64,000 nucleotides of DNA, from the NCBI RefSeq assembly GCF_007830435.1, contig NZ_VLLC01000010.1, positions 62,001-126,000 of the forward strand, given 5' to 3'. How positions within the stretch are numbered: position 1 is the stretch's first letter; each line of letters begins with the position of its first letter. The notes under the pieces were generated by a model. It searched no databases and had not been told where the DNA came from. It saw only the letters and a program-made list of their open reading frames with translations. This DNA comes from Desulfobotulus alkaliphilus. GTDB taxonomy: Bacteria; Desulfobacterota; Desulfobacteria; Desulfobacterales; ASO4-4. Both the position numbers and the translations under genes were made by a program. Positions 1 through 64,000 of this stretch are shown here, piece by piece.

Positions 1-411
1 TTCTTCATCAAGCTTCCAGCCCTGAACCACCATACCCTCAGGGGTCACAAGTTTGCCGTCTTTGTCAAAATTAAAATTCCCCGCACGGGTATAGTACTCC
101 TGATTGCTGGCCGGATGCCGGACCACAAAAAAACCGTTACCACCAATGGAAAGGTCGGTGGCATTGCCCGTGGATTCAAAGGATCCCTGATTGTGAAGGT
201 TATCCACGCTGCCAAGGGCCATACCACGACCCATCTGGGCCGAGCCCGACTGGGTACCTACGGTCTGGTTGAGGACATCGGCAAAGGTATAGCGGCTTCC
301 CTTGAAACCCACGGTGTTCACATTGGATATATTGTCACCGATCACCTGCATGGATCTGCCCATGTTGGTAAGACCGCTGGTTCCCGTATAAAGAGAGCTT
401 GTGAGAGACAT
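1..411 (-). CDS. flgE: Flagellar hook protein FlgE, N-terminal part (cut by window edge)
   Basis: About 137 N-terminal residues are visible; the rest lies beyond the left edge. The start has the flagellar rod/hook signature: MSLTSSLYTGTSGL, then NISNVNTVGFKGSR, which is the coiled N-terminal helix and NxxNxxTxGFK motif of the hook/rod family. It continues with GNGFFVV and a TRAGNF block typical of FlgE/FlgF/FlgG. A GGAGGTGCC Shine-Dalgarno lies just upstream of the ATG. Its place as the third gene of a fliK-flgD-flgE run favours FlgE, the hook subunit exported through the flagellar secretion apparatus. FlgF or FlgG are less likely alternatives that only the missing C-terminus could exclude. 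Confidence 0.88.
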   Translation of the reverse strand, partial: MSLTSSLYTGTSGLTNMGRSMQVIGDNISNVNTVGFKGSRYTFADVLNQTVGTQSGSAQMGRGMALGSVDNLHNQGSFESTGNATDLSIGGNGFFVVRHPASNQEYYTRAGNFNFDKDGKLVTPEGMVVQGWKLDEE

Positions 412-476
412 AAGGCACCTCCGGATCAAAAAACGTTAAAAAAAGACTCCGGTTCCGGAATACTATAAAATAATAT

Positions 477-1559
477 TTATCCGACACTCCGGACGGCACC
501 GGAAGAAACCAGACTCCCATCCACATTCAGATAGGGAATTCCATTTCTGTACACAAGGCCCGTAACCTCCCCGGAAACCCGGGTATCTGCCATGGCTCCC
601 TTGCTGAGAACCCTGTAGGAATAAATGCCCGGAGCCACGGTTACACCAAAACGATCCTTACCATCCCAGGAAATCTCATGGAAATCCCCACCGGATTTTG
701 TTCCTTCATACAAAGACTTCACAAGATTGCCCTCCCTGTCATAGATCTCCACCAGCACCTCATCTTCCCGGTCCAGGGTGTAACCGGGAATATTCCCGAG
801 AATACGACCGTCAAAATCAATGCTGGCCGTTTCCGCGGTCACCTCCCTGCCGATATATTCCATGGGACTGATCACCGGGGCTGTGGCAGGTTTTTCCCAC
901 ACCTTGAGAAGACTTTCAGGGTCCACAAAGGTACCCTTGACCTGAAGGTAGGCTTTTCCGTTGGCATAAAGAATACCCTCCACCGTACCCTCCACAGTAG
1001 TCTGTACCCGCTCCATCCCACCGGGTCCCATGGCAATCACATCATAGCGATAGGAACCATCCGCTACCTGCCGGTCTCCGGTATCCCTTGCATCCCAGGA
1101 GATGGGATGGGAGCCTGCCTCCTGCTGGCCCAGAGAAAGGGTTCGGACCTGCTGGCCCTTTTCATCATAAATGTTAATGGTGACAGAAGCGTTCTCCTCC
1201 AGGGTGTAAAAGCCACCCACGGCCTTACCGCTGGAAACCTCTATGGAATCCACCTCCGCAAGGATTTCCTTACCCATGTAGGCTTCCAGATCCCTTGAAG
1301 AACCAGCCTCCATGGCTTTGAGAATACTTTCCAGGGTTTTATTGGTATTAAAGGCCGCCTCCAGCTGGGAGAACTGGGCCAGCTGGGATGTAAAATCCGT
1401 TCCTTCCATGGGATTCAGCGGATCCTGATTCTGGAGCTGGGCCACCAGCATGGTGAGAAAGGCCTCCCTTCCCAGGGGATCTTTTTCCTCATCTTCCCTT
1501 GCTTTATACTCCGATGCAACCCTGGCCAGCGCTGCATTACCCATTGCATTTGTTTCCAT
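477..1559 (-). CDS. flgD: Flagellar hook-assembly scaffold FlgD with duplicated Tudor-Ig module
   Basis: FlgD caps the growing hook and is needed for hook subunit assembly. Residues 27-67 carry the diagnostic N-terminal block (EAFLTMLVAQLQNQDPLNP followed by FTSQLAQFSQLE). After it come two homologous units of about 120 residues, near 94-221 and 235-350. Each has MGKEI/IGREV, an Ig-like core with ISWD, G.Y.Y.V, then VEGILYANG/VTGLVYRNG and YL.V.G. Known FlgD proteins are usually about 220-240 residues with one such unit; this one has 360. The start is supported by AAGGGGGC upstream. The gene lies 16 nt after fliK and 65 nt before flgE, so the three are probably co-transcribed. Confidence 0.93.
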   Translation of the reverse strand: METNAMGNAALARVASEYKAREDEEKDPLGREAFLTMLVAQLQNQDPLNPMEGTDFTSQLAQFSQLEAAFNTNKTLESILKAMEAGSSRDLEAYMGKEILAEVDSIEVSSGKAVGGFYTLEENASVTINIYDEKGQQVRTLSLGQQEAGSHPISWDARDTGDRQVADGSYRYDVIAMGPGGMERVQTTVEGTVEGILYANGKAYLQVKGTFVDPESLLKVWEKPATAPVISPMEYIGREVTAETASIDFDGRILGNIPGYTLDREDEVLVEIYDREGNLVKSLYEGTKSGGDFHEISWDGKDRFGVTVAPGIYSYRVLSKGAMADTRVSGEVTGLVYRNGIPYLNVDGSLVSSGAVRSVG

Positions 1560-1575
1560 TTTTGCCCCCTTATCC

Positions 1576-3342
1576 TCAGGCCATCAGATGCAGCCGGGAA
1601 TCCCTGCTGTTAACGGGTATGGATACCGGATGCCTTCGGCCTCCGGATTCTGCCGCTGTGGTCCCATTTTTTTCAGATTTTTTTGATCTTCGGGACTCTC
1701 TCTCCCGCTCGCGCTCCCGGAAAAGGGCAGAATCAAAATCCGGAGACACACTGACCTCAATACGCTCCACCCGCATCCCCTGCTCCTGCATCTGGGCCTT
1801 GAGCTCCGCAGCCTGGGCAAGGAGCAGTTCATGGGTTCCCTTCTGCTCCGCAAGCATTCTGATATTCACAACACCTGCAATATTTTCAATGCGCAAATGC
1901 AAACGACCGAGATGCTCCGGCTTCAACTGGAAACTCACCTCATTCTGCCCATCACGGATGGCATCGGCCATCTTACGACCCACCTGATCCATCACAAAGG
2001 CAGGGGGGGGCGGGGGCGGAGCAGGGTCCGATCTCGTAATCCTGTTCTCAGAACCTTTTGCTCCCTGTGCCGCAAGAACCGGATCTGTGAGCTGGCCTTC
2101 TCCCTTTACATTTTTCTTTTCTGCTGCCCTGAACATATCCTGTGGTCTGGCCCCAGATCCGGATCCATGATCTTCTCCACTATCTCCCCCCTGAAACCCT
2201 CCCATGGATTTTATCTTCCCCAAAATAGAATCCTCACCATTCCCAGCTCCGCCAGTGTCGGCCTGCAAAAGGTACTCTTTAAGATTCCAGTGTTTCTTTG
2301 CCTCACTCTTCTCAATAAAATCGATTAAATCCTTTTCGGATAAATACGATTTCCGTTCCGCTTCCAGCACTGTTGCTTCCATGACTGGCTCACCACCACG
2401 CATATCCGCCCACTGATATGGCTGCCCCCCGGAATCTGTTACACCTTTCCCCATGGCAGCCTCCCTTGCCTCCGTAACCCCCAGAAACCTGCCCCCCGGC
2501 TGTATCTGACGAAGAAAATCTGCTGCAACCTCATGGGCTGGCAAATGGAATTCCGCTTTTCTCTCAGAAGCCCTGGCAGACATATCCCTGCCTGCCAGGG
2601 CAGCCAGCACAGATTTTTCCAGAAGCCTTGCCGTATCATGGGAAAAACCCTTTTCCTGCCCCCCCGCACCCATAGCCCTCAGATGCCCAAGCATGCTGTC
2701 CAGCACGCCGATAACACCGGCCCCGGATGTTCCCCCTGCACCACCCAAACCGCCTTCGCTCAGATCCTGCCGCAGAAGGGCCAGCTCACGCCCCAGCCTG
2801 TCCAAAGAAAACCCCTGCCCCTCCATAGCGGAGCGGTCCAGCATGGTATGGATTCTTTCCCGGGAAACCCCAAGATCATTGAGAAAATTGTATATATAAG
2901 GCAGAGAACCCAGAGACAGACCGGATGAATCGGGAACCAGCTCCATATCCATTTCCTCTGAAGTCATCCTCAAGCGATCCAGCAAACGCCCCATGGAAAG
3001 GTTTTCCCTGCTGCCATTTTCAATGACATCCAGAAGGGTGTCACGGGCATCCCCCTCAAGGCCGGACCCCAGAATCATCTGCCTGAGCCAGTCAAGGGCT
3101 TCCGGGTCTACGGTCATATCCTGTCGGCCCATTCCCGTGAGAGCCTGAAGCTGCATGCGCATCCTGTCGAGAACAGCCTGCAGGGAAAGCCTGGGATCGG
3201 CCTTTGCCCCTCCTTTTTCTGGCAGCCCTCTGGCTTTTTCCAGAAAAGCATCAAAACCTCGCCCCTCCGCCCCCTGACTTCCGGACCGGGATGGCACGAA
3301 ACCCTTTTCAAAAGACATGGCTGGTGCTGGCGAAAAAATCAT
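1576..3342 (-). CDS. fliK: Flagellar hook-length control protein FliK
   Basis: FliK measures hook length and triggers the export-specificity switch. The protein (588 residues from this start) is long, poorly conserved and Gly/Ser/Asp-rich through most of its length. The C-terminal region has the Flg_hook domain: VSFQLKPEHLGRLHLRIENI, then LLLAQAAELKAQMQEQGMRV and a V.V..D segment. It ends in a charged low-complexity run of alternating Arg-Glu. An in-frame ATG at 3459 would extend it by 39 residues. The start at 3342 is preferred because AAGGAA precedes it and because a sigma-54-type promoter lies at 3421-3436, inside the longer reading frame. It is first in the fliK-flgD-flgE run. Confidence 0.88.
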   Translation of the reverse strand: MIFSPAPAMSFEKGFVPSRSGSQGAEGRGFDAFLEKARGLPEKGGAKADPRLSLQAVLDRMRMQLQALTGMGRQDMTVDPEALDWLRQMILGSGLEGDARDTLLDVIENGSRENLSMGRLLDRLRMTSEEMDMELVPDSSGLSLGSLPYIYNFLNDLGVSRERIHTMLDRSAMEGQGFSLDRLGRELALLRQDLSEGGLGGAGGTSGAGVIGVLDSMLGHLRAMGAGGQEKGFSHDTARLLEKSVLAALAGRDMSARASERKAEFHLPAHEVAADFLRQIQPGGRFLGVTEAREAAMGKGVTDSGGQPYQWADMRGGEPVMEATVLEAERKSYLSEKDLIDFIEKSEAKKHWNLKEYLLQADTGGAGNGEDSILGKIKSMGGFQGGDSGEDHGSGSGARPQDMFRAAEKKNVKGEGQLTDPVLAAQGAKGSENRITRSDPAPPPPPPAFVMDQVGRKMADAIRDGQNEVSFQLKPEHLGRLHLRIENIAGVVNIRMLAEQKGTHELLLAQAAELKAQMQEQGMRVERIEVSVSPDFDSALFRERERERESRRSKKSEKNGTTAAESGGRRHPVSIPVNSRDSRLHLMA

Positions 3343-3420
3343 GGGAGGGGGTTCCTTTCTTCCGGCAAACAGATCCCTGTCAAAACAAGCAGATCCCAAA
3401 AGGTGTCTGCTTATCCTTTT

Positions 3421-3436
3421 AGCAATCCATATGCCA
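3421..3436 (-). promoter_or_regulatory. Sigma-54 (-24/-12) promoter for fliK-flgD-flgE
   Basis: The minus strand reads TGGCATATGGATTGCT. This has GG and GC separated by exactly ten bases, matching the RpoN consensus TGGCAC-N5-TTGCW except for the sixth base. It lies about 80 nt upstream of the chosen fliK start. Sigma-54 control of hook genes is established in many flagellated Proteobacteria, and two sigma-54 activators are encoded nearby. Confidence 0.72.
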
Positions 3437-3610
3437 GCCGATAAAAAGAAGGAAAGCACCTGATTTAAAAAGACAAGTCACAAAAACACTCCGACATCCA
3501 TGGTGCTGCAAAGGTGAAAACGGTAAATCTTTCCCCCAGAACCCGGAAAAAAACACCCGATGCATATCCTCCCGGCAGCTAAAAAACAGACCCTGCCAAA
3601 CATGAAGCCA

Positions 3611-3626
3611 TGGCACACTTCATGCT
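3611..3626 (+). promoter_or_regulatory. Sigma-54 (-24/-12) promoter for the LPP20-like lipoprotein gene
   Basis: The plus strand reads TGGCACACTTCATGCT. The -24 box is perfect, and the GG-N10-GC spacing is exact, with ATGC instead of TTGC at -12. It lies 77 nt before the ATG at 3703 and diverges from the fliK promoter. This suggests co-regulation of the lipoprotein with the flagellum. Confidence 0.65.
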
Positions 3627-3702
3627 TGATGTGTTGCCAACGGAAAATCCTGCCCGTTGAAAACCATTTTTTCCGTTCAACAACGAAGATGAAGAGGTGA
3701 CC

Positions 3703-4350
3703 ATGAAGATCTTCCACCGTACCCATGCCTGTTTTATAATGATCCTGCTGCCTGCCCTTGTCTTTCTGACGGGCTGCGGTATCACAGGTCATCAGGTCCT
3801 GAAATACAAGGAACCAAAAATGTACCGCCACAATTTCATTCCCGGCATGGAACCGGAAGAGGCAGCCAATGCCATACAGGTGGCGGTGATCGGTAAAGGC
3901 CTTGCCCCTGAAACCGGATCTCCCCAGCAAAGAAGGCTGATGGCGGAACGTGCTGCGGTCATCGACGGCTACCGTCAATTATCCGAGCGCCTGGCCGGCA
4001 CCATCATGCAGGTCTATACAGAAGCAGGGCACAACACCATCCGCAGGGATATGGTCATCAGTGAAACCAATGCCTATCTCCGGGGCGCAAGAAACTATGA
4101 GCTGAGCTACGAAGACGGCATTGCCACCACAAGGGTGGTAGTCTTTATCCACCCAAGGCAGCTTAAATTCTACCATGGCTCCGAACTTTCGCGCATGCTG
4201 GCAGGGGCTCTTGCCGGGGCTTCTCTGGGGGCTGTGGCCGGTGGAGCGGCCGGGGTTCTAACGGGTTCGTCGGATGCCATCATCTTCCAGACCATGGGCA
4301 CAGCGGCCGCAGCAGGTGCCGCAGGTGGTGCCATCATGTCAACGCAATAG
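3703..4350 (+). CDS. LPP20/FlgP-like outer-membrane lipoprotein
   Basis: The precursor starts with a lipoprotein signal (charged MKIFHRTH, hydrophobic core, lipobox LTGC). The middle (AERAAVIDGYRQLSERLAG to ATTRVVVFI) resembles the LPP20 family, which includes FlgP, a lipoprotein of flagellar basal disks. The C-terminus is a Gly/Ala glycine-zipper stretch (about 45 residues), likely membrane-associated. The ATG at 3703 sits 5 nt after GAAGAGG; a GTG two codons earlier is less likely. An upstream sigma-54 site and its position inside the flagellar cluster suggest a motility role. FlgP orthology itself is unproven, since LPP20 domains also occur in unrelated envelope lipoproteins. Confidence 0.72.
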   Translation: MKIFHRTHACFIMILLPALVFLTGCGITGHQVLKYKEPKMYRHNFIPGMEPEEAANAIQVAVIGKGLAPETGSPQQRRLMAERAAVIDGYRQLSERLAGTIMQVYTEAGHNTIRRDMVISETNAYLRGARNYELSYEDGIATTRVVVFIHPRQLKFYHGSELSRMLAGALAGASLGAVAGGAAGVLTGSSDAIIFQTMGTAAAAGAAGGAIMSTQ

Positions 4351-4357
4351 GCCGCAG

Positions 4358-4810
4358 ATGAAACCCTGGCAGATGATTCTTACGGGTATCCTCGGCCTTG
4401 CACTGGGCTCCATGGTTTATATTCTTGACAGACCGGTGGGTATTTTTTCTGTTTTCGGAAATGGGGTGGAGGGTATAGGATTCGGCAGTGTGGGAGACTG
4501 GCTGCCCGATGCCCTGCATCCCTTTGGCATGGCCCTGATAAGCGCAGGGTTTGCAGGGGGCAGGGCCGCATCCTTACGGTTCTGGGCTGTCTTCTGGGGA
4601 ATTGCAGGACTTATCATGGAAACGGGACAGTATTACGGAGAAAGGGCGGCTTCCCTTGTACCGGAAAGCTGGAGCAATATTCCGGTTCTGGATCTTGTGA
4701 TACCCTATTTTGTCCATGGCACCTTTGACCCCATGGATATTATGGGCATCGTACTGGGCAGCGCATCTGCATGGCTCCTTTCCATCTCATGCAAAAAACA
4801 GCAGAATTAA
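4358..4810 (+). CDS. Small polytopic membrane protein, VanZ-like
   Basis: This 150-residue protein has about four hydrophobic segments. The first begins at the N-terminus (MILTGILGLALGSMVYIL) and the last is near the C-terminus (IMGIVLGSASAWLL). The pattern LHPFGMAL...E.GQ...D..DI...LGS resembles VanZ-like proteins, which share E..Q and D..D....G motifs in membrane helices; this is a weak assignment. The ATG follows the lipoprotein stop by 7 nt, so the two genes are probably one transcript. There is no strong Shine-Dalgarno, which suggests translational coupling. Its function is not known. Confidence 0.6.
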   Translation: MKPWQMILTGILGLALGSMVYILDRPVGIFSVFGNGVEGIGFGSVGDWLPDALHPFGMALISAGFAGGRAASLRFWAVFWGIAGLIMETGQYYGERAASLVPESWSNIPVLDLVIPYFVHGTFDPMDIMGIVLGSASAWLLSISCKKQQN

Positions 4811-5073
4811 TGGATTTATTTCATCCGCCACAAGCAAAAAAACTTCCCGAAGAGACCTCTTTAAGCCGCTACTTAAAAAAAAGTTAAGTTTTTCTTTCCT
4901 GCATACGAAATATATAAAAGACAGAAAAATACTGGCCCAAAATGCTGAAAAAGAGCCAGTAAAAAAATTCAAAAACCAAAACAGCAGTATAATCATGGAA
5001 AACCATGATTAAAACCCCGTCGGCCTGAAAAAACTGCGTTTTGAACGGATGATACAACGAAAGGATTCAGCAT

Positions 5074-6054
5074 ATGCTGCTATCTATACTCAGGTCTTTT
5101 GCGCTTCTTTCCATCATGGTCATTGGCTTCGTCCTGATTGTGGCAACGGGCGAAGACGACTCTCCCAAGCCTGCGCCTCCTGCACCCAAGCCAAGTGAAC
5201 CAACTCCACCCCAGATTACTATCCATGAACCAAATGTGTCTTTTTTTAACGAGGGAAGCAACATTTATTTCCGCGGGGAAGCCTATGATCCTGAAACAAA
5301 AAGCAATCTTGAGGGTTCACAGCTTATATGGACTTCGGACCTTGTTGGCCAGATAGGAACAGGTGGCAGCTTCTGGCTGAACTGGCTTTCAACGGGTACC
5401 CATGAAATCACCCTTGAAGCACGCAGCAAAAGCGGGGGGACGGCCAGCAAAACAATTACCCTGTCCATCAACCCCCATTTTAACACCCGTCCCGAAGCTG
5501 AAATTCTTTCCCCGGCAGACGGAACCTATTTTCATATAAATGAAACTATCATATTCTCCGGCATGGCTGAGGATGAGGAAGATGCCATGTTTCAGCCAAG
5601 GCAGCTTGTATGGAAGTCCAGCAGACATGAAAAAAAGCTTGGAACAGGTTTTGAACTTCAAATACAGGCCAATACCCTGGCCGAAGGCCAACACAAAATC
5701 TCTCTTACGGCTTGGGATTCCCAAAACATGCCCAGCGAGCCCGATTCCATAACCATTCACATCACAAAAAACCATCTTCCAGAAGTAACAATCATCTTTC
5801 CCACAGAATCAAACAATAAGTTCACAGAGAATGACTATATTATTTTTGAAGGAAAAGCCTGGGACAGAGAAGACGGTCTGTTACCATGTACTTCCCTCAA
5901 ATGGTACTCTGATAAACATGAAGATGCCTTTGGAAACGATTGCCTGGTACGATCAAATATTTTATCTGTCAATGAACACACCATCACTCTGGTTGCCAAA
6001 GACAGTGTCGGTGGTAAAGGTACTGCATCGACAACAATCACCATTATTCCCTGA
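5074..6054 (+). CDS. Exported protein with three bacterial Ig-like repeats
   Basis: A hydrophobic N-terminus (residues 1-26, no lipobox Cys) acts as a signal peptide or membrane anchor, followed by a Pro-rich linker (PKPAPPAPKPSEPTPP). Three tandem repeats of about 90 residues follow. Each begins with a P-x-I/V-x-I-P/F stretch and contains I.F.G.A.D.ED, a W.S segment and H.I.L.A.DS, the layout of PKD/Ig-like secreted repeats. AAGGA upstream supports the ATG. The gene overlaps the 3' end of the convergent motE-like gene by 11 nt. It sits among flagellar genes but nothing in the protein itself indicates a flagellar role. Repeats of this type usually mediate surface or protein-protein contacts. 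Confidence 0.72.
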   Translation: MLLSILRSFALLSIMVIGFVLIVATGEDDSPKPAPPAPKPSEPTPPQITIHEPNVSFFNEGSNIYFRGEAYDPETKSNLEGSQLIWTSDLVGQIGTGGSFWLNWLSTGTHEITLEARSKSGGTASKTITLSINPHFNTRPEAEILSPADGTYFHINETIIFSGMAEDEEDAMFQPRQLVWKSSRHEKKLGTGFELQIQANTLAEGQHKISLTAWDSQNMPSEPDSITIHITKNHLPEVTIIFPTESNNKFTENDYIIFEGKAWDREDGLLPCTSLKWYSDKHEDAFGNDCLVRSNILSVNEHTITLVAKDSVGGKGTASTTITIIP

Positions 6055-6604
6055 CCCGCACATCCCTTTCGGCCATCTTCTGGCTGATCACCGCAGCCCT
6101 CTCGGCATTCATGCGCCCGAGGATATTTGCCGCCGCCTCGGGCCGCATTTCCCGAAAAATGTCCCTTGCCACATCGGGATCCATGGCATCGAAGATGGGG
6201 CCTGCCTGATTGGGCCGCATCCCCGCATAAAAGCGGGCCAGTTGCTGCACCTTGGCCAGCTCTTCCGCTTCAGCCTGTCGTTCTGCCTCACTGCGTCTTC
6301 TGGCAAGACGCTCCAGACCTTCCTCTACCTGCCGGTTCAGCTCCTGCAGCCGCTCAATTTCCTCTTCCACCTCCCGCCGAAGCTGGGTCAGGCGTCTGCG
6401 CTCCTCATTCAGGGCATCCATTCCCCTGCGGATCACCTCCCGCCGCTCTGCCAGCCCTTCAAGTTCAATCACCACGGCTTCTTTTTCAACCCTTTGCCCT
6501 TCAGCTTCTGCAGCCTCCTGAGCCAGAGAAACCAGGGGCAGAGATACGAATAAAAAACCCGCAGCAAGACCCATGAGAAGACCGCTGATTTTTTTCTTTT
6601 TCAT
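6044..6604 (-). CDS. MotE-like flagellar accessory protein
   Basis: An N-terminal signal/anchor segment (residues 5-28, ending SLAQ) is followed by a long coiled coil rich in Glu and Arg (about 35-120). The C-terminal MgtE_N-like helical domain reads ARFYAGMRP...IFDAMDPDVARDIFREMRP...ILGRMNAERAAVI. This architecture matches the MotE family found after fliJ in many flagellar operons, implicated in stator or motor function. The start codon overlaps the fliJ stop (ATGA), so it is the last gene of the flgB operon. The motor role is inferred from family and position. Confidence 0.8.
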   Translation of the reverse strand: MKKKKISGLLMGLAAGFLFVSLPLVSLAQEAAEAEGQRVEKEAVVIELEGLAERREVIRRGMDALNEERRRLTQLRREVEEEIERLQELNRQVEEGLERLARRRSEAERQAEAEELAKVQQLARFYAGMRPNQAGPIFDAMDPDVARDIFREMRPEAAANILGRMNAERAAVISQKMAERDVRVRE

Positions 6605-7050
6605 GACATGCCCTCCCGGACTTTGCGTATGGAAACCATATCATCGGTCTCTTTCTGCTGCCAGAGATCCATCTCCTTCATATAGGTTTCCCGCTGCCCT
6701 TCCTTCAGGTTTTCCAGGGCTTTTTCAGCCATGCGGGCCTGATCCAGCAGCTTCTGCTTTTCCCGGAGCTGATAGAGAATACGTTTTTTTCTTTCCTCCA
6801 TCTTCAGCATACGCATTTCCATATCCGCCAGATAATCCGTATGCAGACGAAACCGCTCCCCGGAAATTCCCTCCTGCGTTTCCTTTTCCAGCAAAATCAG
6901 GGCAGTCTGCTGATCCTCCCCCAGCTTCAGGATTTCAGCCTCACATTCTTCCAAAAGCTTCTGCACCGCCATGAGGGCCTGCAGGGCCTGCTTTACCTGA
7001 AAACTCCGGTAACGGAGAAGGGATTCCAGACGAAAAACAAAGCGTTTCAT
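6601..7050 (-). CDS. fliJ: Flagellar export chaperone/stalk protein FliJ
   Basis: A 149-residue, almost entirely alpha-helical coiled-coil protein beginning MKRFVFRLESLLRYR, the characteristic FliJ start. FliJ forms the central stalk of the FliI ATPase ring and escorts export chaperones. The gene overlaps fliI and the motE-like gene by 4 nt each, the usual fliI-fliJ coupling. Length is normal for the family (about 145-150). Confidence 0.9.
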   Translation of the reverse strand: MKRFVFRLESLLRYRSFQVKQALQALMAVQKLLEECEAEILKLGEDQQTALILLEKETQEGISGERFRLHTDYLADMEMRMLKMEERKKRILYQLREKQKLLDQARMAEKALENLKEGQRETYMKEMDLWQQKETDDMVSIRKVREGMS

Positions 7051-8390
7051 GGATTTTTATCCCCGGAAAGAATACCAGCAAGGGTGGAAAAACCCTCTTC
7101 TGAAGTGACCCGCAGATCCACGCGCTGGCGAAGAAACGCCTGTATCTTTGGCGCCATTTTCTTGGCAAGGTCGATGGCTGGGCTGGACCCGTCCACATAG
7201 GCCCCTATCTGTATCATGTCTTCGGCCTCCCGGTAGGTAGCAAGAATACGCACAGCCTGATCCCGCAGCGCCAGATTCTCCGGACGGCTGACATCCCTTG
7301 TCACACGGCTGACACTGGCCAGTACGTCAATGGCCGGATAGTGTCCCCGACTGGCAATCTGCCGGGAAAGCACAATGTGCCCGTCCACAATGGAACGCAC
7401 CGTATCCCCCACGGGATCATTCAAGTCATCGCCCTCCACAAGCACGGTGTAAATGCCTGTGATGCTGCCCTTACCCTTTACCGTACCCGCCCTTTCCAGT
7501 AAAATGGGCACCTGCACAAAAAATGATGGGGTATATCCCCGGGTAGTGGGCGGCTCCCCCGCAGCAAGGCCCACATCCCGGCTGGACATGGCATAACGGG
7601 TCAAAGAATCCACCAGCAAAAGCACATCCTTACCCTGATCCCTGAAATATTCTGCCATGGTGGTGGCAAGGTAGGCACCCCGCATGCGCACCAGGGGAGG
7701 AACATCGGAAGTTGCAGCAATGACGACGGATTTCTTCCGGCCTTCCTCCCCAAGGATATCCTCCACAAAATCCTTGACCTCCCGGCCCCGTTCTCCGATG
7801 AGCCCGATCACCACCACATCTGCAGCCGTATGCCGGGTCATCATGCCCATGAGCACACTTTTTCCCACACCGGAGCCTGCCATGATGGCCACCCGCTGCC
7901 CCCTGCCCAGGGGGATCATGGTATTGATGGCGCAGATCCCCACATCCATAGGAATTTTCACAGGATCCCTGTCCAGGGGATTGATGGGCTTGCCATAAAG
8001 GGGATAGGAAGCATCGGCCTGCACGGGCCCAAGGCCATCCAGAGGCTCCCCCATGCCATCAATAACACGGCCCAGATAGGCCTCTCCCACAGGGGCAAGG
8101 GGCCTGGATGCCTCCACAATGACCCGGCTCCCGGGCCGGATGCCACGGGTACTGCCATAGGGCATGAGGAGGGTATTGGTTTTTCTGAAACCCACAACCT
8201 CAGCCAGCACATCCCTGCCATCATCCAGCACAATACGGCAGAAGCTTCCAATGCCCTGCCCCATGCCCTCGGCTTCGGCAATGAGCCCCACGACCTGCAC
8301 AACCCGGCCTTCCGGTGCAGGCGGTGGCATTTCCCTTACCACTCGGTGATAGCGGGAAAAATCCATTTTAAAATCAAAGGATGCTGCCAT
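7047..8390 (-). CDS. fliI: Flagellum-specific ATPase FliI
   Basis: FliI is the export ATPase at the cytoplasmic base of the flagellar type III apparatus. The 447-residue protein has an F1-beta-like N-terminal barrel, Walker A GSGVGKS (172-178), a Walker B LLLVDSLTRYA segment, and the FliI/YscN stretch GEPPTTRGYTPSFF. Length and motifs are typical. It begins 1 nt after the fliH stop and overlaps fliJ by 4 nt. Confidence 0.96.
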   Translation of the reverse strand: MAASFDFKMDFSRYHRVVREMPPPAPEGRVVQVVGLIAEAEGMGQGIGSFCRIVLDDGRDVLAEVVGFRKTNTLLMPYGSTRGIRPGSRVIVEASRPLAPVGEAYLGRVIDGMGEPLDGLGPVQADASYPLYGKPINPLDRDPVKIPMDVGICAINTMIPLGRGQRVAIMAGSGVGKSVLMGMMTRHTAADVVVIGLIGERGREVKDFVEDILGEEGRKKSVVIAATSDVPPLVRMRGAYLATTMAEYFRDQGKDVLLLVDSLTRYAMSSRDVGLAAGEPPTTRGYTPSFFVQVPILLERAGTVKGKGSITGIYTVLVEGDDLNDPVGDTVRSIVDGHIVLSRQIASRGHYPAIDVLASVSRVTRDVSRPENLALRDQAVRILATYREAEDMIQIGAYVDGSSPAIDLAKKMAPKIQAFLRQRVDLRVTSEEGFSTLAGILSGDKNP

Positions 8391-8391
8391 C

Positions 8392-9435
8392 TCAGCCTCC
8401 TCCGGTATCCGCAGCCATGATCAGGGTTTCCTTTAAAACGGCCAGCCGCTGACCCAGATCTTCCCGTATGCTTCCCGATGCGGCAGTGATGCGGCACCCT
8501 CCCCTTCCCACACCGGGATCCGAGGAAAGATCCAGCTGGCGCAGCTCAGGAACCGCCTCAAAAAAGCGTTCCCTGGCCATTTCCACCTGCTGATAATCCT
8601 CAGGATGAACGGCCACCGCTACCTTGAGGGGATCGGGAAGACGCTGAAGGGCAGAAAGCACAGCCCTTTCCACCACAGCATTGTCAACGGCAAGGGTGGC
8701 CTTTACAAGAGTTTCCGCAATGTCTGTGGCAAGGGAAACGATTTCCTTTTCATAGCGGCCCAGAATAAAAGCCCACTGCTCCTGCATACTGACCATGAGC
8801 TGACCCAGTTCACCGGACCGGGCTTCCAGATCGGAAAGTCCCGCAGCCCTCCCTTCCTCATATCCCTTGTCATAGCCTTCGGCAGCGCCCTGGGCCAGCC
8901 CCTCTTCCCGGCCTGCGGCAAAACCTTCTCCATGGCCTGCAGCAAAACCCTGACCCTGACCCTCTTCCATCCCCTTTGAAAAGCCTTCTTCGTACCCCTG
9001 TTTCCGGGCGGATTCCCTCTCTTCTGTAAAGTCTTGAGTACCCAGCCTTTTTTCCCCTGAAGGAAGCGAAACCGGGCGATCCGGCGACTGTGACGGGGAT
9101 GGAGCTGCCGGTTCACCGGCTTTTTTGCCAGCTGCCCCGCCGGAAGGGAAGGCATCCTGAAACCCCGGTTGCGACGATCTGCCCGCTTCGGAAGGAAGGG
9201 TTCCCCCGGCGGAAAAATCCTGTTTCGGAGTCACACCGGGTAGACGGTCTCCAAAGGAGCGAAAGGACTCTTCCGGAGTATGCTTACGGGTATAAACACT
9301 CTCAAAGCTGTCTTCCGCCTCTTTGTTCCTTGCCGCAGGAGAAGCCACAGGGATATCTTCCCGTACAAATTTCCGAAGACTTCCCACATCCATCTGCTGC
9401 CAGACTTCGCCATTTTCCTTTTTCTCATCAGACAA
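8392..9435 (-). CDS. fliH: Flagellar assembly protein FliH
   Basis: FliH dimerises and holds FliI at the export gate. The N-terminal third is disordered and Pro/Ser/Gly-rich. The middle carries the family's GxxxG-like repeats (GYEEGFSKGMEEGQGQGF and following), and the C-terminal half is the conserved FliH domain ending near DPGVGRGGCRI. No ATG fits the upstream overlap well. A TTG at 9435, reading SDEKKENG, follows GGAAAGGA and overlaps the fliG stop by 8 nt, so it is taken as the start (347 residues). The frame remains open to an ATG at 9507, but that would overlap fliG by 80 nt. Confidence 0.87.
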   Translation of the reverse strand: MSDEKKENGEVWQQMDVGSLRKFVREDIPVASPAARNKEAEDSFESVYTRKHTPEESFRSFGDRLPGVTPKQDFSAGGTLPSEAGRSSQPGFQDAFPSGGAAGKKAGEPAAPSPSQSPDRPVSLPSGEKRLGTQDFTEERESARKQGYEEGFSKGMEEGQGQGFAAGHGEGFAAGREEGLAQGAAEGYDKGYEEGRAAGLSDLEARSGELGQLMVSMQEQWAFILGRYEKEIVSLATDIAETLVKATLAVDNAVVERAVLSALQRLPDPLKVAVAVHPEDYQQVEMARERFFEAVPELRQLDLSSDPGVGRGGCRITAASGSIREDLGQRLAVLKETLIMAADTGGG

Positions 9436-10462
9436 GGATATCGTCCTTTCCTTTACCGCCCAGACTGATGGTTCCCTGCTCTTCCAGCTCTTTGGCAGCC
9501 CGGACAATGCTCATCTGCGCCTCTTCCACCTCGGAAAGCTTCACAGGCCCCATGACCTCCAGATCCTCCAGCAGCATTTCCGAAGCACGGGCCGAAAGGT
9601 TGCCAAGAATCTTCTGGCGCATATCCTCGCTGGTGGCCTTGAGGGCCAGGGTAAGCTGACCGCCCTCCACTTTTTTGAGAATCTCCCGCATGTCCTTGTC
9701 GCTGACGCGTACCAGATCTTCGAAAACAAACATCAGCTCCCGGATTTCCGTAGCCATATCCGCACTCTCGGACTCGATCAGCTCCATGACCACCTCTTCG
9801 GTGCTCTTGTCCACACCATTGAGAATATCCACCAGTACCTGCAGCCCTCCGGTTTTACCAAGGCTTGCACCCACCAGCTCAAGGTCCCTGCGCAAGGCCG
9901 TATCCACATCCCTTACCACCTCTTCGGGAACCTGACCCAGCAGGGCTATACGATAGGCAATATCTCCCTTTTTCTCATTGGGTATGACCATCATGATTTC
10001 CGAGGCCACCTCCGGTGGCAGGTGGGCAAGGATCATGGCAATGGTCTGGGGATGCTCGCCTTCCACATAGGAAGCCAGGGTATCGATGTTAATGCGGCGG
10101 CTCCAGTCAAAGGGAATTTCCCTCTGGGCATCCTCGATCTCCTTGATGATGGCACTGGCCGCTTCTGGTCCCAGGGCCTTTTCCAGGGTCTTTCTGAAGA
10201 AATCATCCCCTTCCACAAAGAGGCTGATCTCGCCCTCAAAGGCCTCCACAAACATACTGAGAACCTCTTCCATCTCTTCAGGCTCCACCTTGTCTATGCT
10301 TCCCATGGCCGTGGCTGCTATGCGGATTTCATCGGGCTTCATCCGCCGGAACATCTCCGAAGCATATTCTTCTCCCATAAGCAGAAGAAAAATCGCTGCC
10401 CTCCGGGCTCCCTTGGTGATTTCCATACCCTTCTTCTTGTCTGCCACCTGTCCTGCCCCCAT
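9428..10462 (-). CDS. fliG: Flagellar motor switch protein FliG
   Basis: FliG links the MS ring to the switch and is the torque-transmitting subunit facing the stators. The sequence shows the FliG N-domain (AAIFLLLMGEEYASEMFRRM), the middle domain EHPQTIAMILAHLPPEVAS, and the C-domain (LMFVFEDLV, then DKDMREILKKV and the charged helix region). Length 344 is close to normal (about 330-340). A start 12 codons later (MEITKGARRAA) or a nearby GTG is possible. It lies between fliF and fliH. Confidence 0.96.
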   Translation of the reverse strand: MGAGQVADKKKGMEITKGARRAAIFLLLMGEEYASEMFRRMKPDEIRIAATAMGSIDKVEPEEMEEVLSMFVEAFEGEISLFVEGDDFFRKTLEKALGPEAASAIIKEIEDAQREIPFDWSRRINIDTLASYVEGEHPQTIAMILAHLPPEVASEIMMVIPNEKKGDIAYRIALLGQVPEEVVRDVDTALRRDLELVGASLGKTGGLQVLVDILNGVDKSTEEVVMELIESESADMATEIRELMFVFEDLVRVSDKDMREILKKVEGGQLTLALKATSEDMRQKILGNLSARASEMLLEDLEVMGPVKLSEVEEAQMSIVRAAKELEEQGTISLGGKGKDDILV

Positions 10463-10517
10463 TTTTAAGTCCCCGGACCTTTCTATCGTAAAGAAAGGCC
10501 AGGGGAGTCAGATCCTA

Positions 10518-12116
10518 TCACTCCTCATCCCGGAGCCAGCCTTTAAGAATATTGGCGGAGCGGTCCAGATCCGCCTGGGCCAGTTTGACAGCCTTTTCTT
10601 CCAGAGGCAACTCTTCCTCAAGGGACTCATCCGTAATATCCAGAAGTGTTCCGGGCTCTTCCGGCAGGGCAGGAGGTTCTGCACCTTCACGGATTTCCTT
10701 CACGGTTTTATGGATGGGTCTCAAAACAAAAAGGAAGAGCATGAGCAGAAGAATCAGGTTCGCCGCAATGCGTCCGTAATCCTTACGCAGGCGGGCAAGA
10801 CCCGTCAGCGGATCTTCTTCCATGGGCGGCTCTTCGTCGGGATTAAAAGCAAAGGATTCCACCACCACCTGATCTCCCCTTGCTTCAGAAAAACCCATGG
10901 CGTTTTTCACCACTTCCGTAAACTGCGCCATCTCCTCCGGTGTTCTCTGCACATAGCGCCTTGTCATAACTCCGTTTTCATCCCGCTGCCACTCATACCG
11001 GCCATCAATCACCGCAGCCACACTGAGGCGACTCAGTACGGCAAAGGGTTTTTCCGTAGTCCGTACCCGCTTACTCAATTCATAATTGACCACGTCATCC
11101 TGTTTTCTACCCTTTTCAAGGGTTTCAAGGGGGCCCCCTTCGGTTCCCGGCGGTACCACGGGATTGACACTGGAAATGGCACCCATGGGCCCACGGAGCC
11201 TTTCCGTTTCTTCATTGAGGTTTTTACGGCTGCGGACAAAAATGGCTTCTGTTTCATTGGGATCAAAAATTTCCTCACTCATTTCCTCACGGGAAAAATC
11301 CATCTCCGCCGTAACCCTTACAATGGCCCTGTCTTTTCCAACCACCCGCTCAAGGAGGCTTTCAATACGCTGGGCCAATTCCCTTTCCCGTATGGTTTTA
11401 TACTGAACCTGATTTCTAATCCGGGTATTTTCAAGCTCCGCCAGCTTTTCCTCATCGCTGTGCCCCCGGTACAATACCCGCCCACGGGTATCCACCACCG
11501 TCACCAGCTCCGGTGTCATATCCGGAATGGCCGATGCCACCAGATGCACCACCGCCTCCACCTTGCTCTGGGGAAGATCGGCCCCCTGTTTCATACGCAG
11601 CAGAACAGACACGCTGGGGGGCCGGGTTTCCTGAACAAAAACAGAATCCTTGGGCATAACCACCATGACTCTCGCATCCGTCACTTCCTGAAACTGGCGG
11701 ATGGTTCGGGCCAGCTCTCCCTGCAAAGCCCGCTGCAGATTCAGTTTCTGCACAAATTCCGTGGTTCCGAAATCACTCTTATCAAAAACCTCAAAACCCA
11801 CGCCGCCCCCCTTGGGCAAGCCCTCACCTGCCAGAGAAAGACGGGTCTCATGGATCTGACCAGAAGGAACACGGATGGCACTCCCCCCCCCTTCCAGCTC
11901 ATAGGGAACACGCATCTCTTTGAGTCTGTCTACAATCTCTGATGCGTCCTTTTCAGAAAGATTGGTATACAGCACACCAAACTCAGTTCTGTTTGCCATG
12001 AAAAAAAGGGAAGTAAACCCGATGGTGGTCAGCACCACAACAGCCCCCAGAATAATTTTTCTTGGAAGGGGCATACTGCGCCAGATGGAAAGGATCTGTT
12101 CAATAACAGGGTTCAT
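10518..12116 (-). CDS. fliF: Flagellar MS-ring protein FliF
   Basis: FliF forms the membrane MS ring on which the basal body is built. Two transmembrane helices flank a large periplasmic region: residues about 21-42 (IILGAVVVLTTIGFTSLFFM) and about 445-462 (IAANLILLLMLFLFVL). The YscJ/FliF domain is visible (YTNLSEKDASEIVDRLKEM, KGGGVGFEVFDKSDFGTTEF, and ARVMVVMPKDSVF). The cytoplasmic tail, acidic and ending SANILKGWLRDEE, is the FliG-binding motif. Length 532 is typical. The gene follows fliE by 30 nt. Confidence 0.96.
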   Translation of the reverse strand: MNPVIEQILSIWRSMPLPRKIILGAVVVLTTIGFTSLFFMANRTEFGVLYTNLSEKDASEIVDRLKEMRVPYELEGGGSAIRVPSGQIHETRLSLAGEGLPKGGGVGFEVFDKSDFGTTEFVQKLNLQRALQGELARTIRQFQEVTDARVMVVMPKDSVFVQETRPPSVSVLLRMKQGADLPQSKVEAVVHLVASAIPDMTPELVTVVDTRGRVLYRGHSDEEKLAELENTRIRNQVQYKTIRERELAQRIESLLERVVGKDRAIVRVTAEMDFSREEMSEEIFDPNETEAIFVRSRKNLNEETERLRGPMGAISSVNPVVPPGTEGGPLETLEKGRKQDDVVNYELSKRVRTTEKPFAVLSRLSVAAVIDGRYEWQRDENGVMTRRYVQRTPEEMAQFTEVVKNAMGFSEARGDQVVVESFAFNPDEEPPMEEDPLTGLARLRKDYGRIAANLILLLMLFLFVLRPIHKTVKEIREGAEPPALPEEPGTLLDITDESLEEELPLEEKAVKLAQADLDRSANILKGWLRDEE

Positions 12117-12146
12117 GGCGTACTCTCCGAAAAAAGGTGACGATCA

Positions 12147-12449
12147 TCAGAACTGCATGTGCATGATTTCTTTATAAGCTTCAAGGGCTTTGGACCGGGT
12201 CTGCACCAGAAGACGCATGGAAAGATCCGCCTCCTGAAGGGCCATCATGCCTTCATGCAGGTCCAGCTCTCCCAGCATTACCTTTTCCGCCGCATAGTCC
12301 GCAACGTTCTGCAGGGTGTTGACTTCCCGCACAGCACTGTTCAGACGCTCGGAAAAACTCATGCCTGAAAAGGGGGGCAGAACCGGAGCAGAAATTTCAT
12401 TGCTGTCCGGAACCGGAAGAGAAAAAAAACGATTATTTACGGGATTCAT
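12147..12449 (-). CDS. fliE: Hook-basal body complex protein FliE
   Basis: FliE joins the MS ring to the proximal rod. The 100-residue protein has the conserved C-terminal part: FSERLNSAVREVNTLQN, then LGELDLHEGMMALQEADLSMRLLVQTRSKALEAYKEIM, split by YAAEKVM. The chosen ATG at 12449 is preceded by AAAGGAGA. An in-frame ATG at 12497 would add 16 residues without family support. Normal family length is about 100. It lies between flgC and fliF. Confidence 0.93.
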   Translation of the reverse strand: MNPVNNRFFSLPVPDSNEISAPVLPPFSGMSFSERLNSAVREVNTLQNVADYAAEKVMLGELDLHEGMMALQEADLSMRLLVQTRSKALEAYKEIMHMQF

Positions 12450-12530
12450 CCAGTTCTCCTTTCTCAAGAAGGATGTCGCAGTCAGAACCTCATCCATATT
12501 TCAGGCCTATCGGAAAAAGTGACCGAAGGG

Positions 12531-12549
12531 TATCCGGCCATACCGGATA
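12531..12549 (-). other. Intergenic hairpin between flgC and fliE
   Basis: A perfect 7-bp inverted repeat (TATCCGG / CCGGATA) encloses a 5-nt loop in the 110-nt flgC-fliE gap. There is no U-run after it, so it looks like an mRNA processing or stability hairpin and not a factor-independent terminator. Confidence 0.45.
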
Positions 12550-12559
12550 AGGGGCATGA

Positions 12560-13060
12560 TTACTTACCGATTTCGAGCGCCTTCATCATCATGGCTTTGG
12601 TATTGTTCATCACCGTTACACTGGCCTCATAGGCCCTGCGGGCTACCATCATGTCGGCCATTTCCGTAAGATGATCCACATTGGGCATGGCCACATAGCC
12701 CGTCACAGGATCCGCATCCGGGTGGCTGGGATTGTATACAAGACGAAAATCCTCCTGGGACTGGACCACATGGGTGACCTTCACGCCCCGCTGATCTCCT
12801 CCCCGGTCCCTTTCCCGTTCAAACATCTCATAGAAACCTAAATCATCGTAATTCTCCCTGGCCTCTGCCTTCTGCAGACCCAGCGGAATCTCCTCCAGCT
12901 GACGCCCCTCGTAGACCACCATTTTCCGGCGGTAGGGCCCACCTTCCTCTGTCCGGGTGGTGTCCACATTGGCGAGGTTCTGGGCAATAACATTCAACTT
13001 CTTTCTATGGGCGGAAAGGGCAGTTCCACCAATCTTAAAAGACTTGATCAGATCTGTCAT
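12560..13060 (-). CDS. flgC: Flagellar proximal rod protein FlgC
   Basis: FlgC is a rod subunit. The N-terminus has ALSAHRKKLNVIAQNLANVDTT, and the C-terminus has the matching flagellar coiled motif NVDHLTEMADMMVARRAYEASV. The length (166) is somewhat above the usual 135-150, because of an insertion around residues 60-90. Its ATG overlaps the flgB stop by one base (TGATG), giving tight translational coupling. Confidence 0.94.
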   Translation of the reverse strand: MTDLIKSFKIGGTALSAHRKKLNVIAQNLANVDTTRTEEGGPYRRKMVVYEGRQLEEIPLGLQKAEARENYDDLGFYEMFERERDRGGDQRGVKVTHVVQSQEDFRLVYNPSHPDADPVTGYVAMPNVDHLTEMADMMVARRAYEASVTVMNNTKAMMMKALEIGK

Positions 13061-13467
13061 CAGCTTCCTCCTTCGGCAATGGCATGGCGAAGAATAGTCA
13101 TTTTACGTATCATCATTTCAGCCGTTGTCCGGTATTTCATATTGTTTTCCACCAGGTTGCTCATTTCTTCATCAATATCCACAGAGTCCAGATGATAGGC
13201 ATCGGCATTATCATACACCGTTGCCCTTATGGGATCCGGCGGAGGGCCGGCATCCAGATGTTTTTCATGGGTCATGGCCACTTCCCTTGGCGGAGGTCCA
13301 GCCATGGCCCGCTTCAGCGTTGCGTTAAAATCCAGATCCCTCGGCTTATAATGAATAGTATCCACATTGGCCACATTGGCAGAAATAAGACTGTGCCTGT
13401 AACTGGATACATCCAGTCCCTTGCCCATCATATTGTAGGTGGAATCAAATAAACGGTGACCGCCCAA
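13060..13467 (-). CDS. flgB: Flagellar proximal rod protein FlgB
   Basis: FlgB is the first rod subunit. The protein has the LISANVANVDTIHYKPRD motif and a C-terminal helix (MSNLVENNMKYRTTAEMMIR) typical of FlgB. Length 135 is normal. AAGGAGGTGCC precedes the ATG. It is the first gene of a long operon (flgB to motE-like) driven by a near-perfect sigma-54 promoter about 50 nt upstream. Confidence 0.94.
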   Translation of the reverse strand: MGGHRLFDSTYNMMGKGLDVSSYRHSLISANVANVDTIHYKPRDLDFNATLKRAMAGPPPREVAMTHEKHLDAGPPPDPIRATVYDNADAYHLDSVDIDEEMSNLVENNMKYRTTAEMMIRKMTILRHAIAEGGS

Positions 13468-13518
13468 AAGGCACCTCCTTTCCCTAAGGATACAGCATCC
13501 ATACTGCTGTGAAAAATA

Positions 13519-13534
13519 TGCAACAGGTGTGCCA
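13519..13534 (-). promoter_or_regulatory. Sigma-54 (-24/-12) promoter of the flgB operon
   Basis: The minus strand reads TGGCACACCTGTTGCA, an exact match to TGGCAC-N5-TTGCW with GG-N10-GC spacing. The expected start site is about 12 nt downstream, close to 13507, leaving a short leader before flgB (ATG at 13467). This is the best of the four sigma-54 sites seen here. Confidence 0.88.
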
Positions 13535-13563
13535 TAAAAAAAGCCCCGTTGGACAGCGGGGCT
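13535..13563 (-). terminator. Factor-independent terminator after the sigma-54 regulator gene
   Basis: On the minus strand AGCCCCG and CGGGGCT form a perfect 7-bp stem with an 8-nt loop, followed by a run of T. It ends transcription of the regulator gene just before the flgB promoter starts. Confidence 0.82.
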
Positions 13564-13596
13564 GAATGACTGATATTTGAAATTATTGGAGGGAAA

Positions 13597-14949
13597 TCAG
13601 ACCGCAGCCGTCATATCCGGATCATTTTTATACTCATTGAGCTTGTTACGCAGGGTACGTACGCTGATCCCCAGAAGCTGGGCCGCATGGGTACGGTTAC
13701 CGTCAAAACGCTTCAAGGTATGAAAAATCATCTGTTTCTCCACCTCTCTTAAAGGAGCATCCACAAAGGCGTCAGGCAGAACCCATGGGGCATCGGCAGA
13801 TTCTGAAGAAAAACTGCCGGAACTTTCCTTTTCCAGAAGAAGGTCTTCCGGCCTGATCTCAAGACCATCACAAAGCAGGACGGCTCGGCGGATGACATTT
13901 TCAAGTTCCCGGACATTACCCGTAAAAGTGACGGAAGTTAAACAGCCCAGGGCCTCATCCGTCAAACCTTTGACACTGCGACCATCCTCCGCATTATATT
14001 TTCCAATAAAATGGCGGACCAGCAAAGGGATATCGCCAGGACGCTCCCGTAATGGCGGAATACGCAAAGGAATGGTATTCAGCCTGTGATAAAGATCTTC
14101 ACGGAAAACACCTTCCTCCATGGCTTCCCGGAGATCCCGGTTGGTGGTGGCCACGATCCGCACATCCACATGGACAGGACGTAAACCACCAACCCGGTCT
14201 ACGGTCCCTTCCTGCAAAACACGCAAAAGCTTGGCCTGCAGGTGTACGGGCATTTCCGTAACCTCATCCAGAAGTAGGGTCCCCCCATGGGCCAGCTCAA
14301 ACTTTCCTTCCTTGCGGAAAGTCGCTCCCGTAAAAGCCCCTTTTTCATGACCAAAAAGCTCACTCTCCAGAAGATTTTCCGGCAAGGCCGCACAATTGAT
14401 AGCCACAAAGGCCCCCTGACTTCTGGGGCTGTTATCATGCACCATACGGGCAAAAAGCTCCTTGCCCGTACCGGACTCACCCTGAATAAAAACTGGCGCA
14501 CGACTGGCTGCTACCCGCAGGGTCAGATCCACAAGACGCTGCATTCCCGGGTCTCTGGTAACAAGATGACTGCCGGATACAGGCAAAGTCTTTTCACCAA
14601 AAAGCCCGGTGAAAATTTTTTGCAGGCGGTCCTCTTCAAGGGGCAGCAGCATAAAATCGAGGGCTCCTGCACGAATACACTCCACAGCCAGTTCCACATC
14701 CACACTGCCGGAAATCACCAGCACGGGAATCCGGCCGGATACGGCCTGGGCCACAAAGGGCAAGGGATTCTTTTCAGCCTCCCAGACCCCAACAACCAGA
14801 CTGGGCGTCTGGGACTGCATCAGCTGCAGGGCTTCTGTTTCCGTTTTTCCGGGGCGCACCGAACAACCGCTGTTTTCAAGCATACGGTTCAGGGAATCAC
14901 GGACTCCGGAGTCAGAAGCAAAAATCACGGCCTGTCGTGAACTCGTCAT
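13597..14949 (-). CDS. Sigma-54-dependent transcriptional activator with degenerate receiver (FlrC/FleQ class)
   Basis: Three domains are visible: a receiver-like domain (residues 5-115), an AAA+ sigma-54 activation domain and a Fis-type helix-turn-helix. The AAA+ domain has Walker A GESGTGKE (157-164), the sigma-54 contact GAFTGA (204-209) and Walker B LLLDE. The C-terminus reads GNRTHAAQLLGISVRTLRNKL. The receiver has lost the phospho-acceptor Asp (LVVGVWEAEKN where LVVSDxxMP is expected) and the conserved Lys, so it is probably not phosphorylated, as in FleQ/FlrA. Its position next to the flgB operon, with four sigma-54 promoters around it, suggests it controls flagellar genes. A hairpin terminator follows. 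Confidence 0.9.
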   Translation of the reverse strand: MTSSRQAVIFASDSGVRDSLNRMLENSGCSVRPGKTETEALQLMQSQTPSLVVGVWEAEKNPLPFVAQAVSGRIPVLVISGSVDVELAVECIRAGALDFMLLPLEEDRLQKIFTGLFGEKTLPVSGSHLVTRDPGMQRLVDLTLRVAASRAPVFIQGESGTGKELFARMVHDNSPRSQGAFVAINCAALPENLLESELFGHEKGAFTGATFRKEGKFELAHGGTLLLDEVTEMPVHLQAKLLRVLQEGTVDRVGGLRPVHVDVRIVATTNRDLREAMEEGVFREDLYHRLNTIPLRIPPLRERPGDIPLLVRHFIGKYNAEDGRSVKGLTDEALGCLTSVTFTGNVRELENVIRRAVLLCDGLEIRPEDLLLEKESSGSFSSESADAPWVLPDAFVDAPLREVEKQMIFHTLKRFDGNRTHAAQLLGISVRTLRNKLNEYKNDPDMTAAV

Positions 14950-15042
14950 GGTAAAACCCTGTATTATTAATAAAATCCATCAGGAAACATATGATAAAAA
15001 CAGGTGCCAACACCCTCGTCTTAACCAGACAGCAAGCGTGAA

Positions 15043-17544
15043 TCAGGAATCCAACAACTTATCTTCTATGCGCATTCCGGCCAGACGCTCCCGGGCCATG
15101 GAACCCCACAGGGGATCCGCATCCTCAATCAAAAACTCATACAAACGCCTTGCATCTACCGTATCTCCTGTTCTTTCAAGGGTCTCTGCCAACCTGAAAC
15201 GCACGGCATTTCTATCTGCCACAGCAATCCCCGGTATGGCTTCCGCCTTCCCATAGGCCGCTGCAGCTTTGGCATATTTTCCCTGTGCCGCACGGGCCTC
15301 TCCCAGAGAGCGCAGGATGGTAAAATGAAGATCTGTGGAATCTTGACTTTCCACGCCTGAAAATGCAAGAGCCTTCTCCAGAATTTCTGCTTCTTTCTGC
15401 CTTTGCCCCTTATCCCGGAGAATTTTTGCCGCAGAAAAAAGAAACGCCACTTTCTTTTCATCGACTTTGGCAAGACTTGCAGCATCCTGATACGCCTTAA
15501 GGGCCACATCCGGCTCACCCATTTCCAGACGGATATCTCCAATATGGCCCAGGGCAAGGGAACTGCGCAGGGGGTCATCGGGGACAGCCCTTAAAAAAAG
15601 GGTAAGCTGAGCCAGTGCCATTTCTCCGTCTCCGGCCCCCTTTGCTGCCACACCATATCTGAAACGGATCTCCGGCGGTACAGATGCGCCGCCAAAAAGC
15701 TTTTCCGCCCTGCGATACTGATTGACGGCCTGGGGATAAAGATGACCCTCCAGAAAAGCCCTGCCCACCTGGGCATGCAGCTCTGGCTTTTCAATATCAT
15801 ATAAAGGGCCCTTTTCCCTTTCGTAGCGGCGGATCACTTCGGGATAAAGACCGGCAGAAAGAAACTCATCAAAAAGCGCTTCAAGGCTGCGCCCCATGAG
15901 ATCCAGTGCTCCCCTGCGCAGCGCCCTGGGATCTGCGACCAGAAGCCTGCGGACGAGATTCACGCTTTCACTGTACTCACCAGATTCATAACGGGACTCG
16001 GCCAGACGCATCAGTGCCAGACGGGCAAGGGGGTGGTCCGGATAGTCACGGATCACCATCTCAAAGAGTTCATTTTTTTTTTCTCTGTCCTCAAGGAGCT
16101 CCGCAAGGCGGATGGAGCTGATCACAAAACCATCGGTTCCCGGAAAAAGCTCCCTGACAATCTCATAAAGCTTTTTGGCCTTGTCCTTTTCCTCCAGAAA
16201 AGAATAGGAGTCAGCAATGCGGGTCAGAACAAGGGACCGCTCCGCCATATCCGGAAAATCATTGTATGCCCTTGTCAGGGATTCGATGGCCTTGGCATAG
16301 GAACCCGTATGAAAGTGGCTGTTGCCCACAAGAAGCAGGAGATCTTTATCTTTAAATATTCTGTCCGGCGTTTCCCGGATGAGCGTTTCCAACATTTTTA
16401 AGGTATCAAAATATCTTTTTCTTTCAAAGAGCAGACGTCCCAGTTCCATCCGGGCATCCATGGCAAAAACCGTATCCCCGTAACTGGCCACAAGATCCCT
16501 GAGCAGGGGTTCGGCCTCTTCAAGGCGCTGTATACGCATATACATCCTGCCAAGGTATAAAAGGATCTCAGGCATTCCGGAAAACTCCGGATCCTTTTCC
16601 CTCAGAAGCTCAAAATAGCCCATTCCCATGGGGTCATTGCCCATCCTGTGATACAGAACCCCAAGCATGGCATAGGCCCATGGCAGATAATCAGAACCGG
16701 GATTTTTCATCACAAGGGAAACCAGATTCCTTGCCAGAGTAAGCTGCTCCATGGGCCTTGCTGCCCTGTCAAAATCACACCAGGCACGTAAGTAGTCAAA
16801 AACATCCCCGCATCCGTCCATCAGGCCCTGAGCCAGAGTATCCAGACCCTGGGCACACATTCCTTCACGGATATTCCGCACGGCAACCCGTACATGCACC
16901 CCTCCTCCGCAGGGAGAATGGAGTACCGCATCCAGGAGTGTATCAATACCGCCATAACCCTCAAGGTCAAGGGGAAGACTCTCTTCCTGAACCGTTTTGA
17001 CAGGGATGGCCTCCGCTCTCTCCCTGGCAATGGCCACTCTGTCCGCTTCAGGATCCGGTGAAGGCTTTTTCTTCAGAGCCGTATCCACACGCCTGCGCTG
17101 TTCAAGGCTGCCGCGGGGAACCTTGTGTGCCTGCTGGATTTCAGGGTAGAGATAGATTTCCAGAATCCGCACCCCCCCCCGCCAGCGGGTTTCCACGGAA
17201 CGGATAACAGGGCCTGTTTCCACAATGAGGGTCGCATCCCCTTCCGCAGTTCTCTTATAGACGATGCGCTGAACAACGGGAAGGGCCGAGCCACTCCGGG
17301 CCAGATCCCTTGCCACGGAAGCGCTGGCCAGCGCCACCACCAGCTCCCGTGGACCCGTCTGAAAAACCCGCCACTGCACATCCCTGTCAAAACGCAGGGC
17401 AATCCGGGCAGGATTGTCAGCAAGTTCTATTCCCTCCAGCAAGGATGCGGCGGCAGCCGGAAGGGCCAGCATGAAGAAAAAAATCCCCCCCAGCCAGACC
17501 CGGCATGACACTTTCATGAATTTGACCATAAGGACTCGATCCAT
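15043..17544 (-). CDS. Large exported TPR protein with N-terminal AMIN-like domain
   Basis: The 833-residue protein starts with a signal peptide (residues about 10-33, ending LPAAAAS). An AMIN-like beta-rich region follows (about 34-135, for example PARIALRFDRDVQWRVF...). The rest is a long superhelix of tetratricopeptide repeats from about residue 230 to the end (LPWAYAMLGVLYHRMGN, AKAIESLTRAYNDFPD and many more). AMIN domains target periplasmic proteins to the cell wall. GAGG precedes the ATG at 17544. A sigma-54 promoter 186 nt upstream places it in the flagellar regulon. A motility or envelope scaffold role is inferred; no enzyme motif is seen. Confidence 0.8.
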   Translation of the reverse strand: MDRVLMVKFMKVSCRVWLGGIFFFMLALPAAAASLLEGIELADNPARIALRFDRDVQWRVFQTGPRELVVALASASVARDLARSGSALPVVQRIVYKRTAEGDATLIVETGPVIRSVETRWRGGVRILEIYLYPEIQQAHKVPRGSLEQRRRVDTALKKKPSPDPEADRVAIARERAEAIPVKTVQEESLPLDLEGYGGIDTLLDAVLHSPCGGGVHVRVAVRNIREGMCAQGLDTLAQGLMDGCGDVFDYLRAWCDFDRAARPMEQLTLARNLVSLVMKNPGSDYLPWAYAMLGVLYHRMGNDPMGMGYFELLREKDPEFSGMPEILLYLGRMYMRIQRLEEAEPLLRDLVASYGDTVFAMDARMELGRLLFERKRYFDTLKMLETLIRETPDRIFKDKDLLLLVGNSHFHTGSYAKAIESLTRAYNDFPDMAERSLVLTRIADSYSFLEEKDKAKKLYEIVRELFPGTDGFVISSIRLAELLEDREKKNELFEMVIRDYPDHPLARLALMRLAESRYESGEYSESVNLVRRLLVADPRALRRGALDLMGRSLEALFDEFLSAGLYPEVIRRYEREKGPLYDIEKPELHAQVGRAFLEGHLYPQAVNQYRRAEKLFGGASVPPEIRFRYGVAAKGAGDGEMALAQLTLFLRAVPDDPLRSSLALGHIGDIRLEMGEPDVALKAYQDAASLAKVDEKKVAFLFSAAKILRDKGQRQKEAEILEKALAFSGVESQDSTDLHFTILRSLGEARAAQGKYAKAAAAYGKAEAIPGIAVADRNAVRFRLAETLERTGDTVDARRLYEFLIEDADPLWGSMARERLAGMRIEDKLLDS

Positions 17545-17729
17545 GGAAAACCGCCTCGTTAAATATCCGTTTTTCTGCCTCCTGAAGACAGGCTTTTGAA
17601 ACAGCAGTCTGCAGGCTTTTAAAGCCTGTCAGACATCAATCCCCTTTACATCAGACAACCGACGCTGCATGAAGAATAAGTAAGCTTCGGGCAGGTCTGG
17701 CAGGCTGCAATACCTTACATCCAGACATT

Positions 17730-17745
17730 AGCAAAGAAGGTGCCA
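17730..17745 (-). promoter_or_regulatory. Sigma-54 (-24/-12) promoter for the AMIN-like/TPR gene
   Basis: The minus strand reads TGGCACCTTCTTTGCT, a full match to TGGCAC-N5-TTGCW with correct GG-N10-GC spacing. It lies 186 nt upstream of the gene start at 17544. The leader between them shows no other reading frame of note. Confidence 0.78.
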
Positions 17746-17790
17746 CCATACACAAGATGCTGCACAGCTATGGAAATCAGAGCTTTTCCA

Positions 17791-17818
17791 ACAAAAAACC
17801 GGCGGTTTTGCCGCCGGT
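17791..17818 (-). terminator. Factor-independent terminator upstream of the TPR promoter
   Basis: ACCGGCGG / CCGCCGGT form a perfect 8-bp stem with a 5-nt loop, followed on the minus strand by six T. It insulates the TPR promoter from transcription coming through the sigma-54 activator gene and the element M copy upstream. Confidence 0.75.
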
Positions 17819-17847
17819 GACCGTGTCATAATTCCAACACCTCTGCC

Positions 17848-17882
17848 AAAAAAGCCCGACGCTGACTAAAAAACCCCATCGG
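17848..17882 (-). terminator. Possible original terminator of the sigma-54 activator gene
   Basis: The minus strand reads CCGATG, a 20-nt spacer, then CGTCGG, GC and six T. This gives a 6-bp stem with one G-U pair and a U-run. It lies just downstream of the sequence that would have ended the activator gene before element M inserted at 17919-18265. Confidence 0.4.
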
Positions 17883-17918
17883 CATACGGGAACAAAAACT
17901 GTTATCTTAAAAAAAATC

Positions 17919-18265
17919 GTAATTATTCAGCACCGTTTATTCCGAACTACCAATGCAGTCATTGCAGCAGCTTCGTACTGTTGCAAGGCTCCGAGGCTAT
18001 TTGAAAGTGACATTGCAATCGTTTCGGATCAGAGCTTTGCAGACCTGTGCGAAAGAAGCGGCAAACTGTCTGAGCCGCCACAAAGGCAGCGTACTTAAGC
18101 CTGCTATGGTAATCAAAAAGCTTATCCTGCCTGTGGCGGGGAGTTTTTGCCGCTTCCGCACAGGGCAAGAAGCTCCCGAATAAGATTGCGTCACGGGCAA
18201 ATAGCCTGGGGCCTGTGCATCTGTCTTACAGGTATGGTACTTGGAAAACGGTGCTGAACAGTTAC
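17919..18265 (-). mobile_element. Element M copy A (MITE-like, 347 bp, inverted), with 8-bp target duplication
   Basis: The ends are imperfect terminal inverted repeats: GTAATTATTCAGCACCGTTT at the left, and the complement of GTAACTGTTCAGCACCGTTT at the right. AAAAAATC occurs immediately outside both ends (17911-17918 and 18266-18273), an 8-bp target-site duplication. Removing the element plus one duplicate restores the 3' end of the sigma-54 activator gene as ...DLDFF-stop; at present it reads ...DLDFL-stop, with the stop supplied by the element. The interior is shared with copies at 20908, 25034, 26722, 55432 and 62176. No transposase is encoded. Confidence 0.82.
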
Positions 18266-19320
18266 AAAAAATCCAGATCCGTGGACAGGGGTTCTTCCCG
18301 CACAATCTTCAGTTTTTTTATCTTTTCCACAAGGGTGGTCCGGTTCATCTTCAAAAGGGCTGCGGCCTGGGCCTTCACCCAGTCGCAACGGTTCAGGGCC
18401 TCAATGATCAGGGTTTTCTGATACAGATCCACCGCTTCAGCAAAACCCATTCCATTATGCAGGGGGTTTAAGGCCAGTACCCGCTCCGGGGTACGGATTC
18501 CCCTGACGGATTCCGGAAGGTCCTCTTCGCCGATAAGGGAAAACTCACTCATGACGGCCATACGTTCCATCATATTCTCCAGCTCCCGGATATTTCCGGG
18601 CCACTCGTAGGCCAGAAGGAGATCCTGAGCCGCCGGAGAAAATGTTTTAGTTTCTTCATCAAAACGGGCAGCCAGACGATCGAGAAAATAGCTGCACAAA
18701 AGGGGGATATCCTCTTTGCGCTCCCTTAAGGGCGGCACTTTAATGGGGATAACGTTCAGGCGATAGTAAAGATCCTCCCGGAAATCACCGGTGCCAATGG
18801 CAGACACAAGATCCCTGTGGGTGGCCGACAGCACGCGCATATCCACATGAATGGACTGGGCTCCCCCGACACGTTCAAAGGTCTGTTCCTGTATGGCCCG
18901 AAGCAGTTTTACCTGCAGTCCCGGACTCATGTCTCCAATCTCATCAAGGAAAATGGTTCCGCCATGGGCCATTTCAAAACGCCCCATGCGGCTGCGGTGG
19001 GCACCGGTAAAGGCCCCCTTTTCATGACCGAAAAGCTCCGATTCCAAAAGCTCCCCTGGAATGGCACCACAGTTAATCACCACCAGAGGACCATTTTTCC
19101 GGGAACTCATATGATGGATGGCCCGGGCAATCAACTCCTTTCCCGTACCGGATTCACCGGTAATCAGAACGGAACTGTCCGTTGCAGCCACTTTCCGGAT
19201 GGTCTTGAAAACCCTTTGCATCGAAGCACTCTGCCCCACAAGACCCATAAAAGACGGGGCCGTTTCCCCGACACCGGCATCTTCCGATAAAAGCTCCCGC
19301 TGCATCACTCCAAGACTCAT
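18262..19320 (-). CDS. Sigma-54-dependent activator without receiver domain (Fis family)
   Basis: The 352-residue protein is essentially an AAA+ domain and a DNA-binding tail. It shows Walker A GESGTGKE (55-62), GAFTGA (102-107), Walker B IFLDEIGDM, and a C-terminal helix-turn-helix (CDWVKAQAAALLKMNRTTLVEKIK). The short N-terminal stretch has no receiver or GAF domain, so activity must be set by expression or a partner protein. It lies between the flagellar regulators and chemotaxis genes and may act in the same hierarchy. Its last codon and stop lie in the terminal repeat of element M. There is no strong Shine-Dalgarno, so the exact start is uncertain. Confidence 0.88.
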   Translation of the reverse strand: MSLGVMQRELLSEDAGVGETAPSFMGLVGQSASMQRVFKTIRKVAATDSSVLITGESGTGKELIARAIHHMSSRKNGPLVVINCGAIPGELLESELFGHEKGAFTGAHRSRMGRFEMAHGGTIFLDEIGDMSPGLQVKLLRAIQEQTFERVGGAQSIHVDMRVLSATHRDLVSAIGTGDFREDLYYRLNVIPIKVPPLRERKEDIPLLCSYFLDRLAARFDEETKTFSPAAQDLLLAYEWPGNIRELENMMERMAVMSEFSLIGEEDLPESVRGIRTPERVLALNPLHNGMGFAEAVDLYQKTLIIEALNRCDWVKAQAAALLKMNRTTLVEKIKKLKIVREEPLSTDLDFL

Positions 19321-19467
19321 CTGAACGCATCCGTTCCGGCTGCGGTAATCCGCAAGCCTGTTTCATGCCCCGACTTCCAGCCCATCCATGCCAACACAGT
19401 TATGTCAATGATATTTAAAGATATTATAAAAAATATCATGGACACCCATCACACAGACTGGCGGTTC

Positions 19468-19845
19468 TTATTTTGCAAGAATTTTTTCTATCTTTTCAGA
19501 TATGGATTCCGCAGTGAAAGGCTTCACAACATAATTGGAAACTCCCGCCTGCACGGCCTCCACAACATTCTGCTTCTGGGCTTCTGCCGTTACCATGAGG
19601 AAGGGAATATCTTTATAGTCATCCATCCCCCTGACCGTCTTAAGCAGTTCAAGCCCCGACATTTTCGGCATATTCCAGTCAGAAATAATCAGATCAAATT
19701 TGCCCTTTTTCAGCTCTTCCAAAGCCGTTGTTCCGTCATCCGCCTCGGTGATGTTTGTGAAACCAAGCTGCTTGAGAATATTTTTTAAAATGCGACGCAT
19801 GGTGGCAAAATCATCAACACAGAGAATTTTAATGGAAGTATCCAT
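19468..19845 (-). CDS. cheY: Chemotaxis response regulator CheY
   Basis: Single-domain receiver of 125 residues. The acidic pocket is CVDD (about 9-12), the phospho-acceptor Asp56 is in DLIISDWNMPKMSG, T is in MVTAEA and K in VVKPFTAE. These are hallmark CheY residues. CheY-P binds the flagellar switch. AAAGGAGC precedes the ATG at 19845. An upstream in-frame ATG would add 60 residues without similarity. It lies 46 nt downstream of cheX. Confidence 0.92.
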   Translation of the reverse strand: MDTSIKILCVDDFATMRRILKNILKQLGFTNITEADDGTTALEELKKGKFDLIISDWNMPKMSGLELLKTVRGMDDYKDIPFLMVTAEAQKQNVVEAVQAGVSNYVVKPFTAESISEKIEKILAK

Positions 19846-19891
19846 GGGAGAAAAGCTCCTTTTCCTGTAAGGATTTTCAGCGAAAGCGAGA

Positions 19892-20353
19892 TTATCTTTC
19901 CAGACAGACCTCAATGGTAAACTGACCGCCCTCCGTTGTGAAGGGAATGGCAATCTTGGGTCCGTCCGTGTAGTGGGTAATGGTATGGTTTTTACCACTG
20001 ACCACGGAAGGGATTGCCGCTTCAAACACCTTGCCCAGCCCCTCCAGTTCCCGGCGGGCCTGACCGGATATCATGTTGGTAATCTCACCCACGGCATCGG
20101 CCACCTCATTATTGAGCTCCGTCATGGGTTCTCCGAACATATTGGAAACCACCTTAAGGATAGAGCCTTCGTCAAAGGTAACGGCTATGGTGCCATTGGC
20201 AGCACCGGTCAGACCGATTACCCCCGTGACATCTCCCCGGGCCACATCTTCCTTTTTCAAAAAAGGCTTACCCGGCTTTGACTTCACAAAGGCCATGGTT
20301 TCCAGCACATTGATGGTGGCGTTGATAAAAGGATTGATCAGTGTTGCATCCAT
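19892..20353 (-). CDS. cheX: CheX-like chemotaxis phosphatase
   Basis: CheX/CheC/FliY-family proteins dephosphorylate CheY-P. The 153-residue protein has the catalytic E..N signature in ADAVGEITNMISGQARRELEG, and the flanking hydrophobic strands of the CheX fold (GVIGLTGAANGTIAVTF, IAIPFTTEGGQFTIEV). AGAGGAAT supports the ATG at 20353. It is directly upstream of cheY, a natural substrate, and both are on the same strand. Confidence 0.85.
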   Translation of the reverse strand: MDATLINPFINATINVLETMAFVKSKPGKPFLKKEDVARGDVTGVIGLTGAANGTIAVTFDEGSILKVVSNMFGEPMTELNNEVADAVGEITNMISGQARRELEGLGKVFEAAIPSVVSGKNHTITHYTDGPKIAIPFTTEGGQFTIEVCLER

Positions 20354-20478
20354 GCAGGATTCCTCTCTGATACATTTTTTCTGTATATTAAAGATAGCGT
20401 TTCTGGCACGCCCTGGCTGTGGCCAGCCGTTCTTCATACGTTTAAAAAAACAAAGGCAGTGGTTCCTTAGCCCCTTGC

Positions 20479-20835
20479 TTACATACCACCACCATTATCA
20501 CTATTATAAAGTACCACATTCCGTAAATGGGTAAAAGTTTCAAGATCCATTTCAAAAAATTCCACGCCCACCCCTTTAGGAACAATACGCGCAACTCTGC
20601 CCTTCATGAAAAGACAGATCGGCTCCTCCATACCGGAAAGCTGAATTTCCACACGGCACTCCGTCCCTTCCTTTAAGGGAACATCCGTGGCAACAAAAAC
20701 CCCTTTCTGGCTCAGATCCCTTGAACTCCCCTCCACACGGATCTCATGTTCTCCCACATGAAGACGCACCTCGGTCTCAAAGGCCACCCGCTTCATCCGC
20801 CGCCTTTCACCCATACCATCCGCTGTTTCAACCAT
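20479..20835 (-). CDS. PilZ-domain protein (c-di-GMP receptor)
   Basis: A stand-alone 118-residue PilZ domain. The two c-di-GMP motifs are visible: RRRMKR (RxxxR-type) near residue 12, and DLSQKG (DxSxxG) near residue 40. A beta-barrel ends with GVGVEFFEMD. Such proteins tune motility or exopolysaccharide in response to c-di-GMP; here it is next to chemotaxis genes and an HD-GYP regulator. Its target is not evident. Confidence 0.85.
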   Translation of the reverse strand: MVETADGMGERRRMKRVAFETEVRLHVGEHEIRVEGSSRDLSQKGVFVATDVPLKEGTECRVEIQLSGMEEPICLFMKGRVARIVPKGVGVEFFEMDLETFTHLRNVVLYNSDNGGGM

Positions 20836-20907
20836 ATGGCCTCCTTCGTGGAAACATCATTCGCCGTCATGACTTTCAGGCAGATCAAAGGTCATTTTCG
20901 TTTTTTT

Positions 20908-21131
20908 GAAACTGTTCATCACAGTTTTCCAAGTACCATAGCTGCAAGACAGATGCACAGGCCCCAGACTATTTGCCCGTGACACAATCCGGCACTCAAG
21001 CTGAAAAGCTCAAGCCCTTTACGGGAGCAAAAATGCCTATGGATCTTGAGTGCCGGAATCCGAAACGATTGCAATGTCACTTGCAAATAGCCACGGAGCC
21101 TTGCAACAGCACGAAGCTACTGAATAATTAC
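20908..21131 (+). mobile_element. Element M copy C (short form, about 224 bp)
   Basis: It has the same outer arms as the other copies (CCAAGTACCATAGCTGCAAG at the left, GCAAATAGCC then CTGAATAATTAC at the right). The central hairpin module is replaced by a different one: CCGGCACTCAAG paired with CTTGAGTGCCGG (20989-21056). Outside the ends, GTTTTTTT and ATTTTTTC share six T, possibly a decayed target duplication. It occupies most of the 359-bp gap between the PilZ and HD-GYP genes. Confidence 0.7.
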
Positions 21132-21194
21132 ATTTTTTCCCGATTCATTTTTCAGGCCCGCACCAAAAACACAGCTCTTCCTTCTGTGTCTGCG

Positions 21195-22703
21195 TCATCC
21201 CAGCCGGCCTTCCTGCCCAAGGCGTAAAAAAACATCCAGTATTTCAGGGTCAAACTGTTTTCCGCGTACTTCCTGCATCACAGAAAAAATTTCGTTCTCC
21301 GGCATACGCCTGCGGTAGGCACGATCCGAAGCCATGGCATCGTAAGCATCCGCAACACTGAGAATCCGGGCCAGAAAAGGAATTTCCTTTCCGGAAAGCC
21401 CCTTGGGATACCCCGTCCCGTCATAGCGCTCATGATGATACAGAATAATTTCCTGCTCCCGGTTCCAGAGTCCGAGTTTACCCACAATACCCGCTCCAAT
21501 CACCGGATGTTCCTTGATGGCCTCATACTCCTCATCGTTCAGGCGACCGGGCTTGAGCAGCACCTCATCCCGTACGCCAATTTTTCCAATGTCATGCAGA
21601 CGGCCTGCAAAAAGCAGCACATCCAGAGATTCGGCATCCAGCCCCAGCTCCCTGCCCAGAAGAACAGAAAGATCGGCGACACGGTTTGAATGCTGCTGGG
21701 TGTAGGCATCCTTGGCTTCTATGGCAGAAACAAAGGCATAAAGGGTTGAAAAAAGATTCTCATAAATATTTTCATACAAGGCAAGGTTTTCTATGGCGTG
21801 GGCCGCATGCACCGCCATGGCGCTGGCATAATAAAGATCCTTATCCACAAAGGCTCCCCCGGTTTTTTCCCGGACCGCATAAAGAAGACCAAAAACCTTT
21901 TCCCTGATTTTAAGGGGAATCACCATGGCAGATCCCACATGATCCGGCAGAGATCCATCCATGGGATTTTTTTTCACCAGAAAAGGCAGGCCATCCGATG
22001 CCACATCCTGCAGCAGCATGGCCAGACGGGAATCCGGCCCACCGGCCCCCGGAACCATTCCCGAAACCGCCGCCACTTCTCTGGGAAAGGGAAAAAGATC
22101 ATTGACCACATAAAACCAGGCGGCACTGGCAGAGCAGAATTCCCGGGCCATATCCACCAGACGGCGGAACACATCCCCGCTTTCCGGAACATGGGTGAAG
22201 GCATCCATGATCCGGTTCAGAATTCCCAGCTCAGCAACACGGGCCTCCAGATCCCTGTTCAGATTTTCAAGCTGCACCTTGCGGGCAACCTCCTCTTTCA
22301 GCAGAAGGTTTTCCACAAAAAGCCTGCGTTCCCGCAGTACCCTTTTGACACAGAGATCCATCTGATTGAGATTCACAGGCTTGATCAGAAAATCCACAAC
22401 ACCATTTTTTAAGGTTCGAATGGTATTTTCCAGGGAAGGATACCCCGTCATGACCACAACCGGCAGGGTATTGTCCATGCGCCGGATATGCTCCGCCAGT
22501 TCCAACCCATCCATTTCCGGCATATTGATATCCGTAAAGCAGCACCCAACACGCTCTTTTTCTAAAATTTCAAGAGCCTTAACACCATTCATCGCCGTAA
22601 AGACCCTGTATCCCTTATGCTGAAAAAACTCCTGGGCTATTTCAAGAATGCTGATTTCATCGTCAACAAAAAGAATGGTTTCCTGTTTATCCTCTTTTCC
22701 CAT
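21195..22703 (-). CDS. REC-GAF-HD-GYP response regulator (c-di-GMP phosphodiesterase)
   Basis: Domain order: a receiver (residues about 8-125, with FVDDE and the phospho-acceptor in CCFTDINMPEMDG), a coiled linker, a GAF-like sensor (about 165-310) and a C-terminal HD-GYP domain. The latter has AIEAKDAYTQQHSNRV, the metal ligands HDIGKIG and the signature HHERYDGTGYPKGLSG. HD-GYP domains hydrolyse c-di-GMP. The ATG at 22703 follows AAAGGATG; the frame extends upstream to 22841 without family support. Its proximity to PilZ and cheX-cheY suggests c-di-GMP-linked control of motility. Confidence 0.9.
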   Translation of the reverse strand: MGKEDKQETILFVDDEISILEIAQEFFQHKGYRVFTAMNGVKALEILEKERVGCCFTDINMPEMDGLELAEHIRRMDNTLPVVVMTGYPSLENTIRTLKNGVVDFLIKPVNLNQMDLCVKRVLRERRLFVENLLLKEEVARKVQLENLNRDLEARVAELGILNRIMDAFTHVPESGDVFRRLVDMAREFCSASAAWFYVVNDLFPFPREVAAVSGMVPGAGGPDSRLAMLLQDVASDGLPFLVKKNPMDGSLPDHVGSAMVIPLKIREKVFGLLYAVREKTGGAFVDKDLYYASAMAVHAAHAIENLALYENIYENLFSTLYAFVSAIEAKDAYTQQHSNRVADLSVLLGRELGLDAESLDVLLFAGRLHDIGKIGVRDEVLLKPGRLNDEEYEAIKEHPVIGAGIVGKLGLWNREQEIILYHHERYDGTGYPKGLSGKEIPFLARILSVADAYDAMASDRAYRRRMPENEIFSVMQEVRGKQFDPEILDVFLRLGQEGRLG

Positions 22704-22979
22704 GCGCTGGCATCCTTTTTCAGACACAAACATCAAAAATACATGCGGATGATTCAGCCTGCAAAAATAAATCCTGAAAGCACGCCCCACATACAGGACA
22801 AAATAATGTTCCTCTGCTGTTATCCGTACTGAAAAATTCAAAAAAAGCTGGTTTTCATGCGGTCTCTGTCCTAAGACAGACTTACGATAACAACCGGGGG
22901 CTTCTGTACCGGAATAGCGGAAAGCCGTGCCCTCAAGGAACCATCTCCTGTAATTCCAAATGCAGAATTTTATTCTATC

Positions 22980-24434
22980 ATGCAGACCACATCCTTTTCA
23001 ACCGGGAATACCAATTCCCTCCCTTTACTCCGGCTGGGCCGGGATCTTGAGGTACGCCGTCTGCCGGAATCCCTGAAAGAAGAGCTGTGCCGGACACTGC
23101 GCATGGAAAACCCGAAATGGCTGGAAAATCAGCGCATGGGAAGGTGGAACGGCAACACGCCAAAGCACCTTTTTTTTTATACCGAAGAAAAAGACGGGGG
23201 CCTCCGCATCCCAAGGGGATTTACCCGAAGCCTTATGCTGATGCTACGCAGCCACGGTTTTTCCTGGGAACTGGAAGACCAGCGCCTCTTTCTGCCTGAG
23301 GTCCACTTTCATTTTACAGGAAAACTCAGAGATTTCCAGCAGAAGGCCGTCTCTGCCATGGCAGCCAAGGAATTTGGCACCCTCAATGCCCCCACAGGTG
23401 CAGGAAAAACCGTGATGGCCCTTGCACTGGTGGCTGCAAGGAAGCAGCCCGCCCTCATTGTGGTCCATACCCGGGAGCTGGCCCTCCAGTGGGTTTCCCG
23501 CATTGAAGAATTTCTGGAGATTCCCGAAGACCATATCGGCATGGTCGGCGGTGGCAAAAACCGCATCGGGGAAAAAATTACCGTGGCCCTCGTCCAGAGC
23601 CTTGTAAAAAACAAGGAAGAAATCAGTCCCCGCATCGGGCACATCATTGTGGATGAATGCCACAGAACACCGTCAAAAACCTTCACCGATGCCGTTTCCG
23701 CCTTTCCCGCCCGTTACAGCTTAGGGCTTTCCGCCACCCTTTTCCGGCGGGATAATCTGGCAAGGCTTATTTTCTGGTATCTGGGGGACGTCCACCACGG
23801 CGTGGATTCCCGAAATCTGGTCCGGAGCGGAGATATTCTGGCAGCGGAGGTCCATTTCCGGAAAACGGATTTCAAAGCCTTTCACGACCCTGTCACAGCC
23901 TACGCAAAAATGATGAAGGAACTGATCACGGACAAGGCCAGAAACCATCTCATTGCCGAAGATGTGGCCCGGCAGTGCCGCATACAAGGAGATGGTGTCA
24001 TACTGGTTCTCTCCGACAGACGTCAGCATTGTGAAATCCTCCACGGCCTGCTCCGTTACGGCCATAAAATCCGGGCGTCCCTGCTCACCGGAGATCTCAA
24101 AACATCGGAAAGAAAAGAGGTAAGGGAAGCCCTGGATGCCGGAGAGGTGCAGGTGCTTGTGGCCACAGGCCAGCTCATCGGAGAAGGTTTTGACTGCAGG
24201 GATCTCTCCACCCTCTTTCTCGCCACGCCCATCCGTTTTTCCGGCCGCCTTCTGCAATACCTCGGCCGCATTCTGAGGCCCTCGGACGGAAAAAAAACCG
24301 CAAGGGTCTTTGACTATGTGGACATCCATGTGGATGTTCTCACCTCCATGGCCCGGCACCGCCTCCGTGTTTACGGAGAAAACCAGAACAAAGACGAGTG
24401 GAACAGGCTATTCCCAGAAGATTGTTCTTTCTAA
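22980..24434 (+). CDS. SF2 DNA helicase, XPB/RAD25-like
   Basis: The 484-residue protein has superfamily 2 motifs: Q-like LRDFQQKAVSAM, motif I PTGAGKT (138-144), motif II DECH (225-228), motif III SAT in LGLSATLFRR, motif V/VI-like VLVATGQLIGEGFD and QYLGRILRP. The N-terminal segment with NPKWLEN...LRIPRG is seen in phage/bacterial XPB-like helicases. There is no clear Shine-Dalgarno upstream of this ATG. It stands alone, divergent from the HD-GYP gene. The substrate is unknown; roles in repair or foreign-DNA processing are possible. Confidence 0.85.
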   Translation: MQTTSFSTGNTNSLPLLRLGRDLEVRRLPESLKEELCRTLRMENPKWLENQRMGRWNGNTPKHLFFYTEEKDGGLRIPRGFTRSLMLMLRSHGFSWELEDQRLFLPEVHFHFTGKLRDFQQKAVSAMAAKEFGTLNAPTGAGKTVMALALVAARKQPALIVVHTRELALQWVSRIEEFLEIPEDHIGMVGGGKNRIGEKITVALVQSLVKNKEEISPRIGHIIVDECHRTPSKTFTDAVSAFPARYSLGLSATLFRRDNLARLIFWYLGDVHHGVDSRNLVRSGDILAAEVHFRKTDFKAFHDPVTAYAKMMKELITDKARNHLIAEDVARQCRIQGDGVILVLSDRRQHCEILHGLLRYGHKIRASLLTGDLKTSERKEVREALDAGEVQVLVATGQLIGEGFDCRDLSTLFLATPIRFSGRLLQYLGRILRPSDGKKTARVFDYVDIHVDVLTSMARHRLRVYGENQNKDEWNRLFPEDCSF

Positions 24435-24548
24435 AATAAAAAAATACAAATTTTATTCTTGACCAGGGCAGCAAAACAGGCATACCCTGTCCGCAATAAG
24501 GGTTCTGAACAGAAGCCATATCCCGAAAAAGCGAGAAACGAAAACAGC

Positions 24549-25037
24549 ATGATCGATGATATCAGTCTGCAGATTCTGAAAATACTTCAGGAAAAAGCCC
24601 GGATTCCCAATGTGGAGGTGGCCCGGCAGGTGGGCCTTGCTCCATCCGCCGTACTGGAGCGCATCCGTAAGCTGGAAAAACAGGGAATCATAGACGGCTA
24701 CGAGGTCCGCCTGAATCCGGAAAAACTGAACAGGAATCTGGTGGCCTTTCTCCAGATATCCCTTGTCCGGCCGGAAGCCTATGAAGATGTGGCTGCGGCA
24801 CTGACAGCCCTTCCCGATACCCAGGAAGTGCATTTTGTCTCCGGAAACGATGTCTTTCTTGTGAAAATGCGCAGCTCCTGTGTTGCAGAGCTTCACCATA
24901 CGGTTCAAAAACAGATAGCCGGCCTTCCGGGCATTGCAAGGGTCAACACCAGGATTGCCCTGGCCACCCACAAGGAAAGCGCCACCATTCCGCTGGATGC
25001 CATCAGTCCGGAAACCCGCAGCAGCGCACTTTTCTAA
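24549..25037 (+). CDS. Lrp/AsnC-family transcriptional regulator
   Basis: The N-terminal winged helix-turn-helix reads ISLQILKILQEKARIPNVEVARQVGLAPSAVLERIRKLEKQGII, the classic AsnC/Lrp start. It is followed by an alpha-beta RAM ligand domain to about residue 150. The ATG at 24549 matches family starts; the open frame to 24459 adds 30 unrelated residues. It precedes lysA, so amino-acid-dependent control of lysA is a reasonable but untested idea. The stop codon TAA is the first part of an element M copy, whose sequence begins at the gene's last codon. Confidence 0.87.
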   Translation: MIDDISLQILKILQEKARIPNVEVARQVGLAPSAVLERIRKLEKQGIIDGYEVRLNPEKLNRNLVAFLQISLVRPEAYEDVAAALTALPDTQEVHFVSGNDVFLVKMRSSCVAELHHTVQKQIAGLPGIARVNTRIALATHKESATIPLDAISPETRSSALF

Positions 25038-25359
25038 GTACCATAGCTGCAAGGCAGATGCACAGGCCCCAGGCTATTTGCCCGTGACGCAATCTTATTC
25101 GGGAGCTTCTTGCCCTGTGCGGAAGCGAAAAAAACCCCCCGCCACAGGCAGGATAAGCTTTTTGATTGCCATAGCAGGCTTAAGCACGCTGCCTTTGTGG
25201 CGGCCCAGACAGTTTGCCGCTTCTTTCGCACAGGCCTGCAAAGCTCTGATCCGAAACGATTGCAATGTCACCTGCAAATAGCCATGGAGCCTTGCAATAG
25301 TACGAAGCTGCTGCAATTACAGCATTGGCAGCTTGGAATAAACCATGCTGAATAATTAC
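25034..25359 (+). mobile_element. Element M copy D (about 326 bp)
   Basis: It is very similar to copy F: CTAAGTACCATAGCTGCAAG at the left and CTGAATAATTAC at the right, with the full long hairpin between. The left terminal repeat is missing, because the element's conserved part starts directly at the Lrp stop codon. That suggests insertion at, or recombination into, the 3' end of the gene. It fills most of the Lrp-lysA gap. Confidence 0.75.
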
Positions 25360-25431
25360 TAAAAAACATATAAAGCACTTTTGAAATAAAAGATCCCCTC
25401 TGTCACAGCGATCTGAAAGGAGCCCCTTCCC

Positions 25432-26691
25432 ATGCCCATGTCCGGAGAGTTCAAAGACCGTCTTTTTCCCCGGCTGCCTGAAATTGCAGCCCACTTTGGC
25501 ACCCCCTTTCACATCTATGATGAAAAGGGCATTCTGGAAACCGGCGCAGCCCTGAAAAGGCACTTCAGCGGCATCCCCGGTTTCAGGGAATATTTTGCCG
25601 TCAAGGCCCTGCCCAATCCCACCATCCTCAAGCTCATGCAGTCCATGGGCTTTGGCTTTGACTGCAGCTCCAGGGCCGAGCTTACCCTCGCAAGAAAAAT
25701 CGGCGCAGGCCAGCAGGACATCCTGTTCACATCCAACAACACATCACAGGCAGATTTTGACATGGCCCTTGAAAACGGGGGCTGCATTCTCAACCTTGAC
25801 GACATCAGTCTCATTCCCAAGGTTCCCGTCATGCCTGAAACCATTTGCTTCCGCTACAATCCCGGCCCCAGACGCACGGGCAATGCCATCATCGGCAACC
25901 CTGTGGAAGCCAAGTACGGCATTACCCACGAACAGGTAATTCCCGCCTACAGGGCTGCCATGGAAAGGGGAGCCACCCGCTTTGGCATGCACACCATGGT
26001 GGTCTCCAATGAGAGAAACTATACTTATATGGTGGAAACAGCCCGTATGCTCTTAACCCTTGCAGCAGATACGGAAGATGCCTTAGGCATACGCTTTGAT
26101 TTCCTCAACATCGGTGGCGGGCTTGGCATTCCCTACAGGCCGGAGGATACGCCCCTGAATCTGGAAGCCATGGGCAAAGAAGTCACCGCCCTTTTCAAAG
26201 ACTTTGAAGAGCAAAGGGGATACATGCCCGCCCTCTTCATGGAGTCCGGACGCTTCATGACCGGTCCCCATGGCGTGCTGGTGACCCGTGCCATCAATCA
26301 CAAGGATACCTACCGCCGCTATGTTGGCGTGGATGCCTGCATGTCTTCGCTCATGCGTCCGGGGATGTATGAGGCCTATCACCATATCGATGTACTGGGA
26401 AAAGACAGCAGCCCTGCAGATCCGCCCGTGGACGTGGTGGGTGCCCTTTGTGAAAACAATGACAAATTTGCCGTCCAGAGACCCCTGCCCCCGGTGGAAG
26501 AAGGCGACCTTCTCATCATCCATGACACCGGTGCCCACGGCCATGCCATGGGTTTCAACTACAACGGCCAGCTGCGGCCCCAGGAACTGCTCTTCCATGA
26601 AGACGGAGGCAGCTCCCGCATACGCAGGGGAGAAACCATAGAGGATCTTTTTGCCACCCTCACCTTTCAGGAAAACAGGCTGAAACCATGA
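25432..26691 (+). CDS. lysA: Diaminopimelate decarboxylase-type PLP enzyme
   Basis: Fold-type III PLP decarboxylase of 419 residues, catalysing meso-diaminopimelate to L-lysine. The Schiff-base Lys58 lies in YFAVKALPNP. The glycine loop is NIGGGLGIPY and the ESGRF segment is present. The active-site Cys motif is ALCENNDKFA, and the C-terminal substrate region reads DTGAHGHAMGFNYNG. Related ornithine/arginine or carboxynorspermidine decarboxylases share the fold, but CEN.D and the overall length fit LysA best. AAAGGAG precedes the ATG. No lysine riboswitch is visible in the short leader. Confidence 0.85.
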   Translation: MPMSGEFKDRLFPRLPEIAAHFGTPFHIYDEKGILETGAALKRHFSGIPGFREYFAVKALPNPTILKLMQSMGFGFDCSSRAELTLARKIGAGQQDILFTSNNTSQADFDMALENGGCILNLDDISLIPKVPVMPETICFRYNPGPRRTGNAIIGNPVEAKYGITHEQVIPAYRAAMERGATRFGMHTMVVSNERNYTYMVETARMLLTLAADTEDALGIRFDFLNIGGGLGIPYRPEDTPLNLEAMGKEVTALFKDFEEQRGYMPALFMESGRFMTGPHGVLVTRAINHKDTYRRYVGVDACMSSLMRPGMYEAYHHIDVLGKDSSPADPPVDVVGALCENNDKFAVQRPLPPVEEGDLLIIHDTGAHGHAMGFNYNGQLRPQELLFHEDGGSSRIRRGETIEDLFATLTFQENRLKP

Positions 26692-26702
26692 TTTTTAAAG
26701 TT

Positions 26703-26719
26703 CTGAGCTAACTGCTCAG
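26703..26719 (+). terminator. Possible terminator after lysA
   Basis: CTGAGC-TAACT-GCTCAG, a perfect 6-bp stem starting 12 nt after the lysA stop, followed by CACATTTTATT. The U-run is imperfect. Confidence 0.4.
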
Positions 26720-26721
26720 CA

Positions 26722-27121
26722 CATTTTATTCAGCAATAATCATACTTGACAGACAGATGGACAGACACCCAAGCTATTTGCTCGTGACGCAATCCGGCAC
26801 TCAAACTGAAAAGCTCAAGCCCTTTACGGGAGTAAAAATGCCTATGGATCTTGAGTGCCGGATTCGGGAGCTTCTTGCCCTGTGCTGAATCGCCAAAACT
26901 TGTCGGCACAGGCAGGATGAACTTTTTTATTGCCATAGCAAACTTAAGTACGCTGCCTTTTGTGCCGACTTCAGACAGTTGGCGATTCTTTACGCACAGG
27001 CCTTCAAAGCTCTGATCCGAAACGATTGCAACGTCACTTACAAATAGCCCGGGTGCCTTGTAAAGACACGAAGCTGCTGAAATTACAATGCGATACCTAG
27101 AAAATTATGCTGAACAATTAC
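26722..27121 (+). mobile_element. Element M copy E (long form, about 400 bp)
   Basis: It contains both internal hairpin modules in series: the CCGGCACTCAA...TTGAGTGCCGG module (26794-26861) and the long central hairpin. The central stem bases differ from other copies but remain paired: GAATCGCC (26887-26894) with GGCGATTC (26981-26988), and TGTCGGCACA with TGTGCCGAC. The ends resemble ATTTTATTCAG and CTGAACAATTAC. No target duplication is recognisable; this is the most diverged copy. It lies between convergent lysA and the CoA-transferase gene. Confidence 0.72.
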
Positions 27122-27134
27122 TTCCGACCAAACC

Positions 27135-27173
27135 ATAAAGCCGGTATTCCCTTTTTGGAAAAACCGGCTTTAT
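27135..27173 (-). terminator. Hairpin terminator after the large CoA-transferase gene
   Basis: ATAAAGCCGG and CCGGCTTTAT form a perfect 10-bp stem, about 25 nt beyond the gene's stop. The inverted repeat can serve both convergent transcripts. T-runs are short. Confidence 0.6.
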
Positions 27174-27197
27174 GTATGGAATAAAATACTGAAATCC

Positions 27198-29387
27198 TTA
27201 GATTGCGCCCGTATCCTTCAGGGCACAGAGAACAACCTTCTGCATGGCTTTTTCTTTAAAGTTTGCAGGATTTTCCAGATCCATCCGCTTGAGATAAGGC
27301 TTTGCGGATTCAGGAACAGATGCCATAAACTGACCGATAACACCCTTGGCTGCGGCAAACTTGCTGATCTCCGCCTTGGTTTTGAAGGTTCTTAAGGCCT
27401 TGCCAATGGCAATTTCTTCGTCCGTAAAGACCGTACCAAAGGGGAAGGGTCCAAACAGCCCGTCCTTCTTATAGGGAGCAATCAATTTTTCAAGTTTTTC
27501 AGGATAGTTACTCCTGAATGCATCGGGAATTCTGTAGTCTGACTCAATCTTGCCCGCCTGCTTGGCTTTCTCCAGAAGGCCTTCCTGGAAACGGGAATCC
27601 GCAACATTCAGAAGCTGCTTGATCACGTTCTTATCGGACTGCCCCCTGAGATCCGCAATACCATACTCCGTAATAATGATATCCCTCAGATGACGGGGGA
27701 CGGAGCAGTGGCCGTAATTAAATACAATATTGGAAACGGTTTTCGGACCTTCTCCACGGGTGGAACGGATCATGAGGGCACCCCTGGCATCTGCAAGGGC
27801 ATGGGCCATGGCCACAAAGTTATACTGACCACCAATGCCGGAAACCACCTTCAGGTTGTCCAGACTGTCCGAAACCACCATGCCGGACAGAGTCACCATA
27901 AGACCCGCATTGATGAAACGGGCATTTTTACGCTGAAGCACCCTCAGCTCAAGGCTGCCGTACTTGTTATTGGAGTAAAGCTGGTTCACGTTCAGGACAC
28001 TGGTCATGTTGATCAGCGCCCTCTCCTCGTCACTCATGGCATTCAGGGTATCATAAAGCTTCAGGGGACCAAGATAGAAACCCGCATGGGCCCAATACCC
28101 CTCCTTCAGCTTATCTCCCAGCATGGTTCCTGCAACCACTTTAAGATTTTCCACATCCCCCATGTCCGCAGACACAGTTGTTCCACCATCCACCAGCTTG
28201 CCATCCTGATAGACAACGCTCTCCTTCAAAACACCAAAACGCTTGAGGAATTCCACGTCCTTTTCCGTAAGCACCCGGTGCACGCCGCCATCCACGATAA
28301 TCTGACGGAAGCCTTCAGGCGTTACATTTCTGTCATCGGTGAAAAGACCGGCATTAACCACCCGCTGAATGCGGATATCATCATAAACCCTGCGGTTCAT
28401 GATGCCTTCCTTGTAAAGATCCACAAAGGTATCCACCAGCATTTCCGTGGAGCCGTAAAGACCTTTTTTAAAGGGATCCGTCCCCCCCCAGGTATCAATC
28501 ATGTCTTTGTATTTATCCATGATTCCTGCTTCATTGAGCAGCTTCCTGTACTGATCATTATGCTTGTGGCGAACGGTGAGTCCATAGGTGATGGCATCGC
28601 CGAGGGAACCGATACCAATCTGCAGGGTGCCGTCATCGGGAATCAGGGTGCTGGCATGGAGACCGATGCAGTAGTCAATGGTATTGATGGATTCCTTGGG
28701 TGCACCAAAAAGCCTGTAATCACTCTGGGGGCTTTCCAGAATGGCATCAAAAACCTCAGGCTCCGTAACGGCATCCCCAAACATGAAGGGGAGATTATTA
28801 TTGATCTCACCGATGGCTATCCCTTTGAAGCCCTTCTCACATTTGGCCTTCATGATATCTACTGCGTCAATGGCCGTATCCGCATTACACCCAACGGAGT
28901 ACTTGAGCTGCCCGTTGATCTCTTTTTTGCCCAGAAGGGCTCCGGCCACGTTCATACCGTTCAGGTTCACGTCCCGGGCCGCATGGGTATAATTACTGTT
29001 GATATAATTCTGCTGCATGTGGGGGTTGTTCATGAAGGCCCCGGCCTTGTAGAAAAACTCGCTGATGGTGACATTGGGCGGGAGCTTCTTAAGTCGCATA
29101 TCCCTTGCATAATCCAGCTCCACATAACCACCCCAGACCCTTTCCACAAGGGGGCCGAGGAAACGGCGCTCCAGCTCGCTCCCCGGTACGGGGGGCTCCA
29201 GGGAAAGGCCCGTAATGATCCGCAGGCTGATGCTCTGATCCTTCTGGGCACGCCTGTACACCGCATTGAGAATATTATTGGGCTTCCCCAGCCCCAGCTG
29301 TGTCCCAAAAACCAGATCCTTACCAACATTTTCAATGATAAAATCTACCATCTGCTCAGGATCATTGAATATAACAGGTTTTTTCAT
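27198..29387 (-). CDS. Large acetyl-CoA hydrolase/CoA-transferase family protein
   Basis: The 729-residue protein belongs to the family I CoA-transferase/acetyl-CoA hydrolase group. Recognisable blocks are GTLQIGIGSLGDAITYGL, the likely catalytic Glu in GSTEMLVDTFVDLY, GIGGQYNFVAMAHAL and the C-terminal IITEYGIADLRG. It is longer than typical 430-540-residue members because of insertions and a C-terminal extension of about 90 residues. The reaction is either acyl-CoA hydrolysis or CoA transfer between acids; the substrate cannot be read from sequence. It is divergent from a second, shorter family member at 30007. Confidence 0.82.
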   Translation of the reverse strand: MKKPVIFNDPEQMVDFIIENVGKDLVFGTQLGLGKPNNILNAVYRRAQKDQSISLRIITGLSLEPPVPGSELERRFLGPLVERVWGGYVELDYARDMRLKKLPPNVTISEFFYKAGAFMNNPHMQQNYINSNYTHAARDVNLNGMNVAGALLGKKEINGQLKYSVGCNADTAIDAVDIMKAKCEKGFKGIAIGEINNNLPFMFGDAVTEPEVFDAILESPQSDYRLFGAPKESINTIDYCIGLHASTLIPDDGTLQIGIGSLGDAITYGLTVRHKHNDQYRKLLNEAGIMDKYKDMIDTWGGTDPFKKGLYGSTEMLVDTFVDLYKEGIMNRRVYDDIRIQRVVNAGLFTDDRNVTPEGFRQIIVDGGVHRVLTEKDVEFLKRFGVLKESVVYQDGKLVDGGTTVSADMGDVENLKVVAGTMLGDKLKEGYWAHAGFYLGPLKLYDTLNAMSDEERALINMTSVLNVNQLYSNNKYGSLELRVLQRKNARFINAGLMVTLSGMVVSDSLDNLKVVSGIGGQYNFVAMAHALADARGALMIRSTRGEGPKTVSNIVFNYGHCSVPRHLRDIIITEYGIADLRGQSDKNVIKQLLNVADSRFQEGLLEKAKQAGKIESDYRIPDAFRSNYPEKLEKLIAPYKKDGLFGPFPFGTVFTDEEIAIGKALRTFKTKAEISKFAAAKGVIGQFMASVPESAKPYLKRMDLENPANFKEKAMQKVVLCALKDTGAI

Positions 29388-29794
29388 ACTTCCCCCCGCA
29401 GCTCTTTTTAGGTTGTTAAGATATTAATCAATTTCCATTTGCACACTAAGCAAGACCGACCGCTCTCACACCGTAAACACTATTCACTTTAAAAATTGAA
29501 AGTATCTTATATGCATAGACGAAGCAAAAGTAAACATTCCCCCGCCATACACTGCACAATCCTTTTCCATGGAAACACAGCCACTGCAACATCAAAGCTC
29601 CTGTCATGCGGGCTTCTTTTTTTAAAATACAGTGCTACCGGAAGCCTGTGCATTCCATGGGACACAAAATAAAAAAAGGCTTTTTTTAAAAAAAACCGCA
29701 AAAAAAAGAGTGTTTTCAAAATGAAAGGCCACAAGCAGCCCGCAACAGGACACAACATCAATTCAGCGCCCACTCCAAGGAACGGGGTTTATGC

Positions 29795-29822
29795 TTGACA
29801 GGAGCAAAAGAGAATTTATATG
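29795..29822 (+). promoter_or_regulatory. Candidate sigma-70 promoter in the divergent CoA-transferase region
   Basis: TTGACA, a 16-nt spacer, then TATATG, in the 619-bp gap (29388-30006) between the divergent CoA-transferase genes. It points toward the gene at 30007 and would give a leader of about 180 nt. The rest of this gap is AT-rich and shows no convincing gene; an 88-codon minus-strand frame at 29507-29773 has no protein-like features. Confidence 0.5.
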
Positions 29823-30006
29823 ACACACAAGCTATTCATAAAATAAACTGTTTTTTCAGTTGTTTATAAACCATAACCCCGTTCACACAAAGAACCTGCA
29901 TGCCTCATTTAAAAGACATTGAAATAAGAGAATAAATATCTCTTTATATCAAAAAAAACAGAAGTTATCATCGGAAACCCGGAAAATTTAAATGAAAGGA
30001 AAAATA

Positions 30007-31356
30007 ATGAGTTACCAAAAAGAGTATCAGCAGAAACTTGTTTCTGCGGAAGAAGCCATGAAATGCATTCGCTCCGGAGACCGGGTGGACTACAGTTTCA
30101 TGACCACCAAGCCCGTTGCCTGTGATGCGGCACTGGCTGCCCGCCACGGAGAACTGCAGGATGTGGAAGTATATGCGGCCATCACGGTGCTTCCCGTTCC
30201 TGAAGTGGTCAAGCATCCCCAGAGCTTCATTTACCACGACATGCACTTCAGCAAAATCAGCCGCATCATCCAGCGGGATTTCAACCTCTGCTACTATGTA
30301 CCCATCATGTACCATGAGGCGGGAAAATGGCTGAGGGAAGGGATTGCCAGCCAGCACCATGTGTTCATCGGTCAGGTCTGCCCCATGGATGAGCACGGAT
30401 ACTTCAACTTTTCCATCACCAACTCCGCAAGCCTTGCCAATGCCCAGCACTGCGAAAAGGTCATACTGGAAGTCAACCCCAACCTGCCCGTGGCTCTGGG
30501 AGGAGCGGAAGAATCCATCCATATCTCTCAGGTGGATTATATCGTGGAAGTGAAGGAAGACATGCCCGTTTTTGAGGCTCCTGCAGCAGAGCCCTCAGAT
30601 GTTGACCGGCAGATTGCCGCCAATGTCATGGGATTTATACATGATGGCTGCTGCATTCAGCTTGGCATCGGCGGCATGCCCGATGCCGTGGGAAAAATGA
30701 TTGCCGCATCGGATCTGAAAAACCTTGGGGGCCATACGGAAATGCTGTCCGAGGCCTATGTGGACATGATTGAATCCGGCCGCATGACGGGTATTCACAA
30801 GCCCTTTGACAAGTGCCGGGTACCCTATACCTTTGCCCTTGGGCCTAAGCGTCTTTATGATTTCATCCATAACAATCCTGCGGTGGCTTCCTACCCGGCC
30901 CAGTACACCAATGATCCCCGCCGCATTGCCCAGATCGACAACTTCATCTCCATCAACAATGCCGTGGAAGTGGATCTTTACAGTCAGGTGAATGCGGAAA
31001 GTGCGGACATTCACCAGATTTCCGGCAACGGTGGCATGTGGGACTTTGTCATGGGTGCCCAGTGGTCCAAAGGCGGCAAAAGCCTGATCTGCCTCGCTTC
31101 CACCGCCACCAACAAGGAGGGCCAGCGCATCTCCCGCATTGTTCCCCACTTTGATCCCTGCTCCATCACCACCATTCCCCGCCAGCAGGTGGATACCATT
31201 GTCACGGAATACGGAGTGGCCGAAGTCCGGGCCCGTTCCACATGGGAGCGCGCCGAAATGATGGTGAACATTGCCCACCCCGACTTCCGGGATGAGCTGA
31301 TCAAAAAAGCCGAAGCCCAGAAAATCTGGAAGCGCTCCAACAAAAAAGACGCCTGA
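30007..31356 (+). CDS. Acyl-CoA:acetate CoA-transferase (4-hydroxybutyrate/butyryl-CoA transferase type)
   Basis: The 449-residue protein matches the Cat2/AbfT-type acetyl-CoA hydrolase/transferase family. The N-domain starts YQKEYQQKLVSAEEAMKCIRSGD. The catalytic Glu motif is GHTEMLSEAYVDM, glycine loops include LGIGGMPDAVG and ISGNGGMWDF, and the C-domain has IVTEYGVAEVRA. Such enzymes move CoA between acetate and a longer acid during acid production or use. AAAGGAAA precedes the ATG at 30007; an ATG at 29992 lies before that Shine-Dalgarno. The exact acyl substrate is not determined. Confidence 0.87.
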   Translation: MSYQKEYQQKLVSAEEAMKCIRSGDRVDYSFMTTKPVACDAALAARHGELQDVEVYAAITVLPVPEVVKHPQSFIYHDMHFSKISRIIQRDFNLCYYVPIMYHEAGKWLREGIASQHHVFIGQVCPMDEHGYFNFSITNSASLANAQHCEKVILEVNPNLPVALGGAEESIHISQVDYIVEVKEDMPVFEAPAAEPSDVDRQIAANVMGFIHDGCCIQLGIGGMPDAVGKMIAASDLKNLGGHTEMLSEAYVDMIESGRMTGIHKPFDKCRVPYTFALGPKRLYDFIHNNPAVASYPAQYTNDPRRIAQIDNFISINNAVEVDLYSQVNAESADIHQISGNGGMWDFVMGAQWSKGGKSLICLASTATNKEGQRISRIVPHFDPCSITTIPRQQVDTIVTEYGVAEVRARSTWERAEMMVNIAHPDFRDELIKKAEAQKIWKRSNKKDA

Positions 31357-31376
31357 TACGGCAAACAACCCAATGA

Positions 31377-31404
31377 CAGGGGCAGGCCTTCACGCCTGCC
31401 CCTG
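31377..31404. terminator. Hairpin between convergent genes
   Basis: CAGGGGCAGGC and GCCTGCCCCTG form a perfect 11-bp stem with a 6-nt loop. It lies 20 nt after the CoA-transferase stop and next to the stop of the convergent RND gene. No U-run follows on either strand, so termination may need Rho, or this may be only a protective hairpin. Confidence 0.5.
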
Positions 31405-31405
31405 C

Positions 31406-34400
31406 TCAGTTAAAACGCACGCGAAAAAGCAGGGCATAAAGGACAGGCACCACCCCAAGGGTCAGCACCGTTGAAAAAATCAGCCCGAAAATAATTCCCA
31501 CGGCCATGGGCGCCCAGATGGGCCCTCCCCCCCAGAGCAGGGGAACCATGCCAAGGGCCGTAGTGGCCGCACTCAGAAGAATGGGCCTCATACGCCTGCA
31601 TGCCGCCTCCACGATGGCCTCCTGGGGCTTACGTTTCATCTCTTCCATTTCAATGCGGATACGGTCCAAAAGCACAATGGCATTGTTCACCACAATACCC
31701 GAAAGGGAAATAATCCCCAGCAGGGTCATAAAACCAAAGTACAGCCCTGTCATATGAAGCCCTGCCACAACACCGATCAGCCCCAGGGGAATGGTGGTCA
31801 TGATGATGAGGGTTTTACGGAAAGAGTTGAACTGCAGCATGAGCAGCATCAGAATGATAAAAGCCCCCACGGGAATCTGTTCCATGATGGCGGCATTGGC
31901 CTGGGTGGATTTTTCCCTTTCTCCGCCAAAGGCGTAACGGAATCCCATACCCCATGAAACCATTTCCTGATCCAGCCAGGGCTCCATGCTGCGAATCACC
32001 TCTTCCGCCGTATATCCCGGCATGAGCCCGGAGCTCACCGTCACCGTACGCAACCTGTCCCTGCGCAGCACCTCCGAGGGCTGCCAGACAATCTCAATGT
32101 CTGCCACCTGACTCAGGGGAACGGAACGCCCCGTGGCCTGGGCATAGACATGGATACTCTCCAGCTTGCCGATATCCTTTCTGTCTGCGGCAACACTGCG
32201 CAGGGAAACGGGAATCAGCTGATCACCCTCCCTGAATTCCGTGAGGGTGAAACCGGAAAGACCAGTCTGAAGGCTGATGGCAATATCCTGACTGGAAACC
32301 CCGGCCATGCGGGCTCTGGGCTGATTCACCCGAACCACGAGCTTTTTGATCCTTCGCCCCCAGTCATCGGATATCTGGCGTACCCCCGCTTCCATGGCGA
32401 GACGCTGCTTCACCTCTTCGGCAATGGCAAAGAGCTTTTCCGTATCCCTGCCGGAAATCCGTATCTGCACAGGATCCTGTACGGGCGGGCCGTTCTGGAT
32501 TTTTTTCAGTTCAATTTTTGCATCGAGATATCTTTCTTCCACATAGGCTTCCATCTCAGCCTTGATACCCGGCATGAGATCAAGATCCGTTATATTAATA
32601 ATCATCAGGGCATAGTGGGGGACTCCCTGCTCAGGCACATGGGTTAGCAGATATCTCGGCCCGCCCTGGGCGATGTGGGTTACCCAGCTCCGGATGCCTT
32701 CGCTGCGATCCGGCCCCGTAAGAAAACCTTTTCTCATGAAGGCTTCCACATCCTTTACCATGGCCTCGGTACTTTCTATGGTGCTGCCTGCGGGAAGCTC
32801 CAGCTCGGCCGTAAAAAAAAGTCGGTCCGATGGCGGAAAAAAAATCACGGGAAGGTAGCGGAAGGTGTACATCACAGAAAGAAAAAGCATGAAAACAAGA
32901 CCCAGGCTCAGGCCCCTGTGCCGCAGGGAAAGCCCCAGCATCTTCCGGTAGATCCGGTAGAAACCACTGTTGTAGGTCTTCTTCCCTGCCCGGCTTTTTC
33001 TTACCTTCAGTACCTTCGTGGCCAGCAGGGGAATCAGGGTCATGGAAATCAGCCAGGAAGACAGAAGAATCAGGGTTACCACCTTGAAAAGGGGGGCGGT
33101 GTACTCCCCGGTGGTGGATTTGGCGAGGAATATGGGAAGAAAGGAGGCCGCCGTCGCCAGTGAGGATGTCAGAAGGGGAACGGTGAGTTCTCTGGCAGAA
33201 GCAATGGCCGCAGCCACAGGCGCTTCCCCTTCCTCCATGCGCACACTGACAGACTCACTCATGACAATGGCATTGTCCACCAGCATACCCAGAGAAATCA
33301 CCAGAGAAGCAAGGCTCATCTGATCAATGCCGATGCCGAAAAATGCCATAAGCATCAGCCCCATGAGCATGGTCATGGGAATCAGGGCCGCCACCACAAG
33401 GCCCGTGCGCAAGCCAAGTGCAACAAAGGTGATACCTAAAACCATCAAAACCGCCTGAAAAAGATTTTTCTGAAACTGGCTCACCTTGTCCCGCACCTCA
33501 CCCGGCGAAAAATTCACCAAATGAAACTCAATGCCATAGGGATAATAAAACCGCACCCCTTCCAGCAGCCCGGTCACGGCATCTCCCAGATCAATGAGAT
33601 TACCTCCCTCGCGCATGGATACGGCAAGACCTATGGACGGAATGCCGTTGGCCCGCATCATGCTGGACGGAGGATCTGCGTAGCCCCTGCGGATATCCAC
33701 CATATCCCCCAGAAACAGCATTTCCGCCCGGCCGGGTACCTGCACCACGGTCTGCCGCAGCTCATCCAGGGACTCGAAATTTCCGGAAGGTTCCAGGGCA
33801 ATGCGCTCGCCCTCCACATCAATGGCGCCTCCGGGAATAATGATGTTCCTTGACTTCAGTATGCCCATGAGCTGATAGGGGGATATACCCATCTCCCCCA
33901 GTCTTGCATTGCTGTACTCCACAAAAATCCGCTCTTCCTGAACACCGTAAAGGTCCACCTTGGCCACTTCGTCCAGCATGAGCAGGGCATCCCGCACCTC
34001 ATCGGCCACCGCCTTCAGTTCCCGGTAGGTGTAATCTTCACCGGTGATTCCTATGAGGGTGCCGAAAACATCGGAAAACTCATCATTCACTATGGGCGCA
34101 TATACGCCTTCGGGAAGTTCCAGAGCGGCCCGCTCCACCTTGCGCCGCAGGTTATCCCAGATGGGTCGCATGTTCCGGTAGCGCTCCTTCACCCATACAT
34201 CAATGATGGAAACCCCGGTTTTGGACTGGCTTTTCACATAATCCAGCTCAGGAATTTCCTGAATCACCTTTTCAAGCCTGTCCGTGACCAGCTGTTCCAC
34301 CCGCTCCGGAGAAGCGCCGGGGAAATAGGTCACCACCCTTGCAACCCGCAGCACAAAACCCGGATCATAATCCCTGGGAAGATCCCTGTAGGCAATGAGT

Positions 34401-34474
34401 CCGCCAACAACAATAACAAAGAGAAAAACAAGGGATATGCGGTTTTTTTCTATGGCAAGGCGGGTCAGGTTCAT
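31406..34474 (-). CDS. RND-family efflux transporter, inner-membrane pump
   Basis: The 1022-residue protein has the AcrB/CusA-type layout: helix 1 at about 15-30, a large periplasmic loop, helices 2-7, a second loop and helices 8-12. Characteristic blocks include ASPERVEQLVTDRLE, SLASLVISLGMLVDNAIVMSE in helix 4, and SLSGIVVNNAIVLLDRI near the C-terminus. The region equivalent to the proton-relay DD has LVDNAIVM. It overlaps the adaptor gene by 4 nt. Substrates are not predictable; the HAE-like subfamily is favoured over heavy-metal CusA. Confidence 0.9.
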   Translation of the reverse strand: MNLTRLAIEKNRISLVFLFVIVVGGLIAYRDLPRDYDPGFVLRVARVVTYFPGASPERVEQLVTDRLEKVIQEIPELDYVKSQSKTGVSIIDVWVKERYRNMRPIWDNLRRKVERAALELPEGVYAPIVNDEFSDVFGTLIGITGEDYTYRELKAVADEVRDALLMLDEVAKVDLYGVQEERIFVEYSNARLGEMGISPYQLMGILKSRNIIIPGGAIDVEGERIALEPSGNFESLDELRQTVVQVPGRAEMLFLGDMVDIRRGYADPPSSMMRANGIPSIGLAVSMREGGNLIDLGDAVTGLLEGVRFYYPYGIEFHLVNFSPGEVRDKVSQFQKNLFQAVLMVLGITFVALGLRTGLVVAALIPMTMLMGLMLMAFFGIGIDQMSLASLVISLGMLVDNAIVMSESVSVRMEEGEAPVAAAIASARELTVPLLTSSLATAASFLPIFLAKSTTGEYTAPLFKVVTLILLSSWLISMTLIPLLATKVLKVRKSRAGKKTYNSGFYRIYRKMLGLSLRHRGLSLGLVFMLFLSVMYTFRYLPVIFFPPSDRLFFTAELELPAGSTIESTEAMVKDVEAFMRKGFLTGPDRSEGIRSWVTHIAQGGPRYLLTHVPEQGVPHYALMIINITDLDLMPGIKAEMEAYVEERYLDAKIELKKIQNGPPVQDPVQIRISGRDTEKLFAIAEEVKQRLAMEAGVRQISDDWGRRIKKLVVRVNQPRARMAGVSSQDIAISLQTGLSGFTLTEFREGDQLIPVSLRSVAADRKDIGKLESIHVYAQATGRSVPLSQVADIEIVWQPSEVLRRDRLRTVTVSSGLMPGYTAEEVIRSMEPWLDQEMVSWGMGFRYAFGGEREKSTQANAAIMEQIPVGAFIILMLLMLQFNSFRKTLIIMTTIPLGLIGVVAGLHMTGLYFGFMTLLGIISLSGIVVNNAIVLLDRIRIEMEEMKRKPQEAIVEAACRRMRPILLSAATTALGMVPLLWGGGPIWAPMAVGIIFGLIFSTVLTLGVVPVLYALLFRVRFN

Positions 34475-35580
34475 GGCCTGCCCTCCTTCCAGAGCTTCAC
34501 CCTGAGCCCATCATGGATGTGGGCAATACCCGCTGTCACCAGAAGGTCGCCGGGTTGCAGCCCCTCTGCTATCTCCAGTCCGTCGGCCCTTATCCCGGCG
34601 ACTTCCACGGCCTGCCTTCTCACCCTGGCGGTTTCCCCGTCTTCCATAAGATCCAGAGAATAGACAAAACGGCCCTTTCCATCCTCACCAACGCTTCGGA
34701 AAGGGACGACTGGCCCCCTGCTGCTGCTCACATCCATGGAGACATCCACCTCCGCAGCCATGCCGGGAAGGATGCGCACATCCGGATCTTCCAGTCTTAC
34801 CGTCACGGGAAAGGTGGTTTCAAGCCCCATGGACGAGACCCCCACCTCAGTGATGATGCCAGTATATTCGCCATTGCCAAGGGCATCCACCCGGACTTTA
34901 ACGGGCATACCCTCACGCACACCGGAAATATGGATGGCAGGCACGGCAATACGGACATCCACGCCTGTACCGCAGTTAATGACTGCCACGGCCTGACCGG
35001 CTCCCACATTCTCGTTTTTCTCCACGGGCACAGCCGCCACGGCACAACGATCCGGTGCTTCCAGCCTGGCATAGGTAAGCTGGCGCCTGGCCAGAGCCAG
35101 CTGGTTCTCGATGGAACGTACCGCTGCTTCCGCCGATTCCGCACCCGTTCTTGCCGCATCCAGCTCACTGCGGGAAGCATTCCGCCGCTCATAAAGGGCC
35201 TGCACTCTGCCATAAATGGCTTCGGCATTCCTTGCCTGGGCCTGGGCCCGGCTGAGGGCAGCCTCGGCTTCCTGAAGTTTCAGTTGAAAATCCGTGGCAT
35301 CCAGCTCGGCAATAAGCTGTCCCTTTTCCAGCACGTCTCCCACCCGCACATGGAGTTTCTGCAGGGTTCCGGATACACGGAAACTCATGCGGGATGCCAT
35401 ACCCGCGCGGGCAAGACCTGTAAATGTCCTTACCCGAAGCCCTTCATCGGCCTGCACCTCAATATAACGAACGGGCCTCAGTTCGGGTTCCTGCACTTCA
35501 TGGGGAACTTCCCTGCAGCCTGCAAAAACCAGCAGTATCAAAAAAACGCATCCCAGTATCAAAGGTGATTTTTTCTTCAT
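34471..35580 (-). CDS. RND periplasmic adaptor (membrane-fusion) lipoprotein
   Basis: The signal is a lipobox, MKKKSPLILGCVFLILLVFAGC, acylated at Cys22. The lipoyl/barrel-sandwich halves (SGTLQKLHVRVGDVLEKGQLIAELD and APDRCAVAAVPVEKNENVGAGQAV) flank a coiled-coil hairpin (about 95-165). A beta-barrel and a membrane-proximal domain follow. It bridges the RND pump and the outer-membrane channel. The gene overlaps both neighbours by 4 nt (ATGA). Confidence 0.92.
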   Translation of the reverse strand: MKKKSPLILGCVFLILLVFAGCREVPHEVQEPELRPVRYIEVQADEGLRVRTFTGLARAGMASRMSFRVSGTLQKLHVRVGDVLEKGQLIAELDATDFQLKLQEAEAALSRAQAQARNAEAIYGRVQALYERRNASRSELDAARTGAESAEAAVRSIENQLALARRQLTYARLEAPDRCAVAAVPVEKNENVGAGQAVAVINCGTGVDVRIAVPAIHISGVREGMPVKVRVDALGNGEYTGIITEVGVSSMGLETTFPVTVRLEDPDVRILPGMAAEVDVSMDVSSSRGPVVPFRSVGEDGKGRFVYSLDLMEDGETARVRRQAVEVAGIRADGLEIAEGLQPGDLLVTAGIAHIHDGLRVKLWKEGRP

Positions 35581-38003
35581 TCCTCTCCCCCTCCCGCAGA
35601 AACCACAGGCAGATCCATCCCCGAATCCTCAAAATGCCTTTTCAGGCGCTCAAACATGGCATCCCTGGCCTCCAGAGTTGCAGAAAAATCCACGTTCCCC
35701 AGAAGACGCTGGACAGCCATCAGATCCTTTAAAAAATCATAGACACTGGTGGCAGACATCTGCTCTGCCACAAGGCTTGCATGCTGGGCATCCAGAAGTT
35801 CCATGGCGGAAACCACCCCCCGCTCATAGGCATCGGTAACCAGCTCCAGATTCTTTGAGGCAGCCGCAGCAGCATCCGAAGAAAGCCGTATGCCCGGCCA
35901 GGATGCCGTGGTCCTGTGCAGGGCCACCCGCATCCTGGCCTCCAGCCCTTCGGCTGTCTGCAATCTGCGGGTACGCAGGGCCTCCAGCCTTTCAAGCCCT
36001 TCATCCAGAGCAGCCGGTCTGGCCCCGCCCGTCATCAAAGGATATGAAGCACGGATTCCCACCTGCCATCCGAAATCCTCGCTTTCCGGCAGCTTTATGG
36101 GCGGCACCCCGGGCATAAGTTCGATTTCCGCAGCACCGCTTCCCCTGCCTTCGGAAACCAGACGCTGACGCATCCCGCCTTCGGCCAAAAGATCCGGCAG
36201 ATACCAGGATCTTCTGGCCGCAAGAATGCCCCTTCGGGCCGCTTCCATGGCCAGCTCCACACGCTCCAGCTCCGGTGCCTGATCCCTGGCCTCTGCCACC
36301 ACAAAATCATGGAAAACTCCCATACGACCCGGATTCTCCGAAAACCAGCGGATACGGGGATCACTCACAAAGAAAAGGGGATCAGAAAGCCTGGTATCCG
36401 AAAGAAACACAGGCTGATCCAGAGGCCGGTTCAAAATAAGGTTCAGGCCCGTTTCCGCCTGCCGCAGCAGAGATCTGGCTTCCAGAAGTGCCTTGCGGGC
36501 CGAAGCCAGACGGCTCTGCCATCGATAAACTTCCGAAGGCCCTGCATATCCAACCTCCCTGCGATTTTCCGCCCGTTCCAGGTTCGCCCGGCTCAGATCC
36601 AGATCATCTTTGCGGATCTGCACCAGACGCCCTGCCCGGAGTACATCCAGAAAAGCCAGGGCCGCAGATTCTGCAATATCCAGCGCCACCTGCCGACGCA
36701 TCACCTGCTGCGTTTTCAGCTCTATGTCCGCCACATCCGCAAGACTTCTCTTTTTTTCGGAAAAAAGAATCTGTCGCAGCATCACTTCTGCCCAAACCTC
36801 CTCTTCGGGCTGACGCCCCATACTGGAAGCCGCATTTTTACTGTCCGTAACACGGCCTTCCAGAGAAAAAAGAGCCTGAGGCCGCAGGGGCGAACGCTGA
36901 CTCCGGGCCAGGGCTTTACGGATGGCCTCCTCCCTTTCCGCCAGTCTGATTTCCAGATTGGCGGAAAGGGCAGCCTGCACGGCCCCGTTAATGGCAAGGG
37001 GCCTGCCAGTGGGATGCGGGTCTTCATGGATCAGATCCGCATCAAGCAGAATATCCCAGTCCGGATACACCCCGATGCGTCTGGCTGTTTCCATATTAAC
37101 CGTAAAATCCATGTCCGGATGAAAGGCAACGGAAAGACTTCCCGCATCCCTGCCCAGAAGAATCTGCTGCACATGCAGGGCAATACGTCTGGAGAGACGA
37201 TTGATACGCTCGGAAGGTGCCATACCCGCAAGAATACCCCTTTCAACCTCATCCCTGCCCCAGAGGGAAAAGGATGGCAGTTTTTTTTCTTCAAGCCCCT
37301 GAATCAGAAGAGCAAATTCATCATTAGAAAATCTCATCAGAGGAGTAATGAATACAGCGTCCACGGATTTCGGAAGAGAAGCCAGTAAAGGAGCTGCTTC
37401 CGATGCCGCAGCAATGAAATCAATCTCCACCCCAAATTTTTTCCCTGCGCTTTTTGTCCTTTCCGCAAGATCAGGCAAGCCAGCCACAATGGTTTCATCA
37501 CCAATGAGGGCCAGCCTTTTAAAGGGTACCATGCGGCCGAAGGCTTCCATGTCCCTGTCAAAATTCTGAAATGATTTGATGTAGTTGAGATTTCTGACCC
37601 CGGAGCTTCCCTGACTTTCGGGCAGATTCTGGAGATTTGCATCAATCACCAGCGAGGCAATGGCAGGTTTTTGAAGATTATCCCTGTGGCAGAGAAGATG
37701 TGAAGAAATAACGCCTGCGGCAATGACCATATCCGCCATGGAATCTGTCAGGGCTCTTTCCACCTGCCGGCCGATTTCCTTCACATCCCAGTTCCCGGAA
37801 AAATGCAGGGCCTCTGGAAAACGGACATCAAATTCATTTTTTGTCAGATCCAGAATCTCGGCCTTCAGCTCTTCAATACCGCCATAACGCATTGCAGGAC
37901 CATCTTCTATGACAGCGATATGCACCACAGGGAGATCCGCAAATACCGGGCTGCCGGAAACAAAGCAGAATATCCCCAGCAGTAAAATAATTTTCCGCCG
38001 CAT
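35577..38003 (-). CDS. Fusion of periplasmic ABC-type binding domain with TolC-family outer-membrane channel
   Basis: After a signal peptide (residues 1-22), residues 24 to about 315 resemble ABC_sub_bind periplasmic proteins (VVHIAVIEDGPAMRYGG, DMVIAAGVISSHLL, VDAVFITPLMRF, FHPDMDFTVNMETARRIG). From about 335 to 790 the sequence is outer-membrane efflux protein: two repeats of long coiled-coil helices (ALDIAESAALAFLDVL, NLERAENRREVGYAGPSEVYRW, VTDAYERGVVSAMELLDAQ). Typical TolC proteins are 420-500 residues; this is 808. The ATG at 38003 follows GGAGGAAG. It is the first gene of the efflux operon; a -35-like TTGACA (38165-38170, minus) lies upstream without a good -10. Confidence 0.85.
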   Translation of the reverse strand: MRRKIILLLGIFCFVSGSPVFADLPVVHIAVIEDGPAMRYGGIEELKAEILDLTKNEFDVRFPEALHFSGNWDVKEIGRQVERALTDSMADMVIAAGVISSHLLCHRDNLQKPAIASLVIDANLQNLPESQGSSGVRNLNYIKSFQNFDRDMEAFGRMVPFKRLALIGDETIVAGLPDLAERTKSAGKKFGVEIDFIAAASEAAPLLASLPKSVDAVFITPLMRFSNDEFALLIQGLEEKKLPSFSLWGRDEVERGILAGMAPSERINRLSRRIALHVQQILLGRDAGSLSVAFHPDMDFTVNMETARRIGVYPDWDILLDADLIHEDPHPTGRPLAINGAVQAALSANLEIRLAEREEAIRKALARSQRSPLRPQALFSLEGRVTDSKNAASSMGRQPEEEVWAEVMLRQILFSEKKRSLADVADIELKTQQVMRRQVALDIAESAALAFLDVLRAGRLVQIRKDDLDLSRANLERAENRREVGYAGPSEVYRWQSRLASARKALLEARSLLRQAETGLNLILNRPLDQPVFLSDTRLSDPLFFVSDPRIRWFSENPGRMGVFHDFVVAEARDQAPELERVELAMEAARRGILAARRSWYLPDLLAEGGMRQRLVSEGRGSGAAEIELMPGVPPIKLPESEDFGWQVGIRASYPLMTGGARPAALDEGLERLEALRTRRLQTAEGLEARMRVALHRTTASWPGIRLSSDAAAAASKNLELVTDAYERGVVSAMELLDAQHASLVAEQMSATSVYDFLKDLMAVQRLLGNVDFSATLEARDAMFERLKRHFEDSGMDLPVVSAGGGEE

Positions 38004-38290
38004 TCTTCCTCCGTCACAGATAAAAACATCGTTCCGCAAGCAGCCAAGATAACTTGCACCAGCACTGTACCGCTGAAGTTACAGCAGTAAAATTTCAGAA
38101 CAGGATGTCTGAACTCTTATCTTTTTTAAAAAATTTCTTCTACCATGCACCCATTCACTAAAACTGTCAAGAAAAGGTAAAGATCACTCACCCTCTTCTT
38201 TTTGCCATAAAACCCTCTGCTGGGACGGGTAAAAATATACTCGGCATGGTCATTTTGGTGACAAATCAAAATTACACTAAAATTTTTAAA

Positions 38291-39460
38291 TCACCTTGTC
38301 TCCACCTCCAGCAAAGACACCCGGCTTCCCGGAGGAAGGGCCTCAAGGAAAGCAGCCAGCCTGTGGGCACCGTAACTGCCCTCCCCGGAAACAAGGCCCT
38401 CCACATCCCCAAGATGGCGAAAACGAACCAGCTCCAGAGGCTCTCTGGTAAACACGGCAATATAGGTGTCCAACTGTGCCACACCCTGCTCAAGGATGGC
38501 GTTGGTGAAAAAATCCCAGGCCTGTTCCGGCACCCTGAGACTGCCCGGCCCTGCGGCAAGGTTGTCTTCCATTACACTTACCCTGCCGTCTGGATAGAGG
38601 TTGAAAAGGGAAAACCAGCCAGACGATGGCAGGTCGTCCATGCGGAAAACCACCTGCTCTCCGTGACGTAGACGGTTGGGCAGGCGTTTTCCCGAAGGCG
38701 ACTCCATGAAAAGTCTGCTTTTACCCGAAGCATATACGGAAAAATCAAAGAGTCCCTTGACTTCCGCAAGGGCTAAAGACTCCCTGCAAAGGCTGATAAT
38801 CCATAGGCCATCCTTTCTTTCCAACGAAAGGGGCAGCACCCTCTCCCCTTCTCCGTGGGGAGATGAAAGAAGGCTTTTCAGCCGCCGTGCCAGAGGACCG
38901 GATGTCAGGGCTTTTGTTCCGTCAAAGCGGAGATGGGCTGGCATGGCAAGGCCTTCGGAAGCCCATATTTTTCTCATGCGTCCGGCAAGGATATCCGCAT
39001 CGGGGCGTATATCCACCTCCATGGCCACATAGTGTACCCCCTGAAGCACGGCATGCTGGGTGCGCCTTGCCCGCTGCATCTGTCTTCCTGCCTTGAGATG
39101 CACCTCTGCGGCCACACGCCTTGATACACTGTCTCCCTGCTGCGTGGTCCTTGTACGGATTTCAGAGGATACCTGCACCTGCATTTCCCTTGAAATGGCA
39201 GACAGAGCCATGGCATCGGCTTCGGCCTGGGAAGGGCCTTCACCCACACCCCTGAGAATATTTTTTTCGGATCGAAGGGTTTGGTACCATTGGGGATGAA
39301 CGGCAAGGGGATAGACAGAAGGGGATTTTATCTCATTTTGAACTGCTGCTGACGGCGCTGGAAGCGTTTTTGGTCCGCAGGCGCTAAGGGCGAAAAAAAG
39401 AAGTGGGAAGATCAGCATACAAAACAGCACTCTTGCATGCCTTTCAGAAAAAGCCTCCAT
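38291..39460 (-). CDS. LPP20-type lipoprotein with DUF4384-like C-terminus
   Basis: The precursor has a lipoprotein signal ending FALSACG. Residues about 45-160 are LPP20-like (GVGEGPSQAEADAMALSAISREMQVQV...VALQGVHYVAMEVDI type pattern). The C-terminal part (about 240-389) resembles DUF4384: F...DLPSSGWFSLFNLYPDGRVSVMED. DUF4384 modules are often found in or near bacterial caspase-like proteins. AGGAGG precedes the ATG at 39460. It lies 173 nt downstream of the caspase gene, separated by a 9-bp tandem repeat. Confidence 0.68.
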   Translation of the reverse strand: MEAFSERHARVLFCMLIFPLLFFALSACGPKTLPAPSAAVQNEIKSPSVYPLAVHPQWYQTLRSEKNILRGVGEGPSQAEADAMALSAISREMQVQVSSEIRTRTTQQGDSVSRRVAAEVHLKAGRQMQRARRTQHAVLQGVHYVAMEVDIRPDADILAGRMRKIWASEGLAMPAHLRFDGTKALTSGPLARRLKSLLSSPHGEGERVLPLSLERKDGLWIISLCRESLALAEVKGLFDFSVYASGKSRLFMESPSGKRLPNRLRHGEQVVFRMDDLPSSGWFSLFNLYPDGRVSVMEDNLAAGPGSLRVPEQAWDFFTNAILEQGVAQLDTYIAVFTREPLELVRFRHLGDVEGLVSGEGSYGAHRLAAFLEALPPGSRVSLLEVETR

Positions 39461-39513
39461 CAAAACGCCTCCTTTGAACAGGTTCAGGGCAGGCATGGGG
39501 CCTGTCTTCTGAA

Positions 39514-39576
39514 GTCTTTAGAGTCTTTGAAATCCTTAAGGTCCTTAGGGTCCTTAAAGTCTTTAAAGTCCTTAAA
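39514..39576. repeat. Seven tandem copies of a 9-bp repeat
   Basis: Seven consecutive units of the form GTCYTTARR, for example GTCTTTAGA, GTCCTTAGG, GTCCTTAAA, with one unit starting ATC. The array sits between the caspase and lipoprotein genes. It is followed by AAAGACCTGAAAAGACC, which could pair with the repeats. It is not a CRISPR: there are no spacers. Confidence 0.85.
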
Positions 39577-39633
39577 AAAGACCTGAAAAGACCCTAAAAT
39601 CCCACAAAACCCTCTAACGAAGCCCTGCCCTGC

Positions 39634-41469
39634 TTATTTCAGGGTTGCCAGCACCCGTTTGGGATCTCCTGTCATGACAGGCATCTGCTCCCGGCCCGAA
39701 CCCCTTCTGGCCTGATGGGGCACCTCCCTTTGCAGATAGGCCGAAAGTTCCGCTGCTGTGATACGGCCATCTTTATTGACATCCGCAGCACCGGAAAGCC
39801 CTGCAATGAAATAATAGGTAAAGAGGGTATGCCCCTTATCCGGATACCAGGTGGCCACCTGACCTGCATCGGCGCTGGTGAAAACAAGGGCATTGTTTAC
39901 CGCACGGCTGCCCGGTACATTGCGCATCATGGAAGAAATATTGGTAAACAGGGCACCGCCTGCCGAATCCCCGGAAAAACAGGCATCCAGAACCACCGTA
40001 AGGCTTTTTGCGGGAAGCTGATCCAGATTGTCATAGAAGACATCCAGAGAATACCCCGTACTGGCAATATAATCCACATGGGCATCTACTGGCACAAGAT
40101 AGGCGGCTCTGCCTTCCGGCCCCGGTGCCCCGTGGCCCGAATAATAAATGAACACATCGGATTCACCGTCCCGGATGAAGTTTCTGAGCCGCCCAGAAGG
40201 ATTGCCTTGGGTTCCAAAGGTGGAAAGAAGATCTGAATTTGTGGCATTGGTCAGATCAATAATATTCCTCTCGCTATAGCCCATTGTGGAAACAAGATAC
40301 TTTTTCATGACCGCCGCATCCCGCTCCGCATAGGCCACATCCACAATGCCCCTGCCCTGGGCCGCATATCGCTGATTGCCGATGATAACAGCCACGGCAT
40401 GGGGGTTGGGTCTTGAAACCTTGGGAATATTTCTTACAAGCTCACTCTTTTCAAGGGAAACAGGTGGTGCTAAATCCTGTGCTGGCGACCAGATAGTTTC
40501 AATAAGTGCATCAGCCTGACCGCCACTGCCTTCGGTTCTCCGGTTTCTGGCAAGGGGCGCAGGCACATCAATGCTGGAAGCATCACCGATAAAGGCAGCA
40601 AAGAGCTTGTCATAACCTTCCTTGGCCATGGCCGCATCGGGATATTTTTCATGAAGAGCCTTGGCCCTTGCAACAGACTGTGCCCTTTCTCCCCTGCCAA
40701 AAGCCGCATACATGGAAGCAATCTCTTTAGAAATAATCTCATCCCGAAGGCCCTTCACAGCACCGTTGCCGGAAAAGCTTTTTTCAGCAGAAATGGCGGC
40801 TGTCAGGGCAGCATCGGTCCGGCCAAGGGCCGCAAGGCTCAAGGCATGGGTGCGTGCGCCCTTTGGATCAAAGGTGAGACCCGAAAGAACCGCCATGCCC
40901 GCATCCGCCTTTCCTTCCTGAATGGCCTTCAAGCCTTCGGCCATGCGCATATCCAGCACCTTATCGTAAAGGGCGGCGATGCGTTTTTCAGATGACCATT
41001 TGCTTTTGGCAGCCCGGATGGTTTCAAGGGCTTTCTGATTCTGGCCCGCAAGGAGAAGGGCTTCCGTATGAATATGGGCATATCTGGGGCTGCTGGCATC
41101 GCTTTTCACCGCCGCTTCCGCAAGGCTCAAGGCTCTGGCAGGGTTTTTCCCGGCATCAATATACATGGATGCAAGGTTGGCCTGCCACTGGGGTTCTGCC
41201 TTGGCCTTTACGGCCTTTTCCATGGCTTCAATGGCTTTGTCCCCAGCACCAAAACGCCAGTAGGCCATGGCGAGGTTGGCGGCATATTCCGGCTCAGGGC
41301 AAAGGGATTCGGCCTTGATGAAAAGCTGAAGGCCCCTTGTTCTATCCTTTTCAAAATCTTTTACCGCCTGAGCTGCAATGTCTCGGGCCACAGGACAGGT
41401 GTCGGCAAGGGCAGGGGTTGCAAGAAGCAAAAAAACGGCAAAGCATAAAAGGGGTTTTACGGGGTTCAT
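39634..41469 (-). CDS. Secreted TPR-caspase (C14 metacaspase-like) protease
   Basis: Signal peptide residues 1-22 (ATPALA), then TPR-like repeats to about residue 290 (PEYAANLAMAYWRFGAGDKAIEAMEKA). A caspase-like C14 domain starts at about 355 (HAVAVIIGNQRYA). The catalytic dyad is present: His446 in IYYSGHGAPG and Cys497 in VVLDACFSG. A calcium-binding-like loop DVNKDGRITAAE occurs at 563-574. The ATG at 41469 follows AAGGAGG and overlaps the upstream antitoxin-like stop (ATGA). It is probably active in the periplasm or exported. The processing target is unknown; the neighbouring DGR and lipoprotein suggest a joint system. Confidence 0.88.
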   Translation of the reverse strand: MNPVKPLLCFAVFLLLATPALADTCPVARDIAAQAVKDFEKDRTRGLQLFIKAESLCPEPEYAANLAMAYWRFGAGDKAIEAMEKAVKAKAEPQWQANLASMYIDAGKNPARALSLAEAAVKSDASSPRYAHIHTEALLLAGQNQKALETIRAAKSKWSSEKRIAALYDKVLDMRMAEGLKAIQEGKADAGMAVLSGLTFDPKGARTHALSLAALGRTDAALTAAISAEKSFSGNGAVKGLRDEIISKEIASMYAAFGRGERAQSVARAKALHEKYPDAAMAKEGYDKLFAAFIGDASSIDVPAPLARNRRTEGSGGQADALIETIWSPAQDLAPPVSLEKSELVRNIPKVSRPNPHAVAVIIGNQRYAAQGRGIVDVAYAERDAAVMKKYLVSTMGYSERNIIDLTNATNSDLLSTFGTQGNPSGRLRNFIRDGESDVFIYYSGHGAPGPEGRAAYLVPVDAHVDYIASTGYSLDVFYDNLDQLPAKSLTVVLDACFSGDSAGGALFTNISSMMRNVPGSRAVNNALVFTSADAGQVATWYPDKGHTLFTYYFIAGLSGAADVNKDGRITAAELSAYLQREVPHQARRGSGREQMPVMTGDPKRVLATLK

Positions 41470-41705
41470 GGTCTCCTCCTTGGTTTTATTGAAACGGTAT
41501 TGCGTATCTTTTCTTTTGGCTCTTCCCAATCCATGTACGCCTCTTCTCCCTTTTCGAGAAGGGCCTCCCTTTCTTCAAGGACGCTTATGTGCCATTCGGG
41601 GGATGGCAGTGTATCGCCTTCCCGGCAAAGGTCATCCCACAGCAGCTCCATGGCAAGAATTTTCTCTTCAAAACTCATGGTTTTCAAGGACTGTACCAGA
41701 CCCAT
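41466..41705 (-). CDS. Addiction-module antitoxin-like protein (TIGR02574 type)
   Basis: A 79-residue protein: MSFEEKILAMELLWDDL, then SPEWHISVLEEREALLEKGEEAYMDWEEPKEKIRN. This matches the putative addiction-module component family, usually paired with a RelE/ParE toxin. No such toxin follows; instead the gene overlaps the TPR-caspase start by 4 nt. AAAGGAGGG lies upstream of the ATG at 41705. It could be a recruited regulator of the caspase or an orphan. The 169 nt between this gene and the template repeat hold no other frame of note. Confidence 0.72.
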   Translation of the reverse strand: MGLVQSLKTMSFEEKILAMELLWDDLCREGDTLPSPEWHISVLEEREALLEKGEEAYMDWEEPKEKIRNTVSIKPRRRP

Positions 41706-41874
41706 TGGAACCCTCCTTTCCTTTTTTCGTACAGGCTTTAAAGAAAACACCACCCCAAAGAGGCCGTGCTTTCCTCCATGTTCTTCGTCCGGCAGGCCGG
41801 AGCGGGAGAGAAGACGGGACACGGGACGCACACGCATTCCATCCGTGAACGAAACACCCCCACCTTCCCGCGTA

Positions 41875-41988
41875 CTGCAAGGCGAAACCCCAGGTTGTTG
41901 TTGCGATTATCCGCCCCGTTCCTGTTGCGATTGGCCGAACGGCAGTTCCTGGCGTTGTTGTTCCAGCCGCCGCCCCGATTGACGCGGC
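41875..41988 (-). repeat. DGR template repeat (TR)
   Basis: A 114-bp segment almost identical to the 3' end of the target gene at 43935-44048. Every one of the 14 differences is at an adenine on the coding (minus) strand of TR. They fall in 12 AAY (Asn) codons, at first or second position, ten of which now encode V, Y, S, I, R, S, Y, Y, G or V in the target. It begins 5 bp after the reverse transcriptase stop. The downstream spacer (41706-41874) contains a small hairpin (TCCGG-CAGG-CCGGA) and could be the Avd/RT-binding part of the template RNA. The apparent reading frame across TR is not a protein gene. Confidence 0.93.
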
Positions 41989-41993
41989 GTTCT

Positions 41994-43013
41994 TCAGTGC
42001 GCCTTCTCCCCAAAAAGCCCACGGCTTCGCAGCATAAAGGTATCCGCAAAGGCCATATGGGCAAAAACAGAACGAAGACCGTCCTCGTACTGTGTTTCTG
42101 TGATGTTTCCTGTCTTACAGGCTTTTTCCCTTTCTTTCAAACCTTTTAACATGCGCCTCCGGTTGGGGGCGGAAAGCCGGAGAAGACCGGGATATATCCG
42201 GAATCCGAGAAAGGGCAAACCATGGATATTTCCATGGATCCGGGTGACACTGGGCTTCAGCCTGAGCCGCAGCACTTCCCCGAGAAAGGCTTCCACGGTT
42301 TCAAGGAGGTGACGCATGGCCAGGGCCGAATCCCCGAAGGCCACCATGTCGTCCATGTAACGCAGATAAAAGGGAAGCCCCAGATCATCTTTCAGATGAT
42401 GATCCAGAGGCGAAAGGTAAAGATTGCCAAAAAACTGGCTGGTCAGGTTGCCAATGGGCATTCCGATACCCGGTGCTTCCCCTCCTGCTGCAAGGATTTT
42501 ATCGAGAAGATCCAGCACAGAATCTTCCGCCACCTTCCGGCCCACCATCTTCCTTAAAATGCTGTGATCCACACTGGCAAAATAGCTTTCCACATCCACC
42601 TTCAGATGATAGCGGCTTTTCCGGAGAAAGGCCTGGGCACGACCCACGGCCTTGTGCATTCCCTTCCCGACCCGGTTGGCATAGGTATCGTAAATCATGG
42701 AAGGTTCAAAAACCGGCTCCAGTACCGCCACCAGCGCATGATGCACCACCCTGTCCCGGAAGGGAGCGACACTGATGACCCTGCGCTTGGGATCCTGAAT
42801 GACAAATTTCCGAAAGGGCCCTGGACGATAAGAGCCGGAAACAAGCTCTTCGCCAAGGCGTAAAAGCTCTCCTTCCTGCTGAAGATGAAAGCGGCAGGCC
42901 TCCCGGCCCCTGCCCGACCCCCGAAAGGCTTTCCGGAAAGCGGCTTCAAGGTTTTCCCGGCTCACCAGCCTTTCCCAAAGACCGGTAGGAATTATCCTCC
43001 GCTTTTTGCCCAT
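41994..43013 (-). CDS. Diversity-generating retroelement reverse transcriptase
   Basis: The 339-residue reverse transcriptase shows motif A KVDVESYFASVDH (Asp140), the DGR/retron-type motif 4 region GMPIGNLTSQFFGNLYLSPLD (IGNLTSQ at 187-193) and catalytic YMDD (219-222). The palm/thumb remainder ends near residue 339. The IGxxxSQ motif is typical of DGR enzymes, which copy TR RNA with adenine-directed errors. The ATG at 43013 follows GGAAGGATGG and overlaps the avd-like gene by 22 nt; the frame extends to 43064 but that adds Avd-coding overlap only. Confidence 0.94.
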   Translation of the reverse strand: MGKKRRIIPTGLWERLVSRENLEAAFRKAFRGSGRGREACRFHLQQEGELLRLGEELVSGSYRPGPFRKFVIQDPKRRVISVAPFRDRVVHHALVAVLEPVFEPSMIYDTYANRVGKGMHKAVGRAQAFLRKSRYHLKVDVESYFASVDHSILRKMVGRKVAEDSVLDLLDKILAAGGEAPGIGMPIGNLTSQFFGNLYLSPLDHHLKDDLGLPFYLRYMDDMVAFGDSALAMRHLLETVEAFLGEVLRLRLKPSVTRIHGNIHGLPFLGFRIYPGLLRLSAPNRRRMLKGLKEREKACKTGNITETQYEDGLRSVFAHMAFADTFMLRSRGLFGEKAH

Positions 43014-43327
43014 CCGCCCACCATCCTTCCCGCTTCTTCCACCATATCGGAAATCCGCTGCCATGTTCCATTTGCCAGATAGGTTCTTTCCCTTGCAAGA
43101 CGCAGAAAGACCCGCAGTTTTTCAAGATCCAGGTTGATTTTTCGCAGAATCGGCCCCCGGTTCCGGGTATAGATGGCTTCGAGAATGTCTTCCATCACAG
43201 CCATGGCCAGCACCACAGTACGGTCTCCCATGGTAAAACGGGCGGAACGGGGATAGCTTTCCACTGCGGTAAGGATGGCTTCCAGGGTACGGTACCAGTG
43301 CAGATACAAAGGGTAATCTTCCTTCAT
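42992..43327 (-). CDS. avd: DGR accessory variability determinant (Avd-like)
   Basis: A basic four-helix-bundle type protein of 111 residues (YPLYLHWYRTLEAILTAVESYPRSARFTMGDR, then LAMAVMEDILEAIYTRNR, INLDLEKLRVFLRLARER). The pattern L......P...R..LG......LE.I..A......K...L......LR.LLRLA is typical of Avd/four-helix DGR proteins. Avd binds the reverse transcriptase and template RNA. It overlaps the HRDC gene by 4 nt and the RT gene by 22 nt. Confidence 0.87.
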   Translation of the reverse strand: MKEDYPLYLHWYRTLEAILTAVESYPRSARFTMGDRTVVLAMAVMEDILEAIYTRNRGPILRKINLDLEKLRVFLRLARERTYLANGTWQRISDMVEEAGRMVGGWAKSGG

Positions 43328-43761
43328 TTGCGCTCCTGAAAGCTTTGCACCAGTTGCAGGATGTCTTTTCCGTATTTTTCAAGTTTGGCGGCTCCAAACC
43401 CCTTCACCGTTTTCAGGGCCTCCAGAGTCTGGGGCATGGTGCGGGCAATCTCCCCAAGCTCCCGGTTGTTGGCCACCAGAAAAACGGGAACCCCTTCCTT
43501 TTCCGCCCGGCTTTTGCGCCACTCTTTCAGGCGGTGGAAAAAGGCCTTGGCCGGGCCATTCAGGTCGAGTTCCGGCGGCGGGCTTTCTCCTCCAGCCAAA
43601 GGGTCGCAGAAGAGAAGAACCGTCCAGTAACTTCTGCCCCCCTCCTGAAAAAACTCCGCCTTCCAGGAGACAAGCTGTTTGTTCAGGAGAAAACGATCCA
43701 GAAGGCTGTCATCAAACCCGCCTTTTTCCGGATGAAAGGGAAAGGTCAGAATTTTGAACAT
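43324..43761 (-). CDS. DGR-associated HRDC-domain protein
   Basis: A 145-residue protein. The N-terminal half (MFKILTFPFHPEKGGFDDSLLDRF...) is like proteins found in DGR loci. The C-terminal half is an HRDC nucleic-acid-binding domain (FFHRLKEWRKSRAEKEGVPVFLVANNRELGEIARTMPQTLEALKTVKGFGAAKLEKYG). HRDC accessory proteins are known in a subset of DGRs. AGGAGGATTC precedes the ATG at 43761. It is the first gene of the HRDC-avd-RT-TR unit, overlapping avd by 4 nt. Confidence 0.88.
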   Translation of the reverse strand: MFKILTFPFHPEKGGFDDSLLDRFLLNKQLVSWKAEFFQEGGRSYWTVLLFCDPLAGGESPPPELDLNGPAKAFFHRLKEWRKSRAEKEGVPVFLVANNRELGEIARTMPQTLEALKTVKGFGAAKLEKYGKDILQLVQSFQERK

Positions 43762-43795
43762 GAATCCTCCTGAGGGATAGGGAAGGCTTCGCCCG

Positions 43796-43855
43796 GCGGC
43801 TCGTGTTTTGGGACGTATGGCCATAAACCCGGCCACGTCCCAAAACACGAGCCGC
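43796..43855. repeat. 21-bp perfect inverted repeat upstream of the DGR genes
   Basis: GCGGCTCGTGTTTTGGGACG plus one T, mirrored at 43835-43855, with an 18-nt loop that contains another GGCC...GGCC pair. It lies between the HRDC start and the target-gene 3' end. It could be a terminator for the target gene, or a cruciform used in DGR retrohoming. Confidence 0.85.
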
Positions 43856-43860
43856 TTGAG

Positions 43861-43876
43861 GCGGCCTTGCGGCCGC
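43861..43876 (-). other. GC hairpin with GCAA tetraloop downstream of the DGR variable repeat
   Basis: On the coding strand GCGGCC-GCAA-GGCCGC, a perfect 6-bp stem with a four-base loop, lies 58 bp beyond the end of the variable repeat. DNA hairpins with short purine-rich loops close to VR ends increase DGR homing in Bordetella phage; here the distance is larger, so the role is only suggested. Confidence 0.55.
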
Positions 43877-43926
43877 AAAAAGGAAAAAAACGCTACAAAA
43901 GGTAAAAAAATAAAAAAGACAAAAGG

Positions 43927-44781
43927 TTAAGATCCTGCAAGGCGAAACCCCAGGACGTTGCCGCGATAATCCGCCCCGTACCTGCTGCGATTGGCCGAAC
44001 GGCAGCGCCTGGCGATGCTGTACCAGCCGCCGCCCCGAACGACGCGGCTACCGCCTGCGCTTGACGCATATATGGGATCCGTTTTGGGCAATGTCTCATA
44101 ATCTTTTTTGTACACATCCTGAACCCACTCCCACACATTACCGTGCATGTCATACAACCCCCAGGCATTGGGTTTAAAGGAAGCCACTTTGACTGTGGTT
44201 TTTCTGTAACTGCCCTTAGGACACCCGGATAAGGGATAGTTACCGTCATAATTGGCATCACTTGTGGAAAGGCAGGTGCCAAAAGCAAAAGGCGTATCTG
44301 TCCCCGCACGGGCCGCATACTCCCACTCGGCTTCTGTGGGCAGGCGTACCGTAAGTGTTTTATCCATGGCATTGAGTTTTTTAATGAATTCCTGAACATC
44401 ATTCCAGGAAACCTGCTCCACAGGGCAATCTTTGCCGCAGTTTTTAAAACGGGAAGGATTGCTGCCCATCACCCTTTCCCACTGCGCTTGCGTCACTTCC
44501 GTGGTCATCATGTAAAAATCTTTAGAAATCTTAACCCGGTGACGTTTTTCATCATCAAACCGCCCCGGCTCATTTGAAGGAGACCCCATCCAGAACTCCC
44601 CGGCAGGAATCTTCACAAAGGTCATGCCCAAAGAATTGGTGATTTTATCTCCGGAAACTGAGCCACCGATGCGGTAATTATCTTCCCAAACAGGAATAAA
44701 AGACTCATCCATCCACCCAAAAACTGGCAGGGTCAGAAATGAAAAAAACAAAATACATGTAAAAATTTGCCGCAGCACCAT
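43927..44781 (-). CDS. Secreted FGE-sulfatase/C-type-lectin protein, DGR variable target
   Basis: Signal peptide residues 1-22 (ending PVFG), then the FGE-like C-type-lectin fold: GMTFVKIPAGEFWMGSP, VTQAQWERVMGSNPSRF, RLPTEAEWEYAARAG and WGLYDMHGNVWEWVQD. The C-terminal 39 residues (RVVRGGGWYSIARRCR... to FRLAGS) are the variable part and match the template repeat. The catalytic Cys pair of true formylglycine-generating enzymes is not evident, so it is probably a binding protein displaying a diversified ligand surface outside the cytoplasm. GGAGGAATC precedes the ATG. It is transcribed in the same direction as the DGR genes. Confidence 0.9.
   Translation of the reverse strand: MVLRQIFTCILFFSFLTLPVFGWMDESFIPVWEDNYRIGGSVSGDKITNSLGMTFVKIPAGEFWMGSPSNEPGRFDDEKRHRVKISKDFYMMTTEVTQAQWERVMGSNPSRFKNCGKDCPVEQVSWNDVQEFIKKLNAMDKTLTVRLPTEAEWEYAARAGTDTPFAFGTCLSTSDANYDGNYPLSGCPKGSYRKTTVKVASFKPNAWGLYDMHGNVWEWVQDVYKKDYETLPKTDPIYASSAGGSRVVRGGGWYSIARRCRSANRSRYGADYRGNVLGFRLAGS
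43935..44048 (-). repeat. DGR variable repeat (VR) within the target gene
   Basis: The target's codons 245-283, 114 bp aligned without gaps to TR 41875-41988. There are 14 substitutions, all at TR adenines and no other base. Identity is complete over the last 26 bp of the coding strand (CTGGGGTTTCGCCTTGCAG and adjoining bases vary only at AAY codons), as expected for the initiation of mutagenic homing region. Confidence 0.93.
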
Positions 44782-44902
44782 GATTCCTCCATGCTCTGAA
44801 ATCCGTCAAAAACCAAAAAAGCCTCAAAAAAAAGATGCCCCCACCATAAACCATGGAGACATCAGGAAACAAGCCTTCAATTTAAACATAAAAAGGAGTG
44901 CC

Positions 44903-44939
44903 CCCCCGTGCTTGCCCAAAACTAAAGCAGGCACGGGGG
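44903..44939. repeat. GC-rich palindrome (CCCCCGTG.../...CACGGGGG)
   Basis: An imperfect inverted repeat (arms CCCCCGTGCTTGC and GCAGGCACGGGGG) followed by CTTGCCCCTACAATA. It belongs to the same small palindrome family as 62557-62616 and the half copy at 46423-46450. It lies upstream of the DGR target gene. Confidence 0.65.
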
Positions 44940-44952
44940 CTTGCCCCTACAA

Positions 44953-45230
44953 TATATTCCAAACGGTCAACGGTGAAACTACGAAAAGCCCCCCGCTCTT
45001 GCCAGAATTTCAGATGTTCACACCCCTTTTTGCTTTATAAGAAATTTCAGGCGTACGATGTACAGCAGAGGCCATTGTAATAGTAGAAGCGGCTTACAGC
45101 CGCTTTAAAGAATGCGCCAGGATGGCGCATCTACAAAACGCAGCAATACGGTGCAGGCTGCTGTTCAGGAGTTTTTCAACATCGTTTTAAGACTGGCCCG
45201 TGTATCAAAAAAGACCGTGCGGAGTATAAA
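44953..45230 (+). repeat. Dispersed repeat family P, copy 1 (upstream of Rpn gene)
   Basis: The left end is ATTCCAAACGGTCAACGGTGAAA and the right end AAAGACCGTGCGGAGTATAAA. Both ends are nearly repeated at 62514-62669, and they are mutually inverted (GGTC / GACC, ATTCC / GGAGTAT). In this copy the interior contains a GTAG...CTAC palindrome (45083-45134) with two hairpins, AAGCGGCT/AGCCGCTT and ATGCGCC/GGCGCAT. No gene is visible in the 508-bp gap 44782-45290. Confidence 0.6.
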
Positions 45231-45290
45231 ACAGAAATTTTACTCTATCCCCTCTTTTCATCCCCCAAAGCGCCTGCTATTCTGACTTCC

Positions 45291-46349
45291 ATGAAAAAGA
45301 AAAAGCAGGACAATTATCTGGATGATCTCCTGAAGAGCAACCCCCATGATGCTCTGGCAAAGAGAATCCTTGGCAAAAAAAGCCATGCCGTGGATTTTTT
45401 CAAAGTCATGCTGCCAAAAGAGGTGGTCGCCCTTCTTGATATGGAAACCCTCAAGGCGGAAAAGGACAGTTTTGTCAGCCAAAAACTCCGGAGTGCCTTC
45501 AGCGACCTTGTGTTCAGCGTAAAGCTCAAAGACAGCCGGACAAAGGCTTTCCTCTACACCCTCATTGAACACAAAAGCCAGCCAGATATCTGGTATATCC
45601 TCCAGATACTCAAATATATGAGTGCCGTATGGGAAAGTTTTCACAGAAATACCCCAAAAAAACTTCTGCCCCCCATTCTTCCTCTGGTAGTCTACCACGG
45701 CAGGGAAGGATGGCTTTCAAGGGATATCGTGGATCTGTTAGACGGTGGTCATCCAGACATCTTCCGGCCCTTCACGCCCCAATTCGATACGCTGCTTTGT
45801 GATGTCAGCACCCTTGACCCCAATACCCTCCAGCACAATATTGTGCTAAAGGTTTTCTTAAAGATTCTGGGTTCCGCCATGGGGCCTGAAATCAAAGAGG
45901 ATCTGCCGGAGCTGATTCAGATGCTGAGTGAATTGATGGCGCCCGGCAAAACGACATTGGAATACATCGAAATCTTTCTGCGCTACGTCATTTCGGCAAG
46001 CCAGGACATTGACGAGGCCACCATTGAAAAGGCCCTCGAAAACAGCGGATACATGGAGGTGCTTATGCCCACACTGGCCCAAAAATGGATTGAAGAAGGC
46101 ATGATGATGGGGGAACAGAGAGGCGAACAAAGAGGCCTGATTATGGGAGAACAGAGAGGTGAACAGAAAGGCCTGATGCGCATGATGCAGGAAAAATATG
46201 CAACCATCATGAACCTTCAGAAATACAGGATGAAACCAGAAGAGATAGCGGATATCACAAGCCTCACCCCTGAAAAGGTCAGAGAAATTCTTGCTGCCGG
46301 TGACAAGGGCCTGGATCTTCTCATTAGTGATAATACCACCAAACATTAG
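45291..46349 (+). CDS. Rpn-family PD-(D/E)XK nuclease / putative transposase
   Basis: The 352-residue protein has the Rpn pattern: MKKKKQDNYLDDLLKSNPHDALAKRIL, then SDLVFSVKLKD and LYTLIEHKSQPDIWYILQILKYM, giving the D...E-x-K nuclease core. PPILPLVVYHGREGW follows. The C-terminal tail has MGEQRGEQRG repeats (about 275-292) typical of these proteins. Rpn proteins promote RecA-independent recombination and include toxic nucleases. A truncated second copy follows at 46633. The start at 45291 is supported by the near-identical leader of that copy. Confidence 0.87.
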   Translation: MKKKKQDNYLDDLLKSNPHDALAKRILGKKSHAVDFFKVMLPKEVVALLDMETLKAEKDSFVSQKLRSAFSDLVFSVKLKDSRTKAFLYTLIEHKSQPDIWYILQILKYMSAVWESFHRNTPKKLLPPILPLVVYHGREGWLSRDIVDLLDGGHPDIFRPFTPQFDTLLCDVSTLDPNTLQHNIVLKVFLKILGSAMGPEIKEDLPELIQMLSELMAPGKTTLEYIEIFLRYVISASQDIDEATIEKALENSGYMEVLMPTLAQKWIEEGMMMGEQRGEQRGLIMGEQRGEQKGLMRMMQEKYATIMNLQKYRMKPEEIADITSLTPEKVREILAAGDKGLDLLISDNTTKH

Positions 46350-46422
46350 TCATTGTTCTGTACCTAAAAACTAAAAGGCAGGAGTGGGAAATGGGCTTCG
46401 AGAGCCTCAGCCACCGGGCTTT

Positions 46423-46450
46423 TGTAGGGGCAGGCCCCTGTGCCTGCCCG
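46423..46450 (+). repeat. Half copy of the GTAGGGGCAGGCCCC palindrome
   Basis: TGTAGGGGCAGGCCCCTGTG followed by CCTGCCCG. It matches the left arm of 62557-62616; the right arm is missing. It lies in the 283-bp gap between the Rpn gene and the truncated copy. Confidence 0.6.
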
Positions 46451-46573
46451 TCCTTCACCCTGATCACCCATCAAATTTCATGAATACCCACAAGGATTTT
46501 GACTCTGCCAGTGCCAAGGTCCCAGATGCCCCCCCCCTTTGCTTTTCAAGAAATTGCAGAGCTTCCACATGAA

Positions 46574-46749
46574 ACAGAAATTTTACTCTCTCCCTCTTTT
46601 CATCCCCCAAGGCTCCTGCTATTCTGCCTTCCATGAAAAAGAAAGAGCAGGACACTTATCTGGAAGATCTCCGGAAGAACAATCCCGGATACATGGAGGT
46701 GCTTATGCCCATACTGGCCCAAAAGAAGAAAGGAATCATGGGGCAATGA
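46574..46749 (+). pseudogene. Collapsed Rpn gene copy (leader plus first and late codons)
   Basis: The leader 46574-46632 is nearly identical to that before the intact Rpn gene (45231-45290). The frame 46633-46749 reads [18 protein letters not shown] joined to [20 protein letters not shown] and stops. The first 18 codons and a block from about codon 242 of the intact protein are fused, so roughly 220 codons are deleted in frame. The remaining 38-codon frame overlaps the next gene's ATG (ATGA). It may now act as a translated leader for the kinase gene. Confidence 0.8.
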
Positions 46750-47321
46750 AGCCTGTCTGCTGGATCATCGCCGGACCCAATGGGGCAGGAAAGACCACCT
46801 TTGCCATGGAATATCTGCCCCGGATGGCAGGATGCACCCACTTTGTGAATGCAGATCTCATTGCTGCGGGGCTCTCTCCCCTTGCGCCGGAGCGGGAACT
46901 GCTGACCGCCAGCAGAATTTTTTTAAAGGAGATTGAGACCCGTATACAAAAACGTAGAGATTTTGCCTTTGAAAACACCCTCGCAGGGCGCAGCTATCTG
47001 GCTCTGGCAGATCGTTTGCGGGAGGAGGGCTGGCTGATTAAATTGATTTATCTGGCTCTGCCAGATGTTGAAATATCAAAATTACGGGTTTTCGAACGGG
47101 TCGCCCATGGCGGGCATTCCATTCCCTTGAGGGACATTGAGCGACGTTTCCCCCGGAGCCTGCGTCTCCTGCTGCTCGATTACAGTTACCGGGTAAATAC
47201 ATGCAGCTGTTTTATGAACATCGGAGACAGTCCTGCTCTTATATTTGAACAATGCGGCAGCAGTCGCACCATCAATCATGAAGACTTTTATCACCTTCTC
47301 ATCCGGGAGGCCGGACTATGA
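46746..47321 (+). CDS. Zeta-toxin-like P-loop kinase
   Basis: A 191-residue protein with Walker [10 protein letters not shown] (10-18 region), [30 protein letters not shown] and a later [19 protein letters not shown] block. This is the zeta-toxin/chloramphenicol-phosphotransferase-like ATPase family often found as toxin or nucleotide-sugar kinase. The start codon overlaps the truncated Rpn frame's stop, and its own stop overlaps the next small gene (ATGA). The frame is open upstream to 46539, but that part encodes the remnant. Toxicity is unproven. Confidence 0.78.
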
Positions 47322-47509
47322 ATATCAGGCAGGAAAAAAAACCGTCCGCCGAGGCCCAGCAACAGCTGGAAGCCCTGCGGACGGCCGTGGGAAAAGCCCT
47401 GGAAAAAAAACGACGGCTGGGCCAGTATGCGGTTTTCTGGGAAAATGGCAGGCCAGTTCTGGTGGGCGAAGATGCGCCCCAAACACAAAAAGGGGTCAGA
47501 CCCCTTTAA
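47318..47509 (+). CDS. Small protein paired with the zeta-like kinase
   Basis: A 63-residue protein with a helical charged N-terminal half ([26 protein letters not shown]) and a beta-like end ([17 protein letters not shown]). Its ATG overlaps the kinase stop by 4 nt, an arrangement typical of toxin-antitoxin operons, so it is the likely partner or antitoxin. I do not recognise a named family with certainty. Confidence 0.62.
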
Positions 47510-47538
47510 ACGTTTAAACGCAGAAAGAAACACAATCC

Positions 47539-49176
47539 ATGAAAATTGCCATGGCCCAGCTCAATCCTCTGGTGGGAGATCTTGAAGGAAATGCCACAAA
47601 AATCATCGAAGCCTGCGAAAGGGCCGGACAGGAAGGGGCTGCCCTTGTGATTTTTCCGGAGCTCACCCTCACGGGCTATCCTCCCTTAGATCTTCTGGAA
47701 CGAAAGGCCTTTATTGAGGCCAATCTTGCCATGAAGGAAAGGCTCATCGGAAAAATAAAGGACATCGCTTTTCTTTTCGGCTATGTGGCCATGAATCCGG
47801 ACGATGAAGGGCCGGAGCTGCAGAATGCCGCTGTGTTTGCAAAGGACGGAATAATTCTCGGGGAAATCCGGAAAGTGCTGCTGCCCCAGTACGATGTCTT
47901 TGATGAATGCCGCTACTTTGCACCGGGAAAAACCGCCACACCCGTTCTCTATGGGGGGCTGCGCTTCGGTGTCACCATCTGCGAAGATGCCTGGAACAGC
48001 GGCCACATCCCTGCCAAAAAAGGCTACACCCAAAATCCCGTGGCAGACCTTGCCCCGGGCTGCGATGTTCTCATCAATCTCTCGGCCTCTCCCTTCCATG
48101 TGGACAAGGTCCGCCTGCGGGATCAGCTCTTTTCAGGCATTGCAAGGCAATACGCCATTCCCGTTCTGGAAGTGAATCAGGCAGGAGCCAATGACACCCT
48201 CGTATTTGACGGAGCCAGCACGGCCTATGACGAAAAGGGCCATATCCTTGGAAGGGCAGCTGCCTTTGAGGAAGATCTTATCCTTGTGGATCTGGAAAAG
48301 AAAACCGGTGACATCCGAAAGCTGCCGGAAACCGAAGAGGACCAGATCCATAGGGCGCTGGTAACGGGAATCAGGGATTATCTGCATAAGTGCGGTTTTA
48401 CAAAGGCTGTGGTGGGGTCTTCCGGCGGAATCGATTCCGCCCTTGTTCTGGCCCTGGCTGCGGAAGCCCTCGGTGCTGAAAATATCATCAGTGTCTTCAT
48501 GCCCGGCCCCTACACGGCAGCGGATAATTTTGAGGATACCCGGCTGCTGGCGGAAAATCTGAAAATCCGCCTCGACATTGTGCCCATTCAGCAGACCATG
48601 GAAGCCATGGCGGCCTCATCTTCCCTTTTTGATCCTGAAAGCCATGGCATTACGGAGCAGAACCTGCAGGCCCGCATCCGGGGAACCCTGCTCATGGCCT
48701 ATGCCAACCGCTACCATGCCCTGGCCCTGCCCACGGGCAACAAGGCGGAAATGGCCGTGGGCTACAGCACCCTTTACGGTGACATGAACGGCGGGCTTGC
48801 CGTGCTGGGGGATGTTTCCAAGACAAGGGTCTGGGCCCTTTCCCGCCGCATCAATGAAAGGGCTGGTTTTGCCCTGATTCCTGAGCGTATTATCGAAAAA
48901 GCACCCAGTGCGGAACTCAAACCCGACCAGAGGGATCAGGACGATCTGCCGGACTATGCCGTGGTGGATGCCATTGTGGCCCACCATGTGGAAGACCTTG
49001 AAGATGCGGAAAAAATCATTGCAAGGGGATATGCGGAAGATGCCGTGCGGGATGTGATCCGGAGAATCCAGTTCAATGAATACAAGCGCCAGCAGGCAGC
49101 CCCTGTGATCCGTATCACCTCCAGAAGTTTCGGATACGGCAGGCGCTACCCCATGGCATGCAGGCTGCGGTATTAA
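47539..49176 (+). CDS. nadE: Glutamine-dependent NAD+ synthetase
   Basis: The last step of NAD synthesis. The N-terminal nitrilase-type glutaminase has the Glu-Lys-Cys triad (PELTLTGYPP, RKVLLPQYD, TICEDAW). The C-terminal synthetase has the P-loop SSGGIDSALVLALAAEALG and ALPTGNKAEMAVGYSTLYGD. Length 545 is normal for the two-domain enzyme. It ends with a 4-nt convergent overlap with livF. Confidence 0.97.
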   Translation: MKIAMAQLNPLVGDLEGNATKIIEACERAGQEGAALVIFPELTLTGYPPLDLLERKAFIEANLAMKERLIGKIKDIAFLFGYVAMNPDDEGPELQNAAVFAKDGIILGEIRKVLLPQYDVFDECRYFAPGKTATPVLYGGLRFGVTICEDAWNSGHIPAKKGYTQNPVADLAPGCDVLINLSASPFHVDKVRLRDQLFSGIARQYAIPVLEVNQAGANDTLVFDGASTAYDEKGHILGRAAAFEEDLILVDLEKKTGDIRKLPETEEDQIHRALVTGIRDYLHKCGFTKAVVGSSGGIDSALVLALAAEALGAENIISVFMPGPYTAADNFEDTRLLAENLKIRLDIVPIQQTMEAMAASSSLFDPESHGITEQNLQARIRGTLLMAYANRYHALALPTGNKAEMAVGYSTLYGDMNGGLAVLGDVSKTRVWALSRRINERAGFALIPERIIEKAPSAELKPDQRDQDDLPDYAVVDAIVAHHVEDLEDAEKIIARGYAEDAVRDVIRRIQFNEYKRQQAAPVIRITSRSFGYGRRYPMACRLRY

Positions 49177-49883
49177 GCCCCATGCCCCAGATAGGCAGAA
49201 TGGATCTCCGGATTGGCAAGAAGGCTCTCTGCCGTATCCGCCAGAACCACCTTTCCCACCTCCAGCACATAGCCCCGGTGGGCCAGACGCAGGGCAGCCC
49301 GGGCATTCTGCTCCACCAGAACCACGGTAACACCGCTGCTGTTAATTTCCCGGATGGTTTCAAAAATGGCCTTGATGATGAGGGGAGCAAGGCCTAAGGA
49401 AGGCTCATCCAGAAGCAGCAGCCGGGGGTGGGCCATCAGTGCCCTTCCTATGGCCAGCATCTGCTGCTCTCCACCGGAAAGGGTGCCGGCGAGCTGCCTG
49501 CGTCTTTCCTTCAGAATGGGAAAAAGGGAAAAAATCCAGTCACGGGTTCTGGCATCCCGGTTGCGGTCTCTGCTGGTGAAGGCTCCCAGCCTTAAGTTTT
49601 CCGATACGGTGAGGGTGCCGAACACCCGCCTCCCTTCGGGAACCTGGGCAATGCCCATTTCCACAATTTTATGGGCGGGCAGGGTATGAATGGGCGTACC
49701 TTCAAAGACAATGCTGCCGGATGCGGGTTTCACAAGGCCGCTGATGCCCATGAGTGTCGTGGATTTTCCCGCACCATTGGCGCCGAGAACACTGACAATC
49801 TCCCCTTCCGCCACCTCCATGTCAATGCCGTGCAGGGCCTCCACATTACCGTATTTCACCACAAGATTCTCAAGGCTCAGCAT
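49173..49883 (-). CDS. livF: Branched-chain amino-acid ABC transporter ATPase LivF
   Basis: ATP-binding subunit (236 residues): Walker A GANGAGKST, signature LSGGEQQMLAIGRAL, Walker B LLLLDEPSLGL. The short LivF-type C-terminus (GKVVLADTAESLLANPEIHSAYLGHG) is diagnostic. It is the last gene of the livK-H-M-G-F cluster; the ATG overlaps the livG end by 7 nt. Confidence 0.95.
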   Translation of the reverse strand: MLSLENLVVKYGNVEALHGIDMEVAEGEIVSVLGANGAGKSTTLMGISGLVKPASGSIVFEGTPIHTLPAHKIVEMGIAQVPEGRRVFGTLTVSENLRLGAFTSRDRNRDARTRDWIFSLFPILKERRRQLAGTLSGGEQQMLAIGRALMAHPRLLLLDEPSLGLAPLIIKAIFETIREINSSGVTVVLVEQNARAALRLAHRGYVLEVGKVVLADTAESLLANPEIHSAYLGHGA

Positions 49884-50653
49884 GCATCCTCTTCCTCGTC
49901 ACTGCCCAGATAGGCCTCAATGACTCTGGGGTTGTTTTTTACCTCTTCGGGACGGCCCTCGGCAATTTTTGTACCATACTCAATGACCACCAGTTTTTCA
50001 CAGGCCCGCATGACAAGACCCATATCATGCTCAATGAGCAGTACGGTAATCCCTTTGCGGCTGATTTCCCGGATCAGATGGAGCAGTTCCGCCGTTTCCT
50101 GATCATTCATCCCGCCTGCGGGTTCATCCAGAATAATGAGACGGGGACGGCTTGCAAGGGCGCGGGCAATCTCAAGGAGGCGCTGCTTTCCATAGGAAAG
50201 ACTGGAAGCTGAAAGACCCGCAGATTCCCACAGATCCACAAATTCCAGCACTTCCTTTGCCGTTTCAAGGGCTTTTTTCTCTTCCCTGCGCTGCCCCGGT
50301 GTACGGATCATGGAAGCAAAGATACCGGATTTCATGCGGCAGTGGCATCCGGCCAGCACATTTTCCACCACCGACATATTCTGAAAAAGACGTATGCTCT
50401 GAAAGGTCCGGGCAATGCCCATATCCACAATCTTATGGGGCTTTTTCCCCTTTACGGACCTGCCTTCAAAAAGAATCTCACCGGAATCAGGGGTATAATT
50501 TCCTGTAATCAGGTTGAAGACCGTGGTTTTTCCGGCACCGTTGGGACCGATAAGGCCCACAACATCCCCGGCGTCCACGGAAAAACTCACCCGGTTAACG
50601 GCGGTGAGACCACCAAAGGTTTTTACAACCTTTTCAAGGGATAAAAGGCTCAT
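49877..50653 (-). CDS. livG: Branched-chain amino-acid ABC transporter ATPase LivG
   Basis: ATPase of 258 residues with Walker [17 protein letters not shown], the LivG-specific insertion region (ARTFQSIRLFQNMSVVENVLAGCH), signature LSYGKQRLLEIARAL and Walker B LIILDEPAGGMN. The tail carries AEGRPEEVKNNPRVIEAYLGSDEEED. It overlaps livM by 4 nt and livF by 7 nt. Confidence 0.95.
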   Translation of the reverse strand: MSLLSLEKVVKTFGGLTAVNRVSFSVDAGDVVGLIGPNGAGKTTVFNLITGNYTPDSGEILFEGRSVKGKKPHKIVDMGIARTFQSIRLFQNMSVVENVLAGCHCRMKSGIFASMIRTPGQRREEKKALETAKEVLEFVDLWESAGLSASSLSYGKQRLLEIARALASRPRLIILDEPAGGMNDQETAELLHLIREISRKGITVLLIEHDMGLVMRACEKLVVIEYGTKIAEGRPEEVKNNPRVIEAYLGSDEEEDAC

Positions 50654-51606
50654 GCATCCCCTCCCTTGACCCTGGGCACACCCGCATATTTACGGGCCAG
50701 TGGCGGCAGCAGACCTTTGTTGCGGAAAATCATCATCAGCACCATGGCAGCCCCGAAGAAAAGCATACGGGCATCGGCAAAATTTCTGAAAAACTCCGGC
50801 AGCCCCACCAGAAGAAAGGCACCGAGAATCACACCGGGAATGCTTCCTGCACCTCCCAGTATCACAATGGCAAAAATCAGCACCGACTCCCAGAAATTAA
50901 AAGAGCCCGGAGAGATGATGGTCATTTTGGCGGCAAAAAGCGTTCCTGCCATACCCGCCCAGACAGCTCCGATGACAAAGGCCGCCAGCTTGTACCAGGC
51001 CGTATTGATGCCCGAACCTTCCGCTGCGGTCTCATCTTCCTTGATATAGTTCAAAGCCCGGCCGAAACGGGACTGCTCCAGCCTGTAGAAAAACCATATG
51101 GTAATCAAAAGAAAGCCGCCGATGAGATAATAGAACTGCCAGGGCCTGCGGATACGCATATCAAAAATTTCCGGCCTTGGGATACCAAAGATCCCATTGG
51201 ACCCTCCGGTCAGACCAAAAATATCGTTTTCAAGGGCAATGCGCACAATCTCCCCCACACCGATGGTGACAATGGCCAGATAGTCTCCCCTGAGATGGAT
51301 GATGGGACGGGCCACGGCCAGTGCAAAAAGACCTGCTGCGGCACCGGCAACGGGCAGGAGCCAGAGGATGGGAATATTGTACCGGGTACTTAAGATGGCT
51401 GCCGTATAGGCCCCCACGGCATAATAGGCCGCATGACCCAGATTGAACAGACCCGTATGCCCCACAATCCAGTTCAGGCTCAAACCTAAAATGGCATAAA
51501 GCCAGATGTCATTCAGTACACCAATCCAGTAGGGATTGCTGAACAGCACCGGAAAACAGGCAAAAAAGGCCAGCAGCACACTGATGATAAATGCATTCTT
51601 ATTCAT
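50650..51606 (-). CDS. livM: Branched-chain amino-acid ABC transporter permease LivM
   Basis: Integral permease (318 residues) with about 8-9 hydrophobic helices. The family motifs LSLNWIVGHTGLFNLGHAAYYAVGAYT and LRGDYLAIVTIGVGEIVRI identify LivM. The EAA-like loop lies near FAIVILGGAGSIPGVILGAFL. It overlaps livH and livG by 4 nt. Confidence 0.95.
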   Translation of the reverse strand: MNKNAFIISVLLAFFACFPVLFSNPYWIGVLNDIWLYAILGLSLNWIVGHTGLFNLGHAAYYAVGAYTAAILSTRYNIPILWLLPVAGAAAGLFALAVARPIIHLRGDYLAIVTIGVGEIVRIALENDIFGLTGGSNGIFGIPRPEIFDMRIRRPWQFYYLIGGFLLITIWFFYRLEQSRFGRALNYIKEDETAAEGSGINTAWYKLAAFVIGAVWAGMAGTLFAAKMTIISPGSFNFWESVLIFAIVILGGAGSIPGVILGAFLLVGLPEFFRNFADARMLFFGAAMVLMMIFRNKGLLPPLARKYAGVPRVKGGDA

Positions 51607-52508
51607 AACTTATCCGCCACACGTTCTCCCAGAATGCCCCTCGGCCTTACCAGAAGAATGAGAATGAGAACACCAAAGGCAATGGCATCTTTCCATGCTG
51701 TGGAAATATAGGCTGCACCCATGGTCTCCAGAACACCCAGAAGAAGACCGCCCAGCATGGCACCGGGAATATTGCCGATGCCGCCGATAATGGCTGCGGT
51801 AAAGGCCTTGAGACCGAAGATCCACCCCATGGTAAAATTGATCTGACCGTAATAAATCCCCACCATCACCCCCGCCGCAGCACCCAGGGCAGGTCCGATG
51901 ATAAAAACAATCTGGATCACCCGGTCCACATTGATGCCCATGAGCCGTGCCGCATCCTGATCAATGGCAGCCGCACGGATGGCCGTACCTATCCTTGTTC
52001 TCTGAACAAAAAAGTAGAGGCCTGCCATCATAAAAACGGAAACCAGAAACAGAAGGATTCTGAGCAGGGGGATATCAACGCCGAATAAAGAGACGGGCGT
52101 ATTGGGCAGAAGGCCATGGGGATAGACCTGAAAGCGCGCACCATACATCAGCATGATGGCATTCTGAAGAAAAATGGATGCACCAAGGGCAGAGACAATG
52201 GCAGAAAGGCGGGGAGAGTTGCGCAGGGGCCTGTAGGCCACCCGCTCCAGAAGCACACCCATGATGGCCACCATGCCCATCACCATGAGGATAAGGACAA
52301 AAATACCACCAAAGGGTCCCAGCACCTCTGTGAAAGAAAACACCCCCAGAAGGGTCAGCCCGAGAAAGGCCCCCATGGTAAAAAGTTCCCCATGGGCAAA
52401 GTTCATGAGCTTCATGACTCCGTACACCATGGTATAGCCCAGGGCTACCAAGGCATAAATGCCACCCACGGCCAGTCCGTTAAACAGCTGCTGCAAAAAA
52501 AAATCCAT
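51603..52508 (-). CDS. livH: Branched-chain amino-acid ABC transporter permease LivH
   Basis: The second permease (301 residues from the chosen start). FLQQLFNGLAVGGIYALVALGYTMVYGVMKLMNFAHGEL is the canonical LivH start. GLKAFTAAIIGGIGNIPGAMLGG is the cytoplasmic coupling loop. The ATG at 52508 follows AGGAAGAAACC; an upstream in-frame ATG at 52601 would add a non-family extension. It lies 151 nt downstream of livK. Confidence 0.95.
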   Translation of the reverse strand: MDFFLQQLFNGLAVGGIYALVALGYTMVYGVMKLMNFAHGELFTMGAFLGLTLLGVFSFTEVLGPFGGIFVLILMVMGMVAIMGVLLERVAYRPLRNSPRLSAIVSALGASIFLQNAIMLMYGARFQVYPHGLLPNTPVSLFGVDIPLLRILLFLVSVFMMAGLYFFVQRTRIGTAIRAAAIDQDAARLMGINVDRVIQIVFIIGPALGAAAGVMVGIYYGQINFTMGWIFGLKAFTAAIIGGIGNIPGAMLGGLLLGVLETMGAAYISTAWKDAIAFGVLILILLVRPRGILGERVADKL

Positions 52509-52558
52509 GGTTTCTTCCTGAAAAACAGGGAAAGGATACACGTAAAGCGGACAGGAAG

Positions 52559-52591
52559 ACGGGGCCGCCTCCCTTGCAGAGGCGACCCCGT
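52559..52591 (-). other. Strong hairpin between livK and livH
   Basis: ACGGGG(c/a)CGCCTC pairs with GAGGCG(a)CCCCGT, a 12-bp stem with one mismatch and a 7-nt loop. No U-run follows. It is well placed to stabilise the livK mRNA and lower expression of the downstream permease genes, as is common for binding-protein genes. Confidence 0.6.
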
Positions 52592-52659
52592 ACAGACTCA
52601 AAAGACTGTCCGGCAGATATCTTTAAGGATAAAAATCCAGAAGGGTAAAGGTCCTCATA

Positions 52660-53781
52660 TTAAGGATTCATCAGAACAAAAGCGCCCTCTGCGTTCACCT
52701 GATACACCCGGTAAACGTCACCGATACGGTCGCCAACGCTGTTAAAGGAAATGGTACCGGTAAGGGCAGGCATATCCTTAAGCCGGGTACGCATATAGTC
52801 CGCAACCTTTTTGGAATCCGTGGAACCCGCCCCTTCAATGGCCGTCACAATGGCCGTAAAGGCATCCCCCGCCAGCACCGCCCAGATGGAACCGGGCAGC
52901 TTGTTGTACTTTTTCTCAAAGGCCGCAAGGAAAGCACGGGCTTCATCCGTGGGCAGATCCTGAGGCACCGGGGGGCTTAAAAAATAAAAACCACTGGCCG
53001 CCTGCCTGCCTGCAATCTCTACAAGATCCGGGTTGTTGGTGGCATCCCCGCCCATCATTGGAACATCCCAGCCCATTTCCATTTTCTGGCGCAGCAGAAG
53101 GCCTGCTTCGGGGTAGTAGCCCGTAAACAGAATCACATCCGGATCAGAGGCCCGCATGCGGGTAAGTACCGTATTGAAATCCCGCTCTCCGGGGGTCAGG
53201 GCATTGAAAAACACCACCTTTGCGTCGGAAACCTCACCTATGAATTTTCTGGCATCATCGGCAAGGCCTCTGGCGTAGGAAGTATTGTCATGGAGAATGG
53301 CTATCTTTGAAAAGCCCATGCTCTTCAGGGCATTTGCCGCCACCATGGCCTGTTCATCATTTCTGGGGCAGGTGCGGAAAAAGAAGTTCAGCCCCTTTTC
53401 CGTCAGACGGTTGCTGGTGGCCCCGTTGGCCACCTGAATGATGTCATAATCATCATAGATATTCTGGGCGGCTTCGGCCACGGAAGATCCGTAGGTGCCG
53501 ATAACCGCAGCCACATTCCGGGTGGCAAGGCGCTGGGCCGCCAGTGCCGCAGCCCTGGGATCTCCCGCATCATCCTCAACCACAATTTCAACCCTTTTAC
53601 CAAGAACACCGCCTTTGGCATTCAGCTCTTCGGCCAGAAGCGTCACAATATCCCGCATATCCTGACCTTCACTGGCCCAGGAGCCGGTCATGGGGGCCAT
53701 GAGGCCAATACGGATGGTTTCGGCAAAGGCCGGAGCCGCCATAAAACACAAAGCTGCCGCAAAACACAGAACTTTTTTCAT
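52660..53781 (-). CDS. livK: Branched-chain amino-acid ABC transporter substrate-binding protein
   Basis: Periplasmic binding protein of 373 residues with a signal peptide (AAPAFA, about residues 1-20). Peripla_BP_6 blocks: IRIGLMAPMTGSWASEGQDMRDIVTLLAEELNAKGG and AAVIGTYGSSVAEAAQ. GGGAGGAATAC precedes the ATG. The first gene of the liv operon; a TTGACA-like -35 (53865-53870, minus) lies upstream with a weak -10. Leucine/isoleucine/valine is the usual ligand; other amino acids are possible. Confidence 0.9.
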   Translation of the reverse strand: MKKVLCFAAALCFMAAPAFAETIRIGLMAPMTGSWASEGQDMRDIVTLLAEELNAKGGVLGKRVEIVVEDDAGDPRAAALAAQRLATRNVAAVIGTYGSSVAEAAQNIYDDYDIIQVANGATSNRLTEKGLNFFFRTCPRNDEQAMVAANALKSMGFSKIAILHDNTSYARGLADDARKFIGEVSDAKVVFFNALTPGERDFNTVLTRMRASDPDVILFTGYYPEAGLLLRQKMEMGWDVPMMGGDATNNPDLVEIAGRQAASGFYFLSPPVPQDLPTDEARAFLAAFEKKYNKLPGSIWAVLAGDAFTAIVTAIEGAGSTDSKKVADYMRTRLKDMPALTGTISFNSVGDRIGDVYRVYQVNAEGAFVLMNP

Positions 53782-53965
53782 GTATTCCTCCCTGCTTCAT
53801 TAAGGATATCCGCAAAATCAATGGATACAGTGAATTTTTTCCAATAGCAGAGGGGCACAAGCCCTGTCAATTGCTTTGTTTCCACACCGGAACAAGTATC
53901 CGCCTGAATTTCATGCTGTTTTTGCTGTAATGCAGCATAGGGAGGCCCCCCATGCTGCACCTCCC

Positions 53966-55390
53966 TTAATAACGGTAATGGTCCGGTTTAAAGGGGCCTT
54001 CGGGAGAAATACCCAGATAGGCAGACTGCTCCGGTGTCAGCTTTGTGAGCCGCACACCCAGTCTTCCAAGGTGAAGACGGGCCACTTCCTCATCCAGGGT
54101 TTTGGAGAGGGTATAAACCTCTTTTTTGTGGGGTTCCGTTGCCAGAGCAATCTGGGCAAGGGTCTGATTGGTAAAGGAGTTGCTCATGACAAAGCTGGGA
54201 TGCCCCGTGGCACAGCCAAGGTTCACCAGACGGCCTTCGGCCAGCACAATGATGGAACGACCGGATTTCAGGGTCCATTTGTCCACCTGGGGCTTGATGT
54301 TCAGCCGCTGACATTCGGGGCTTTCTTCCAGATAAGCCATGTCGATCTCATTGTCAAAATGACCGATATTGCAGACAATGGCTTCATTCTTCATGGATTC
54401 CATGTGTTCACCGGTAATGACATGGAAATTCCCCGTGGCTGTAACAAAAATATCTCCCATGGGGGCCGCTTCTTCCATGGTAAGTACCTCAAAGCCTTCC
54501 ATGGCAGCCTGCAGGGCACAGATGGGATCAATCTCCGTCACAAGAACCCGTGCGCCAAATCCCTTCATGGACCGGGCACAGCCCTTGCCCACATCCCCGT
54601 AACCGCAGACCACCACCACCTTGCCTGCAATCATCACATCCGTGGCCCGCTTGATGCCATCCGCAAGGGATTCCTGGCAGCCATAGAGGTTATCAAACTT
54701 GCTCTTGGTAACCGAGTCATTCACATTGATGGCAGGAAAGAGCAGCTCTCCCTTTTTCTGCAACTGGTAAAGCCGTCCTACGCCTGTAGTGGTTTCTTCG
54801 GAAACGCCCCGAATTTTTTCTGCCATGCGGGTCCATTTGCCGGGATCCGTTTCCCAGGCCAGACGGAGGCGGTCCTGCAGGCATTTTTCCTCAAGGGAGC
54901 CGGGCTTTTTATCCAGAAGGGAAGGATCTTTTTCCACACGAACCCCCTCATGGATCATGAGGGTGGCATCTCCGCCATCATCCACAATAAGGTCCGGGCC
55001 GGACCCGTCGGGCCAGGTGAGGGCCATTTCCGTACACCACCAGTATTCCTCAAGGGTTTCACCCTTCCATGCAAAAACCGCTGCGGAACCATTGGCTGCA
55101 ATGGCGGCAGCGGCATGGTCCTGTGTGGAAAAGATGTTGCAGGAAGCCCAGCGGATGTCTGCCCCCAGCTCCTTTAAGGTTTCAATGAGCATGGCCGTCT
55201 GTATGGTCATGTGCAGGGAACCCGTTACCTTCAGACCTGCAAGGGGCTTTTCCTTACCATATTTTTCCCTTGCGGCCATCAGACCGGGCATCTCGTTTTC
55301 AGCAAGCTGCATCTCCTTGCGGCCAAAATCCGCACCCGCCATATCCGCAACCTTGTATCCAAGGTCCAGTTCCATCGGCTGTACTGACAT
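53966..55390 (-). CDS. ahcY: Adenosylhomocysteinase
   Basis: Hydrolyses S-adenosylhomocysteine to adenosine and homocysteine, clearing the product of SAM-dependent methylation. The 474-residue protein has the NAD-binding [12 protein letters not shown], the substrate motifs [13 protein letters not shown] and [12 protein letters not shown], and ends with KPDHYRY. AAAAGGAGAG precedes the ATG. An ArsR-methyltransferase gene lies upstream across an element M copy, suggesting common control. No SAH riboswitch is visible in the leader. Confidence 0.97.
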
Positions 55391-55431
55391 GAATTCACTC
55401 TCCTTTTGGGTTATATACCTATAACAATATC

Positions 55432-55789
55432 TTAATTATTCAGAACAATTATCCAAGTACCATACCTGCAAGACAGATGCACAGGCCCCAGGCTATTTGC
55501 CCGTGACGCAATCTTATTCGGGAGCTTCTTGCCCTGTGCGGAAGCGGAAAAAACCCCCCGCCACAGGCAGGATAAGCTTTTTGATTGCCATAGCAGGCTT
55601 AAGCACGCTGCCTTTGTGGCGGGTCAGACAGTTTGCCGCTTCTTTCGCACAGGCCTTCAAAGCTCTGATCCGAAACGATTGCAATGTCACTTGCAAATAG
55701 CCACGGAACCTTGCAACAGTACGAAGCTGCTGCAATGACAGCATTGGTAGTTCAGAGGTTGTTCAGAAAAAACCATACTGAATAATTAC
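55432..55789 (+). mobile_element. Element M copy F (358 bp) with 7-8 bp target duplication
   Basis: The left end is TTAATTATTCAG and the right end CTGAATAATTAC, an 11-of-12 inverted match. CAATATC lies directly outside the left end (55425-55431) and again after the right end (55791-55797), consistent with an 8-bp duplication in which one base has changed. The interior folds as a long hairpin: GGCTATTTGC with GCAAATAGCC, GAAGCGG with CCGCTTC, CCGCCACA with TGTGGCGG. It lies between ahcY and the ArsR-methyltransferase gene. Confidence 0.82.
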
Positions 55790-55837
55790 TCAATATCATA
55801 AACTTTATGTTCTTGCTTTCCCTGAACGCTGCTGACC

Positions 55838-56785
55838 TCAGACCCTGCGCACGGCCCGGTAAAGGTGCAGGCGCAGGGAGGACGGCAGGGTGAAGGTTTC
55901 CAGCTCCATGAGCTCAAAACCGGCACCATCGAGGAAGCGGCGGATGGTTTCTTCGGCAAACCCCAGCCACCTGTCTCCGAAACGCTCCCTCAGAAACTCC
56001 TTCTCATGCCTGTCAAAATCCGCCAGCAGCAATACTCCGCCAGGTGCAAGGATGCGTGCCGCATCCCGGATACCCCCCTCGGGATCGGGCAGATGGTGCA
56101 GGGCAAGGGAAATCACCGCCAGATCCGCCACCCCATTGGCCACGGGCAGGTGCTCAATGGCACCCAGCCGAAAATCGCCTTCAATCCCTTCCGCCCGGAA
56201 CCGGCGCTCAGCCTCGGCCAGCATTTCCATGGAATAATCCACACCGATTACACTGCGGGCCCGGGCTGCAAGTCCCCGGAGAAGCTCCCCTGTACCGCAG
56301 CCCAGATCCACGGCAAGACCCGGCTTTCCCGCCCTTTCCAGCAGGGCGGCGTTCAGATCAAAGGTGCCGAGAATCTCAAGCCGGAGACGATCCCACTCCG
56401 TTGCAATGGTGTCAAAAAAGCGGGATGTACTTTTCCTCCTTGCTTCCAGCACTTCCGCCGCCCGGACCATATCCGCCTCCAGTTCCGGCTCCTGCCGCAG
56501 CCATTCCCGGACAGCCGTTACATAATTTCTGCCGCTGCCTTCGGAAGGCACACCGTAAAAGGCCCAGACACCGTCTCTCCTGCAGGAAAGAAGCCCCGCA
56601 TCGGTCAGAATTTTCAGATGCCTTGAAATTCGGGACTGCCCCATACCCATCACCGCCACGATTTCATTGACGCTGAGTTCATGGCGGTCCAGTATGTGGA
56701 TGAGTCGGATTCGTGTGGGGTCGGACAGAGCCTTGCAAAATATTAAAATATCCATATCTCTTGATATATCTCCCAAAGAAGCCAT
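55838..56785 (-). CDS. ArsR-type HTH fused to SAM-dependent methyltransferase (SahR-like)
   Basis: Residues about 10-90 form an ArsR winged helix (ALSDPTRIRLIHILDRHELSVNEIVAVMGMGQSRISRHLKIL). Residues about 140-315 are a class I methyltransferase (LAVDLGCGTGELLRGLAARARSVIGVDYS, LVISLALHHLPDPEGG). ArsR-family SahR proteins regulate ahcY and methionine-cycle genes in Proteobacteria by sensing SAH, and some carry methyltransferase domains; with ahcY next door, this role is likely. GATATATC at 56763-56770 is a palindrome near the start. The true start may be the ATG at 56755. Confidence 0.85.
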   Translation of the reverse strand: MASLGDISRDMDILIFCKALSDPTRIRLIHILDRHELSVNEIVAVMGMGQSRISRHLKILTDAGLLSCRRDGVWAFYGVPSEGSGRNYVTAVREWLRQEPELEADMVRAAEVLEARRKSTSRFFDTIATEWDRLRLEILGTFDLNAALLERAGKPGLAVDLGCGTGELLRGLAARARSVIGVDYSMEMLAEAERRFRAEGIEGDFRLGAIEHLPVANGVADLAVISLALHHLPDPEGGIRDAARILAPGGVLLLADFDRHEKEFLRERFGDRWLGFAEETIRRFLDGAGFELMELETFTLPSSLRLHLYRAVRRV

Positions 56786-56953
56786 GAGGTCAAGCTTTTT
56801 ATGCTGACACCGGAACCCTTCTTTTTCTTCCCGCAGGCTTTAAGCTTGCAGTAGCGAAGCTGTCAGGGTAAAGTAGAATAATTATCTGGCCGACCTTAAA
56901 AAAACATGCTTTCTTGTTTCCTTCCTTCTCTTCTCCACCAGGGAGACGCTGCC

Positions 56954-57268
56954 ATGACAGACTTCAAACAACTTGCCGGAGACCTCGGACTGGAGACAGC
57001 GGACTTTCTTGAGCTGACAGCGCTTTTTATCCAGACAACCATGCGTGACATAGAAGGCCTTGAAAAGGCCCTTGAGGATCAAAATGCTGAGGCTGTAAAG
57101 GATATTGCCCACACCATTAAAGGTGCCGCGGGGAATCTGGGTTTTAAAGCCATTTATATCCTCGCCACCGTGGGGGAAAAAAACGCTTCCGAAGGAAAGC
57201 TCCGCGTCCTTGCCTCCCTGCCCGCCGCCCTGAAAAAGGAAGTGACCACCCTTCAAAAGGCCCTGTAA
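56954..57268 (+). CDS. Hpt-domain phosphotransfer protein
   Basis: A 104-residue four-helix Hpt domain with the phospho-accepting His53 in IAHTIKGAAGNLGF. It carries no other domain. GGGAGAC precedes the ATG at 56954; the frame is open to 56906 without family support. The next gene encodes a receiver-PP2C protein, so it may pass phosphate to that receiver from an unlinked hybrid kinase. Confidence 0.87.
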   Translation: MTDFKQLAGDLGLETADFLELTALFIQTTMRDIEGLEKALEDQNAEAVKDIAHTIKGAAGNLGFKAIYILATVGEKNASEGKLRVLASLPAALKKEVTTLQKAL

Positions 57269-57283
57269 GCCATGGAGACTGCC

Positions 57284-58429
57284 ATGACCGATCTCCCGGC
57301 CTCCCATATTCCGGCACCAAAGGAACTGACCCTTCTTGTGGTGGACGACAGTCCCATCAACGTGAGGCTTCTGGAAACGGCCCTGTCCAAGGAAGGCTAC
57401 AGAATTCTTACGGCAGCCAACGGGCCCAAGGCCCGGGAGCTGGCCATGGAGAATCAGCCGGACCTGATTCTGCTGGATATCATGATGCCCGGAGAAGACG
57501 GCTTCAGCGTCATCCGCTTTCTTAAAAACCATACGGCTACGGCATCCATTCCCGTGATCTTCCTTACGGGGGTCAGCGAAATTGAATCCAAGATAGAGGG
57601 TTTTGACCTCGGCGCTGTAGACTATATTATCAAACCCTTCCATCCAATGGAAGTACTGGCAAGGGTAAGGCTGCACCTGAAGCTTTCCATTGCCACAAAC
57701 TCCCTCATCACCAGTCAGGCCCAGAAACTGAGGCAGCTTAAAAAGGCCCAGACCTCCCTGCTGGTCACCCCGGAATCTTTACCCGAAGCCCGCTTTGCCG
57801 CCTTGTATGAATCCTTTCAGGAGGCTGGTGGCGATTTTTATGATGTCATTGCCATATGTCAGGACATCCATGGCTACCTTGTGGCGGATTTTTCAGGCCA
57901 TGACATCAGCACCTCCTACCTGACGGCATCCATCAAAGCCCTGATGAAGCAGAACTGCACTCCCATATACCAGCCAACGGAAAGTATAAAGCTTATCAAT
58001 GATGTTCTGGTGGAAATTCTGCCTGAAAACAAATATCTGACGGCCTCCTATGCCCACCTGAACAGAAAAACCATGAAACTGACCCTTGTGAATGCGGGGC
58101 ACCCCCCCGCTGTCTGTGTACCGGCCCGTGCTCCGGCCCGGCTGATCCGCATGGACGGGGACATTCTGGGCATGTTCCGCAATGTCATCTTCGGAACCCA
58201 GGTGATTCCCGTCGGGCCCGGGGACCGTTTTTACCTGTATTCAGACGGCCTTGTGGAAAGCAGTCAGGACCGTTCCGTCTGGTCCCGGGCGTCGGAACGC
58301 ATGCTCGGCGCCTGTGAGGAAGTACGCGGCATGCCCATTGAAGAAGCGGTAAAAGGTATCAGAAACATGCTTCTGCCTCCGGAAATTCCCATAGAAGATG
58401 ATATCGTTATCCTGGCCATTGAAATCTGA
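57284..58429 (+). CDS. Response regulator with PP2C-type phosphatase output (RsbU-like)
   Basis: A receiver (residues about 14-130: VVDDSPIN, phospho-acceptor Asp65 in LILLDIMMPGEDG, K in YIIKPFHPME), a coiled linker, and a SpoIIE/PP2C-like serine phosphatase domain. The latter reads QEAGGDFYDVI, YLVADFSGHDIST, VNAGHPPAV and FYLYSDGLVES. Metal-binding Asp residues are present (GDFYD, ADFSGHD, SDGLVE). Such proteins dephosphorylate an anti-sigma antagonist. The next gene is an RsbW-like HATPase. The ATG at 57284 follows GGAG and matches the hpt start context; an ATG at 57272 is also in frame. Confidence 0.9.
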   Translation: MTDLPASHIPAPKELTLLVVDDSPINVRLLETALSKEGYRILTAANGPKARELAMENQPDLILLDIMMPGEDGFSVIRFLKNHTATASIPVIFLTGVSEIESKIEGFDLGAVDYIIKPFHPMEVLARVRLHLKLSIATNSLITSQAQKLRQLKKAQTSLLVTPESLPEARFAALYESFQEAGGDFYDVIAICQDIHGYLVADFSGHDISTSYLTASIKALMKQNCTPIYQPTESIKLINDVLVEILPENKYLTASYAHLNRKTMKLTLVNAGHPPAVCVPARAPARLIRMDGDILGMFRNVIFGTQVIPVGPGDRFYLYSDGLVESSQDRSVWSRASERMLGACEEVRGMPIEEAVKGIRNMLLPPEIPIEDDIVILAIEI

Positions 58430-58476
58430 ACTTCTCCCTGCAGGATAAACCCTCCGGTTTTTTATGGAGAAAAGCC

Positions 58477-58905
58477 ATGAACCATACACTTTTCATCGTG
58501 GAAGAAATTGCTCAGGGCCTTGCCATCCGCATGGGTGCCGACATGAAAAACATTGACCTGGCCAGCCATCAAACCCAGCTTTTTTTAAAAAAACAGAACC
58601 TTGAAGCCCTCACCTTTTCCATCTGCCTCGGTATGCGGGAAGCCCTTACCAATGCCGTCCGCCACGGCAGCATCAACCTTCCGGAGGGAATCATCAGCTA
58701 CCGGGTCCAGATCATCGGCCAGCGTATTGTCCTTGAAATCATGGACGAGGGACCGGGATTCAACTGGCGCACATCCCAGAAAGCATGCCCGAACGCAGAA
58801 AACGGCAGGGGAATCCAGATCATGAAAAATTATTTCAATACCTTCCGCTACAATGAAAAGGGAAACCGCCTGACCCTGGAAAAAGACATTCCCGGCTGTT
58901 TCTGA
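58477..58905 (+). CDS. RsbW-like serine kinase / anti-sigma factor (HATPase)
   Basis: A 142-residue GHKL ATPase fold protein: N box REALTNAVRHG, G1 DEGPGF and G2 GRGIQIMKNYFN. It lacks the His-containing dimerisation domain of sensor kinases, so it fits RsbW/SpoIIAB-type switch kinases. With the upstream Hpt and REC-PP2C genes it forms a small partner-switching module. No anti-sigma antagonist (STAS) is encoded nearby. Confidence 0.82.
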   Translation: MNHTLFIVEEIAQGLAIRMGADMKNIDLASHQTQLFLKKQNLEALTFSICLGMREALTNAVRHGSINLPEGIISYRVQIIGQRIVLEIMDEGPGFNWRTSQKACPNAENGRGIQIMKNYFNTFRYNEKGNRLTLEKDIPGCF

Positions 58906-59041
58906 AAAGCCTCCCTTCCTGCACCCTCCCCCGGCCAGAGGCCCTCTTCCATGGAATATATTCGGAAAAACCATCGGGCAAAAAACATTACCCCTGTTTT
59001 TTGCTTGCATACACGGTCCGAATTGCCTAAAAATCTTTTTC

Positions 59042-59830
59042 ATGGGACATGTATTCGACCAAAAAGACAGTGAAGCCTATCTGAAATGGCGACAGAGCGA
59101 AAAGGGCCTTCTTTCCACAACCCTGGAAACCCGCCTTTTTTTTGATCTCCTATGCCCGGCACCGGAGGACTCCATTCTGGATATCGGATGCGGATACGGA
59201 GAAATTCTTGACGCCTGCATCAGCAGGGGTCTGGACTGCACCGGGCTGGAACCCTCTCCCTTCATGCTGGATCTGGCCCTGGAAAGACTGGGGAACAGGG
59301 CAGGCCTTTTCCGTGGCTATGCCGAAGACCTTCCCTTTGACGACAACTCCTTTAACCACGCCTGCCTTTTCACCACCCTGGAGTTTGTTGCCGATCCGAA
59401 AAAATCCCTGGAAGAAGCCTTCCGTGTGGCCAAGGACCGGGTTTTTATCGGTGTGCTCAACCGTTACGCCATCAAAGGCGTACAACGCCGCATTCAGGGA
59501 TTTTTTGGCAAAGGCATCTATGCAAAGGCCCGGTTCTTTTCCCTGTGGGAACTGAAAACCATGGTCAGGGATCTGGTGGGAGAGGTTCCCGTCACCTGGA
59601 GATCCATCTGTCTTTTTCCCGATACACCCGGCACAATGAGCTTTTCTCCGGACACCTGGCCCCTGGCCCGCCGCATGCCCTTTGGTACCTTTGTTGGAAT
59701 GGTGGTAACGCTGAAGCCAAGATTCCGGGTCCGGCCCCTGGCCCTTCCCTATCCTTCGGAATCAGGATACAAGGAAAGCCTTACGGGCTTTGCCGCCCAC
59801 ACCGGAAAAAACATGCATAAGGATTCCTGA
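59042..59830 (+). CDS. SAM-dependent methyltransferase (class I)
   Basis: A 262-residue protein with motif I ILDIGCGYGEILDACI, an acidic residue after strand 2 (CTGLEPSPFMLDLALERL), and LPFDDNSFNHACLFTTLEFV after strand 4. The substrate is not evident; a generic small-molecule or quinone methyltransferase is possible, because UbiA and UbiX follow with 26 and 0 nt spacing. GGGACATG-type context at the start is weak. Confidence 0.78.
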   Translation: MGHVFDQKDSEAYLKWRQSEKGLLSTTLETRLFFDLLCPAPEDSILDIGCGYGEILDACISRGLDCTGLEPSPFMLDLALERLGNRAGLFRGYAEDLPFDDNSFNHACLFTTLEFVADPKKSLEEAFRVAKDRVFIGVLNRYAIKGVQRRIQGFFGKGIYAKARFFSLWELKTMVRDLVGEVPVTWRSICLFPDTPGTMSFSPDTWPLARRMPFGTFVGMVVTLKPRFRVRPLALPYPSESGYKESLTGFAAHTGKNMHKDS

Positions 59831-59856
59831 TACCGATATCTTTCTGAAAGAAAGCC

Positions 59857-60741
59857 ATGATATCCCTGCAAAAAGCCCTTGGCACAACCCTCACCTACGG
59901 CCGGATGATCAAGTTCTCCCATTCCGTTTTTGCCCTGCCCTTTGTCCTTTCCGCCGTGGTGCTGGCAGCCCGTGAAACCCCCATAGCTCCCATGACGGTC
60001 TTTTTCATCCTTGTGGCCGTGGTGGCGGCCCGCACCGCTGCCATGGGCTTCAACCGCCTTGTGGATGCAAAGCTGGATGCGGCCAACCCCAGAACCGCCA
60101 TCCGGGAAATACCCTCAGGAAAAATAGCGCCTTCTGCGGCCATGCTTCTGATCCTGCTTTCCAGCATGGTTTTTATTTTCACTGCCGCAGCCCTTGGCCC
60201 CTTATGCAGAAACCTCTCCATCCCCGTTCTTTTATTTCTTTTCGGCTATTCCTACACCAAACGCTTTACGCTGCTCTGCCATTTCTATCTTGGGCTGGCC
60301 ATTGCCATGGCTCCTGCTGCCGCATGGGTGGCCCTTACGGGCAGTCTTTCCCTGGAAGTTCTTCTGCTTTCCGCTGTCCTTTTCACCCACATCGCAGGCT
60401 TTGACATCCTCTATGCCTGCCAGGATGCGGATTTTGATAAAAAAGCCGGTCTCCACTCCATCCCGTCGCGCTTAGGTATCCGGCAAGCCCTTCTCCTTGC
60501 CAGACTGCTCCATGGGATCTGCGCCCTTTTCATCTTTTCCCTGTATCCGGCCTTTGGTCTGGGGCCTATTTTCATTGTTTTTGCCCTTATCATCTGCGGC
60601 CTGCTCGTGCTGGAACACCGCATGGTCAATGAAAAGGATCTTTCCGGCATACCCGTAGCCTTTTTCCATGTGAACAGTGTCATCAGCCTTCTTCTTTTTG
60701 TGGGAATTCTTCTGGACCTCTGGACAGGGAAAGGCCTTTAA
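59857..60741 (+). CDS. mqnP: UbiA-family prenyltransferase (MqnP-like)
   Basis: Membrane prenyltransferase of 294 residues, with about eight helices. Both Asp-rich motifs are present: GFNRLVDAKLDAANPRT and DILYACQDADFDKKAGLHSIP. The REIPSGKI stretch is typical of 4-hydroxybenzoate/6-hydroxynaphthoate prenyltransferases. The adjacent ubiX-type gene supports the futalosine menaquinone route (MqnP) over ubiquinone synthesis in an anaerobe; this is inference. Confidence 0.8.
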   Translation: MISLQKALGTTLTYGRMIKFSHSVFALPFVLSAVVLAARETPIAPMTVFFILVAVVAARTAAMGFNRLVDAKLDAANPRTAIREIPSGKIAPSAAMLLILLSSMVFIFTAAALGPLCRNLSIPVLLFLFGYSYTKRFTLLCHFYLGLAIAMAPAAAWVALTGSLSLEVLLLSAVLFTHIAGFDILYACQDADFDKKAGLHSIPSRLGIRQALLLARLLHGICALFIFSLYPAFGLGPIFIVFALIICGLLVLEHRMVNEKDLSGIPVAFFHVNSVISLLLFVGILLDLWTGKGL

Positions 60742-61326
60742 ATGCGCTTTGTTATTGCCATCACAGGTGCCTCCGGCGTTATCTACGGCATCCGGACCTT
60801 AGAAAACCTTCTGCTCCAAAGGGCAGAGGTGCACCTTGTGGTCTCGGATTCTGGCAAAAGCGTACTGGCCCATGAAACAGGTTCGGATAACATTTTACAC
60901 ATCCTTGAAAAACGAAAAAAACTCAGCACCCTTTCCGGCCTGAGTATCCATGATGCCCACGATTTTTTTACCCCCCCGGCATCGGGTTCCTTTGCCCATA
61001 ACGGCATGGCCATCGTCCCCTGTGCCATGCGCAGTATCGGCAACCTTGCCGCAGGTATCGGAGACAACCTCATCCACAGGGCCGCAGATGTCTGCCTCAA
61101 AGAAAAAAGGCCCCTCATTCTGGTACCCAGAGAAGCCCCCCTCCATGCCATCCACCTGAAAAATCTTCTCTCCCTTGCCAGTGCGGGAGCCACCATCCTT
61201 CCGGCAAGCCCGGCCTTTTATCACTTTCCCAAGGACATGGAAGCCCTTGTGGACTCCGTGGTGGCCCGGATTCTTGACCATCTGGGCTGCCCCCAGAATC
61301 TCATGCCACCCTGGCAGGGAACATGA
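60742..61326 (+). CDS. ubiX: Flavin prenyltransferase UbiX
   Basis: Makes prenyl-FMN, the cofactor of UbiD-type decarboxylases. A 194-residue flavoprotein with the FMN site ITGASGVIYGIR, SFAHNGMAIVPCAMRSIGNLAAGIGDNLIHRAADV and the LVPREAPL loop. Its ATG abuts the UbiA-type stop (TAAATG), so the two genes are co-translated. The partner UbiD/MqnL is not in this window. Confidence 0.94.
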   Translation: MRFVIAITGASGVIYGIRTLENLLLQRAEVHLVVSDSGKSVLAHETGSDNILHILEKRKKLSTLSGLSIHDAHDFFTPPASGSFAHNGMAIVPCAMRSIGNLAAGIGDNLIHRAADVCLKEKRPLILVPREAPLHAIHLKNLLSLASAGATILPASPAFYHFPKDMEALVDSVVARILDHLGCPQNLMPPWQGT

Positions 61327-61329
61327 GAC

Positions 61330-62145
61330 TTACAGCTTTTCAACCACCTCACCGTTTACCTGAAAAAGGCGATGCCCCAGACTTTCTTCCGCAGCCATAT
61401 TGATTTCTCCCAAAGCCTCATTCAGTCCGTAGCCTTCCTGAAGACAGAAAACCTCTGCCATATCCACGGAAACAGGGGCTTCTTTTTCCAGAATTTCCCG
61501 TATGGTCACAAGGGCCGGTGCCAGGTTTCCCAGACCATCCCCCGGATGTCCTTCACTGCTTTCCTGAACAAGGGGGGCCTGAACGGCTTGATTTTCCTCT
61601 CCTCCATCGGATGCCTGCGATAAAATGGCATCCTCCTTTCCAGAAAACACCGGGGCTTCTTCCTCAGGCTTTGCTGCACCCTTTTTTTCCTGAGCAGGTG
61701 CCGGAGAAGCTTCCTTTGCAAGGGCATCGTCCAGCCAGTTCCCCGGGTCCACTTCCTGCGGAAAAGACTCTGCCCCATTCCGGGATGCACCATGCAAATC
61801 AGGCATGGGAACGCTATGGTCGGAAGCCGCATCTGCCACATCCCTGGCTGATGTCTCTTTTTTCCGGCCTTCCTTTGTCAGAATTTTCTCCCTTTCCTCT
61901 TCCGAAAGTCCTTCCTCCTGCAGCCGTGAGAAAGCCGATCTGAGCCGGGTCTTTTTTTCCCTGTAACGGCCCTGCACATAGGGCAGCCCCAGAACCAGCC
62001 AGAGAGCTGCAACAAAAAGCAGCAGGATCTGAAAACCCATGAGAAGGGCGTGGCCAAAGGACCAGATATTCAGGATCAGGGCCAGACCCAGCCCCGCAAA
62101 GGCTGCGGGATAAGACAGAAACCATGGAAAGGGAGAGGGTGGCAT
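61330..62145 (-). CDS. Membrane protein with acidic tail, weakly TerB-C-like
   Basis: A 271-residue protein with two closely spaced hydrophobic helices (about 10-60) at the N-terminus. A charged segment (about 65-95, LSEEEREKILTKEGRKK) follows, then a long disordered acidic region and a compact C-terminal domain (ALVTIREILEKEAPVSVDMAEVFCLQEGYGLNEALGEINMAAEESLGHRLFQVNGEVVEKL). That end is reminiscent of TerB-C domains, which share a pattern of L..E...L.....A...IN..A....G. I do not recognise the full protein. It is convergent with ubiX, with only 3 nt between the stops. Confidence 0.6.
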   Translation of the reverse strand: MPPSPFPWFLSYPAAFAGLGLALILNIWSFGHALLMGFQILLLFVAALWLVLGLPYVQGRYREKKTRLRSAFSRLQEEGLSEEEREKILTKEGRKKETSARDVADAASDHSVPMPDLHGASRNGAESFPQEVDPGNWLDDALAKEASPAPAQEKKGAAKPEEEAPVFSGKEDAILSQASDGGEENQAVQAPLVQESSEGHPGDGLGNLAPALVTIREILEKEAPVSVDMAEVFCLQEGYGLNEALGEINMAAEESLGHRLFQVNGEVVEKL

Positions 62146-62175
62146 AAAATAGATCTCCTTCAGCTAAAAATTTTG

Positions 62176-62465
62176 GTAATCATTCAGAATATTTACACAT
62201 GCAAGATTACATATTAATTTCAAAACATTGGCCCCGACTAAAGACAATCGGGCTGTTTGTGAGTGACATTGCAATCGTTTCGGATCAGAGTTTCGCAGGC
62301 CTGTGCGAAAAAAGCGGCAAACTGTCTGACCCGCCACAAGGCAGCGTGCTGAAGTCTGCTATGGTAATCAAAAAGCTTATCCTGCCTGTGGCGGGGAGGT
62401 TTTGCCGCTTCCGCACAGGACAAGAAACTCCCGAATAAGATTGCGTCACGAACAAATGGTCCGGT
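62176..62465 (-). mobile_element. Element M copy G (one end lost, about 290 bp)
   Basis: The left end is GTAATCATTCAG. The long hairpin interior is present (AAGCGGCAAACTG and TTTGCCGCTTCC; CCGCCACAAGGCAG and CTGCCTGTGGCGG). Similarity ends at about 62465, where the other copies continue to CTTGCAGCTATGGTACTTGG and the terminal repeat. It lies in the 546-bp gap before the barrel gene, next to family P copy 2. Confidence 0.7.
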
Positions 62466-62513
62466 TGTCTATACACCAGCTTAAATGTATTCGATTTAAC
62501 GAAGAAAAACTGC

Positions 62514-62669
62514 GTTATACTCCAAGCGGTCAACCGTGAAATAATAATGGGTTTTCTGTAGGGGCAGGCCCCCGTGGTTACCCAAGCCAGGGCAGGCACG
62601 GGGGCCTGCCCCTACAATATCGTTTCAAGAATGCCCCATGTATCAAGAATGACCACGCAGAGTATAAAC
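62514..62669 (+). repeat. Dispersed repeat family P, copy 2, with nested palindrome
   Basis: It begins GTTATACTCCAAGCGGTCAA and ends GACCACGCAGAGTATAAA. The interior (62557-62616) is a perfect 20-bp inverted repeat, TGTAGGGGCAGGCCCCCGTG with its complement, enclosing a 20-nt loop. Copy 1 at 44953 carries a different GTAG...CTAC palindrome at the equivalent position, so the inner palindromes look like separate insertions. Confidence 0.68.
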
Positions 62670-62691
62670 AGCTACAAATTTCATTCACAGT

Positions 62692-64000
62692 TTAAAAGGA
62701 AAAACCCAGAGCCGTGTAAAACTGGTCTTCTCCCAAATCCGAATCCAGTCCACGGGCATATCCGAGCACAAGGGGAGCCCTGAAATGATAGCCCAGCACC
62801 AGCTCCACTTGAAGCTCAAGGCCTGCCCCGGTCAGTTGACGCATGGACATGCCCTCATCCCAGGCACTCCCTGAATCCACATGAAGGCTTCCGGAAACAT
62901 CCCCCATGCCAAAGGGCATCAGGGACCAGTTTCTTTCAACCCGAAAAAGCAGGGAAGAAAGACTCAGACGCTGGGACGCACAGATGTTTCCCGTCTGAAC
63001 GGAACGGGGATAGCCCCGCAGGACCGCCTCATTCCTTCCAAAAAGCCTCATCTCTTCTCCTGTCCGGGTTCCACCGATGCGGAAAGGCTTTGCTTCCCTG
63101 TCCGCATAGCCCCCGGCAAGGCGCAGGCCAAGGGTGCGGGAACCCGGAAGATTCCATATTTTCCGCATGGCGCCCTGCACCACAGCCCCTTTGTAGTCGC
63201 TGTCCAGAATATCATTGCTTTCTGCAATCAGCTCGCCGTAAAAACCCCATCCGATACCAGGTACATGGATATAGTATTCCTCATCCCTGAAGGTCAGAGC
63301 CATTCCGGCCAGATTTGATTCCACGGGCCCCCTTAATAAAAGGGACGGCGTATCCACCAGGGTGTCCCGCTCATGGACGAGGCCTCCATGGACAGACAGT
63401 CTGTCCTCAAAGAAATTCAAAAGATGGTTGCGCTGCAGGGTCACCCGGTCTTCCCTGAGGATATAATCAAAAGAGGTTTCATGTATCTTCAGCTCACCAA
63501 AACGATGGCTCCTGTCCAGAAATAAAAGCCAGCGGTTATCACAGGCATAGACAAAACTGCCGTTTACAAGGTCATTTTTTACATCATAGGTGGTCACAAG
63601 ACCATAGCTGTGCCGGTCCAGGGCATCACTGCCATGGGTCTCGAAACCCAGCTGTTCCGTATCTTCATTGAAAAGCCATACGGGAAACCAGTACCGGGGC
63701 CTCAGGGTTTTAAGGGGAGTATATTTTCTTTCCGGCTCCAGATTCACTGCTTCATCAAAAAGAAAGGGGAAAAATTTTTCATCCGCCACATCTTCCACGG
63801 AAAAGACCTTCAGGGCAACAGGATCCTCCACCCGCAGGAGCCTGAAACCGTCTGCCGTATAAACCTGATAATACAGCCCCTTGCTCCCGGCAAAACGGGG
63901 CCTGAAGGCACCACCGGATGAGCGGGTCCACTGCTCCAGCATCCCCGTGTCCGTATCCATGGCATAGACATTATAAATACCGCCATAATCCGCTGAAAAA
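62692..64000 (-). CDS. Outer-membrane beta-barrel with beta-propeller-like part (incomplete)
   Basis: The visible 436 residues are the C-terminal part of a larger protein; the frame is open to the right edge. Upstream of the first Met at 63960 it reads FSADYGGIYNVYAMDTDTG, which resembles TolB/PD40 propeller blades. The rest has alternating beta-strand patterns (GGLVHERDTL, SRTLGLRLAGGYADREA, RIGGTRTGEEMRLFGRN, LRGYPR) and ends FYTALGFSF, with the terminal Phe used for outer-membrane insertion. The GYP and beta-strand repeats recall Omp85/surface-antigen barrels. The function is unknown; a surface or secretion role is likely. Confidence 0.72.
   Translation of the reverse strand, partial: FSADYGGIYNVYAMDTDTGMLEQWTRSSGGAFRPRFAGSKGLYYQVYTADGFRLLRVEDPVALKVFSVEDVADEKFFPFLFDEAVNLEPERKYTPLKTLRPRYWFPVWLFNEDTEQLGFETHGSDALDRHSYGLVTTYDVKNDLVNGSFVYACDNRWLLFLDRSHRFGELKIHETSFDYILREDRVTLQRNHLLNFFEDRLSVHGGLVHERDTLVDTPSLLLRGPVESNLAGMALTFRDEEYYIHVPGIGWGFYGELIAESNDILDSDYKGAVVQGAMRKIWNLPGSRTLGLRLAGGYADREAKPFRIGGTRTGEEMRLFGRNEAVLRGYPRSVQTGNICASQRLSLSSLLFRVERNWSLMPFGMGDVSGSLHVDSGSAWDEGMSMRQLTGAGLELQVELVLGYHFRAPLVLGYARGLDSDLGEDQFYTALGFSF

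Follow-up and report, generated by a model that had tools for sequence, protein, structure and literature searches.

We analyzed a 64,000-nt stretch of the Desulfobotulus alkaliphilus genome (hereafter the window). On its minus strand we found, in this order, a target gene, hairpins, genes for an HRDC-domain protein, a bAvd-like protein and a reverse transcriptase (RT), a template repeat (TR), a PF09720 antitoxin gene, a TPR-caspase gene and a lipoprotein-like gene. The HRDC-domain accessory protein (145 aa; 43324..43761; PF00570, 2.9e-21) and the bAvd-like accessory protein (111 aa; 42992..43327; PF22296, 1.1e-14) are encoded by genes that overlap by 4 nt. The RT of the diversity-generating retroelement (DGR) type (41994..43013; PF00078, 9.4e-17; IGNLTSQ and YMDD motifs) has 339 aa from the ATG at 43013 or 356 aa from an alternative ATG at 43064, and overlaps the bAvd gene by 22 or 73 nt, respectively; RT searches used positions 41994-43022, three codons beyond the inner ATG. 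Its closest PDB entry is 8ub7 (E 8e-47), titled 'Reverse transcriptase', which we take to be the DGR enzyme of the Bordetella phage BPP-1. The reading frames of the RT, bAvd, HRDC and target genes are all open. The original prediction of RT, Avd-like and HRDC genes overlapping between two repeats agrees with both the reading frames and Pfam. Within the window there were no Rfam matches at gathering scores and no tRNA genes.

The TR (41875..41988, minus strand, 114 nt) starts 5 nt past the end of the RT gene, and the last base of the variable repeat (VR; 43935..44048, minus strand) lies 5 nt ahead of the target stop codon. Realignment bore out the coordinates and counts of the ungapped 114-bp repeat that had been predicted. 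The 114 columns contain 14 differences, and all 14 fall at TR adenines on the coding (minus) strand, as had also been claimed. Altogether, 14 of the 28 TR adenines are altered in the VR, compared with none of the 86 other positions; the chance that 14 random TR mismatches would all fall on A is 1.3e-10. The absence of non-A differences implies that the last transfer was recent or that the sequence is constrained. The replacing bases are G (seven), T (six) and C (one). As predicted for the Asn codons, 10 of the 12 AAY codons of the TR are changed in the VR (to V, Y, S, I, R, S, Y, Y, G and V). Adenines beyond these codons are unaltered (0 of 4, versus 14 of 24 inside), a difference that is not significant (Fisher p = 0.098). 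Inspection of the flanks showed that the TR/VR likeness ends on either side, and the pair is the longest among the direct-repeat families listed for positions 38000-50000.

The VR encodes the C-terminus of a stand-alone FGE/C-type-lectin protein of 284 aa (43927..44781, minus strand; PF03781, 3.5e-52). An AlphaFold model of this target, based on 27 sequences, has a pLDDT of 85.7 and a pTM of 0.83. Foldseek matched the model to PvdO (5hha, E 2e-21), to the Treponema variable protein (2y3c, E 2e-17, rank 4) and also to formylglycine-generating enzymes, so that Pfam and structural matches both support the predicted target type. The protein was further claimed to be secreted; a signal-like stretch at its N-terminus, judged by eye alone, points the same way, and from its sequence the target is probably an exported binding protein. 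According to the part of Roux et al. (PMC8144416) available to us, a membrane or signal stretch is found at the N-terminus in most clusters of cellular DGR targets. FGE paralogues are present at other places in the genome. The copy on contig C48, which is 66% identical, was considered as an old VR and ruled out by its many non-A differences from the TR.

Folding of the region past the VR revealed two hairpins on the minus strand. The first is a short GC-rich hairpin with a 6-bp stem and a GCAA loop, 58 nt past the VR (43861..43876). The second is a long perfect hairpin with a 21-bp stem and an 18-nt loop that begins 79 nt past the VR (43796..43855; z 15.1, 40 shuffles). The 161-nt stretch with the hairpins has a fold z of -8.7, equalled by none of 200 shuffles. 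There is no T run directly past the 21-bp hairpin on the coding strand, which makes it unlike an intrinsic terminator; by analogy with the BPP-1 model, it is a candidate target-site cruciform with a possible role in target recognition. The phage DGR hairpins described in the available part of PMC3240598 have stems of 7-10 bp and 4-nt loops and lie 4-34 bp past the VR, and the 21-bp hairpin falls outside these ranges in stem, loop and distance. Long post-VR hairpins also occur in relatives, namely at locus L159 (22 bp, 78 nt on), which has no HRDC gene, and at locus L045 (34 positions, 60 nt on), which has one. A tie between HRDC and strong post-VR hairpins found no support: with the window itself excluded, hairpins with z of at least 4 were found in 4 of the 20 loci that have HRDC and in 10 of the 60 that do not (p = 0.74). 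A 15-nt hairpin sequence at 43851-43865, the 9-nt core of which is unique within the window, recurs past the VR 4957-5088 of locus L165; two loci are too few to build on.

The adenine-only differences, the RT, bAvd and the C-type-lectin target support, at the level of sequence, the predicted DGR, and we conclude with high confidence that the element is complete and intact. As read from the aligned repeats, the adenine-only differences constitute a record of past transfer. By the BPP-1 model, the TR would be transcribed and then copied by the RT and bAvd into a cDNA that carries errors at adenines. With priming at the 3' end of the VR, this cDNA would take the place of the VR in the 3'-terminal part of the FGE/C-type-lectin gene. 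The presumed ligand face would thereby vary at no more than 12 Asn-coded positions, while the scaffold would stay constant. The same model suggests that the HRDC protein probably opens strands or binds a junction at the target, where the hairpin may also be used.

Since the TR and VR form a direct repeat and FGE paralogues exist elsewhere in the genome, a plain duplication of the FGE gene end followed by drift, with no retroelement involved, might be proposed. We regard this as next to impossible, and the adenine bias (1.3e-10) refutes it; in addition, the RT and bAvd genes adjoin the repeats, and the 66%-identical C48 paralogue departs from the TR at numerous non-A positions, the pattern expected of plain drift. 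A DGR that was formerly active and is now silent, with its parts intact and its VR fixed, would agree with the finding of just one VR for the TR. We consider such silencing unlikely, however, given the open frames of the RT, bAvd, HRDC and target genes and the identity of TR and VR at all 86 non-A positions.

The original prediction had also proposed looking for further VRs of this TR in the genome. DNA and pattern searches (at most 3 mismatches) of the whole genome returned the TR and the one VR only, and no TR-matching VR pattern was found in viral contigs. The same genome contains a second complete DGR (L155 4733-7821; G000:C14:110732-113820) with its own TR (L155 5520-5647), an Avd-like ORF and an RT with IGNLTSQ and YVDD motifs. 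It is flanked by two VRs (4733-4860 and 7697-7821), in which every mismatch in the aligned parts (22 and 25, respectively) is at A. The RT of the second DGR has no match in the two sister species. Look-alikes of its TR were observed at five loci, L201 and L205 in the same genome (G000:C8, C5) and L195, L198 and L200 in the sister genome G002 (C11, C43). They differ from it at 20-26 of 41 template A and at 6-13 of 87 other bases, and are possible remote or orphaned VRs of the second DGR. No RT of the second-DGR type was found in G002, though TR-like sequences are present there. Weaker matches to this TR exist, some of them with poorer alignments.

The RT searches retrieved 63 loci from genome contigs and 41 from viral contigs. 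At E 1e-60, RT matches came from 10 genomes out of 146, one of the 10 being that of the window, and 15 plasmid records had a related RT at E 1e-40, the best being 47% identical. For the TR/VR scan we used 116 loci, comprising these 104 and 12 longer or whole-contig stretches that cover 12 RT matches in other genomes. Same-strand TR/VR pairs with at least 9 mismatches were identified in 79 of the 116. In 90 pairs of the relatives, 1397 of 1426 mismatches are at A and 66 pairs are A-only, a share of A that is inflated by design because the scan allows mismatches at one kind of base and the filter demands 80% at A.

The order VR-HRDC-(Avd)-RT-TR recurs in related loci, and iterated profiles detected HRDC in 32 and Avd in 39 of 117 loci, the window included. 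In a quick tree of 99 RTs (RTs under 280 aa were dropped), the window RT joins those of L156 (54% identity) and L157 with a support of 100* and falls among the RTs of HRDC DGRs. The presence of HRDC requires 5 changes on this tree versus about 26 in shuffles, suggesting that HRDC marks a branch. Counting the window, all 20 HRDC loci in which the TR could be placed have it past the RT midpoint, versus 8 of 51 others, with 28 unplaced; in three of the 20 (L039, L053 and L055) the TR is deep within the RT frame and by a stricter rule is not downstream. The link between HRDC and TR placement was rejected as a series of independent events, as the trait is distributed along the branches of the RT tree and a paired test had no power. 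Fusions were counted per ORF among ten targets or target-like ORFs. Five are caspase-PEGA-FGE fusions (three in L156, one each in L046 and L163), which begin with signal-like stretches as judged by eye, two are NACHT-FGE fusions (L164, L165) and two are kinase-FGE fusions (L036, L025); in the ORF of L020, FGE alone was recognized.

The whole DGR lies in a stretch of about 9.3 kb (38213..47528) that is lacking in both of the same-genus genomes compared by alignment. The match with G002 (about 90% identical DNA) stops at 38212 and restarts at 47529, with 82 bp between, and that with G001 (about 75% identical) stops at 38198 and restarts at 47536, with 73 bp between; G002 carries about 350 bp of dispersed repeat at the left edge. 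Besides the DGR and the caspase gene, two further genes were noted in the stretch, one of them zeta-toxin-like and the other YhgA-like (PF04754, putative transposase). The window RT has no match in the two genomes, and because both are without the RT and the surrounding stretch, they hold no orthologous VR for comparison. Inspection of the flanks revealed no target-site duplication, and G+C per kb is 0.47-0.54 within the stretch versus 0.49-0.58 outside, with no sharp step. This distribution suggests that the 9.3 kb were gained in this lineage, a simpler reading than loss in two lineages. Within 45226-46724, the PF04754 gene occupies 45291-46349, and its start and an inner stretch are repeated at 46569-46724, overlapping the zeta-toxin-like ORF; a second copy of the gene has apparently left this remnant. 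Other repeats, dispersed and at most about 350 bp long, occur in both orientations at about 17.9-18.3, 20.9-21.1, 25.0-25.4, 26.7-27.1, 55.4-55.8 and 62.3-62.5 kb of the window and are common to several places in G002 L148, and are perhaps a small non-coding repeat family.

The TPR-caspase gene (39634..41469; PF00656, 1.2e-15) is on the same strand as the DGR, with its ATG 405 nt past the TR and the small PF09720 antitoxin gene between them. It encodes 611 aa from the ATG at 41469, with a signal-like N-terminus by eye (searches used 39634-41472, one codon beyond this ATG). The next gene (38291..39460, minus strand) is lipoprotein-like, with a lipobox by eye and an LPP20 match (PF02169, 7.2e-5) under the gathering score. 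The caspase family (E 1e-45) is present in 15 of 194 genomes, its own included, and has no match in the two sister species. We compared 16 caspase loci, namely the window, L160, L021 and 13 stretches of other genomes. An FGE or DGR RT gene was found near the caspase in the first three and in none of the 13 others, although one could be missed in L168 and L182, where the contigs are short; the caspase pair is thus separate from DGRs in general. Homologues of the lipoprotein-like gene or of the DUF4384 gene of L160 were detected in 9 of the 13 (E 0.01). One of these, at L182, was found with the window's gene and follows a similar caspase, and eight were found with that of L160. By Pfam, this third gene is LPP20 below the cut-off in the window, DUF4384 in L160 and DUF4384 below the cut-off in L021, and the window's gene shows no similarity to the other two (phmmer, E 0.01). 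MoxR, vWA and STAND domains were absent from the nine window proteins scanned.

The caspase may be a partner of the DGR target, and the position of the caspase pair close to three stand-alone FGE targets is no more than suggestive. The DGR might then serve a split exported conflict module, in which the diversified FGE protein would sense a ligand and the caspase and its lipoprotein-like partner would act. This is consistent with the caspase-PEGA-FGE proteins in L156 (the nearest DGR relative), L046 and L163, all with signal-like N-termini by eye, and with the caspase family near stand-alone FGE targets in the L021 and L160 DGR loci. Two caspase neighbours were seen among 115 loci versus 0.022 expected (Poisson P 2.4e-4, a rough, post hoc value that assumes a 4.5-Mb genome and a 6-kb reach). 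We nevertheless hold such a module to be improbable. The 13 caspase loci of other genomes yielded no FGE or DGR RT, L021 was picked for its DGR and L160 was first met likewise, and the lipoprotein-like gene has no match at E 0.01 to the DUF4384-type genes of these two loci, which gives a conserved trio no support. The antitoxin gene separates the TR from the caspase, and gene order differs in L021. Genes resembling toxin-antitoxin systems, recognized by Pfam in the window and by eye in L160 and L021, suggest that the association could be explained by shared residence in islands.

A wider proposal is that an exported surveillance module, made up of the FGE lectin, the caspase and perhaps also the lipoprotein-like gene, has its sensor diversified by the DGR. 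It would be a split, extracytoplasmic version of the caspase-PEGA-FGE fusions of the nearest DGR relative, and the whole would have been gained in this species as one 9.3-kb island. We consider this quite unlikely, its odds being reduced by the third gene, which has no detectable similarity to those beside the other two DGRs. In the open-licence literature we found no paper joining diversity-generating elements to exported caspase, DUF4384 or PEGA. If the caspase link were true, it would indicate bacteria in which both a hypervariable sensor and a caspase are extracytoplasmic.

Caspase domains within or beside DGR targets are known from cyanobacteria and from one further organism, according to the available parts of two papers (PMC7517822 and PMC10907252, respectively). 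The latter organism is a purple sulphur bacterium. In the conflict-linked DGRs, as far as the accessible text of the sources extends, C-type-lectin targets are joined to or adjoin caspase-like, kinase and NACHT/STAND domains, and some are exported (PMC10907252, PMC7517822, PMC7159879). In contrast, the target described here is a bare FGE protein, and the caspase is a separate gene.

The BPP-1 DGR has a C-type-lectin target, as here, and its gene order is VR-Avd-TR-RT. Unlike in BPP-1, the TR comes after the RT in the present element, and HRDC is added. Adenine mutagenesis, Avd, the RT and a post-VR hairpin are likenesses to the BPP-1 DGR as presented in the portion of PMC3240598 at hand, in which the hairpin has 8 bp, a 4-nt loop and a 4-bp spacer, versus 21 bp, 18 nt and 79 nt here. 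The location of the TR downstream of the RT is that of the group 2 cassette of Schillinger et al. (PMC3521204), with no difference seen from the part of the description available.

The Treponema denticola DGR (TvpA; 2y3c), as described in the available sections of PMC4891356, resembles the present element in its FGE-type C-type-lectin target, its overlapping HRDC accessory gene and its variation mostly at Asn codons. Its accessory gene lies between the TR and the RT, whereas here the TR follows the RT and bAvd is also present. Since HRDC-bearing DGRs with FGE targets are already in print for T. denticola (PMC4891356, in the same sections), the element is ordinary as a DGR; as a clean case with bAvd, HRDC and a single known target, it is useful for probing the role of HRDC.
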